DNA of 38,049 nt from an uncultured Pleomorphomonas sp. (GTDB lineage: Bacteria; Pseudomonadota; Alphaproteobacteria; Rhizobiales; Pleomorphomonadaceae). Below the pieces are notes generated by a model. It saw only the letters and a list, made by a program, of their open reading frames with translations, ran no database searches and was not told where the DNA came from. Both the position numbers and the translations under genes were made by a program. This document shows, in pieces, positions 1 through 38,049 of the stretch (within the stretch, counting starts at the first letter, position 1; every line of letters starts with the position of its first letter). The DNA is taken from positions 1 through 38,049 of the forward strand of contig CALMMQ010000090.1 in assembly GCA_937868725.1 (NCBI GenBank), in the 5' to 3' direction.

Positions 1-12
1 TCCAGTCTCCAT
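1..12 (-). CDS. possible start of a leftward gene, cut by the window edge
   Basis: On the minus strand an ATG at 12-10 follows a GGAG at about six bases spacing, with a second AGGAGG about 20 bases further upstream. Only four codons (M-E-T-G) are visible, so nothing can be said about the product. It could be the next gene of the lacI-otnC direction or an independent gene; the start itself is a guess from the ribosome binding site. Confidence 0.2.
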
Positions 13-81
13 GATCCGCTCCGAATGGACAACCTCCTGAAAGCTCACATCTAGCCGTAAACTATCTAGCTATTGATCTGG

Positions 82-123
82 AAGGCGCTGTCGCGGAGCG
101 GGCTCATCCCGCGACAACGCCTT
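82..123. repeat. strong inverted repeat / hairpin between otnC and the left edge
   Basis: Bases 82-96 pair with 109-123 over 15 positions with one mismatch (C88 against A117); the loop is 97-108. The inner stem is TGTCGCGG/CCGCGACA. No T-run follows on either strand, so it is not a classical intrinsic terminator. It may still stop or stabilise the otnC transcript, or be a REP-like element. The rest of 1-253 shows no convincing gene. Confidence 0.6.
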
Positions 124-253
124 CAACAGCTCACTGAGTCGGGCCAAGCTGCGTCATGAAGTCTTGACTGCCCCTGAAGAGGTATACTTTGCTTTGCCTT
201 GCCTTCGCTGGTTCGAGAAATAGCTATCCTTTTGTCTGCAGGTCGAAACCTGA

Positions 254-910
254 TTAACGAGCGGTCGGTAAGGGAGGCAAGGAGAACGTTGTCACCAGGT
301 CTTCAACCTGAGCGGAGGTCAGCAGACGCGGGCTGGCGTTACGCAACAGGATGTAGAGCTTTGCGCTTTCTTCGAGTTCCTCAGCGGCGGATACCGCCGC
401 CTCGAAGCTGGAGGCGGAAACGACAGGACCGTGGTTGGCGAGAAGGATGGCGTTGTGCTTGCCGCCGAGCGCCCGAATGGCATCGGCGATGGCAGGATCG
501 CCCGGGCGATGATAGGGCAGTAGCGCAATCGCGCCGCACCGCATGATTTGATAGGGCGTCAACGGCGGCAGAGCATTGACCGGATCGAGGTCGGGCAGGA
601 GCGAGACAGCGACCGAATAGGTCGAATGGAGATGAACGACCGCGCGCGCTTTCGGCGTGCTCTCGTAAATGGCGGCGTGCAACGGGATTTCCTTCGTCGG
701 CTTATCGCCATCGAGATGGCGCCCCTGAGCGTCGAGGCGCGACAGGCGGTCGGGGTCAAGAAAGCCGAGAGAGGCATTGGTCGGTGTCACCAGCCAGCCG
801 CCGTCATCAAGCCGGACCGACAGGTTGCCGGACGAACCGGGAGTCAATCCGCGATCGAACAGGGACTTGGCGAGCTTGCACATCTCCTGACGCAGGCGAG
901 CTTCAGACAT
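254..910 (-). CDS. otnC: 3-oxo-tetronate 4-phosphate decarboxylase (class II aldolase family)
   Basis: A 218-residue class II aldolase/adducin-family protein. Visible family features are the phosphate-binding SGNLSVR loop (residues 27-33), the KE pair with the likely catalytic Glu74, the HLH zinc motif (His93, His95) and the third zinc His160 in ANHG. In the OtnC branch of the family the enzyme decarboxylates 3-oxo-tetronate 4-phosphate to dihydroxyacetone phosphate and CO2, the last step of L-threonate/D-erythronate breakdown. That substrate is inferred from context: otnK, otnI and ltnD lie just across the shared regulator. The ATG follows GGAAAG at good spacing. It lies downstream of lacI on the same strand, separated by two hairpin elements. 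An L-fuculose/L-ribulose phosphate aldolase would have similar motifs, but the neighbours argue for OtnC. Confidence 0.85.
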   Translation of the reverse strand: MSEARLRQEMCKLAKSLFDRGLTPGSSGNLSVRLDDGGWLVTPTNASLGFLDPDRLSRLDAQGRHLDGDKPTKEIPLHAAIYESTPKARAVVHLHSTYSVAVSLLPDLDPVNALPPLTPYQIMRCGAIALLPYHRPGDPAIADAIRALGGKHNAILLANHGPVVSASSFEAAVSAAEELEESAKLYILLRNASPRLLTSAQVEDLVTTFSLPPLPTAR

Positions 911-959
911 CTGGACTGCTTTCCATTTCTAGAGAGGGTCGGGGAACATCAAAACGGAG

Positions 960-1038
960 CTAGTGGAACGAATTTGACATTTGAGTCCCGCCCGACATCA
1001 AGCTTCTGTTCAAATGTCAAATTCAAAAGTTCCACTAG
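960..1038. repeat. MITE-like hairpin element 1 (CTAG-ended inverted repeat)
   Basis: Left arm 960-984 and right arm 1010-1038 are inverted copies beginning CTAGTGGAAC and continuing AATTTGACATTTGA; the right arm carries four extra A bases that would bulge. The element is flanked by TA (961-962 and 1036-1037), leaving a 73-base core that starts GTGG and ends CCAC. TA flanks and GTG-type ends are what small non-autonomous relatives of IS630-family elements look like. It lies between lacI and otnC and may also act as a transcript hairpin. Confidence 0.6.
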
Positions 1039-1051
1039 AATCATTGACTTG

Positions 1052-1128
1052 CTAGTGGTTCAGATGACTCCGGCATTTGCTCCGAGGGCGGTATCAGGCA
1101 GATGCAAATGCCGGAGTCGAACCACTAG
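1052..1128. repeat. MITE-like hairpin element 2 (CTAG-ended inverted repeat)
   Basis: Left arm 1052-1080 and right arm 1104-1128 are inverted copies beginning CTAGTGGTTC and continuing GACTCCGGCATTTGC; the left arm has four extra bases (AGAT). The ends match element 1 closely but the inner stem is unrelated. TA flanks are at 1053-1054 and 1126-1127, leaving a 71-base core. The right-hand CTA is the complement of the TAG stop codon of the lacI-type gene. Confidence 0.6.
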
Positions 1129-2150
1129 ACGGTGGCGCCCTCGATCAGCTCGAACCCGACATCGTAAATGCCGGAAGGCTCATCGGAGCAAACCAGCCGC
1201 GCTGCCATCTCGCCGATCTGCCGGCGCGGCGTGCGGATCGTTGCGAGCGGCTGCGGCGCGAGCCGGGCAACGTCGAGCCCGTTGTAACCCATGAGCGCCA
1301 GCCGGTCAGGCACCGCTATGCCATTGGCCATGCAGTGGAAAAGGCCGCCGAGCGCCAAATCGTCGTTAGCGAAGTAAACGGCGTCGAGGTCGGGCGTCCG
1401 GTCGAGCAGTACCGCGAGGCCATTGCGCCCCAGTTCGATCGACGACAGCGCCGGCGCGATCTCGGTGTCGGCAACGGCGAGCCCGAGACCGGCCAAGGCC
1501 TGACAGAAGCCCTGATACCGCTTGGCGCCGCGCCGGTCGCGCTTGAGATCATGGCCGACGTAGCCGATGCGCTTCTTGCCGCGCGAGACGAGAAAGCGGG
1601 CGCTGGCGCGGCCGGCATCGAGGTTGGAGTAGCCGACAACGATGTCGATGCCGGCGGCGTCGGTGTCGAGGATTTCGGCGACGCGGATGCCGGCGCCGCG
1701 CATCATGGCGAAAGCGCGCGCCGTGTGCTCGAGGCCGGCGACGATGAGACCGGCGGGACGCCAGGTCAGCATCGATTCGATGAGACGCTCTTCGGCGTTG
1801 GGGTCGTAGTCGGTCACAGCGAAGACGGACTGATAGCCGGCATCGGTCAGCGTCGGCGCGGCGCCCGACAGAACGTCGGCGAAGACGATGTTGGTGATCG
1901 AGGGGATGACCAGCGCCACGAGACGCGAACCCGACGAGGCGAGCGTACCGGCAATGCGGTTAGGAACGTAGCCGAGCCGGCGCACCGTTTCGAGCACGCG
2001 CTGACGTGCGTCGTCAGAAACCGAACCTTTGCCGCGGATGACGCGCGATACCGTGCTCTCGCCGACGCCTGCCTCCCTGGCCACATCGGCAAGAGTGATC
2101 GCGGCAGGGCGATCCTGAGGGCCGCCGGCGGCGCCATCGTGCTCTACCAT
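1125..2150 (-). CDS. LacI-family transcriptional regulator of the tetronate locus
   Basis: A 341-residue LacI/GalR repressor. The N-terminal helix-turn-helix is at about residues 17-40 (ITLADVAREAGVGESTVSR), the hinge at about 61-75 includes NRIAGTLAS, and the rest is a periplasmic-binding-protein-like effector domain. It is divergent from ltnD, with otnC downstream on its own strand. Four copies of a GGCAGCGCTGCC palindrome in the divergent intergenic region have the symmetry and central CG typical of LacI-family operators. The sequence suggests it represses both units and its own promoter. The inducer is probably a tetronate or a pathway intermediate (inference). The stop codon TAG lies inside hairpin element 2, so the extreme C-terminus may have been remodelled by that insertion. 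Confidence 0.9.
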   Translation of the reverse strand: MVEHDGAAGGPQDRPAAITLADVAREAGVGESTVSRVIRGKGSVSDDARQRVLETVRRLGYVPNRIAGTLASSGSRLVALVIPSITNIVFADVLSGAAPTLTDAGYQSVFAVTDYDPNAEERLIESMLTWRPAGLIVAGLEHTARAFAMMRGAGIRVAEILDTDAAGIDIVVGYSNLDAGRASARFLVSRGKKRIGYVGHDLKRDRRGAKRYQGFCQALAGLGLAVADTEIAPALSSIELGRNGLAVLLDRTPDLDAVYFANDDLALGGLFHCMANGIAVPDRLALMGYNGLDVARLAPQPLATIRTPRRQIGEMAARLVCSDEPSGIYDVGFELIEGATV

Positions 2151-2183
2151 GCTGACAAGGCCTCCCTGACTGCTTGAACGCGA

Positions 2184-2212
2184 CCATAATCCTGGCAGCG
2201 CAGCAAGTGCAA
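2184..2212 (-). promoter_or_regulatory. candidate promoter for lacI-otnC
   Basis: On the minus strand TTGCAC (2212-2207) and TTATGG (2189-2184) are separated by 17 bases. The degenerate operator copy at 2193-2206 fills the spacer, so a bound repressor would block this promoter. Assigned by eye from spacing and consensus. Confidence 0.5.
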
Positions 2213-2289
2213 GAAAAAAGTGGCAGCGCTGCCAAAACCTACTTGGCAGCGCTGCCGTTGGGTGATATTAGAATTGGCAGCGCTGCCAA
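2193..2289. promoter_or_regulatory. four-site operator array for the LacI-type regulator
   Basis: Three perfect GGCAGCGCTGCC palindromes have cores at 2222-2233, 2245-2256 and 2276-2287; the last is extended to TTGGCAGCGCTGCCAA (2274-2289). A fourth, degenerate copy is TGGCAGCGCAGCAA at 2193-2206. Centre-to-centre spacings are 28, 23 and 31 bases. The sites overlap the leftward spacer, the rightward -35 and the likely rightward transcription start, which fits dual control of the divergent units. Confidence 0.85.
2243..2271 (+). promoter_or_regulatory. candidate promoter for ltnD-otnI-otnK-gntP
   Basis: TTGGCA at 2243-2248 and TATTAG at 2266-2271 are spaced by exactly 17 bases. One operator palindrome overlaps the -35 and the next (2274-2289) covers the expected transcription start, the standard geometry for LacI-type repression. 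This start would leave a leader of about 320 bases before ltnD. Confidence 0.6.
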
Positions 2290-2359
2290 CGGTTCGTTTC
2301 GAACTTCTGAGGAGAGGTGGAACGATATCGGTCGGTAGCCCGACTTGGAGGAGTCCCTC

Positions 2360-2392
2360 ATGCAAATTCGGTTCGCCGCTCATCCGCCATAA
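2360..2392 (+). CDS. possible 10-residue leader peptide upstream of ltnD
   Basis: A strong GGAGGAG ribosome binding site (2347-2353) precedes an ATG at 2360 by six bases; the frame reads MQIRFAAHPP and stops at 2390-2392. A hairpin follows downstream (GCTCTG 2441-2446 with CAGAGC 2452-2457, extendable by G-U pairs). It could be a regulatory leader peptide or the leftover start of a lost gene. The rest of 2290-2601 shows no other recognisable gene. Confidence 0.3.
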   Translation: MQIRFAAHPP

Positions 2393-2601
2393 CGGCCAGC
2401 TTCGGCTCTGCCAGCGCAACAAGCACAACCTGTCGATCTGGCTCTGTGTCGCAGAGCTGGGAAGGCGTGGTTTTATCTGCGCCCACTCTCGCCGCAGGCA
2501 GTCCCCCCAAATCCCCTCGCGCGTTTCCAGTCGTGTCCGGTCCGCCGAACGCCGTCGATGGTGTTTGTTCGCACGGACTTAACCTCTAAAGGTATCTCAA
2601 G

Positions 2602-3522
2602 ATGACCAATACGTCCCCCAAGGCCACCGCCGCAGTCATCGGCCTCGGCTCCATGGGCCTCGGCATGGCCCTGTCGCTCCTGAGGGAGGGCATCGCCGTC
2701 GTCGGCTGCGACGTCGTCGCGGCCTCGGTGGAGAAACTCGTCGCCGCTGGCGGCAAGGCGGCGACCACGCCGGCCGAGGCCGCTCGCGGCGCCGATGTCG
2801 TCATCTCCGTCGTCGTCAACGCCGCCCAGACCGAGGGCGTGCTGTTCGGGCCGAACGGCGCCGCCGAGACCATGGCGCCCGGCGCCGTCTTCGTCTCCGC
2901 CGCCACCATGGACCCGGAGATCGCCCGCAGGCTCGCCACCCGCCTGGAAGCGACCCGCCGCCTCTATCTCGATGCGCCGATCTCCGGTGGTGCCGTCAAG
3001 GCCGCCGCCGGCCAGCTCACCATTCTTGCTTCCGGTTCGGCCGCCGCCTTCGCCAAGGCCCGTCCGGCGCTCGACGCCATGGCCGGTAAGCTCTACGAAC
3101 TTGGCGACAGTGCCGGCACCGGCGCCGCCTTCAAGATGATCAACCAGCTCCTGGCTGGCGTCCATATCGCCGCCGCCTGTGAGGCGATCACGCTCGCCGC
3201 CCGCCAGGGCCTCGACCTCAGGAAGGTCTACGAAGTGATCACCGCCTCGGCCGGCAATTCCTGGATGTTCGAGAACCGGGTGCCGCATGTCCTCGACGGC
3301 GACTACAGCCCGCGGAGTGCCGTCGACATCTTCGTCAAGGATCTCGGCATCATTCAGGACATGGCACGCGGCGCCAAGTATCCGGTGCCGGTGGCCGCTT
3401 CGGCCTTGCAGATGTTCCTTGCCGCCTCCGGTTCCGGGCTCGGCCGCGAGGACGATAGCGCCGTCGCCAAGATCTATGCCCGGCTCGCCGGCGTCGCGCT
3501 TCCCGCCGCCACCAAGGATTGA
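2602..3522 (+). CDS. ltnD: L-threonate dehydrogenase
   Basis: A 306-residue member of the 3-hydroxyisobutyrate dehydrogenase family. The Rossmann motif GLGSMGLG lies at about residues 14-21, the substrate loop DAPISGG near 128, and the family catalytic lysine at Lys178 in KMIN, followed by the all-helical C-terminal domain. LtnD oxidises L-threonate at C2 with NAD to 2-oxo-tetronate; the choice of L-threonate over other 2-hydroxy acids comes from the neighbouring otnI, otnK and otnC. The ATG follows AAAGG. It is the first structural gene of the rightward operon, behind the operator array and a long leader; otnI starts 13 bases after its stop. D-glycerate or tartronate semialdehyde reductases are near relatives. 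Confidence 0.85.
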   Translation: MTNTSPKATAAVIGLGSMGLGMALSLLREGIAVVGCDVVAASVEKLVAAGGKAATTPAEAARGADVVISVVVNAAQTEGVLFGPNGAAETMAPGAVFVSAATMDPEIARRLATRLEATRRLYLDAPISGGAVKAAAGQLTILASGSAAAFAKARPALDAMAGKLYELGDSAGTGAAFKMINQLLAGVHIAAACEAITLAARQGLDLRKVYEVITASAGNSWMFENRVPHVLDGDYSPRSAVDIFVKDLGIIQDMARGAKYPVPVAASALQMFLAASGSGLGREDDSAVAKIYARLAGVALPAATKD

Positions 3523-3535
3523 GGATACGACGATC

Positions 3536-4315
3536 ATGCCGCATTTTGCTGCCAACCTCACCATGGTGTTCAACGAGGTGCCGTTCCTCGATCGCTTCGA
3601 CCGGGCGGCCGCCGCCGGCTTCACGGCTGTCGAGTATCTCTTCCCGTACGACTTCCCGGTCGACGCCGTCGCTGAGCGCCTCACCCGCAACAAGCTGACG
3701 CAGGCGCTGTTCAACTTGCCCCCCGGCGATTGGACGGCCGGCGAGCGGGGCGTCGCCTGTCTGCCGGAACGTTTTGCCGAGCTCCGGGCCGGCGTCGAAA
3801 CGGCTCTCTCCTATGCTCTCGCCACCGGCGTCAAGCGCGTCCATCTGATGTCGGGCAAGGGTGATCGCCACGATCCGACGGCTGCGCGCGCCTACCGCGA
3901 CGCGGTCAAGGCCGTCGCCCACCGGGTTGGCGAGGTCGGGCTCGATCTGGTTCTCGAACCGATCAACGGCCGCGACATGCCGGGGTATTTTCTCAATGAC
4001 TTTGGCTGGACCGTCGATCTCATCAACGACCTCGCCCTGCCCAACCTCAAGCTGCAGTTCGACATTTACCACCGGCAGATCATGCATGGCGATGTGACCA
4101 TGGCACTGCGGGCGTTGATGCCGCTCATCGGCCATATCCAGATCGCCTCGGTGCCGGCGCGCAACGAACCCTCGGACGGGGAACTCGACTACAGCTTCCT
4201 GTTCGCCGAACTCGATCGCCTCGACTACACCGGTTTCGTCGGCTGCGAATACCGCCCGGCCGGCGTCACGGAAGCCGGCCTCGGCTGGTTCGCCCCCTAC
4301 GCTGGACAGCGCTGA
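3536..4315 (+). CDS. otnI: 2-oxo-tetronate isomerase (hydroxypyruvate isomerase-like)
   Basis: A 259-residue TIM-barrel protein of the Hyi/OtnI family. Residues expected to bind metal and act in isomerisation are visible: Glu141 (LEPIN), Asp176 (QFDIYH), Gln202 (HIQIA) and Glu238 (CEYRP). OtnI converts 2-oxo-tetronate to 3-oxo-tetronate, the step between LtnD and OtnK. Hydroxypyruvate isomerase of glyoxylate metabolism is very similar, but nothing else in the operon fits that route. The ATG at 3536 follows GAGGA and gives the usual family N-terminus (PHFAANLTMVF); a longer in-frame opening upstream overlaps ltnD and is unlikely to be used. otnK begins 11 bases after the stop. Confidence 0.85.
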   Translation: MPHFAANLTMVFNEVPFLDRFDRAAAAGFTAVEYLFPYDFPVDAVAERLTRNKLTQALFNLPPGDWTAGERGVACLPERFAELRAGVETALSYALATGVKRVHLMSGKGDRHDPTAARAYRDAVKAVAHRVGEVGLDLVLEPINGRDMPGYFLNDFGWTVDLINDLALPNLKLQFDIYHRQIMHGDVTMALRALMPLIGHIQIASVPARNEPSDGELDYSFLFAELDRLDYTGFVGCEYRPAGVTEAGLGWFAPYAGQR

Positions 4316-4326
4316 AAGGATCCATC

Positions 4327-5595
4327 ATGTCGCTTCTTCTCGGCGTTGTCGCCGATGACTACACGGGCGCATCCGACCTCGCCAACGCTCTGACCCGCAA
4401 CGGTCTTGCAACCATCCAGACCATCGGCGTGCCAGCCGAACTCGACCTTCCCGACGTCGACGCCATTGTCGTCGCCCTGAAGAGCCGTTCGATCGATCCG
4501 GCGCTGGCCGTGGAGAAATCCGTCGATGCCGCCAGCTGGATGCGCGGCCGTGGGGCCGAACACATCCTGTTCAAGATCTGCTCGACCTTCGATTCCACCG
4601 ATCAGGGCAACATCGGGCCGGTCACCGACGCGCTCGCCGCGCTCACCGGCGAAAGCGTGGCGCTCATCAATCCGTCGTTCCCGGAAAACCGGCGGACGGT
4701 CTATCAGGGACATCTCTTCGTCGGCGATCGTCCGCTCAACGAAAGCCCGCTCAAGGATCACCCGCTCAACCCGATGCACGACGCCGACCTCGTCCGCGTT
4801 CTCGGTCGCCAGAGCAAGCGCCAGGTCGGGCTGATCGACCTGCAGACGGTGGCGGCCGGCAAGGCGGCCATCGAGCGGCGGCGGGCCGTACTGGCATCGC
4901 AGGGCGTCGGCGCGGCCATCGTCGATGCCATCACCGAGGCTGAGCTCGAGGTGATCGGCGAGGTTGTCGCCGGCACCAAGCTGTCGGTCGGAGCATCCGG
5001 AATCGGCATCGGTCTTGCCCGTGCCTACGTGGCGGCGGGGCGCGCCAAGGCACGGCGCGACGACACCGCCGCCGCCGCCATCGGCGGTCCCGCCGTTTGC
5101 CTCGCCGGTTCGTGCTCGCGCGCGACGCTGGCCCAGATCGAGCAGGCCAAGACGGTGATGCCGGTGCTCAACCTCGATGTTGAAGACGTGTTGTCGCTCG
5201 GCAGCGCCGTCGAGGCGGCGATCGCCTGGGCTGGCGAACGGGTCGCCGACACCCCGGTCCTGATTGCCTCGAGCGCCGACGCCGACACCGTCGGCCGGAT
5301 TCAGTCGCGGCACGGCCGCGAACACTCCGGTCATGCCATTGAGGCGGCCATGGCAGCTCTGGCCGAAGCCATGGTCGGACGCGGCGTGCGGCGTCTGGTC
5401 ATCGCCGGCGGCGAAACGTCGGGCGCAGTCGTCGATCGCCTTGGCCTCAAGGCTTTCCTGATCGGACCGGAGATCGCGCCCGGTGTGCCGGCGCTGTTCA
5501 CGGTCGGTGGTGCGGCACGCATGGGGCTGGCCCTGAAGTCGGGCAACTTCGGCGGGGTGACTTTCTTCGCCGATGCGCTGGGCGTGATCCGCTGA
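4327..5595 (+). CDS. otnK: 3-oxo-tetronate kinase (DUF1537 / four-carbon acid sugar kinase)
   Basis: A 422-residue two-domain DUF1537 kinase. The N-terminal domain starts with the hallmark ADDYTGASDLA (residues 9-19), which binds the sugar acid, and has a CSTFDST segment near 94. The C-terminal nucleotide-binding domain carries GGETSGAVV (residues 361-369). It phosphorylates 3-oxo-tetronate at O4 using ATP, giving the substrate of OtnC. The family also includes D-threonate, D-erythronate and D-glucosamine-derived acid kinases, but the otnI/otnC/ltnD company supports this call. The ATG follows AAGGA. A 273-base gap with several small hairpins separates it from the permease gene, so it may close the first, more highly expressed part of the operon. 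Confidence 0.88.
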   Translation: MSLLLGVVADDYTGASDLANALTRNGLATIQTIGVPAELDLPDVDAIVVALKSRSIDPALAVEKSVDAASWMRGRGAEHILFKICSTFDSTDQGNIGPVTDALAALTGESVALINPSFPENRRTVYQGHLFVGDRPLNESPLKDHPLNPMHDADLVRVLGRQSKRQVGLIDLQTVAAGKAAIERRRAVLASQGVGAAIVDAITEAELEVIGEVVAGTKLSVGASGIGIGLARAYVAAGRAKARRDDTAAAAIGGPAVCLAGSCSRATLAQIEQAKTVMPVLNLDVEDVLSLGSAVEAAIAWAGERVADTPVLIASSADADTVGRIQSRHGREHSGHAIEAAMAALAEAMVGRGVRRLVIAGGETSGAVVDRLGLKAFLIGPEIAPGVPALFTVGGAARMGLALKSGNFGGVTFFADALGVIR

Positions 5596-5868
5596 GCCGT
5601 CGTCTGGACTGCACGGGTCCGGCCGTCTGAACGCAGCCGACCGGCGGGACGCCTTGGACGTTCCGCTGGCTCGCAGGAATTCGGCACCGCCCGGGACCGG
5701 CGCGGTGATCCGATGGGCGGACCGGAAGAGGAACCGGTCCTTGTCGCAACAACCTGGCTTCTTGGGTCCGCCATCGCAAATGGCGGTCGTGGGGCCTTTG
5801 CATGCCGGATTCCGGCCCGGCATCCAGCGCCGGCATGGCCGTACGAAACCGGCCGTGGGGGAGAGAAC
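5596..5868 (+). other. otnK-permease intercistronic region with three small hairpins
   Basis: Three perfect 7-base stems occur in a row: GGACCGG/CCGGTCC (5719-5725 with 5734-5740), CCGCCAT/ATGGCGG (5768-5774 with 5780-5786) and ATGCCGG/CCGGCAT (5802-5808 with 5817-5823). None has a T-run. They could lower read-through into the permease gene or protect the upstream mRNA. The frame of the permease is open through part of this region, but no good ribosome binding site precedes the earlier starts. Confidence 0.45.
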
Positions 5869-7221
5869 ATGCCAATCGTCATTGTCGCCATAGGTATAGC
5901 AGCGCTGCTGATCCTGATCATGCGTCTGAGGGTCAATGCCTTCGCCGCTCTCATTCTCGTATCGTTCGCCGTGGCCCTGGTCCTCGGTCTGCCGCTCGAC
6001 AAGGTGGTGAAGTCCATCGAAGGCGGCATCGGCGGCACGCTCGGACATATCGCGCTGATCTTCGGTCTCGGCGTCATGCTCGGTCGGCTGATCGCCGAAT
6101 CCGGTGGCGCCCAGCGCATCGCCGTGACGCTGATCGACAAGTTCGGGCCGAAGAACGTTCAGTGGGCGGTCGTCGTTTCCGCCTTCATCATCGGCATCGC
6201 CTTGTTCTTCGAGGTTGGCGTCGTCCTGCTGATCCCGATCGTGCTCACCATGGCGCGCCAGCTCAAGGTGCCGGTGATGTATCTCGGCACGCCCATGGTG
6301 GCCGCCCTGATCACCGCCCATGCCTTCCTGCCGCCGCACCCCGGCCCGACCGTCGTTGCCGGCGAGTTCCATGCCGACATCGGCACGGTGCTGCTCTACG
6401 GTGTGCTGATCGCCATTCCCTCGGTGCTGCTGGCCGGACCGGTCTTCACCCTGCTGTCGCGCAAGATCGTCCCCTCGGCCTACGAGAAGATCTCGCACGG
6501 CGCTATCGACAGCGACAAGGCGCTGCCCGACATCAGCAAGGCGCCAGCCTTCGGCATTTCGGTGCTGACAGCCATGCTGCCGGTCATCCTGATGTCGGCG
6601 GCGGCCATCATCTCCATCGTCAAGTCGTCGATGGGCCTTGCCGACAACACCGCCTTCGCCGTCATCCGCTTCGTCGGCGACGCTTCGGTGGCCATGCTGA
6701 TCTCGCTGTTCTTCGCCACCTACACCATGGGTCTCCGGCGCAAGATGCCGATCGAGATCATCACCAATCATTGCGCCGAAGCGGCCAAGGACATCGGCAT
6801 GATGCTGCTGATCATCGGCGGCGGCGGCGCTCTGAAGCAGGTGCTGATCGACGGTGGCGTCGGCACTTATGTGGCGCATCTCTTTGAGGGCAGCGCCATC
6901 TCGCCGCTGGTGTTCGCCTGGGTAGTCGCGGCCATCCTGCGCGTCGCCCTCGGTTCGGCCACGGTAGCCGCCATTTCGACGGTCGGCCTTGTCAGCCCGA
7001 TGCTGGCTTCGCATCCGGGCGTCAATCTGGCGCTGATCACGCTGGCCACCGGCGCCGGTAGCGCCACCTTCAGCCACGTCAACGACGCTGGCTTCTGGAT
7101 GGTCAAGGAATCCTTCGGCCTTTCCATGAAGGAAACGTTCGGAACCTGGTCGCTGCTTTGTGCCATTGTGTCGGTGGTCGGCCTCGCTGGTGTCCTGATC
7201 CTCAACAGCCTGATCAGCTGA
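5869..7221 (+). CDS. GntP-family permease, probable tetronate importer
   Basis: A 450-residue, very hydrophobic inner-membrane protein of the GntP (gluconate:H+ symporter) family. About 12-14 membrane segments can be counted. Typical family stretches include FFEVGVVLLIPIV, HAFLPPHPGPT and the C-terminal GAGSATFSHVNDAGFW. GntP proteins import sugar acids, and the gene order makes L-threonate or a related tetronate the likely substrate (inference). The ATG at 5869 follows GGGGGAGAG at ideal spacing and gives the family-typical start; an upstream in-frame start at 5713 would add 52 non-membrane residues of unusual composition and was rejected. A clear terminator follows the stop codon. Confidence 0.88.
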   Translation: MPIVIVAIGIAALLILIMRLRVNAFAALILVSFAVALVLGLPLDKVVKSIEGGIGGTLGHIALIFGLGVMLGRLIAESGGAQRIAVTLIDKFGPKNVQWAVVVSAFIIGIALFFEVGVVLLIPIVLTMARQLKVPVMYLGTPMVAALITAHAFLPPHPGPTVVAGEFHADIGTVLLYGVLIAIPSVLLAGPVFTLLSRKIVPSAYEKISHGAIDSDKALPDISKAPAFGISVLTAMLPVILMSAAAIISIVKSSMGLADNTAFAVIRFVGDASVAMLISLFFATYTMGLRRKMPIEIITNHCAEAAKDIGMMLLIIGGGGALKQVLIDGGVGTYVAHLFEGSAISPLVFAWVVAAILRVALGSATVAAISTVGLVSPMLASHPGVNLALITLATGAGSATFSHVNDAGFWMVKESFGLSMKETFGTWSLLCAIVSVVGLAGVLILNSLIS

Positions 7222-7235
7222 TCACGATGCAGTGC

Positions 7236-7272
7236 GGGCGTGGCGCGAATTCGCCACGCCCCATTTGTTTCT
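7236..7272 (+). terminator. intrinsic terminator after the tetronate operon
   Basis: A perfect 10-base stem GGGCGTGGCG/CGCCACGCCC (7236-7245 with 7252-7261), loop CGAATT, is followed by a T-rich tail (ATTTGTTTCT). It begins 14 bases after the permease stop codon. Confidence 0.85.
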
Positions 7273-7297
7273 GACATTGCACGTGCCGACGTTGCGC

Positions 7298-7527
7298 TCA
7301 CAAAGCCCAACTCCAATTGGTGCCGCGACGCCAGCTGACGCAATTCGTGCTATCGAAGACGACGCATTCTTTCACGCGGCCGATAGCGCGGATACCTTCG
7401 ACAAGGTATTCGGCGATTTCTACCGCGAGCGGGACGCCTCAGCCTGCGAAAGGCGCCCCTCGCCGCCGCGCCGCACCAGCCGTGCCTCCACATCGATGTC
7501 CGTCCGGATGGTGAGCTTGCTCGACAT
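7298..7527 (-). pseudogene. small frameshifted ORF, unknown
   Basis: An ATG at 7527 sits six bases behind GGGAGGG. The first frame gives 35 residues (beginning MSSKLTIRTDIDVEARL) to a stop at 7420-7422. A one-base shift near 7435 joins it to a second coding-like frame (VPLAVEIAEYLVEGIRAIG...) that ends at 7298-7300; read together they would make a protein of roughly 75 residues. I do not recognise the family. The strong ribosome binding site suggests a real small gene that has recently broken, but the evidence is thin. Confidence 0.3.
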
Positions 7528-7856
7528 TGCCGACCCTCCCCAACAGGGAGGCAATCAGAACCGAGCTGATCTGCATAGGTCGAGAGTGGCGAGTTGGCGG
7601 AACGGGTATCACTCCAACCACCAAGATTACCAGACGCCCCAATCAGAGAGGTTGTCGGGATTTCAATCGAAGAAATACTTCGACATTGAAGTCAAGTTTT
7701 TGATTAACTAATTTTAAAGAATACAAGTGAAATAACAACAAAGTTTCGAATAATTCAGTCCTAGCCCAGCAGCACGAGCTGCCGACTATTTTATCCGGAA
7801 CGCGTATATTCTTACTCATTACTCACGCCATTGATGTGATGCCGGAGATTGCACGC
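7528..7856. other. AT-rich intergenic region before the chemoreceptor gene
   Basis: About 330 bases, with 7640-7830 much richer in A+T than the surroundings. It should contain the promoter of the chemoreceptor gene; TATATT at 7806-7811 is a candidate -10 but no convincing -35 or sigma-28 motif was found. No gene is seen here. Confidence 0.4.
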
Positions 7857-9818
7857 ATGAGTATCTCCAAGAAAATATTCGCCATTGTTGCATTGCTTTT
7901 CGTGCCTATCGTCATCCTGACGTATGTATTCGTGAAGCAAAGCGACAAAGATATCGATTTTGCTCGTAAAGAGCTCCTGGGCAGTTCCTATCTGCGGTCT
8001 CTATGGCCGGTGTTGGCCGCGGTCAGCGACGACGTCGTCGGTGCACAAAAGCCTCTGCCGGTCGCCGATCTCAACGCCGCCACCAACCTCATGGGGGCCG
8101 ATCTCAACGCCGTCACCGCCGCCGGCGCGCTGATCGCCAAGGTCGGCGCCGGACCGCTCGACGCCACGGCCATCGACGCCTCGATCGATCTCGTGACGCT
8201 GGCCGGCAATGAATCGAACCTCATCCTCGATCCGGACCTCGACAGCTATTACGCCATGGACGTCGTGGTGGTGAAGCTGCCGGAAGTCGCGCGCCAGACC
8301 ACGCTGGTTCATCAGGCGCTTTTGTCGCAGGCGAAGATGGCGTCCGACAAGGCTCGGGACGACATCATCGTCCACAAGGGGCTGCTGGCCGGCGTGGTGG
8401 ACGGCACCTTCACGTCGCTTGACAGCATCTACCAGTATGACAGCGGCAACAACCAACAGGCCGAACTGAGCGCGGAGGCGCAGACATTCCGGACAGCGGC
8501 GGACAGCTATCTGGCCGCTGCCGACGCGACGGCGAGCGCGCTCGTCGTCGATCCGGCATCCAGCGGCAGCCTACTGCCCAAGCTCGAAGCGGCGCGCGCC
8601 GACCTTGCCAAGGCGACAAGCGGGCTCTGGTCGAAAGCCGATAGCCGGCTTGACGTCATTCTCGACCGGCGCATCGACAATCTGTCGGCGACGTTCTGGA
8701 AGTTGATGGGGATTTCCGGCGGCATCGCCGGTCTGGCGCTGGTCATCGCCGTGTTCGCCGCCCTCGGCATCAGCCGCCTCATCCACCGGTCGGTTGATGA
8801 AATGCTGAGGCTTGCCAATGGCGACGTCGGCCTCGACATCTCCGGCCTCGGCCGCCGTGACGAGATCGGCGCCATTGCCGGCGCTCTCAAGGTGTTCCGC
8901 GGCAACATCCTGCACGAGCGCGAACTCGAAGCTGAGCGCAAGGCGGTCGAACGCGAACACGCAGAGACGGCCAAGCGAGCCCGGGCCGTGGTGGCCAACA
9001 GCTTCCAGTCGGCGGTCGGCGGCGTCATCGCCAATCTGGCTCGGAACGCGCAGGACCTTGAGAATTTTGCCGGCGCCATGCAGGGAGCGGCCGAGGAGAC
9101 GACCACCCAGGCGATCGCCGCGTCGTCGGCGTCCGAAGAAGCCTCGACGTCGGTCGAGGCGGTGGCGGGGGCGACCGAGGAACTCAGCTGTTCGGTTCGC
9201 GAGATTTCCGAGCAGATCAGCCGCTCGTCCGAACGGGCTCGCGCCGCTGTCAAGATGTCCGGCGACACCGTATCCAAGGTCAACTCGTTGTTGGAAGCAT
9301 CCAAGAAGGTCGGGGCCATCGTCGGTCTGATCCAGGAGATTGCCGAACAGACCAACCTCCTCGCCCTCAACGCCACCATCGAAGCGGCGCGGGCCGGTGA
9401 AGCGGGACGCGGCTTCGCCGTCGTTGCCGCCGAGGTGAAGGGGCTGGCGGCGCAGACGGCCAAGGCGACGACCGAGATCGGCCAGCAGATCGGCGGCATC
9501 CAGAAGGCGACGACCGACAGCGTCGCCGCCATTGACGAGATCCTGCGGCAGATCAGCGAGCTCGACACCATCATCGGCGCGATCGCCGCTAGCGTCGAGG
9601 AACAGTCGGCCGCCACCCAGGAAATCTCCTCGTCGATCCAGAACGCGTCGCGCGGCACCATCGCGGTGGCTACCAACATCGCCTGTGTGTCTTCGGTGGC
9701 GGAACGGTCGAGCCAGGTGGCCGGACAGGTCAAGCTGTCGTCGGCCGAGCAACTCGAACAGTCGCGGACCCTTGAAGTCGAAGTGTCGCACTTCATCTCG
9801 TCTCTGACCGCCGCCTGA
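7857..9818 (+). CDS. methyl-accepting chemotaxis protein
   Basis: A 653-residue transmembrane chemoreceptor. A first membrane helix lies at about residues 7-25, then a long helical periplasmic sensor region, a second membrane helix at about 282-305, a HAMP domain to about 357 and a cytoplasmic signalling domain. The signalling tip, which contacts CheA and CheW, is unmistakable at about 494-530 ([17 protein letters not shown]). The ligand is unknown; the sensor region shows no domain I can name. There is no C-terminal CheR-tethering pentapeptide. The ATG at 7857 has GGAG nine bases upstream; in-frame GTG/ATG codons at 7836 and 7839 lack one. The gene stands alone and is followed by the decayed island. 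Confidence 0.93.
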
Positions 9819-9915
9819 GCGCAGCCACCGGGGCTCGACTGCTGTCGTTTCTTGACTGCTGGCGGCGCCATTGCCCTTCCTTTGTCGGGGCATTCTGGCC
9901 ATGATGACTGAGCCG

Positions 9916-10198
9916 ATCCCCGTTATCTGGACAGGTTGGCGGCGACTTCAGAGCTTGACCCTGATGATGGTCACGCCGCCAATTGAAACCTTCGGAGGCC
10001 TTCATGGACCTCCACCGGCGTTCGTCCGCCCAACGATGAGTTTGGGCGCCGAATACAGTCGTGATCGATCCAGTTGCTGAACCCGGTCCGCGCCTCGGAG
10101 CCGGTCTCGAAGGCTTGGCGGTACCTTCGCCTTGAAGTCCGCCAAAACCCGTTTTCTTTTTACAGTCATCGAACTGGTCCCTGTCTGCCAACGGGTCA
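9916..10198 (-). mobile_element. internally deleted IS3-family element
   Basis: Imperfect inverted ends read inward as CCCGTTATCTGGACAGG (from 9919) and CCCGTTGGCAGACAGG (complement, from 10195). Between them, only the start of an orfA-like gene and the end of an orfB-like transposase survive, so the element has shrunk from a normal length of over 1 kb to about 280 bases. It can no longer move by itself. Confidence 0.55.
9971..10169 (-). pseudogene. IS3-family transposase remnant (orfA start joined to orfB end)
   Basis: From an ATG at 10169 the frame reads MTVKRKRVLADFKAKV, which resembles the start of an IS3-type orfA. Near 10120 the coding signal moves to another frame and becomes the C-terminus of orfB, with the recognisable RRPNSSLGGRTPVEVHE and a stop at 9971-9973. 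The whole DDE catalytic core is missing, so this is a deletion remnant. Confidence 0.65.
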
Positions 10199-10353
10199 AG
10201 CATATTTAACTGTCAGGGGTTTGGGGACCGACTCAGGTTGCGCAGTCCCCTTTGCCGCGCCAAACAGCGCGTTAGCAGCAACGAGCCGGCACGGTAGCTG
10301 AACGGAATATCACGTCCAGCCAATCGCTTGATCAAGGAGCCGGATTTGCTGCA
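10199..10353. other. intergenic stretch in the decayed island
   Basis: No gene or clear signal is seen in this stretch between the IS3 remnant and the terminase fragment. The terminase frame is open upstream of 10354 but its sequence there does not look like terminase. Confidence 0.3.
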
Positions 10354-10530
10354 ATGACCGGGCTTGTCCGCGAGCTCGTCGAGTTCCCCAATGGAGCACC
10401 CGACGATCAGGTCGACAGCATCTCGCAGGCGCTCAAATACCTGTCACAGAAGATCCCGACGCCCCGGGAAGTCGACCGGCAGGCCGCTCGGGTGGCACGT
10501 CGACGGCCGCTCTGGATTGGTGGGAGATAG
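10354..10530 (+). pseudogene. phage terminase large subunit, C-terminal fragment
   Basis: The frame contains FPNGAPDDQVDSISQAL, which matches the nuclease-end signature of large terminase subunits (FPxGxxDDQVDxxSQAL, in which the paired aspartates bind metal). After about 58 residues it stops at 10528-10530. The ATPase and most of the nuclease domain are absent. It is a scrap of a tailed-phage packaging gene and, with the integrase and DUF2924 fragments, indicates an old prophage. The upstream boundary is uncertain. Confidence 0.65.
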
Positions 10531-10624
10531 CGGAGGCAATGTCGCCGAGCAGCTGACCACCCTTGCCGACATGGAGCGTGACTGTCGGATAGCGATGCAA
10601 GTTACGATTTGCTGTTTTACTTGA
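10520..10624 (+). pseudogene. DUF2924 N-terminal fragment
   Basis: The frame reads GGNVAEQLTTLADMERDCRIA, then degenerates and stops at 10622-10624. It closely resembles the start of the DUF2924 frame at the right end of the window (GEDVAEQLAALAAMERNDLIA). DUF2924 genes usually sit next to phage-like site-specific recombinase genes. The fragment is too short to be functional. Confidence 0.5.
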
Positions 10625-10731
10625 GTCCGTGGCTCGCGAGGTGATGCATGGATTGGGCTATTCAACCTTTATTGTGCTATGAATTGAAACGCAGCATTTT
10701 AGGTGTAAACTCGCTTTGATGGAATTTGCGG

Positions 10732-11169
10732 ATGACCCTAAAAGAGCAGCCACCTGTGAATCGAAATGCCGAAGCAACGATGATTCATCGGAAGGTTCAG
10801 GTTTTTGCATACAAAGATGCTGATGGGGTAGAACGTCGGCTCGACGTAGAATCAATGCGTAGTTGGGCTGAAGCGAACATGCGATTAGTTGGTGTCAACA
10901 TAGATATTAACAAAATTGAAGATATGCTTAAAAATGACCGTATCGACCGTGACTACCTTGTGAATCACACGATGCCTGCTGGGCCAAAGCCAGTCCTCAT
11001 TTGTGACGATTTCGAGGATGGTCGTGCTGAAATTGTAGATGGGAATCACGCTTACGTGGCCATGGCGCTGCTTCAGGCCAAAGCCGCTGAGCTAGGAATG
11101 GGATCTATTCCCCCGGTCGTCCCCGCCTACGTTTTCAGTAGCGAAGAGTGGCACCGCTTTTTGATCTAG
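10732..11169 (+). CDS. hypothetical protein with ParB-like motif
   Basis: A 145-residue protein of noticeably lower GC (about half) than the host genes, which points to recent transfer. I do not recognise a named family. The segment VDGNHAYVAMALL (about residues 101-113) followed by PAYVF resembles the ligand-binding core of ParB/sulfiredoxin-fold proteins (xDGxHR...VPA), but the usual arginine is replaced by alanine. An enzyme role is therefore uncertain. The start could be ATG 10732 (GGAA upstream) or ATG 10780. Its stop codon TAG overlaps the left end of the palindromic element at 11166. It is surrounded by broken mobile and phage genes but is itself intact. Confidence 0.55.
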   Translation: MTLKEQPPVNRNAEATMIHRKVQVFAYKDADGVERRLDVESMRSWAEANMRLVGVNIDINKIEDMLKNDRIDRDYLVNHTMPAGPKPVLICDDFEDGRAEIVDGNHAYVAMALLQAKAAELGMGSIPPVVPAYVFSSEEWHRFLI

Positions 11170-11273
11170 CAGGCTGTTGGAAAAGTCCTCGTCGTTCCTG
11201 TTAAGGCTCCGGTTTGGGCTCTATCCGATTCCTGTACGTCTCGTGAACAAAACAGTTTTTCAACAGCCTGCTA
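11166..11273. mobile_element. small palindromic element (MITE-like), interrupted at its right end by IS630
   Basis: The left arm CTAGCAGGCTGTTGGAAAA (11166-11184) is the inverted copy, with one mismatch, of the right arm that ends CAACAGCCTGCTA (to 11273); its final G now lies at 12443, on the far side of the IS630 element. The core between the arms is about 70 bases and has no gene. The arm sequence resembles the ends of full-length insertion sequences, so this may be an end-to-end deletion derivative. Confidence 0.6.
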
Positions 11274-12440
11274 GTGTCCCGTCCCGCAAATGACTTTACA
11301 TAGAATCATTGAAGGAGGATGATTCGCGAACTGAAGCGGAGCGCGATCATGGCTCACATCGGACGTCCTCAAGAACGAGCGCTGACCCTCAGTGAGACGG
11401 AACGGGACGAACTGGTTCGACTCGGTAGATCGCAGTCGGCACCCCACTCTCTCGTTCGTCGGGCCCAGATCATCCTCGCTTCCGCCGACGGAGAGGCCAA
11501 CACCTCGATCGCCCATCGCTTCGGCGTCAGCAATCCGACCGTCTGCCATTGGCGGAAGAAGTGGTTCGAGCAGGGCCTCGTCGGCCTCTACGGTGAGGCT
11601 CGCTCCGGCCGACCCAGAACCTACGATGAAGAACGGGTGGCCAGCCTGTTGCGCACCGTGCTGGAGAAGAAGCCTTCCGAGAGGACACACTGGACGGTTC
11701 GCTCCGCGGCGGCCGAGACCGGCCTCTCCAAGACCACGGTCGCCCGCATGCTCGCCCTCTTCGGCGTGCAACCACATCGCTCGAAGAACTTCAAACTCTC
11801 CACCGATCCGGCCTTCGTCGAGAAGGTACGCGACATCGTCGGCCTCTATCTGAACCCTCCCGACAACGCCGTGGTGCTGTGTGTCGACGAGAAGACCCAG
11901 ATCCAGGCTCTCGAACGGACCCAGCCGATCCTGCCGTTGGGGCTGGGATATGCTGAAGGCGTCACCCACGACTACATCCGGCACGGCACGACGACGCTGT
12001 TCGCCGCCCTCGACATCGCCAATGGACAGGTGATCGCACAGTGCCGGCAGCGGCATCGCCACCAGGAGTTCCTGAGCTTCCTGAAGCAGGTCGATGCTGC
12101 GGTTCCGGTCGGCCTCGACGCTCACCTCGTCGTCGACAACTACGCGACGCACAAGCATCCGAAAGTCCGGGCATGGTTGGCGGCGCGGCCGCGCTTCCAT
12201 GTCCACTACACGCCGACCTACGCGTCGTGGCTCAATCAAGTCGAACGCTGGTTCGCCATCTTGACCGAGCGCCAGATCCGCCGATCATCGAGCATCAGTG
12301 CCAAGGATCTGGTCGCCAAGATCGAAGCGTTCATCACCGCCTACAACACCAAGGCCCACCCGTTCGTCTGGACCGCGACCAGCGAGGCCATCCTCGAAAA
12401 GGTCGAGCGGTTATGTAAAGTTATTTGCGGGACGGGACAC
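11274..12440 (+). mobile_element. intact IS630-family insertion sequence
   Basis: The 1167-base element has inverted ends of about 30 bases with few mismatches (each end reads GTGTCCCGTCCCGCAAAT inward). It is flanked by the duplicated target TA (11272-11273 and 12441-12442), as expected for the IS630/Tc1 superfamily. It contains one full-length transposase. It inserted exactly at the CTAG end of the small palindromic element. The intact ends and open reading frame suggest a recent, possibly active copy. Confidence 0.9.
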
Positions 12441-12443
12441 TAG
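11349..12443 (+). CDS. IS630-family transposase
   Basis: A 364-residue DDE transposase. N-terminal helix-turn-helix domains (residues about 15-115) are followed by the RNase H-like core with Asp in CVDEKTQIQA, Asp in VVDNYATHK and Glu in NQVERWF, the DDE triad. It is encoded in a single frame. ATG 11349 gives the usual MAHIGRP start with GGAG seven bases upstream; an in-frame ATG at 11319 directly abuts a GAAGGAGG and would add ten residues. The frame runs through the right inverted repeat (…CKVICGTGH), and its TAG stop is formed by the duplicated target TA plus one flanking G. It acts only on this element and its relatives. Confidence 0.93.
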   Translation: MAHIGRPQERALTLSETERDELVRLGRSQSAPHSLVRRAQIILASADGEANTSIAHRFGVSNPTVCHWRKKWFEQGLVGLYGEARSGRPRTYDEERVASLLRTVLEKKPSERTHWTVRSAAAETGLSKTTVARMLALFGVQPHRSKNFKLSTDPAFVEKVRDIVGLYLNPPDNAVVLCVDEKTQIQALERTQPILPLGLGYAEGVTHDYIRHGTTTLFAALDIANGQVIAQCRQRHRHQEFLSFLKQVDAAVPVGLDAHLVVDNYATHKHPKVRAWLAARPRFHVHYTPTYASWLNQVERWFAILTERQIRRSSSISAKDLVAKIEAFITAYNTKAHPFVWTATSEAILEKVERLCKVICGTGH

Positions 12444-13702
12444 GCGTTCCGCCGCGGTGACTTGGCCCATCAGTTCCAGGGTAAGAAAGCCGTCGAACTT
12501 GGCGACAGCCGGCTTGGCGACATGCCGAGCGAGATCTATTCCGTTGGGAGCCGGAGCGTCGGCTATTTCCCGGAGCGTTTCCTCAATGCCTTCGACGGCG
12601 CAGTCGTCGACCGTGATCACGTGGTGGAAACTTGAGGCTTTGAACTCTTTCATGAGGAGTGCCACCACCAGCGTCTCGAGCTTGCACGTGCCGACCCACG
12701 GGAACAGCAGAACCCCGCGACCGAAGGCGATCACCTGGCGATGGTTGAGTTCGTTGAAAGTTTCGCGCGCCTCGCCGAGTTGCCTGGCGGCTTCTTTGTC
12801 GAGGTAGGTATAATTGTCGGTAGAGGAAAGGACGCGCCGCATGGTGGCAACGATGTGGTCATGCACGTTCCCGCCTCGGCCTGAGAAATACGGCGGCTTG
12901 CCGGCCCGCGTCGGCCTGACCAGGATGACACGAGCCCGGTCGTCGATGTCGGCGATCAGCCAGCGCCGCCCGGAGAAAATGATGGTCTCGCCCGCTGCCA
13001 GCGGCGAGTTGAGCGGATAGGTGCCGAGCCGTTCGTGCTTCGTGGATGATGCGGTATTCGACGTCGGTGGCGAACACCGGGTAGAAGTCGTGGCTCTCGG
13101 TGATCTCCTCCCCGACGGCGCCAACCATCAGCAGTCCGTTGGCGGCCTGTTCGATCAGCTTGCCGTCATTTGGACCGATCGAACGCAGAAGTTCCGTGCC
13201 GATGAAGGCGTGCAGTTCGTCGATGACCACGGCCTCGAAGCGCGAGAACAGTCGCCCAACCTCGCCACCGCGCCGGACCAGCAGCGCCTCCAGAGACTCC
13301 GGCGTGATCAGGACGATACCGCTCAGCCGCTGACGCGCTCGCGCCTTGACGTTGGCCGCGACGTCGCCGTGCCGCTTGGTGACGATGACGTCGCAAGTCT
13401 CGCAGAGGCTTTCGAGACGACGAAACTGGTCGTTGATCAGCGCCTTGAGCGGACTGACGTAGAGAACGGCGAAGCCGTCGGCGGGGGGCATTGCTTGCCG
13501 CGATCCGGCTGAGGAGCGGCAGGAAGGCCGCTTCCGTCTTGCCGGCGGCGGTTCGCGCGGAAATGACGATGTCACCACCGGCGAGGACGACAGGAATGGC
13601 CTTCTCCTGGACGTCGCGCAACGCCTGCCACGTCTGCTTCCAGATTCACTCCCGGACGGGGCGCGACAGCCGGTCAAAGCCGGAAGGTAGCAAGCTCGCC
13701 AT
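12444..13702 (-). pseudogene. Lhr-like DEAD/DEAH-box helicase, broken (BrxHI-like)
   Basis: From ATG 13702 the frame reads MASLLPSGFDRLSRPVRE then TGA where the family normally has Trp (xWIWxQxW), a nonsense mutation. It continues with helicase motif I (ARTAAGKTE), a one-base shift in a six-G run (13483-13488), then YVSPLKALINDQ and the DEAD-type box VIDELHAF. Directly after HAFIGTE the sequence jumps to the distal region (LIEQAANGLLMVG, YFSGRGGNVHD), so several hundred codons with motifs IV-VI are missing. Another shift lies near 13045. The 3' end runs into the palindromic element and IS630. Intact relatives are large Lhr-like helicases that accompany DUF2791 ATPases in phage-defence loci such as BREX type 2. 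This copy cannot be functional. Confidence 0.75.
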
Positions 13703-13905
13703 CCGGGTCGTCTCCACCCTCGATCAGTTGGTGATCGTCGAGGTCGCCGCGATCCTCGGCGATGGCGACGTCGCCGAGAAACTCGCGCCAGCCGGTGCCG
13801 GGGTTCTGTTCGATGATGGCGAGCAGGTCGACGAACGCCTTGACGGTGTTGCGAGGCGTGCGGAAATAGGCTTCACCGATGCGGTTGGCGCAATGACCCG
13901 ACCAC
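13674..13905 (-). pseudogene. DUF2791 / BrxD-like ATP-binding protein, C-terminal fragment
   Basis: The last about 75 codons of a protein whose surviving part includes GEAYFRTPRNTVKAFVDLL and ends GELATFRL at a TGA (13674-13676). This matches the C-terminus I know from DUF2791 P-loop ATPases (BrxD-like), which precede an Lhr-type helicase in BREX type 2 and related defence loci. Here too its end overlaps the start of the helicase pseudogene by 29 bases, the normal operon coupling. The ATPase domain is missing: upstream, near 13905, it is joined to the start of an unrelated gene by a deletion. Assignment from memory of the family, so moderate confidence. Confidence 0.55.
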
Positions 13906-14061
13906 CCGTTCAGCCTGACGGGCGATCAGTCGACCCTTCGAGTTGTTGCCCATCCAGGCGCTCAGTTTGTTGCGGTGTCGCTCCGGTGGCCTCGGCGTGC
14001 CGTCGGACCAGGTAATGGTTGCGCCGATCGGCGCGTCGGAAAATATCGCTTTTGCGGACAT
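13873..14061 (-). pseudogene. N-terminal fragment of a conserved hypothetical protein
   Basis: From ATG 14061 about 52 residues look coding (MSAKAIFSDAPIGATITWSD, then GTPRPPERHRNKLSAW), after which the frame enters the DUF2791-like fragment out of register and stops at 13873-13875. I recall similar starts in rhizobial island-borne hypothetical proteins but cannot name a function. It is probably the 5' end of a longer gene cut by the deletion that also removed the front of the ATPase. Confidence 0.4.
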
Positions 14062-14164
14062 GAGTGTTCTCCGTCATGGGGGCGTGAAACAGCCACGCCG
14101 CCGGAGGGGTTCCGGTGGCGCGTGTTCATTCGGGAAAAAGGGGGGGTGGGTCGGAGCGGAAGGA

Positions 14165-14344
14165 CTATTCCGCGGCGACCGGCCAAGGCTCGTCAGCCAA
14201 CTCGCCGGTCAGTTCGGCGGCTTCCCCGTCATCGAGCTCTTCGTCCGCCTCGCCGGCGTGATCTTCATCATCGTCGAGCGCTTCGAGGTCTCCATCGATA
14301 CCTTCTTCAGGATCGACAGCGTCGACCGGGGAACCGTGAACGCT
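14165..14344 (-). pseudogene. acidic C-terminal fragment of an unidentified protein
   Basis: An open frame of about 59 codons, strongly acidic (for example DEDHAGEADEELDDGE), ends at TAG 14165-14167 and is preceded in frame by a stop at 14345-14347. It resembles the disordered tail of a larger protein whose body is gone. No family can be assigned. Confidence 0.3.
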
Positions 14345-14457
14345 TCATTCCGCCTGTCTCCTCGACGTGATGGACTCTACCAGATCCTGGAGGAGATTCC
14401 GGGGCTTAGGTCATGGGGCTTGCCCCGCTCTTGTCCCTTTGCTGCCGGTGACTGCCG

Positions 14458-14723
14458 ATGAACGATGCGTCCTTCATGCTTGCCAAGCCGCGCCTCACGT
14501 GGTGATCGCCCGTGGCGACAGCTCGTACTTCTGTGTGCGGTTCTCCGTGCCGGGGCAGGGACAGCGCCGCATCGGCCTCAAGACCATGGACGAGGCGGAA
14601 GCCTACAAGCGGGCGGAACTCGAATACCAGCGCGCCGTCTGGAGCGCGGAGCAGAGGCTGTTGCCGGTGAGGACCTCGTTGCAGAAGTCGACGCGGTCCG
14701 ACTGCGCAGCGTCTCGAAGCTGA
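14458..14723 (+). pseudogene. tyrosine-recombinase/phage integrase, broken N-terminal fragment
   Basis: ATG 14458 starts MNDASFMLAKPRLTW and stops at once; a one-base shift near 14500 restores the frame ARGDSSYFCVRFSVPGQG, then LKTMDEAEAYKRAELEYQRA, which is the N-terminal DNA-binding region of phage-type integrases (…YxVRFxVP…LKTxDxxEA…). The catalytic domain with R-H-R-Y residues is absent. It marks the right edge of the decayed island and probably belonged to the prophage or island that left the terminase fragment. Confidence 0.6.
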
Positions 14724-14858
14724 AGATCCGGCACAGCGGCGAGGCGGGCCACCGGGACAGCCGATTTCTCGCGGCCGGCGCGCCGGCATTGGGATGCGGC
14801 CCGTCGGTTCCGATGCTACCAATGGCGTCGATGCCGAACCGACGGGAGATCTTGCGAA

Positions 14859-15287
14859 TTGGCCGAAACCTTCACGCCGACGATCGACGCCTTTCTTCTC
14901 GATCATCACCTGATGTCGCTGGCCGTGACCGACGGCGGCGCGCCCTGGGCCGCGAACGTGTTCTACGTGTTCGACGCCCCGGAGCCGCGGCTGCTGTTCT
15001 TCACCGCAACGACGACGCGCCACGGGGCGCTGCTCGAGAGCGACGGCCGGGCGGCCGCCACCATCGCCGGCGAGACGCGCGCCATCGCCCGTCTTTCCGG
15101 CCTGCAGCTCGAGGGCCGCGCTTCCGTGCTCGGCGGCGCCGAGGCCGAGGCGGCGCACGCCGTGTTTCTCGCGAAGTTCCCCGAGATCGCCGGGCTCGAC
15201 GCGCCGATCTGGGCGTTGCGGCCGGACACGATCAAACTGACCGACAACGCCAGGGGGTTCGGCCACAAGGAGGTCTGGTCGAGGTGA
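14859..15287 (+). CDS. pyridoxamine 5'-phosphate oxidase-like (FMN split-barrel) protein
   Basis: A 142-residue protein of the PNPOx-like FMN-binding split-barrel superfamily, closest in feel to the short YhbP-type branch: a helical start (IDAFLLDHHLMSLAV), then GGAPWAANVFYVFD and FFTATTTRHGALLE as the barrel strands that would bind flavin phosphate. Such proteins bind FMN, F420 or haem; the substrate cannot be read from sequence and it need not oxidise pyridoxamine phosphate. The start is a TTG behind GGGAG at about ten bases; no ATG fits. It is the first intact host gene right of the decayed island and is separated from the GntR gene by 247 bases. Confidence 0.75.
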   Translation: MAETFTPTIDAFLLDHHLMSLAVTDGGAPWAANVFYVFDAPEPRLLFFTATTTRHGALLESDGRAAATIAGETRAIARLSGLQLEGRASVLGGAEAEAAHAVFLAKFPEIAGLDAPIWALRPDTIKLTDNARGFGHKEVWSR

Positions 15288-15525
15288 TCCGGCCATCGCG
15301 CCGCCGCGACGCGCCCCATATCCGAGCTTGCGACGTCCGGCCGCTGCCGCGGAATTAGGCCCGTCAGCCTATGGCAAGGGCATGTTCTGTGCACGTCGCC
15401 GCCAGCCCCGACGCCCCCTCCCGTCAACCAACTGGTCCGCGTAGGGAATCCGTACCTTTTCCGTAGCGCGGAACGGGCGGAAAAGCATAAAAAACGGGCT
15501 TGCAAACCCCTCATTTGTATTATGG

Positions 15526-15557
15526 TGTATATATATGTCCATCAATGTCCATATACA
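15526..15557 (+). promoter_or_regulatory. candidate GntR operator overlapping the gntR start
   Basis: The segment contains GTGTATATATAT followed by TGTCCATATACA (15546-15557), near-palindromes of the form TGTNTATATACA, close to the TGTATATACA-type sites of HutC-subfamily GntR proteins. The start codon of the regulator (15535) lies between them, so binding would block its own transcription or translation. A matching site lies at 18943. Confidence 0.5.
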
Positions 15558-16284
15558 GCCGGATGCCAGCCTCCCTCAGCCGCTCTACACGCAGCTGGCC
15601 GACATCATGCGTTCGCGCATCACGTCCGGGTTCTGGCCGGCCCATCACAAGCTGGCAGCCGAGCCGGATCTGGCGCAGCACTTCGGCGTCTCCCGCGGCA
15701 CGCTACGCAACGCCATCCGGCTCCTGATGCGCGAAGGTCTGCTGTCGCAGGTGCAGGGGCGCGGCACGTTCGTGCTGCCGGCCCCCGCCGACCGCCCGGA
15801 CAACAACGCCTCGCTCGCCGGTCTCCTCAGGACGGCCGGCATTCCGTTCGAGACGCGGCCGATCAGCCGTCAGTCGATAGAGAGTTCGGACTTCTATGCC
15901 CGCATGATCGGCTCGGGCCCGTATCTGCGCTACGTCCGTCTGCGCTGCCTCGTCGAGGGGCCGTTCACGCTGATGGAAAACGTGCTGTCGGTGCCCGTCT
16001 GCGGCGACATTCCCGAGGAGGTCCGCCTCGATGACGGGTTCTATCAGGTGCTGACACGCGACCTCAGCGTCTCCGTCAGCCATTTCCGCCGCTCGATCAT
16101 GGCGATCGCCGCCCCCAAGGACGCGGCGCCGCTGCTCGAAGTCGCCGTCGGCGCGCCGGTGCTGCGCATCGAACAGGTCGGTTATCTGTCGGACGGGCGG
16201 GCCTTCGAATACGCGACCGCGCTGATCCGCAGCGATCGCCACAGTTTGCGCATGACGGTGGACGGCACCGGGCAGGGACAATGA
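15535..16284 (+). CDS. GntR-family regulator with UTRA domain (HutC subfamily)
   Basis: A 249-residue regulator. The winged helix-turn-helix covers about residues 16-80 (PLYTQLADIMRSRI, then VSRGTLRNAIRLL and QGRGTFV), followed by a UTRA effector domain to about 245. HutC-type proteins respond to small metabolites such as urocanate or sugar phosphates; this one probably senses the compound taken up by the adjacent ABC importer or an intermediate of the downstream enzymes (inference). Similar near-palindromes at its own start and before the aldolase gene at 18973 suggest it controls both units. Its stop codon overlaps the start of the ATPase gene, so regulator and importer are co-transcribed. 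Confidence 0.88.
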   Translation: MSINVHIQPDASLPQPLYTQLADIMRSRITSGFWPAHHKLAAEPDLAQHFGVSRGTLRNAIRLLMREGLLSQVQGRGTFVLPAPADRPDNNASLAGLLRTAGIPFETRPISRQSIESSDFYARMIGSGPYLRYVRLRCLVEGPFTLMENVLSVPVCGDIPEEVRLDDGFYQVLTRDLSVSVSHFRRSIMAIAAPKDAAPLLEVAVGAPVLRIEQVGYLSDGRAFEYATALIRSDRHSLRMTVDGTGQGQ

Positions 16285-17084
16285 AGATGTCTGAAGAGCA
16301 TCAGTTCATCCATCTCGAAGCGATTTCCAAGACGTTTCCCGGCGTCGAGACCGGGCTCACGGTTCTCGATCAAATCGATCTTTCGGTCGGCAAGCGCGAT
16401 TTCGTCAGCTTCGTCGGCCACAGCGGCTGCGGCAAATCGACCCTGCTCAGGATCATCGCCGGCCTCGAGCCGCCGACTGCCGGCAAGCTGATGATCAGCG
16501 GCATGAGCAACGAGGATTATGCCTCCCAGGTGCCGCTCGGCTTCGTCTTTCAGGACGCAGCGCTTCTCCCCTGGAAGACGCTCGCGGAGAACGTCCGCCT
16601 GCCGCTCGACATCCTCGGCATCGAAACGCCGGCCATCCGCAGGACCATGGTGCAGAGGGCCATCGATCTCGTGCGTCTGACCGGCTTCGAGAACCTGTTT
16701 CCCGACCACCTGTCCGGCGGCATGCGCCAGCGCGCCTCGATCGCTCGGTCGCTGGTCTACCGGCCCGAACTGCTGCTGATGGACGAGCCGTTCGGCGCTC
16801 TCGACGACTTCACCCGCCGGGAACTCTCCGACGAACTGCTGCGCATCTGGGGCGAGACCGCCTGCACGGTGCTGTTCGTCACCCATTCGCTTCCCGAAGC
16901 TGTGCTGCTGTCGGACCGGGTCGTCGTCCTCGACAACAAGCCGGGCCGTATCCGCGAGATCGTGCCGATCGACCTGCCGCGTCCCCGCTGGGCCGACGTC
17001 AGGGCGTCCAGGGCGTTCGCCGATCACCTTCTGCATCTCGAGTCCCTGATTTTCGGACACAGGCACCATGACCAGATCTCATGA
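16281..17084 (+). CDS. ABC transporter ATP-binding protein (NitT/TauB/SsuB family)
   Basis: A 267-residue single ABC ATPase. Walker A GHSGCGKST is at residues 46-54, a Q-loop at FVFQDAALLPW, the signature LSGGMRQRASIARSL near 148, and Walker B LLLMDEPFGALDD near 168; the switch His is in FVTHS. The overall match is to the NitT family that drives uptake of nitrate, sulfonates, thiamine precursors, aromatic acids and similar small molecules. It starts with an ATG overlapping the gntR stop (ATGA), with AGGGA upstream; a second ATG two codons later is possible. It powers the permease encoded next, which overlaps its 3' end by 17 bases. Confidence 0.9.
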   Translation: MKMSEEHQFIHLEAISKTFPGVETGLTVLDQIDLSVGKRDFVSFVGHSGCGKSTLLRIIAGLEPPTAGKLMISGMSNEDYASQVPLGFVFQDAALLPWKTLAENVRLPLDILGIETPAIRRTMVQRAIDLVRLTGFENLFPDHLSGGMRQRASIARSLVYRPELLLMDEPFGALDDFTRRELSDELLRIWGETACTVLFVTHSLPEAVLLSDRVVVLDNKPGRIREIVPIDLPRPRWADVRASRAFADHLLHLESLIFGHRHHDQIS

Positions 17085-17856
17085 CGGCAAGCTCGCGCGG
17101 GCAATCAGGCAACGTCTGCCGTCGGCGGCGCTGTTCGCCAGCGTGCTGGTGATATGGGAGCTCGCGGTTCGCATCCTGAAGGTTCCCAACTATCTGCTGC
17201 CCGCCCCGTCGGTGGTCTTCGCCCGCATCGTCACCGACTGGGCGAGCCTCAGCCAGAACGTCTGGGTCACCCTCGAAGCGGCCATCGCCGGCTTCGTCAT
17301 CGGTACGGTCATCGCGGTGCTGGCCGCCTTCAGCTTCCTCTATTCGAAGACGGTCGAACAGGCCGTCTTTCCCTGGGCGGTCGTCATCAAGACCATCCCG
17401 ATCATCGCCATCGCGCCGCTTCTGACCATCTGGCTCGGCTTCGGCATGGCGCCGAAGATCGCCGTGGCGGCCATCGGTTGCGTGTTCCCGACGCTGGTGA
17501 ACATGAATCGCGGCCTAGCCGCCGTCGACCAGCGGGTCATCGACTACCTGCGCGTGCTGCGGGCCTCGCCGCGCCAGCTGCTCGCCCATGCCCGCATCTA
17601 CAACGCCCTGCCGTACCTGTTCTCGGCGATGAAGATCACGGTCGGCATGGCCATGGTCGGCGCCATCGTCGCCGAATTCACCGGCGCCAACTTCGGCATC
17701 GGCACCATCATCGTCAACGCCGGCTACCGGCAGGACGCTACCCTGTTGTTTTCGGCGATATTTCTGTCTTCGGTTGCAACGTTGGTGCTCTACTACGTCG
17801 TTCTGGCAATCGAGAAGGTCGCGCTGTTTTGGCCAGGGGCAAGCGTGGACCACTGA
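17068..17856 (+). CDS. ABC transporter permease (NitT/SsuC/ThiX family)
   Basis: A 262-residue inner-membrane permease with about six membrane helices. The cytoplasmic coupling loop of the BPD_transp_1 domain is visible (RVLRASPRQLLAHARIYNAL is its EAA-type segment, about residues 162-181), and it ends with a hydrophobic pair of helices typical of SsuC/ThiX proteins. It would form a homodimer with the preceding ATPase and receive substrate from the binding protein encoded next. Only 30 bases separate it from that gene. Confidence 0.9.
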   Translation: MTRSHDGKLARAIRQRLPSAALFASVLVIWELAVRILKVPNYLLPAPSVVFARIVTDWASLSQNVWVTLEAAIAGFVIGTVIAVLAAFSFLYSKTVEQAVFPWAVVIKTIPIIAIAPLLTIWLGFGMAPKIAVAAIGCVFPTLVNMNRGLAAVDQRVIDYLRVLRASPRQLLAHARIYNALPYLFSAMKITVGMAMVGAIVAEFTGANFGIGTIIVNAGYRQDATLLFSAIFLSSVATLVLYYVVLAIEKVALFWPGASVDH

Positions 17857-17886
17857 GTAGCCCCTAATAACAAGGGAACGAAACAC

Positions 17887-18858
17887 ATGAACGGATTTAT
17901 CAAGGCCGCCATGGCTTCGGCCATGGTGATGGGCACTGCTGTCTCGGCGCAAGCGCTGGAAAAGGTCAGCCTGCGCATGTCCTGGTTGCTCAACGTCCAG
18001 GGCGCCGGCTACGTCATGGCCAAGGAGAAGGGCTTCTACGCCGATGAAGGGCTGGACGTCGACATCATGCCCGGCGGCCCCAACCTCAACTCGGTGACGC
18101 TGGTGGCGACCGGTCAGAACACCTTCGGAACCAACGACATCTCCTCCGTCCTGTTCGGCAAGTCGCAGGGTATGCCGCTGTCGGTGATCGGCGCCTGCTT
18201 CCAGAAGACGCCGGCCGGCGTTCTCTCGCTCGCCAAGACCGGCATCAAGACGCCCAAGGATCTCGAGGGCAAGACACTGGCCTTCAACGAGGGCGGGCCG
18301 TGGACCTACACCCAGGCCATGCTGGCCAAGGCCGGCGTTGACATGAGCAAGGTCAAGACCGTCACCGTGATGGGCAACGAAGTCCTGATGAACGGGCAGG
18401 TCGACGCCAAGACGGCCTTCATCGTCAACGAGCCGATCGCCATCGAGCTCGCCGGCTACCCGACGGCGACACTGGCCGCCGCCGACTATGGCGTTCAGGC
18501 CTATTCGGAAGCCATCGTCGCCAGCGACAGCTACGTGGCCGAGAACCCGAAGATCGTCGCCGCCTTCATGCGGGCCACGGCCAAGGGCTGGGAGTACGCC
18601 CTCGACAACAAGGAAGAGACGGTCAAGGCCGTGGTGGCGCTGAACGCCGAACTCGACAGCGAACAGCAGTCGCGCCAGCTCGCCATGCAGGAGGACTTCA
18701 TCCGCAGCGAGTTCACCAAGACCAACGGTCTCTGCGCCGTCGATCCGGCCGCCGTCGAAGCCGGCGCGGCGACGCTGCACGAGTTCGCCGGGCTCGACGT
18801 CAACTTCGATCCGAAGGCGATCACGCATTCGGAGTTCAACGCCGCCGCGTCCAAGTAA
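17887..18858 (+). CDS. ABC transporter substrate-binding protein (NMT1/ThiY-like)
   Basis: A 323-residue periplasmic binding protein. A Sec signal peptide occupies residues 1-23 with cleavage after AQA. The mature part begins VSLRMSWLLNVQGAGYVMAK and EKGFYADEGLDVDIMPGG, the NMT1/ThiY pattern seen in binding proteins for pyrimidine thiamine precursors, riboflavin and small aromatics. The ligand is unknown, but this family favours flat heteroaromatic or acidic compounds, a useful hint for the downstream enzymes. The ATG follows AAGGGAA. It closes the importer unit; the 114-base gap after it holds a GntR-like site. Confidence 0.85.
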   Translation: MNGFIKAAMASAMVMGTAVSAQALEKVSLRMSWLLNVQGAGYVMAKEKGFYADEGLDVDIMPGGPNLNSVTLVATGQNTFGTNDISSVLFGKSQGMPLSVIGACFQKTPAGVLSLAKTGIKTPKDLEGKTLAFNEGGPWTYTQAMLAKAGVDMSKVKTVTVMGNEVLMNGQVDAKTAFIVNEPIAIELAGYPTATLAAADYGVQAYSEAIVASDSYVAENPKIVAAFMRATAKGWEYALDNKEETVKAVVALNAELDSEQQSRQLAMQEDFIRSEFTKTNGLCAVDPAAVEAGAATLHEFAGLDVNFDPKAITHSEFNAAASK

Positions 18859-18942
18859 GCGGACTTCGCCGCCGGGCTCCGACGCGGGCCCGGAGGCAGA
18901 CGCGCAACGGACGCTGGACATGACGGCGAATTTGAACATAGA

Positions 18943-18954
18943 TGTCTATATACA
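18943..18954 (+). promoter_or_regulatory. candidate GntR operator before the aldolase-UbiX unit
   Basis: TGTCTATATACA is a near-perfect palindrome (half-site TGTNTA) and matches 11 of 12 bases of the site at 15546-15557 inside the gntR start. It lies 19 bases before the aldolase ATG, just ahead of the AGGAGA ribosome binding site, where a bound repressor would block expression. Confidence 0.55.
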
Positions 18955-18972
18955 AATGCTAGGAGACAATTC

Positions 18973-19803
18973 ATGAATGGCCGCGCCATCCGCACCAGCC
19001 AGCTACTGAACCCCGCGACCGGCAAGGCCGTCATCATCGCCTTCGATCACGGTGGCACCGGTGTTCCGAAGGGCGGCGCCGACGTCGCCGGCATCCTGGC
19101 GGCCATCGGCCGTTCCCGCGCCGAAGCGGTTCTGATCGGCTGCGGCAACGCCCGCTCCTACGCCGCTTCCTTCGCCCGTCCGGGGGCGCCGCGACTGGTG
19201 GTGTCCATCGACGGGCCGGTGTTCTCTTCGGTCTGCGGTGAGCACGGCAAGCTGGTCGAACAGTCCCGCCACGCCTCGGCCGAATATGCCATGCGCCTCG
19301 GTGCCACCGCCGCCAAGATCCTGCTGCCGGTCGGTACCGACGACGTCGCTATCTTCCGCCGCGGCGTCGAGCTGGTCCGCGAGGCCGTCATGGAATGCGA
19401 GCAGGTCGGCCTGCCGCTCATGGTCGAGCCGGCGCTGTGGGGCCCGCGCGCCAACGAAAAGGACAATCAGCTGATCGAGCACGCCGCCCGCATGTCGGTC
19501 GAACTCGGCGCCGACATCCTGAAGATTCCCGCGCCGACCGACGCCGCCGTCCTGGCCCGCATCGTCCGAAATTCGCCGGTGCCGGTCATGGTGCTGGGCG
19601 GCGCTCCGCGCGACGCCGAGAGCTTCACGCGCGACATGCAGGACTGGATGACCACCGGCGTCGCCGGCGTCGTCATCGGCCGCAACGTCTGGAGCCGCCC
19701 GCATCCCGACAAGGCGGTCGAGGCTCTCGCCGCCGCCGTCCACGACAACGATCCCACCGCCGTTGCCCGCCATTGGCAGGACGCCGGTGCGCCGGCCGCC
19801 TGA
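18973..19803 (+). CDS. class I aldolase of the DhnA/LsrF family
   Basis: A 276-residue (beta/alpha)8 aldolase of the DeoC/LacD/DhnA superfamily, which contains archaeal-type fructose-bisphosphate aldolase and LsrF (which acts on phosphorylated autoinducer-2). Lys184 in DILKIPAPTD is the likely Schiff-base lysine; IAFDHGGTG near the start and the phosphate-binding GGAPRD and VVIGRNVW segments near the end are family features. Together with the FGGY kinase two genes on, it suggests that a phosphorylated intermediate is cleaved or has an acyl group moved; the substrate is unknown. The ATG follows AGGAGA. First gene of the second GntR-controlled unit. Confidence 0.8.
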   Translation: MNGRAIRTSQLLNPATGKAVIIAFDHGGTGVPKGGADVAGILAAIGRSRAEAVLIGCGNARSYAASFARPGAPRLVVSIDGPVFSSVCGEHGKLVEQSRHASAEYAMRLGATAAKILLPVGTDDVAIFRRGVELVREAVMECEQVGLPLMVEPALWGPRANEKDNQLIEHAARMSVELGADILKIPAPTDAAVLARIVRNSPVPVMVLGGAPRDAESFTRDMQDWMTTGVAGVVIGRNVWSRPHPDKAVEALAAAVHDNDPTAVARHWQDAGAPAA

Positions 19804-19813
19804 GGTGATGACG

Positions 19814-20848
19814 ATGACGTACAAGGCCATGGTCCTGTCGGCTCCCCGGACCATCGAGGCGAGGTGGATCGAACGCCCGACGGTCGGGGCGGGCGAAGCG
19901 CTGGTGCGGGTTCGCGCCGCCAACCTCTGCCCGACCGATATCAAGAAGTGGAAGGACGATTCGCTCGCGAGGCTGCTCGCCGATACGCCGCTGATCCTCG
20001 GCCACGAGATGGCCGGGGAGATCGTCGAGATCGGACTGGGCTGCGGCGCCTTCGCGGTCGGCGACCGCGTCGCCATCGATCCGGTGCTGCGCAGCCTGGC
20101 TCCCGACGGCCGCGAGTACCTCAAGGGCATCGGCGCGGCCGCCGGTTCGTCGACCGACAACGTCGCCCTGCTGCGTGACGAAGGCATCGGCGGCGGCTTC
20201 GCCGAACTCGTCAAGGTTCCCGCCGGCAACCTCATCGCGCTGCCCGACGACGTCAGCTTCGAAGCCGCCAGTCTCATCGAGCCCCTCGCCGACATCGTGC
20301 ACGGCATCACCAAGTCGGGCGATGTCAGCGGCAAGCGTTGCGCCGTCTTCGGCCTCGGCCCCATGGGGCTGATGCACGTGGAACTGCTGGCGTTTCTCGG
20401 CGCCGAGGTCGTCGGTGTCGATCCCAGAGACGACAGGCGCGAGGAATCCCTGTCATTCGGCGCCAAAATGGCGGTCGCGCCCGGCCAAACGCCGCGCGTC
20501 GACGTCGCCTACGTGGCGGCCGGCGGCGGCGCTCTCGCACCGGCCTGCGCCGAGGCGCTGAAAGCGCTCGGCAAGGACGGCAAGCTGGTGATCTTCGCCT
20601 CCGGGACCAAGGACGCGTCCATTCCCCTCGACCTCAACGCGGTCCACTATGGCAACCAGACGGTCATCGGCGTCGTCGGCTTCCGCCCGGAGGACGCGAC
20701 GCGGACGATCGAACTGCTCGGCCAAGGCGCGATCGACGTCGACCGTATCCGCCATCCGCTCATCGGGCTGGATGGTCTTCAGGAGGCATTCGGCAAAATG
20801 GGCGAACCCGGAACGTTCAAGTACGGCATCGACCTTGCCCGGACCTGA
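19814..20848 (+). CDS. zinc-type medium-chain alcohol/polyol dehydrogenase lacking the structural zinc loop
   Basis: A 344-residue medium-chain dehydrogenase. Catalytic-zinc features are present: Cys in ANLCPTDIKKW, the HE pair in LGHEMAGEIVE, and a Rossmann FGLGPMGLMH. The four cysteines that normally hold the structural zinc are absent; the segment DPVLRSLAPDGREYLKG replaces them. The enzyme would oxidise a hydroxyl to a carbonyl with NAD(P), plausibly feeding the aldehyde dehydrogenase downstream. The start chosen is ATG 19814, with GAGG eight bases upstream; ATG 19808 is in frame but overlaps that site. Its 3' end overlaps the FGGY kinase start, indicating translational coupling. Confidence 0.82.
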   Translation: MTYKAMVLSAPRTIEARWIERPTVGAGEALVRVRAANLCPTDIKKWKDDSLARLLADTPLILGHEMAGEIVEIGLGCGAFAVGDRVAIDPVLRSLAPDGREYLKGIGAAAGSSTDNVALLRDEGIGGGFAELVKVPAGNLIALPDDVSFEAASLIEPLADIVHGITKSGDVSGKRCAVFGLGPMGLMHVELLAFLGAEVVGVDPRDDRREESLSFGAKMAVAPGQTPRVDVAYVAAGGGALAPACAEALKALGKDGKLVIFASGTKDASIPLDLNAVHYGNQTVIGVVGFRPEDATRTIELLGQGAIDVDRIRHPLIGLDGLQEAFGKMGEPGTFKYGIDLART

Positions 20849-22088
20849 CGAGCCACTGGTCCTCGGCGTCGACGTCGGCAGCCATGGTGTCCGCTGCGTC
20901 TGCGGATCCCACAGCGTCGACGTCGCCTACGCCGGGCCGCCGCCGCCCGCCCGCAGGCCAGCGCAACAGTGGACGGACGCGTTCGTCGAAGCGCTTTCGC
21001 GCATTCCCGAAAGCGACCGGCAAAGGGTGCAGGCGGTCGGCATCACCGGGGTGCGCGGCGCTTTCGTCGTCGCCGACGCCGAACTCGGGCCGCTCATGCC
21101 GACGATCCCGGACTTCGCCCCGGAAAGCGTCCCGCTCGCCCGGGAGCTCCGGACGAAGTACGGCCGCGATCTGATCGGACGCACCGGCTGCCCGGCGTTT
21201 CCCCTGTCGGGCCTGCCGAAACTGATGGCGCTGCCCGACACCCTCGGGCCGTCCGCCCGCGTGCTGCCGCCGCAGGACTTCGTCGCTTCGCTTTTGACCG
21301 GCAAGGCCCGCCTGTCGGCCGGAGCGGCCCTGCGGCTCGGCTGTCTCGATCCGCGCATCGGCGACATCGACCGCGAACTCCTCGCCGAACTGGGCATCGC
21401 CGAAACGCTATTTCCCCCCGTCGTTCCCATCGGTGAACGTCTCGGCGACAACCGGCATCCGCTGCTGCCGCTCGGAATCCCGGTCGTGTCGGTGGCCGGC
21501 GACGGACCGTCGGCCCGCGCCGCCGTGGCCGGGAAAGGCGACGGTCTCGTCAGTCTCGGCACGACCTCCGTCTGCCTCTTGCCGATCGCCGGCGACCGTC
21601 TGCCGGACATCGACCTGACGGTCGAGCTCGATCCCATGGGCGGCCGTCTCGCCGAGTACGGCTCGGGCATCGGCGGCGTCGCCATCGACTGGCTGGCGCG
21701 GCTGACCGGCGTCGGGCCGGGGCGGCTCGAGGAAGCGAGCCGGGGCGTCGATTACGGTCCGCTCGTCGTCGAACCGACCTTCGTTTCCGCCTGGGGCGAC
21801 GCCCCCGGCGCCCGCCTTGCCAACATCTTGCCGGATACCACCGTACCGGCAATCGCCGCCGCGCTGTTCGATGCCATCGGGCGCGACGCGCTCGCCTCGA
21901 TCGGCATGCTTGCCGCTGTGGCCGGGATGCCGCCCCGGATCTACCTCACCGGTGGCTGCGCCAGGTCGGCGAGGGTGGTCGACCTGCTCAGAACGAACCT
22001 CGCCTGCGACGTCATCCCCCGGGGCGACCGGGAACTCGCCGCCGCCGGCGCCGCCGGAACCGCCCGCCATTACGCACTTGGACGATGA
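20835..22088 (+). CDS. FGGY-family carbohydrate kinase (short form)
   Basis: A 417-residue FGGY kinase, shorter than the usual about 500. The N-terminal ATPase-fold start VLGVDVGSHGVRC (phosphate 1), GITGVRGAF, and the C-terminal SLGTTSVCLLP and YLTGGCARS nucleotide-binding motifs are visible. Such enzymes phosphorylate sugars, polyols or autoinducer-2 (LsrK). No specific substrate can be assigned. No ATG fits; the best start is TTG 20835, overlapping the dehydrogenase stop, which keeps the whole fold. Pairing of an LsrK-type kinase with an LsrF-type aldolase recalls the lsr system, but the rest of lsr is absent and the importer is of another kind. Confidence 0.78.
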   Translation: MPGPDEPLVLGVDVGSHGVRCVCGSHSVDVAYAGPPPPARRPAQQWTDAFVEALSRIPESDRQRVQAVGITGVRGAFVVADAELGPLMPTIPDFAPESVPLARELRTKYGRDLIGRTGCPAFPLSGLPKLMALPDTLGPSARVLPPQDFVASLLTGKARLSAGAALRLGCLDPRIGDIDRELLAELGIAETLFPPVVPIGERLGDNRHPLLPLGIPVVSVAGDGPSARAAVAGKGDGLVSLGTTSVCLLPIAGDRLPDIDLTVELDPMGGRLAEYGSGIGGVAIDWLARLTGVGPGRLEEASRGVDYGPLVVEPTFVSAWGDAPGARLANILPDTTVPAIAAALFDAIGRDALASIGMLAAVAGMPPRIYLTGGCARSARVVDLLRTNLACDVIPRGDRELAAAGAAGTARHYALGR

Positions 22089-22091
22089 TCG

Positions 22092-23579
22092 ATGACCGAT
22101 GCCCTGCTCGCTTCCATTCCGAAGGATCTCTTCCTCGCCGGCAAATTCGTTCCGGCTTCCTCCGGCCAACGCTTCACGACCCTCGATCCGGCGACCGGCG
22201 ACGCGCTCGCCGAGGTCGCCCGCGCCGACGCCCGTGACGTCGACGTCGCCGTCGCCGCTGCCAAGGCGGCGTTCGAGGATGGCCGCTGGCGTCTGATGCC
22301 GGGATCGCGGCGCGCCGAAATCCTCTGGAAGGTCGGCGAACTCATCGAAGCCAACGCCGACGAGCTGGCGCTGCTCGAGAGTCTCGACAACGGCAAGCCG
22401 GTCGCCGCCGCCCGCAACATCGACCTGCGTCAGGCGGCGCAACATTTCAAGTACCACGCCGGCTGGTGCACCAAGATTGAGGGCGAGACCATGCCGGTGA
22501 GCTGGCCGCGCCATCTCGCCTACACCACCCGCGAACCGGTCGGCGTCACCGCCAACATCACGCCGTGGAACTATCCGATCATCATGGCCGCCCGCAATCT
22601 GGCGCCGGCGCTCGCCTGCGGCAATTCGGTGATCCTGAAGCCTTCGGAGGAAACGCCTCTGACGGCGCTCTACCTCGCCCGTCTTCTCGCCGAAGCCGGC
22701 CTGCCCGAGGGCACGCTCAGCGTGCTGCCCGGATTTGGCGGCGAAGCCGGCGCGGCGCTCGCCGCCCACGGCGATGTCGACCGGCTGTTCTTCACCGGCG
22801 GGCACGTGACGGCGCGCAAGATCGTCGAAGCCTCGGCCGGCAACTTCAAGCGCCTGACGCTCGAACTCGGCGGCAAGACACCCTTCATTGTCTTCCCGGA
22901 CGCCGATATCGACGCCGCTCTCGCCGCTGCGGTGAACGGCGCCTTCATCAACCAGGGTCAGAACTGCTGTGCCCTGTCGCGGCTCTACGTCCACGGCGAC
23001 ATCGCCGACGGCTTCATCGAGGCGCTGGTCGCCCGCACCGAGGCGCTGCGCGTCGGTCCGGGAACCGATCCCCGAAGCAATCTCGGCCCGCTGATCTCCA
23101 GGGCTCATCTCCAGCGCGTCTGCGGCCACATCGACAACGCCAAGGCCGACGACGCCCGCCTTCTCTCCGGCGGCGACCGCCTCGACGGTCCCGGCAATTT
23201 CCTGCGTCCGGCGATCTTCGACCGGGTCGCCGACGAGGCGCGGCTGACGTCGGACGAGGTGTTCGGGCCGGTGTTGGCGGTCTACCGCTTCAAGTCGTCC
23301 GTCGAGGCCATAGCCCGCGCCAACCGCTCGCCCTACGGTCTGTCGGCTTCGGTCTGGACGCAGGATCTGTCGCGGGCGCACGAGATCGCCGCCCGCATCC
23401 GGGCCGGTACGGTGTGGGTCAACTGCTTCTCCCGCTTCGACAGCGCGGCGCCGTGGGGCGGCGTCAAGCAGAGCGGCTACGGCACGGGTATCGGCGCGCA
23501 CGCCATCGACGAATATACCCAGCCCAAGGCCGTCTGGATCGACACCAGCACCGGCGCCGGCAAGGAGTTCGCCCCGTGA
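22092..23579 (+). CDS. NAD(P)-dependent aldehyde dehydrogenase
   Basis: A 495-residue classical aldehyde dehydrogenase. The nucleotide-binding NITPWNYPI, the general base Glu258 in LELGGKTP and the nucleophile Cys292 in GQNCCALSR are all in place; the glycine motif reads FFTGGHVTA instead of FTGSxxxG. It turns an aldehyde into the carboxylic acid, which would logically be the substrate of the adjoining UbiD decarboxylase. Resemblance is to the betaine/gamma-guanidinobutyraldehyde group, which is broad, so the aldehyde is unknown. The gene starts three bases after the kinase stop, and its TGA overlaps the GTG start of ubiD. Confidence 0.9.
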   Translation: MTDALLASIPKDLFLAGKFVPASSGQRFTTLDPATGDALAEVARADARDVDVAVAAAKAAFEDGRWRLMPGSRRAEILWKVGELIEANADELALLESLDNGKPVAAARNIDLRQAAQHFKYHAGWCTKIEGETMPVSWPRHLAYTTREPVGVTANITPWNYPIIMAARNLAPALACGNSVILKPSEETPLTALYLARLLAEAGLPEGTLSVLPGFGGEAGAALAAHGDVDRLFFTGGHVTARKIVEASAGNFKRLTLELGGKTPFIVFPDADIDAALAAAVNGAFINQGQNCCALSRLYVHGDIADGFIEALVARTEALRVGPGTDPRSNLGPLISRAHLQRVCGHIDNAKADDARLLSGGDRLDGPGNFLRPAIFDRVADEARLTSDEVFGPVLAVYRFKSSVEAIARANRSPYGLSASVWTQDLSRAHEIAARIRAGTVWVNCFSRFDSAAPWGGVKQSGYGTGIGAHAIDEYTQPKAVWIDTSTGAGKEFAP

Positions 23580-24970
23580 AGAAGCTCGACGCCTTCATCG
23601 GGGACGGGCCGCACCATCCCTCCAGCCTCAGGGCCTTTCTCGCGGCGCTGCCGGAGCGACAGGCCCTGACCGTCGATCGCGACGGCGCCGAGGACTTCGT
23701 CGCCACGGCGCTGGTTCTCGAAATGGAGCGTCAGGGCCGCGACGAGGTGGTCGCGTTCACCGGCGGCGACGTCCCGGTGGTCACCAACATCTTCGGCAGC
23801 CGCGAGCGTATCTGCGCCATCGCTGGCGCCCATGACCAGCCGAGCTTCTCCGATCGCTGGATGGGCGCGCTCGCCGCCGGCATCCGGCCGGAGGTCGTCG
23901 CCGGCGACGCGCCGGTGCAGGAGGTGGTCATCCGCGGCGATGCCATCGACGCCGGCAAGCTGCCGATCTCGCAGCATTTCCGCGACGACGCCGGCCGCTA
24001 CATCGGCTCTGGCGTGCTGATCTGCAAGGATCCGGACACCGGCGTCCGCAACCTTTCCTACCAGCGGCTGCAGCTCAAGGGGCCGGCTCTGTTCGGGGCC
24101 AGCCTGCATTCGCGCGGCCACATCTGGGAACACCTCCAGCGCTCGAAAGCGCGCGGCAGGAACCTGCCGGTCGCCGTGGTGATCGGCGTCCACCCGGCGA
24201 TCAACCTCGCCGCCTCCGCCAAGGTGGCCATGGAGGTCGACGAACTCGACATCGCCTGCGGTCTCATCGGGCAGCCGATCCCGCTGGCGCGCTGCCTGAC
24301 GATCGACGTCGAGGTGCCAGCCTACGCCGAGTACGTCATCGAAGGCGAAATCCTCTGCGACGAGGAGGCCGACGAAGGCCCCTACGGCGAATACACCGGC
24401 TATTCGACCTATCGATCGACGCGCAACCTGTTCCGGGTTTCGGCGATCACCCATCGCCGCGCCCCGGTGTTCCACGACATCATCCCCGGCTACTCGCAGG
24501 AACACCTGCTGCTGGCGCGGGCGCCGCGCGAGGCCATCCATTTTGCGCGGCTTCGCGAGGCCGTGCCGCAGGTGACGGCGCTGACCTATCCCAAGTCGGG
24601 GACGCATTTCCACGCCTACGTCACCATCGCCAAGACGGCGGAAGGGCAGGCGAGGCAGGCGCTGATGGCGCTGTTCGGGCTCGACCCTTACGTCAAGCTG
24701 GCGATCGCCATCGATCCCGAAATCGACGCCACCAACGATCAGGACGTCCTCTGGGCGCTTGCGACCCGTTTCCAGGCCGATACCGACATGTTCATGGTCC
24801 CGAACGTCCTGTGCAACCGCCTCGATCCGTCGTCGCGGCAGGGCATGGCGGCGAAGATGGGCCTCGACGCCACCACGCCCGCCGACTGGGACGGCCAGCG
24901 GACGGCGCTGCCCGACACGGCGCGGCAACTGGCGGCACTGATCCTCAAGGACGCCCCGGCCCATGAGTGA
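23576..24970 (+). CDS. UbiD-family decarboxylase (prenylated-FMN dependent)
   Basis: A 464-residue UbiD-family (de)carboxylase. The hallmark EGPYGEYTGY puts Glu267 and Glu272 five residues apart, as in the catalytic pair of fungal Fdc1, and Arg164 in NLSYQRLQLK is a candidate for the third catalytic residue. These enzymes use prenylated FMN to remove CO2 from aromatic, heteroaromatic or alpha,beta-unsaturated acids. Members include furan-, pyrrole- and protocatechuate-type decarboxylases; this one cannot be narrowed further. The GTG start overlaps the aldehyde dehydrogenase stop and has AAGGAG eight bases upstream. The cofactor enzyme UbiX is encoded immediately after, overlapping by eight bases. 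Confidence 0.88.
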   Translation: MKKLDAFIGDGPHHPSSLRAFLAALPERQALTVDRDGAEDFVATALVLEMERQGRDEVVAFTGGDVPVVTNIFGSRERICAIAGAHDQPSFSDRWMGALAAGIRPEVVAGDAPVQEVVIRGDAIDAGKLPISQHFRDDAGRYIGSGVLICKDPDTGVRNLSYQRLQLKGPALFGASLHSRGHIWEHLQRSKARGRNLPVAVVIGVHPAINLAASAKVAMEVDELDIACGLIGQPIPLARCLTIDVEVPAYAEYVIEGEILCDEEADEGPYGEYTGYSTYRSTRNLFRVSAITHRRAPVFHDIIPGYSQEHLLLARAPREAIHFARLREAVPQVTALTYPKSGTHFHAYVTIAKTAEGQARQALMALFGLDPYVKLAIAIDPEIDATNDQDVLWALATRFQADTDMFMVPNVLCNRLDPSSRQGMAAKMGLDATTPADWDGQRTALPDTARQLAALILKDAPAHE

Positions 24971-25556
24971 GAAACCCCGCGAACGCGTCATCGTCGGCAT
25001 CACCGGGGCGTCGGGCGCCGTCTACGGCCTCCGCTGTCTCGACCTGCTGCGCGAGGCCGGCGTCGAAACCCATCTCGTCGTCAGTCGGGCCGGGGAACTG
25101 ACGCTGCGTCACGAGGCCGGCCTCGGCCTCGCCGACATGAAAGCGAGATGCGACCATCTGCATCGGATCGGGAACGTCGGCGCCAGCATCGCCAGCGGTT
25201 CCTTCCGCGTCCGCGGCATGATCGTCGCACCCTGTTCGATCCGGACCCTCTCCGAGATCGCCTCGGGCATCACCTCGAGCCTGCTGACGCGCGCGGCCGA
25301 CGTGATGCTGAAGGAGCGCCGGCCGCTGGTGCTGATGGTCCGCGAGAGCCCGCTGCATCTCGGACATATCCGGTCCATGGCGGCCGCCGCCGAGATCGGC
25401 GCCATCATCGCCCCGCCCATGCCGGCCTTCTACACCGCGCCGCGTTCGATCGAGGACCTCGTCGATCATTCGGTGTCGCGAAGCCTCGGCCTGCTCGGTC
25501 TCGACGACATCGCCGTCAAAAGCTGGACCGGCCTCGGCGACAGGGCGGGGGACTGA
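24963..25556 (+). CDS. ubiX: flavin prenyltransferase UbiX
   Basis: A 197-residue flavoprotein that prenylates FMN (from dimethylallyl phosphate) to make the cofactor of UbiD enzymes. The N-terminal GITGASGAVYG (from about residue 13) binds the flavin phosphate; APCSIRTLSEIASG and the C-terminal PAFYTAPRS(I) segment are family-typical. Its start overlaps the ubiD end, which fixes its role: supplying cofactor to the decarboxylase next to it rather than, or as well as, ubiquinone synthesis. It ends the operon; the oppositely oriented tetR gene ends 30 bases away. Confidence 0.92.
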   Translation: MSEKPRERVIVGITGASGAVYGLRCLDLLREAGVETHLVVSRAGELTLRHEAGLGLADMKARCDHLHRIGNVGASIASGSFRVRGMIVAPCSIRTLSEIASGITSSLLTRAADVMLKERRPLVLMVRESPLHLGHIRSMAAAAEIGAIIAPPMPAFYTAPRSIEDLVDHSVSRSLGLLGLDDIAVKSWTGLGDRAGD

Positions 25557-25586
25557 GCTGGAGGAGCGCGCTTCTGCGTGTCGGCA

Positions 25587-26279
25587 TCATTGCGATCCCT
25601 GCTGCGGCACCAGGCTCGACAGTACCGTGTCGACGATCGTCCGCGCCGCGACGTCGAAATCGCCGCGCCGGAGTTTGGGTTGCTCCAGCGCGTCGCAGGC
25701 CAGGATTTCGAAGTCGGCATAGAACTGGGTCATGCCCCACAGCATGATCAGGAGATGGCGGGGATCGACCGGCCTGAGCTTGCCGGCAGCGATCCAGCCG
25801 TCGATGGTCGCCGCGTGGGTGCGCGTCACATCGCGCATGTGCTGACGGTCCTTGCGGCTCAGGAAGCGGGCGCCGCCGATGATCTCGCTGGCGAAGACGC
25901 GCGATTCCTCGCCGTGCTTGCGGGCGTGCTCCAGCTTGGCGCGAACGTACCCTTCCAGCGCCCGGCGCGGGTCGGCGTCGGGAGTGATGTGCGCGAGCGC
26001 CGCGTCCCAGTCGCCGATGAGGCGCTTGATCACGGCGTCGTAGACGTCCTCCTTGGAGGAAAAATAATAGTAGACGTTGGCTTTGGGCAGGCCGGCGGCC
26101 TCGGCGATCTCGGCGATGCGCGTTCCCTCGAACCCCTTGCGGGAAAACAGCGTCGTCGCCGCCTTGAGGATGCGGGCGACGTTGCGACGGCGGACGCCGT
26201 CCTCGCGACCGCCGTCGGGTGCGGCCGGCTTGCGCCGCGTGTCGCCCTTGACGGGCTCGCCGATACCATCTCCGTCCAA
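25587..26279 (-). CDS. TetR-family regulator, RutR-like
   Basis: A TetR/AcrR regulator with the helix-turn-helix at about residues 30-75 (TRIAEIAEAAGLPKANVYYYF), very close to the RutR/YcdC branch, and a matching C-terminal domain (VARTIVDTVL). RutR senses uracil/thymine and binds TTGACCANNTGGTCAA; two such sites lie between this gene and the nucleoside importer, supporting regulation by a free pyrimidine base. The chosen start is TTG 26279, nine bases behind AGGGGA, giving about 230 residues; an in-frame ATG at 26372 would add 31 residues unusual for the family and lacks a ribosome binding site. It is divergent from the operon it probably controls. Confidence 0.85.
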   Translation of the reverse strand: MDGDGIGEPVKGDTRRKPAAPDGGREDGVRRRNVARILKAATTLFSRKGFEGTRIAEIAEAAGLPKANVYYYFSSKEDVYDAVIKRLIGDWDAALAHITPDADPRRALEGYVRAKLEHARKHGEESRVFASEIIGGARFLSRKDRQHMRDVTRTHAATIDGWIAAGKLRPVDPRHLLIMLWGMTQFYADFEILACDALEQPKLRRGDFDVAARTIVDTVLSSLVPQQGSQ

Positions 26280-26443
26280 GGTGCCTGTCCCCTTTCTCCG
26301 GGCTTCCGGGTGTTGCCGGTCGTATCCATTTTTGCAGATCTGGTCGGGAAAGCCAATTCGAAAAGCAGACATACTGCTTAATTTATCGCACTTCGCCTAA
26401 ACAATAAGCGATTGACGAACAACAACTTATTGCCGAATTAAAA

Positions 26444-26461
26444 TCTGACCAAATGGTCAGA
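26444..26461. promoter_or_regulatory. RutR-box-like operator 1
   Basis: TCTGACCAAATGGTCAGA is palindromic except for the central AA. It contains the complete TGACCANNTGGTCA core known for RutR. It lies upstream of the candidate importer promoter and on the promoter side of the tetR gene. Confidence 0.75.
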
Positions 26462-26478
26462 AAAACAGGACAAAGAAG

Positions 26479-26508
26479 TTGACTCTTTGGTCAGGTCGCG
26501 CCTATGCT
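26479..26508 (+). promoter_or_regulatory. candidate importer-operon promoter with RutR-box-like operator 2
   Basis: TTGACT (26479-26484) and TATGCT (26503-26508) are separated by 18 bases. The -35 is part of a second, weaker RutR-like box, TTGACTCTTTGGTCAG (26479-26494), so repressor binding would exclude RNA polymerase. The leader to the first gene is then about 230 bases. Confidence 0.6.
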
Positions 26509-26594
26509 CGACCCCAATGGAAGAAGCGACGGCCGACATCCCAGGCGATGAACGGGCCGCGACATTCAGGGACTGCCACACGAAATCCGACCGA

Positions 26595-26655
26595 CGCGCC
26601 GTTTGGCGCGCGTGGTCTGGTGTCCGTAATCGATCGCGGGCCGGCGTCTGCCGGC
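26595..26655 (+). other. two hairpins in the leader of the nucleoside operon
   Basis: CGCGCC-GTTT-GGCGCG (26595-26610) and GCCGGC-GTCT-GCCGGC (26640-26655) are perfect six-base stems with four-base loops in the 5' leader. There is no T-run. An open frame from ATG 26517 crosses the leader and ends on the first gene's start (ATGA), but its composition is not gene-like. Confidence 0.35.
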
Positions 26656-26746
26656 GCCGGTCGCCGCGATCCGGTCGGGCGTCTCCGTCGCTCTTTCAGG
26701 ACGAGGTCACTCGCGCCGATGGCGCCTTGAGCCGAGGAAGCATCCC

Positions 26747-27805
26747 ATGACCAGATTCCTGTCCGATCTCGACGGTTTCGGCCGTCCGCTTTCGCGTCGT
26801 ACCCTTCTGAAGGCCGCCGCCGGCACCGCGGCGGCGGGAGTCGCCACCGGCCTCCTGCCGGCGATGGCGGCCGGCGGCCTCGTGGCCCTGGTCCACACCC
26901 AGGCGGCCGGCGACAACGGTCCCGTCGACAGCATGATCGAGAAGCTTACCGCCCTTGCCAAGGACAAGGGCTTCGAGACGCGCGTCGTCTACGCGGCCGA
27001 TCCCGCCACCTACGAGACGATCTTCCGCACGCTCGGCGACGCCGGCGCTTCCATCATCGTCTCGACCTTCAACGAGGTGGCCGAAGCCTTCAAGGCGCTG
27101 GCACCCGAATACCCCGACACCAAATGGATCCAGCTGTTCGGCGACCCGATCGAGCCGTCGCTGCCGAACGTCGTCACGGTGTCCTACGACTACTATCTCG
27201 GCTGCTATCTCTCGGGCCTGTTCGGCGCGCTGGTCTCCTTGACCGGCAAGCTCGGCTACATCGGCGGCATCTCGATACCGCCCCTCAACGCCGACGTTAA
27301 CGCCATCAAGGTCGGTTCGGCCGCCGTCAAGGCCGACGCCACGCTGTCGGCGGCGTTCGCCGGTTCGTTCCAGGATCCGGCCAAGGGCCAGGAAATCGCG
27401 ACGCAGATGTACAAGGGCGGCATCGACTACATCCAGACCGACTCGGCGGCCACCGACGCCGGCATCATCGCCGCCGCCAACGAGGGCAAGAACCTGATGG
27501 TCAGCGCCATCTCGCCGGCGCAGTACAAGCTCGGTCCGTCGACCGTGATCTCGCTGGTATCGCTCGATTTCGGGCAGTCGCTCCACAACGAAGTCTCCCG
27601 TGCCCTGGCCGACGGCTGGAAGGGCGGCCACGTCAGCACCGGTCTCGGCACCGGCGTCATCGACTTCCTGCTGTCGCCGGTGTTTGTCGAGAAGGGACCG
27701 GCCAAGCTCGTCGCCAAGGCCAAGGCGGTCTGGCCGCAGGTGGAGGCCGCTAAGGCCGACATCATCGCCGGCAAGCTCGAGGTCCCCTTCAACACGACTC
27801 TTTGA
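26747..27805 (+). CDS. BMP-family (PnrA-like) nucleoside-binding protein of an ABC importer, Tat-exported
   Basis: A 352-residue periplasmic binding protein of the BMP/Med/PnrA family, whose studied members bind purine or pyrimidine nucleosides. The N-terminus has a twin-arginine signal SRRTLLK (residues 16-22) followed by an Ala-rich helix, so it is probably exported folded through Tat, less usual for this family. Family features include the LVHTQAAGDNGP start and LGCYLSGLFGALVS. With the ATPase and two permeases that follow it makes a four-component importer of the BmpA-NupABC kind. The choice of nucleoside as ligand rests on family and on the nucleoside hydrolase and phosphorylase in the operon. 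Confidence 0.85.
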   Translation: MTRFLSDLDGFGRPLSRRTLLKAAAGTAAAGVATGLLPAMAAGGLVALVHTQAAGDNGPVDSMIEKLTALAKDKGFETRVVYAADPATYETIFRTLGDAGASIIVSTFNEVAEAFKALAPEYPDTKWIQLFGDPIEPSLPNVVTVSYDYYLGCYLSGLFGALVSLTGKLGYIGGISIPPLNADVNAIKVGSAAVKADATLSAAFAGSFQDPAKGQEIATQMYKGGIDYIQTDSAATDAGIIAAANEGKNLMVSAISPAQYKLGPSTVISLVSLDFGQSLHNEVSRALADGWKGGHVSTGLGTGVIDFLLSPVFVEKGPAKLVAKAKAVWPQVEAAKADIIAGKLEVPFNTTL

Positions 27806-27823
27806 CGAGAGAGCACCCGCGCG

Positions 27824-29377
27824 ATGACCGATTCGATCCCTCCGGCGCTCGTCTGCCGCGACATAACCGTCAGATTTGGTGACTTCGTCGCGTTGTCGGA
27901 CGTGAACCTGTCGTTCGAGCGGGGCTGCATCCATGCCGTCGTCGGTCAGAACGGCGCCGGCAAGACGACGTTCGCTCGCGTCGCCGCCGGCCTGATCCGG
28001 CCCGACGCGGGCGCCGTCGCCATCGATGGCCAGCCGATGCCGCTCGGCAAGGTGCGGGAGGCGCGGCGGCTCGGCGTCGAGCTGGTTCACCAGAGTTTCG
28101 CCCTGCCGCCGTCATTCTCCATCGCCGAGGCCATGGAGTTCGGCGCCGAGCGCTTCGGCCCGGTTTTTTCCGCCCGCGGTCTCGTCAACCGCTGGCGGTC
28201 GCACCTCGAGGCTCTCGACATCGACGTCGATCCGCGAAAGAGCATCCGCGACCTGCCTGTCGAGACGCAGCAGAGCGTCGAGATCGCCCGCGCCATGGTT
28301 TCGGACGCCAGCATCCTCATTCTGGACGAGCCGACGGCGGTCCTGTCGCCGACGGGCGCCGAGGCGCTGTTCGAACGCGTCCGCCGGCTCAAGAAGAACG
28401 GTGTCACCGTCATTCTCGTCCTGCACAAGATCCGCGAAGTGCTCGCGGTCGCCGACACCGTCAGCGTGCTGCGCGGCGGCCGTCTGGTGGCGGCGACGCA
28501 ACCGATGGCGTCGCTCTCCGCCTCGGCCATCGCTGACATGATCGTCGGCGGGACCTCGGCGAACGACGACGACGCCAATGCCCTGGTCGGGGCCGAGCGT
28601 CCGCGCCACGCATCCGCCGCGACGACCGGCGCCACGGCGGCGATTCTCCAGCTGGACGGGGTGTCGACGCTTGCCGACGGCGAAGGGCCGCCGCTCGACG
28701 ACGTCTCGCTCGAACTGCGGCCCGGCGAGATCGTCGGCGTCGCCGGCGTCGAAGGCAACGGTCAGAAGACGCTGGTGCGGGTCATCGCCGGTCTCGCCGG
28801 TCTCGGGCGCGGCGGCATCGAACTTGCCGGCATCGACGTGTCGGCGGCGGACCTCGCCGAACGCCGCCGCCTCGGCCTCAGCATCATCCCGTTCGAGCGC
28901 AACAGCGAAGGCCTCAGCCTCAACAGTTCGTTATGGGAGAACTGGTCCATCCGCTCTCTTCTCTCCGGGCGCCTGCTGAGGCCGATCCGACCCGGAGCCC
29001 TGCGCGAGCAGAGCGATGCGGCGCTGAAACGCTGGGACGTCCGCTATCGCAGCAGCGAGCAGCGGGCCGGGTCGCTGTCGGGCGGCAACGCCCAGAAGCT
29101 GATCTTCGCCCGCGAGGTGCACGACGGCGCCCGCCTGATCATCGCCGCGCAACCGACGCGCGGCCTTGACATCGGCGCCACCGCCTTCGTCTGGCAGGCC
29201 TTGCGCGACGCCCGCGATCGCGGCGCCGCCGTGCTGCTGATCTCGTCCGATCTCGACGAACTGTTCGACATTTCCGATCGGCTGGTGGTGATGCTGTCGG
29301 GCCGGATCGTCGCGGACTACCGCCCTCCCTACGCCCTCGGCGCCGTCGGCGCCGCCATGACCGGAGCGGAAGCGTGA
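27824..29377 (+). CDS. ABC transporter ATP-binding protein, double ATPase (nucleoside/sugar type)
   Basis: A 517-residue protein with two ABC domains in tandem, as in RbsA and YufO/NupO. Domain 1 has Walker A GQNGAGKTT (41-49) and Walker B ILDEPTAVL (Asp168, Glu169) but a degenerate signature (PVETQQSVEIARAM). Domain 2 has the usual degenerate Walker A GVEGNGQKT (308-316) and a good signature LSGGNAQKLIFARE. This asymmetry is normal for the family. It powers the two permeases encoded next; its TGA overlaps the GTG start of the first. Confidence 0.92.
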   Translation: MTDSIPPALVCRDITVRFGDFVALSDVNLSFERGCIHAVVGQNGAGKTTFARVAAGLIRPDAGAVAIDGQPMPLGKVREARRLGVELVHQSFALPPSFSIAEAMEFGAERFGPVFSARGLVNRWRSHLEALDIDVDPRKSIRDLPVETQQSVEIARAMVSDASILILDEPTAVLSPTGAEALFERVRRLKKNGVTVILVLHKIREVLAVADTVSVLRGGRLVAATQPMASLSASAIADMIVGGTSANDDDANALVGAERPRHASAATTGATAAILQLDGVSTLADGEGPPLDDVSLELRPGEIVGVAGVEGNGQKTLVRVIAGLAGLGRGGIELAGIDVSAADLAERRRLGLSIIPFERNSEGLSLNSSLWENWSIRSLLSGRLLRPIRPGALREQSDAALKRWDVRYRSSEQRAGSLSGGNAQKLIFAREVHDGARLIIAAQPTRGLDIGATAFVWQALRDARDRGAAVLLISSDLDELFDISDRLVVMLSGRIVADYRPPYALGAVGAAMTGAEA

Positions 29378-30432
29378 ACAGCAATTTCATTACCATCCTC
29401 CGCGCCGCCGTCTTCGTCGTCCTGGCGCTGGCTCTCTGCGGCGTCATCTTCGAGTTCGCCGGCTATTCGGCGCCGGCCATGTTCACGTCCATCGCCGAGG
29501 GGGCGTTTCTGAGGAGCGGCGGCCTGACGCAGAGCCTGCGCTGGGCCATACCGCTGTTCATCACCGCCGTCGGCGTCGGCCTGTCGTTCCGCTGCGGCTT
29601 CTTCAACATCGGCGCGCAGGGGCAGTTCTACGCCGGCGCCATCGCCGCGACCTGCGCCGCCACCTGGCTCGACGGCGCGCCGGCTCTCGTGCTGGTGCCG
29701 CTGTCGCTCGTCGCCGGCATGGCCGGCGGCGCCTTGTGGGCGCTGTGGCCGGGGCTCCTGCGCCTGAGGTCGGGAACCGACGAGACCATCACCACGCTGA
29801 TGGGCAATTTCCTGGCGACGCTGCTTCTCATCTACGTCACCACCGGGCCGCTCAAGGATCCGTCCGGCAGCGGGCAGCAATCGTCGAGCCGGCCGCTCGC
29901 CGCCGCCTATCGCATCTCCAATTCGCTCGGCCTGTCGCCGACCATCATCGCGGTCGCCGTCGTGGTCGGCGTGCTAATGTGGCTCCTCGTCAACCGCAGC
30001 GCCTTCGGCGTCGTCGCCAGTCTCGCCGGCCGCAATCCGGTGATGGTGCGCTGGCAGGGCGCCAAGGTCTGGTGGCTCGGTCTTTCGAGCTTCCTGCTGG
30101 CGGGCGGTCTGGCGGGGCTCGCCGGGACGCTTGAGGTGTTCGGACCGAACGGCCGGCTGGTCGGCGGCTTCCTGCCCGCGCACGGCTTCACCGCCACGCT
30201 GATCGCCCTCGTCGCCAACCTGTCGGTGGGCGGAACGGCGGCCGCGGCCCTGTTCTTCGGCGGTCTGGCGTCGGCCGCGCTCTATCTGCCGATCATGGCC
30301 GGCCTGCCGTCGGCGGCGATCGACATCATCAACGCCGCCATCGCCCTGTTCATCACGGCCCGGTCGGCACGCGTCGATCGTGTCCTCGGTCGGTTGACCG
30401 GATTGGCCTCCAGCCGTGGGAAAGCGCCATGA
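29374..30432 (+). CDS. ABC transporter permease 1 (BMP-type nucleoside importer)
   Basis: A 352-residue BPD_transp_2 (branched-chain/ribose-type) permease with roughly nine or ten membrane helices. GLSFRCGFFNIGAQGQF is the hallmark of the NupP/YufP permeases, and the coupling segment GRNPVMVRWQGAKVWW follows in the middle. It pairs with the next permease to make the membrane channel. The GTG start overlaps the ATPase stop and has GGAG upstream; the 3' end overlaps the next gene as ATGA. Confidence 0.9.
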   Translation: MNSNFITILRAAVFVVLALALCGVIFEFAGYSAPAMFTSIAEGAFLRSGGLTQSLRWAIPLFITAVGVGLSFRCGFFNIGAQGQFYAGAIAATCAATWLDGAPALVLVPLSLVAGMAGGALWALWPGLLRLRSGTDETITTLMGNFLATLLLIYVTTGPLKDPSGSGQQSSSRPLAAAYRISNSLGLSPTIIAVAVVVGVLMWLLVNRSAFGVVASLAGRNPVMVRWQGAKVWWLGLSSFLLAGGLAGLAGTLEVFGPNGRLVGGFLPAHGFTATLIALVANLSVGGTAAAALFFGGLASAALYLPIMAGLPSAAIDIINAAIALFITARSARVDRVLGRLTGLASSRGKAP

Positions 30433-31319
30433 ACGATCTCGTCGTCGCCATCCTCCGTTCGGGAACCCCACTCGTCTATGTCACGCTCGCCGGTGTCGTC
30501 GCCCAGCGCGCCGGCATCTGGCACCTCGGCCTCGAGGGCGTCATGATCATCGGCGCGGCGTCGACGATCATCGGCATCGTGCTGACCGGCTCGCTCGGTC
30601 TCGCTCTGATCGCCGCCGTCGTGCTCTGCGTGCTGGCCTCGGTGCTGCTCTGGTTCACCATCGAGAAGCTCAAGGCCAACCCGATCATCGCCGGTCTCGG
30701 CCTGACGGGCCTCGGCGTAGGCGGCACCACGCTGGCTTCGCAGTCGATCTTCGGAAGCCAGGCGTCAATAACGGCGCCCTTCGGCCTGCCGCGCCTCGGC
30801 GAAGCCTTCGGCCCGTTCGCCTCGCTGTCGGTGCTGGTGGCGGCGATGCCGTTCGTGGTGGCGTTGCTGTGGGTGCTGTTGCGCCGGACGCGCTTCGGCC
30901 TGCAGCTGGCGGCCAGCGGCGAGCATCCGTTCGCCGCCCGCGGCGCCGGCGTGGAACCGGCGCGCATGCGCCTCTTTGCGCTGGCTTTCGGCGGCGTTCT
31001 GGCCGCCGCCGGCGGTGCCGAACTCGCCGCCGGCAGTCTGCAGATCTTCGCCCAGAACATGACCGCCGGGCGCGGCTTCATGGCCTTCGCTGCCGTGGTC
31101 TTCGGCGTCTCGCATCCGATCGGAGCTGCCTTCGCCGCCATGTTCTTCTCGCTGGTCGGCGCCCTCGGCATCCGGGCCCAGCTAGTGTTCGGCGACGCCG
31201 TTCCCCACGATCTCCTGCTGGCGCTGCCCTATATCGCCACCGTGTTCGGCGTCTGGCTGAGCGGCCGGCTGCGCGGCGGCGCCGCCTCCTCCGCCTTTGG
31301 CGAACTACGCGACTACTGA
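30429..31319 (+). CDS. ABC transporter permease 2 (BMP-type nucleoside importer)
   Basis: A 296-residue partner permease of the NupQ/YufQ type, about eight membrane helices. The N-terminal half carries RAGIWHLGLEGVMIIGA, the counterpart of the NIGAQGQF segment in permease 1, and ASGEHPFAARGAGVEPARMR is the cytoplasmic coupling region. It forms a heterodimer with permease 1. A VOC-family gene starts nine bases after the stop. Confidence 0.9.
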   Translation: MNDLVVAILRSGTPLVYVTLAGVVAQRAGIWHLGLEGVMIIGAASTIIGIVLTGSLGLALIAAVVLCVLASVLLWFTIEKLKANPIIAGLGLTGLGVGGTTLASQSIFGSQASITAPFGLPRLGEAFGPFASLSVLVAAMPFVVALLWVLLRRTRFGLQLAASGEHPFAARGAGVEPARMRLFALAFGGVLAAAGGAELAAGSLQIFAQNMTAGRGFMAFAAVVFGVSHPIGAAFAAMFFSLVGALGIRAQLVFGDAVPHDLLLALPYIATVFGVWLSGRLRGGAASSAFGELRDY

Positions 31320-31327
31320 GGTTCATC

Positions 31328-31768
31328 ATGTCCTTCGCCCAAGCCCACGCCATATCCGACGTCTGCGTCCTGGTGCGTGATCTCGAAGCCTCGATCGCCT
31401 TCTACCGCGACCGGCTGGGCTTCCGCCTCGCCCATCGCGCGCCGGGATTCGCCGATTTCTCCGGAGCCGGGCTGACGCTCGCGCTTTGGGAACGCGGCCA
31501 TCTCTCCGCCCACACCGGAACGCCGGTCGATCCGACCGCGCCGAGCGCCATGGCGATCGCCGTGAAGTTCGAAAGCGCGGCCGTGCTCGATGCCGCCCAC
31601 GCCGAACTCAGCGCCGCCGGGGTCGCCTTCGTGAGCCCACCGGCCGTCTATCCGTGGAACGCCTACTGCGCCTATTTCGCCGGACCGGACGGCGAAACCT
31701 GGGAGCTCTACGCCTGGCTGCCGGGCGGGGCGCCCGGCGTGCTTCAGCCGAACGGAGACACGCCGTGA
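31328..31768 (+). CDS. VOC-family (glyoxalase/dioxygenase fold) protein
   Basis: A 146-residue vicinal-oxygen-chelate protein with two beta-alpha-beta-beta-beta modules: VCVLVRDLEASIAFYRDRLG near the start and CAYFAGPDGETWELYAW near the end, whose Glu is a typical metal ligand. The usual N-terminal His ligand appears replaced by Asp (ISDVCVLV). Function cannot be assigned; relatives include glyoxalase I, epimerases, dioxygenases and antibiotic-binding proteins. Its place inside a nucleoside operon suggests a role in a modified nucleoside or base, or removal of a reactive by-product (inference). The next gene begins on its stop codon (GTGA). Confidence 0.75.
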   Translation: MSFAQAHAISDVCVLVRDLEASIAFYRDRLGFRLAHRAPGFADFSGAGLTLALWERGHLSAHTGTPVDPTAPSAMAIAVKFESAAVLDAAHAELSAAGVAFVSPPAVYPWNAYCAYFAGPDGETWELYAWLPGGAPGVLQPNGDTP

Positions 31769-32583
31769 CCGCCTATGCCAATTTCGGGAGCCACGCTCCC
31801 CTGCCGGTGCGTCCGGCCGTCGGCGCCGCCGCTCACGCCGACAAGGTGATTCTGGTCACGGGAGCGGCCGGCGGCGTCGGGCAGGGGATGGTGCGCACGC
31901 TTCTCGAGGCGGGGGCGTGGGTCGCCGCCGCTGACCTCGATCCCGGTCGGGTGGACGCCGATCCGCGCGTCCTGCCGATCGCGGTGGAAATCGCCGATCC
32001 CGCCTCGGTCGCGGCCATGGTCGAGCAGACGCTTGTCTGGCGCGGGCGCGTCGACGGTCTCGTCAACGGCGCGGCGGTGGCGCTGCACGCGCCGCCGCTC
32101 GACCACGGCCTCGAACTCTGGCGGCGCCAGTTCGAGATCAACGTGTTCGGCGCCTACGAAACGGCGCGGCTGGTGGCCAAGGCCATGATCGAACGCGGCA
32201 TTCGCGGGGCGATCGTCAACATCTCGTCGGAAGCCGGCAAGATCGGCCACGCCGAAACCATGATCGCCTACAGCGCCACCAAGGCGGCGCTGATCTCGAT
32301 GACGCGCATGCTGTCGGCCGCGCTCGCCGCCCACGACATCAACGTCAACTGCGTGTGTCCCGGCTCGGTGGCGACGCCGATGCTGCGGCAGGTGGCCGAC
32401 GTGTTTTCCGCCATGTCCGGCGAAACGCCCGAGCAGGTCTTCGACCAGATGGTGTCGAGCCAGCTCAGGCGCCACACCACCCCCGAGGAAATCGGCCGCT
32501 GCGTGTCGTTCCTGCTGTCCGACGACGCCATGCTGATCCGCGGCCAGGCCGTCAACGTCGACGGCGGCGACACCCCCTACTGA
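31765..32583 (+). CDS. short-chain dehydrogenase/reductase
   Basis: A 272-residue classical SDR. The cofactor motif TGAAGGVGQG is at residues 32-41, the active-site Tyr169 and Lys173 lie in AYSATKAAL, the Ser in VNISSEAG, and the C-terminal CPGSVATPM and VNVDGGDTPY are typical. Asp in AAADLD after strand 2 suggests NAD rather than NADP. The substrate is unknown; in this operon it may oxidise a sugar or polyol from a nucleoside. The GTG start overlaps the VOC stop with GGAG upstream; no ATG fits. Confidence 0.85.
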   Translation: MTAYANFGSHAPLPVRPAVGAAAHADKVILVTGAAGGVGQGMVRTLLEAGAWVAAADLDPGRVDADPRVLPIAVEIADPASVAAMVEQTLVWRGRVDGLVNGAAVALHAPPLDHGLELWRRQFEINVFGAYETARLVAKAMIERGIRGAIVNISSEAGKIGHAETMIAYSATKAALISMTRMLSAALAAHDINVNCVCPGSVATPMLRQVADVFSAMSGETPEQVFDQMVSSQLRRHTTPEEIGRCVSFLLSDDAMLIRGQAVNVDGGDTPY

Positions 32584-32590
32584 GGCCATC

Positions 32591-34132
32591 ATGGGCGAGC
32601 CCTCCACTTCCCACATCGTTTTCCGCGGTGGCATGCTGCTGACGCTCCACGGGCCGCAGGGCTTCGAGGCGTCCGTCGGCGATCTCGTCGTCGCCGGCGA
32701 CCGCATCGTGTCCGTCGGTGGCTCCGCGCGGCCCGAACCCGAAGACGTGGTCGTCGAGGCGGCAGGCAAGCTCCTGATGCCCGGTCTCGTCAACGCCCAC
32801 ACCCATTCGAGCGAGACCTTCCTGCGCGGTCGCTTCGAGCGCATGCCGCTCGAGGTGTGGTCGCTCTACGCCTATCCGTTCTTCACAGAGACCCCGGTGT
32901 CGCCGCGCCTCCTCTACCTGCGCAGCCTGCTTCTGGCCATGGAATCGCTAAAGAGCGGCGTCACCGCCATCTCCGACGACTTCTTCGATCCGCCCGGCCA
33001 CGATCTTCAGCGCATGCTCGCCGCCGTGCAGGCCTACGACGACATCGGCATCCGGGCGACGGTTTCGAACGCCGTCATCAACCTGCCGACGCTCGACACG
33101 CTGCCGTACGCCCGCGACATCGTGCCGCCCGATCTGCAGGCCCGTCTCGACGCCGCGCCCCTGACCGATCTCGCCGCCTATCTCGACTTCTGCGAAGCCG
33201 CACGCGCCGAATTCCACGGACGGAAGGGGCGCCTGCGCTTCATGGTGGCGCCGTCGGCGCCGCAGCGCTGTCCGCCCGATTTCCTCGTCGCCTGCCACGA
33301 CTTCGCCGTCCGTCACGACATGCAGTTCCACACCCACGTGCTCGAAACCAGGGTGCAGGCGGTGACCGGTCCGGCGTTCCACGGCCGGAGTCTGATCGCC
33401 ACCATGGCCGATCTCGGCATCCTCGGGCCTCAAGCCACTCTGGCGCACGCGGTCTGGGTCAGCGACGACGACATGGAGCTGATGGGTGAGGCTGGCGTGT
33501 CGGTCGCCCACAACGCCATTTCCAATCTGCGTCTCGGCTCCGGCGTGGCACCGATCCGCCGCATGCTCGACGCCGGCGTCAACGTCGCGCTCGGCACCGA
33601 CGGCCTGTCGTCCAACGACAGCGCCCGCGTGTTCGATCTGATGCGCGTCGCTGCCCTGGTGCAAGGTGTGCCGGGGCCGGATCCCTCGGAATGGCTGACG
33701 GCGGCCGAAGTCCTGGCGATGGCGACCACCGGCGGCGCCACCGCCGCCCGCCTCGGCCGCGACACCGGGGCGCTCGGCGTCGGCATGGCCGCCGATGTCG
33801 TCATGCTCGACCTCGGCCGCCTGCCGTTCGTGCCGCTCAACGATCCCGTCAAACATCTGGTGTTCGCCGAGAACGGCGGTTCGGTCGAACTCGTCATGGT
33901 CGCCGGTGAAATCGTCGTCCGCGACGGCCGCCTCCTCGCCGTCGACGAAAGCGAGGTCATCGCCGAAATCGCCGAACTGATGCCGGCCCACCTCGCGGAG
34001 CAGGCCCGGGCCGAGGAGCGCGGCCGGGTTCTGGAGCCCTATTTCGCCGAGGTGCATCGTCGGGCGTCGCTGGTCGACGTCGGCATGCGCCGGTATGCCG
34101 GCGACCTCGCGCCCTGGCGACGGAGGGACTGA
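32591..34132 (+). CDS. amidohydrolase of the TrzA/SsnA deaminase family
   Basis: A 513-residue metal-dependent hydrolase. Metal and catalytic positions are all visible: His70 and His72 (NAHTHS), His247/His249 with Glu252 (HTHVLET), His286 (LAHAVW) and Asp337 (GTDGLSSND). The pattern belongs to the cyclic-deaminase group (guanine, S-adenosylhomocysteine, 8-oxoguanine, chlorotriazine and related hydrolases). Deamination or ring amide cleavage of an imported nucleoside or its base is the natural guess from the operon, but the exact substrate cannot be read. The long C-terminus (after about 430) continues with helical sequence. Starts eight bases after the SDR gene. Confidence 0.85.
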   Translation: MGEPSTSHIVFRGGMLLTLHGPQGFEASVGDLVVAGDRIVSVGGSARPEPEDVVVEAAGKLLMPGLVNAHTHSSETFLRGRFERMPLEVWSLYAYPFFTETPVSPRLLYLRSLLLAMESLKSGVTAISDDFFDPPGHDLQRMLAAVQAYDDIGIRATVSNAVINLPTLDTLPYARDIVPPDLQARLDAAPLTDLAAYLDFCEAARAEFHGRKGRLRFMVAPSAPQRCPPDFLVACHDFAVRHDMQFHTHVLETRVQAVTGPAFHGRSLIATMADLGILGPQATLAHAVWVSDDDMELMGEAGVSVAHNAISNLRLGSGVAPIRRMLDAGVNVALGTDGLSSNDSARVFDLMRVAALVQGVPGPDPSEWLTAAEVLAMATTGGATAARLGRDTGALGVGMAADVVMLDLGRLPFVPLNDPVKHLVFAENGGSVELVMVAGEIVVRDGRLLAVDESEVIAEIAELMPAHLAEQARAEERGRVLEPYFAEVHRRASLVDVGMRRYAGDLAPWRRRD

Positions 34133-34133
34133 G

Positions 34134-35075
34134 ATGGCCCGCAAGATCATCATCGACACCGATCCGGGCCAGGACGACGCCGTCGCCCTCCTGATGGCGC
34201 TCGCCTCGCCCGACGAGCTGGACGTCGTCGGCGTCGTCGCCGTCGCCGGCAACGTGCCGCTCGAGCGGACGGTCCGGAACGCCCGGCAGATCCTCGAACT
34301 GGCGGGTCGTCGCGACGTTCCCCTCTACGCCGGGTGTTCCCGACCGATGCGCCGAACTCTGGTGACGGCCGAGCACGTCCACGGCCCGACCGGTCTCGAC
34401 GGTCCCGAACTGCCGGCGCCGACCCTCGCCGTGCGGCAACGCCATGGCGTCGCCTTCCTCATCGACACGTTGCGAGCCGCGGCGCCGGGCGAGATCACGC
34501 TGGTGACGCTGGGGCCGCTCACCGACATCGCCATGGCGCTGGTCGAAGCGCCGGACATCCGGACCGGCATCGCCGAACTGGTGATGATCTCCGGCTCGTT
34601 CTCGGAAGGGGGCAACATCACGCCCAGCGCCGGTTTCAACGACTACGTCGATCCCGAGGCGGTCGACGTGGTCCTGAAAAGCGGCCTCAGGATCACCATG
34701 GTGCCGATGGACGTCACCCATCAGTGCCGGTCGACGCCGGCGCGTCTTTCCGCCCTCGAAGCGTCGGGCACGCGTTGCGCTCGGGCGGCGGCGGCGATGC
34801 TGCGCTTCTCCGAGCATTTCGACCTCGCCAAGTACGGCTGGGACGGGGCGCCACTGCACGATCCCTGCGCCGTCGCCTTCGTGTTGCGGCCGGACCTGTT
34901 CGCCGGTCGCCGCGTCAACGTCGAGGTGGAACTGACCGGCACCTACACCGCCGGCATGACCGTGGTCGACTGGTGGGGCGTCACCGATCGGCCGGCCAAC
35001 GTTACCTTCCTGCGCGAGGTCGACGTGCCCGCCTTCTACGATCTTCTGGCCGAACGGCTGGCCCGCTTGCCCTGA
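34134..35075 (+). CDS. inosine-uridine-type nucleoside hydrolase
   Basis: A 313-residue nucleoside N-ribohydrolase of the IUNH family. The calcium-binding DTDPGQDDA is at residues 8-16, the sugar-binding FNDYVDPEA segment near 177 and His242-Asp243 in LHDPC near the active site. It splits nucleosides into base and ribose in the cytosol. IUNH members differ in base preference; the HDP with Tyr/Trp neighbours does not settle it. ATG 34134 follows GGAGG and overlaps nothing; the amidohydrolase ends one base earlier. Having both a hydrolase and a phosphorylase (deoA) suggests separate handling of ribo- and deoxyribonucleosides (inference). Confidence 0.9.
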   Translation: MARKIIIDTDPGQDDAVALLMALASPDELDVVGVVAVAGNVPLERTVRNARQILELAGRRDVPLYAGCSRPMRRTLVTAEHVHGPTGLDGPELPAPTLAVRQRHGVAFLIDTLRAAAPGEITLVTLGPLTDIAMALVEAPDIRTGIAELVMISGSFSEGGNITPSAGFNDYVDPEAVDVVLKSGLRITMVPMDVTHQCRSTPARLSALEASGTRCARAAAAMLRFSEHFDLAKYGWDGAPLHDPCAVAFVLRPDLFAGRRVNVEVELTGTYTAGMTVVDWWGVTDRPANVTFLREVDVPAFYDLLAERLARLP

Positions 35076-35090
35076 TCCTCCGGAGACACC

Positions 35091-36428
35091 ATGACCGACG
35101 CCTTCGTTCCCCAGAACGTCATCCGTCGCAAGCGCGACCGCCTGCCGCTCTCGGCCGCCGACATCGGCCGCTTCGTGCGCGGCACAGTGACCGGCGAAGT
35201 CGGTCCGAGCCAGATCGGCGCCTTCACCATGGCCGTGTACCTCAACGGCATGTCGGCGCCGGAGCGGCTGGCCTACACGCTGGCCATGCGCGACAGCGGG
35301 CGGGTGATCGACTGGTCGGAGGTCGGGTTGTCCGGTCCGACCATCATCGACAAGCATTCGAGCGGCGGTGTCGGCGACGAGAAGGTCAGCCTGATCGTCG
35401 TGCCGCTGGTCGCCGCCGCCGGCATCCACATGCCGATGATCTCGGCGCGCGGTCTAGGCCATACCGGCGGCGAAATCGATTTGCTTGACGCCATCCCCGG
35501 CTACGACACGGCGCCGGAGACGGCGTTGTTCATGCGGACGGTGGCCGAAATCGGCGGCGCCATCATCGGTCCGACCGCCGAACTCGCGCCGGCCGACCGG
35601 CCGATCTATTATACGCGCGACGTCAGCGCCACGGTGGAGAGCGTGCCGCTGATCACCGGCTCGATCATGTCCAAAAAGCTCGCCGCCGGCATCAACGGTC
35701 TGGTGATGACGGTTCCCTACGGGTCCGGCGCCTTCATGGCCGATTGCGCCCGCGCCCGCGAACTGGCCGAAAGCCTGACCGGCGTCGCCGCCGACGTCGG
35801 CATCCCCATGGTGGCGCTGATCTCGGATCTGTCCGTCGTGCTCGGCGACGCCGTCGGCAGCAACCCGCAACTGGTCGAGATCGTCGATTTCCTGACCGGT
35901 CGGTTCCGCGAACCCCGCCTTCTCGAAACCGTGCTGGCACTCGCCGCCGAAACCTTCGTCATGGGCGGACTGGCCGACGATCTCGATCACGGGCGCCGTC
36001 TCGCCCTTGCCCGCCTCGACGACGGCGCCGCCGCCGAGACGTTCGCCCGCATGGTCGCCGCCTTTGGCGGCCCTCGCGATCTCGTCGAGCATCCGGGCAA
36101 GCATCTCGAGACGGCTCCGGTCGTCCGGCCGGTGTTCGCGGAAAATCCGGGCGTCGTCGCCGACATGGACTGCTACGCCATCGGCATGGCGCTGTTGCGC
36201 CTCGGCGCCGGGCGCACCCGACCGGACGCCGCCATCGATCGCGCCGTCGGACTGTCGGCGATGTCGAGCCGGGGCATCCGCGTCGATGAGGCGCGACCTC
36301 TGTGCGTTCTCCACGCCCGCGACGACGAAGCCTGGACCGAGGCGGCGGCGGCGATCCGGGCCGCGGTGTCGGTGTCGCCGGACAGGGTGCCGCCGGCGCC
36401 GGTCATCGTCGAGCGCCTCGCCGTGTGA
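35091..36428 (+). CDS. deoA: thymidine phosphorylase
   Basis: A 445-residue member of the nucleoside phosphorylase II family (thymidine/pyrimidine-nucleoside phosphorylase). The phosphate-binding DKHSSGGVGDEKVSL begins at residue 87, GLGHTGGEIDLLDAIPG recognises the substrate, and SIMSKKLAAG supplies the Lys contacts. It converts thymidine or deoxyuridine and phosphate into base and deoxyribose 1-phosphate, releasing exactly the bases RutR-type regulators sense. It is the last gene of the operon; no deoC, deoB or cytidine deaminase gene follows in the window. AdoMet-type AMP phosphorylases are distant relatives and unlikely. Confidence 0.92.
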   Translation: MTDAFVPQNVIRRKRDRLPLSAADIGRFVRGTVTGEVGPSQIGAFTMAVYLNGMSAPERLAYTLAMRDSGRVIDWSEVGLSGPTIIDKHSSGGVGDEKVSLIVVPLVAAAGIHMPMISARGLGHTGGEIDLLDAIPGYDTAPETALFMRTVAEIGGAIIGPTAELAPADRPIYYTRDVSATVESVPLITGSIMSKKLAAGINGLVMTVPYGSGAFMADCARARELAESLTGVAADVGIPMVALISDLSVVLGDAVGSNPQLVEIVDFLTGRFREPRLLETVLALAAETFVMGGLADDLDHGRRLALARLDDGAAAETFARMVAAFGGPRDLVEHPGKHLETAPVVRPVFAENPGVVADMDCYAIGMALLRLGAGRTRPDAAIDRAVGLSAMSSRGIRVDEARPLCVLHARDDEAWTEAAAAIRAAVSVSPDRVPPAPVIVERLAV

Positions 36429-36689
36429 GGCGATCCCGATCCCATCCCGCGGGACGCGGGCCCGGGCGAGCGCGTCCGCGACGGCTTTCGCTGCATTCCG
36501 GACGCGTGGGCGCCGCCCAAGGCGACGCCGGGTCGCACCGCGTCGCAACCGTGGGCTACGGCGAACGTCGCGACATCGACGTCCGCGCGCCTTTCCTTCC
36601 GCCTCATGGGCTTAAATTTCCAGCACGCCGCCAACTTGTCTTCACGAAGGCGCCAACATCCTTCAGGAATTGGTGTACCAAGAAAATGC
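36429..36689. other. intergenic region between deoA and the IS21 remnant
   Basis: About 260 bases, GC-rich to about 36600 and then more mixed. No clear terminator, gene or inverted repeat was found. The last 90 bases may be part of the truncated mobile element. Confidence 0.3.
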
Positions 36690-37184
36690 CAATGGTATCC
36701 CGACCGTGTCGTCGCCGTCGCCGAGGGACAGATCATCTGCGAGCACGCCCGCGTCTTCGCACGCTCCCATGATCGCCAGAGCGAGACGGTCTACGACTGG
36801 CGGCACTATCTGGCGGTCGTCCAGCGCAAGCCCGGTGCCCTGCGCAATGGCTCCCCCTTCGCTGAGATGCCGGCCGCCTTTAGGTCCCTGCAGCAGCACT
36901 TGCTCAAGATGCCGGGTGGGGACCGCGAGATGGTCGAGATCCTCGCCCTCGTTCTCCAGCACGACGAGAAGATCGTGCTCACTGCCGTCGATATGGCGTT
37001 GAAGGCCGGCGTGCCGACCAAGACGCATATCCTCAATCTGCTGCATCGCCTGCTTGATGGCAGGCCGGTCACTCCACCGACCGTCGAAGCCCCCCAGGCT
37101 CTCGTGCTGACCACTGAGCCACTTGCCAATGTCGAGCGCTACGACGCGTTACGCCGGATCGGGGAGGCTCGCCATGCGTCATGA
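36690..37184 (+). pseudogene. IS21-family transposase IstA, C-terminal fragment
   Basis: From about 36690 the frame is clearly IstA: WYPDRVVAVAEGQIICEH, then DWRHYLAVVQRKPGALRNG and a helical C-terminus ending in RRIGEARHAS at a TGA (37182-37184). The helix-turn-helix and the DDE integrase core are missing, so it is a 3' fragment of about 165 codons. The overlap with the next gene (istB starts at 37174) is the normal IS21 arrangement. Confidence 0.75.
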
Positions 37185-37740
37185 TCCCGCCGCAGGCGCC
37201 ATCGTCATCATGCTGCGCAGCCTCAAGATGTACGGCATGGCCCAAGCGGTCGGTGAACTCAACGAACAGGGGTCCCCGGCCTTCGATGCCGCCGTACCGA
37301 TCCTGTCGCAGCTCTTGAAGGCCGAGACGGCCGAACGCGAGGTCCGGTCTACGGCCTATCAGCTCAAGACCGCCCGCTTCCCGGCCTACCGCGACCTCAG
37401 CGGATTCGACTTCACCAGCAGCGAGATCAACGAGGCGCTCGTTCGCCAGCTCCATCGTTGCGAGTTCATGGAGGACGCCCACAATGCCGTTCTGGTCGGA
37501 GGTCCAGGCACCGGCAAGACACGCATCGCCACGGCGCTCGGCGTCCAGGCTATCGAGCACCACCAAAAGCGGGTTCGCTTCTTCTCCACCGTTGAGCTCG
37601 TCAACGCTCTCGAACAGGAGAAGGCCCAGGGCAAGGCTGGACTGATCGCCGGCCGGTTGGTCCATTCATCCTCGACGAACTCGGCTACCTGCCGTTCAGC
37701 GCTTCGGACGGTCGTCGCACCTATCATCATGTCGCTGGCG
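37174..37740 (+). pseudogene. IS21-family helper ATPase IstB, frameshifted and truncated
   Basis: The ORF begins MRHDPAAGAIVIMLRSLKMY and has the AAA+ Walker A VGGPGTGKT near residue 109. After GKAGLIAGRLVH, near 37662, the coding signal moves to another frame (FILDELGYLPFSAS, the Walker B region) and then stops without the rest of the ATPase domain. The normal protein is about 250 residues. With IstA also cut, this IS21 copy is dead. Confidence 0.75.
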
Positions 37741-37865
37741 CGGAGGCGTCGTCATGAGTGCCGTCTCCCCGATTTCTATCTGCAAACCAACCAGTCTGGA
37801 GCCGTGTCCGGCAGCTCACTCCCCGGCCTCGAGAAACGGCTCGCGACAGTCGGTTCGGTCGTGTT

Positions 37866-38049
37866 CGCCCCGCATACCCGGAGAGGATGTCGCCGAGCAA
37901 CTGGCGGCTCTTGCCGCCATGGAACGCAACGACCTCATCGCCCTGTGGCGAAAACAGTTCCGGTCCAGCCCGCCCGATCGGATCCGCCGGGAGTTGCTCG
38001 AACTCGGCATTGCCTGGAAGATCCAGGAGAAGGCCTTCGGCGGTCTCAA
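37866..38049 (+). CDS. DUF2924 protein, N-terminal part, runs off the window
   Basis: The frame reads GEDVAEQLAALAAMERNDL, then LWRKQFRSSPP and WKIQEKAFGGL, the typical start of DUF2924 proteins, and is open to the window edge. The 5' end is unclear: no ATG is in frame near the expected start and the frame stays open into the IS21 debris. The start may be lost (an ATA codon sits about five codons upstream) or the gene truncated. DUF2924 genes usually precede a phage-type recombinase gene, which would lie beyond the window. Compare the fragment at 10520-10624. Confidence 0.6.

Follow-up and report, generated by a model that had tools for sequence, protein, structure and literature searches.

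Gene layout and operator-like sites

The window analysed here is the entire contig C90 of 38,049 bases, and its host is uncertain because contamination of the assembly is estimated at 4.56%. An earlier note on this DNA had described ten genes under one GntR regulator, and this description holds: all ten open reading frames are intact in place, and Pfam/NCBIfam assigns them to the families given. The genes lie on the plus strand and begin with the GntR/UTRA regulator (15535–16284; Pfam UTRA 8.5e-23, GntR 1.7e-14). An NMT1-type importer follows, made up of a NitT/TauB-type ABC ATPase (16281–17084), an ABC permease of the BPD_transp_1 family (17068–17856) and an NMT1/THI5-type substrate-binding protein (17887–18858; Pfam NMT1 2.3e-57). 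Next come a DhnA/DeoC-type class I aldolase (18973–19803; PF01791 1e-28), a medium-chain Zn dehydrogenase resembling threonine/polyol dehydrogenases (19808–20848), a diverged FGGY carbohydrate kinase (20835–22088; FGGY_N is matched on a slightly shorter frame, 20853–22088), an aldehyde dehydrogenase (ALDH; 22092–23579; Aldedh 1e-170), an HmfF-like UbiD prFMN decarboxylase (23576–24970; UbiD 4.3e-62, match from 23585) and a UbiX flavin prenyltransferase (24963–25556). The kinase probably starts with the TTG at 20835, and we read the start of UbiD as the GTG at 23576. Neighbouring genes are spaced by −4, −17, 30, 114, 4, −14, 3, −4 and −8 bp, the widest gap lying just 5′ of the aldolase gene. 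A 3-oxo-tetronate cluster ends 8 kb upstream.

Similar operator-like sites had been proposed for the two units of the cluster, and both are present. An array at 15531–15557 overlies the regulator start and consists of two 10-bp-phased ATGTCCAT repeats, with TGTATATGGACATT on the minus strand at 15544–15557. The second site (18938–18954) precedes the aldolase gene and has TGTATATAGACATC on the minus strand at 18941–18954. The word TGTATATRGACATY fits 15544–15557 and 18941–18954, both on the minus strand; it was written from these two sites, and its exact fit there is by construction. There is no third exact match in the 4,128,266-base assembly, where up to two mismatches give 15 places versus 4 for a reversed-pattern control. 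The next match, with one mismatch, lies inside a Cas3 gene (G000:C40:4605) and was judged to be due to chance, so that a regulon beyond the cluster was rejected. The shorter ATGTCYAT occurs three times in the window, every time at the operator-like sites; this count alone says little, since 5 of 100 shuffles also reach three.

Enzyme families and their nearest relatives

In an alignment to MJ0400, an archaeal FBP aldolase and LsrF, K184 of the aldolase falls on the lysine of these solved relatives, and GG209–210 and GRN236–238 on their glycine loops. We take K184 to be the Schiff-base lysine and the two loops to bind phosphate. Family match, conserved lysine and glycine loops together place the protein among DhnA/DeoC class I aldolases. 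The Zn dehydrogenase carries C41, H66, E67 and a Gly-rich motif. Both domains of the kinase are recognised by sequence profile, a three-orthologue profile aligning positions 10–417 with 3–437 of xylulose kinase 2itm; Pfam FGGY_C finds no match in the window kinase. As the FGGY protein is conserved at just 35–50% among the orthologues, kinase substrates may differ. An FGGY scan of the genome contigs returned one locus, at 24% identity. Predicted structures of the kinase and the binding protein (mean pLDDT 44.9 and 34.2) were too poor and were set aside.

The ALDH has the QNCC and LELGG motifs. UbiD exceeds the cut-off of its family TIGR00148 (300.2 vs 244.85 bits) and UbiX, the partner of UbiD, that of NF004685 (243.7 vs 188 bits). 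The nearest solved chain to UbiD is HmfF (6h6v, 304 bits), followed by AnInD (7p9q, 180 bits). R164, E267 and E272 make up the E(D)-R-E network, R164 and E272 aligning with R155 and E266 of AnInD, which are named in PMC8988006. The segment EGPYGE at 267–272 and H310 are common to HmfF. More specifically, H310 aligns with the histidine of HmfF REHLLL, counted by us as 296, which the UbiD proteins of the XDH-type clusters discussed below have as well. The HmfF residue that is key for furan-type substrates is numbered H297 in PMC7976604, and we tentatively equate H310 with it. By sequence, the window UbiD is nearest to the heteroaromatic HmfF/AnInD branch.

This placement bears on the idea that the substrate has no aromatic ring, so that UbiD would decarboxylate an acrylic-type sugar acid and leave the remainder to kinase and aldolase. 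UbiD enzymes do accept alpha,beta-unsaturated acids (PMC8988006), and the tetronate cluster upstream would suit such a substrate. The four tetronate genes compared have no match (E ≤ 1e-4) in the regions examined around the two relatives, and together with the HmfF/AnInD affinity and the putative furan-type histidine this makes an unsaturated sugar acid improbable.

A biosynthetic cluster, in which the aldolase would join DHAP to an aldehyde in the manner of GriI/BagB-type enzymes or of 2-amino-3,7-dideoxy-D-threo-hept-6-ulosonate synthase, appears very improbable. NCBIfam does relate the aldolase to that synthase (120.6 bits, equivalog cut-off 299.45) and to BagB/FevI (76.8, cut-off 500), and UbiD to BagN/FevL (117.7, cut-off 1000), but all these scores are far under the cut-offs. 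Moreover, the cluster has an importer of its own and a regulator of the UTRA type, which would suggest catabolism, and biosynthetic partner genes did not turn up in any of the three operons.

Distribution and gene order in other genomes

All ten genes recur in the same order in a genome of another family (L028), with identities of 50–79%; for the ATPase, permease and binding protein they are 69%, 72% and 68%. A third genome (L027/L032), from the same family as L028, has the genes of the regulator and the six enzymes all on a single strand. Here the importer genes separate FGGY from ALDH, in one unbroken strand with the enzymes (L027), leaving the blocks aldolase–dehydrogenase–FGGY and ALDH–UbiD–UbiX. 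The regulator is conserved at 62% in L028 and 44% in L032. Read by eye, the L028 GntR start has a 12-base match to the second window site inside a 10-bp-phased array, and that of L032 a degenerate array; a clear second operator-like site was not found in L028 or L032. A PsuG-like gene adjoins the operon in G981, one of the three genomes; it is single-copy in all three and lies elsewhere in the other two.

The gene set is rare. The aldolase subtype (E ≤ 1e-45) was found in 3 of 397 sampled genomes of the order and the UbiD subtype (E ≤ 1e-100) in 3 of 297, and these are the same three genomes. In the family of G981 the aldolase (E ≤ 1e-60) occurs in two of 28 genomes, G981 and G937. The window itself is the single aldolase match among 120 relatives (E ≤ 1e-30) and among 385 genomes of the class (E ≤ 1e-22), and the single FGGY match among 398 genomes of the phylum (E ≤ 1e-20). 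It is important to note that the searches of class, phylum and order scored the best 4–6 candidates per genome, and that the genomes were samples of larger groups. Independent use of the two units in relatives, which would have spoken against the earlier note, was considered and rejected: wherever the aldolase or the UbiD subtype turned up in the sampled order genomes, the other did too. It is likely that the units serve one pathway, because the two subtypes share the same three genomes, the ten-gene cluster is kept and the operator word has no third exact match in the assembly. The putative shared operator, shared presence, and shared strand and order thus support the proposal of one regulator and one pathway.

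Related enzymes were also found on plasmids, where 11 aldolase loci from the best 20 of 251 records were examined with flanks of 5–6 kb. Six of these carry a kinase with an FGGY-family or glycerol-kinase annotation, five a medium-chain dehydrogenase matched by that of the window at 29–33%, and three both; an FGGY-type kinase is absent nearby at five and the dehydrogenase at six. Neither UbiD nor ALDH was found within these flanks at any of the 11 by annotation or tblastn. Of the six kinases so annotated, that of L038 alone is matched by the window kinase (27%, E ≤ 1e-4). Among 10 FGGY matches listed, two loci were examined and a DhnA-type aldolase is not annotated at either.

These arrangements bear on the enzyme logic of the earlier note, in which the Zn dehydrogenase and ALDH oxidise a ring CH2OH to the acid for UbiD, and a sugar part of that molecule is left to kinase and aldolase as a separate task. 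Such a scheme would need no other enzymes, and HmfF has as its substrate a diacid that arises from the oxidation of hydroxymethylfurfural (PMC12064950). This scheme nevertheless seems unlikely to us, as the dehydrogenase gene lies between those of aldolase and FGGY in three genomes and away from ALDH in L027, and matching dehydrogenases stand near this aldolase type at the five plasmid loci, without ALDH or UbiD. We therefore keep oxidation and decarboxylation by ALDH and UbiD and abandon the pairing of dehydrogenase with ALDH. Because of the gene order in three genomes and at part of the plasmid loci, the dehydrogenase is placed with aldolase and kinase as a putative ketone maker. If this is true, the two modules become one line, in which the aldolase would hand its aldehyde to ALDH and UbiD.

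A possible route and related systems

We propose, as an evenly balanced possibility, that the cluster is a single inducible operon for the breakdown of a (hetero)aryl-glycerol, i.e. a flat ring to which a CHOH-CHOH-CH2OH chain is C-linked. The reactions and substrate are deduced from protein families and gene arrangement. The ABC importer would take up the ring-polyol, and the GntR/UTRA protein would repress both units until its ligand binds. The Zn dehydrogenase would oxidise the middle hydroxyl to give Ar-CHOH-CO-CH2OH, and FGGY kinase would phosphorylate the terminal hydroxyl. The class I aldolase could then split the ketone phosphate into DHAP, which enters glycolysis, and Ar-CHO, which ALDH would convert to Ar-COOH and UbiD, with prFMN from UbiX, to ArH and CO2. 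A ring joined to a sugar-like part, as suggested earlier, is thus retained as the substrate, and a plain hydroxymethyl-heteroaromatic is not, since it leaves kinase and aldolase without an evident task. A heterocycle is the probable ring, and UbiD chemistry would best accommodate imidazole, indole, furan, pyrrole or a uracil-like ring. A pterin (neopterin) would suit the importers well and UbiD chemistry badly, because C6 of pterin should be electron-poor. Counting against the proposal, the operon has no ring-degrading gene, and two of the three genomes, the window's genome included, gave no match to intradiol dioxygenases (PF00775), so that the route does not account for what becomes of the ring.

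The nearest solved chains to the binding protein are 4nmy and the N-formyl-aminopyrimidine-binding 3ix1, and in the third genome a BMP-type, nucleoside-like importer replaces the NMT1-type one. Both types may suit a ring-plus-polyol ligand, an argument that is weak because importers of COG0715 and COG1744 serve many different ligands. Could the ligand be a ribityl-heterocycle such as riboflavin or lumazine? Then 4′-oxidation, 5′-phosphorylation and retro-aldol cleavage would yield DHAP and ring-N-CH2-CHO, followed by oxidation and decarboxylation. The carboxyl group would then be borne by an sp3 carbon, and we know of no such UbiD substrate. No riboswitch exceeds the Rfam threshold in the window, L027, L028 or L033, and none of the FMN type reaches it in the window or the relatives' regions scanned. 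A ribityl substrate is quite improbable for these reasons, even though both COGs of the importer swap have members, RibY (COG0715) and RfuA (COG1744), that bind flavins, which are ring-plus-polyol ligands; for some RibXY, methionine or thiamine is suggested, and Rfu riboflavin transport is restricted to spirochaetes (PMC4418817). In L032, a fluoride riboswitch is found some 6 kb away from the start of the operon.

The gene set had been thought to lack a described pathway, and among the matches listed in one open-access literature collection we found neither a matching pathway nor an assigned substrate. Tentatively, and with rather less than even confidence, we suggest an undescribed route in which the glycerol chain on a heteroaromatic ring is oxidised to a ketone, phosphorylated and cut off as DHAP in a retro-aldol step, with prFMN decarboxylation of the ring acid at the end; it would be the first assigned bacterial use of (hetero)aryl-glycerols, e.g. 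imidazole-glycerol, indole-glycerol or neopterin. If so, the DHAP-aldolase route would extend from sugars to aromatics with sugar-like tails, acids would reach UbiD from a new upstream supply, and ring-plus-glycerol compounds could be sensed with the help of the regulator. The proposal also offers one concrete, cheap substrate panel for several orphans together: a UbiD, a class I aldolase, an FGGY kinase and two importers.

Several known systems share parts of the cluster. The AI-2 system LsrK/LsrF likewise combines an FGGY kinase with a DhnA-type protein, but the cluster aldolase reaches 76.3 bits against the LsrF thiolase equivalog cut-off of 297 and, to our knowledge, none of the ten genes resembles LsrG. 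Plasmid polyol modules of Rubrobacter, Phyllobacterium and Halomarina (L011, L014, L040, L010) all have a DhnA aldolase (31–33%) and the dehydrogenase (29–33%), and three have an annotated FGGY kinase. They differ in having a sugar-type importer and/or DHA kinase, with no ALDH or UbiD found, and the window kinase does not match their kinases at E ≤ 1e-4. In the UbiD and XDH-type clusters on plasmids of Sinorhizobium, Paracoccus and Ponticoccus (L005–L007), UbiD is 41–43% identical, with UbiX adjoining and a GntR gene; L005 also has an NMT1 importer and L007 a nucleobase permease. There, ring-oxidising and hydrolytic enzymes replace the side-chain enzymes, and the L007 GntR is of the FCD rather than the UTRA type. 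DHAP-aldolase routes are established for fucose, rhamnose and sulfofructose. If our route is right, it shares with them a kinase, an aldolase yielding DHAP and an aldehyde, and oxidation of that aldehyde, whereas the cluster aldolase is of the DhnA type and a prFMN decarboxylase, which we do not know from these sugar routes, would follow the aldehyde. Finally, the HmfF/AnInD branch comprises furan-2,5-dicarboxylate and indole-3-carboxylate decarboxylases. The three cluster UbiDs are 43–47% identical to the compared HmfF segment, share EGPxGE and the histidine, and are paired with UbiX; unlike in that branch, none of the ten genes resembles a furoate-degradation gene, and the context is a polyol module.

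A ten-gene cluster, complete in one relative and with another importer in a second

The gene set at 15535-25556, which the earlier note took for two adjacent units serving one pathway, comprises ten intact genes, all on the same strand. Their order is GntR/UTRA regulator, ABC ATPase, permease, NMT1-type binding protein, DhnA/DeoC class I aldolase, medium-chain Zn dehydrogenase, FGGY kinase, aldehyde dehydrogenase (ALDH), UbiD and UbiX. The genes are tightly spaced, the widest gap being 114 bp, 5' of the aldolase. The motifs that we looked for were found in the aldolase, dehydrogenase, ALDH and UbiD; the residue roles assigned to them are in part presumed. The kinase does not match the Pfam C-terminal FGGY model, and a kinase profile built from three orthologues covers both domains of xylulose kinase.

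A UbiD search of 297 genomes sampled from the order gave three matches at E≤1e-100: the window, G981 (67% identity) and G937 (63%), two relatives from two genera of one family, which is not that of the window. An aldolase profile (E≤1e-45, 397 sampled genomes of the order) found the window, G981 and G937 and none besides. Since both subtypes are confined to the same three genomes, the aldolase and UbiD subtypes travel together in this sample. All ten genes are present in G937 (region L028) in the order of the window, with identities of 62% for the regulator, 69% for the ATPase, 72% for the permease, 68% for the binding protein, 79% for the aldolase, 66% for the dehydrogenase, 50% for the kinase, 63% for ALDH, 62% for UbiD and 60% for UbiX. 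G981 (regions L027 and L032) carries on a single strand a regulator (44%, UTRA type), aldolase (62-63%), dehydrogenase (57%) and kinase (35%), next a BMP-family binding protein, a double ABC ATPase and two BPD_transp_2 permeases, and last ALDH (67%), UbiD (67%) and UbiX (60%). In the sampled genomes the importer is exchangeable and the six enzymes are retained.

Several other features were seen in these regions. In G937 a small DUF2390 gene (L028 8575-9069) lies on the opposite strand between UbiD and UbiX, and region L033 (525-7354) holds hydantoinase A and B genes, an NMT1_3 binding protein, which we take to be TAXI-type, and a transporter gene, divergent from the GntR gene. G981 has a fluoride riboswitch (RF01734, L032 7829-7889; 50.7 bits against a threshold of 34) and an Indigoidine_A gene (L032 2095-3048), which shares the strand of the GntR gene and lies upstream of it at a distance of 131 bp. 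The Indigoidine_A protein is presumably PsuG-like and has no NCBIfam match. There is one copy of the Indigoidine_A gene in each of the three genomes; in the window's genome and G937 it is located away from the operon, and no pfkB-like neighbour was seen within about 3 kb on each side.

Proposed chemistry and candidate substrate rings

In G981 the importer genes divide the enzymes into a first block, aldolase-dehydrogenase-kinase, and a second, ALDH-UbiD-UbiX. At plasmid loci with a related aldolase (11 loci opened from 20 listed rows, 251 records overall) the first is met again in the absence of the second. More specifically, an FGGY-family or glycerol kinase is annotated near the aldolase at six of the 11, a medium-chain dehydrogenase matching that of the window at 29-33% is found at five, and both occur together at three (L011, L014, L040); at none of the 11 did annotation or tblastn show UbiD or ALDH in the 5-6 kb flanks. 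Among the kinases of these loci only that of L038 matches the window kinase at E≤1e-4 (27%), and this aldolase type is not annotated at two loci opened from the FGGY rows. The likeness therefore lies more in the arrangement than in the sequence of the kinase.

The arrangement of the first block fits a route from polyol to ketose, ketose phosphate and finally DHAP plus an aldehyde. UbiD requires that the carboxyl group be attached to an aromatic or unsaturated carbon; the aldehyde would accordingly be Ar-CHO and the starting compound Ar-CHOH-CHOH-CH2OH. Judged by families and gene order, the first block would yield DHAP and Ar-CHO by way of the ketose and its phosphate, and the second would convert the aldehyde to the acid, followed by loss of CO2. 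The earlier note had the dehydrogenase and ALDH oxidise an alcohol to the acid for UbiD, with kinase and aldolase as a separate module. On the same grounds we propose instead that the dehydrogenase acts on the side chain and that both modules form one line. No gene of the cluster accounts for the fate of the decarboxylated ring.

Which ring would the substrate carry? The closest solved structures to UbiD are HmfF, a furan-2,5-dicarboxylate decarboxylase (6h6v, 304 bits), and then the indole-3-carboxylate decarboxylase AnInD (7p9q, 180 bits), and the three UbiD orthologues are 43-47% identical to the HmfF segment compared. The window's UbiD has a histidine in common with HmfF, residue 296 there by our count, which may correspond to H297, a key residue for furan-type substrates according to PMC7976604. 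The same histidine is also found in the UbiDs of Sinorhizobium, Paracoccus and Ponticoccus clusters. The nearest solved relatives of the binding protein are 4nmy and the pyrimidine-binding 3ix1. According to PMC4418817, flavins are ligands of RibY, which belongs to COG0715, and of RfuA, which belongs to COG1744; by their Pfam families we assign the importer of the window and G937 to the COG0715 type and the G981 importer to the COG1744 type. Taking all these lines together, we favour an N- or O-heterocycle carrying a polyol chain. Neopterin would suit the importers, yet it ranks below imidazole-, indole-, furyl- or pyrrolyl-glycerol because UbiD chemistry prefers electron-rich positions, as PMC7976604 describes for pyrrole, furan and indole. 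A search for intradiol dioxygenases gave three matches in G981 and none in G937 or the genome of the window, so that for the latter two a lignin-type arylglycerol whose ring is fully used is less likely.

Putative operators and genomic setting

The word TGTATATRGACATY was derived from two window sites, 15544-15557 over the start of the regulator and 18941-18954 5' of the aldolase. It has no third exact match in the 4,128,266 bases of the assembly; with up to two mismatches it occurs at 15 places versus four for the reversed control. Inspected by eye, the regulator start in L028 shows three 10-bp-phased repeats including ATAGATGTCTAT, which is exactly the second site of the window, and that in L032 shows a more degenerate array at the same position. 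A clear second site 5' of the aldolase is lacking in both relatives, so the enzyme genes there may be driven by the upstream promoter only. One single-mismatch match in contig G000:C40 of the window's genome falls within a Cas3 gene (L029 1939-4647; Cas3_HD and Cas3-like_C_2), after which we read additional CRISPR type I-like frames.

The window is a complete contig of an assembly with 4.56% contamination. The aldolase was found in none of the 13 other genomes of the genus (E≤1e-30), a pattern consistent with horizontal transfer or with a misbinned contig. A DDE_3 transposase frame, which we take to be IS630-like, adjoins frames that we read as broken and helicase-like (11319-14015), which points to an earlier insertion close to the ten genes. 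A four-carbon sugar-acid cluster at 254-7221 has 3-oxo-tetronate 4-phosphate decarboxylase, L-threonate dehydrogenase and 3-oxo-tetronate kinase over NCBIfam cut-offs, a LacI regulator and GntP permease (Pfam), and an isomerase-like gene by our own reading. Directly downstream of the ten genes lies a nucleoside catabolism cluster (25587-36428) with a TetR gene, BMP-type importer, TRZ/ATZ-type amidohydrolase, nucleoside hydrolase and thymidine phosphorylase, together with VOC and SDR genes by our own reading; the BMP protein encoded there shares only 27% identity with the one of L027. None of the tetronate and nucleoside genes tested was found in the retrieved G937 and G981 regions, and we therefore place them outside the unit.

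Comparison with known systems

UbiDs with 41-43% identity to that of the window are encoded by clusters on plasmids of Ponticoccus, Paracoccus and Sinorhizobium meliloti (L005, L006, L007). There UbiD/UbiX are annotated together with XDH-type subunits, a GTP-binding protein (CobW, as tested in L007) and amidohydrolases (Amidohydro_2 where tested); L007 has a nucleobase permease and L005 an NMT1 importer. These clusters look like an unassigned route of heterocycle catabolism, and a description of their gene combination was not found in the open-access literature searched. Among the open-access papers listed there was no recognisable description of the ten-gene set either. The individual parts are of known kinds. 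As far as could be tested, their combination, a proposed DHAP-aldolase catabolism with an attached prFMN decarboxylase, appears to be new.
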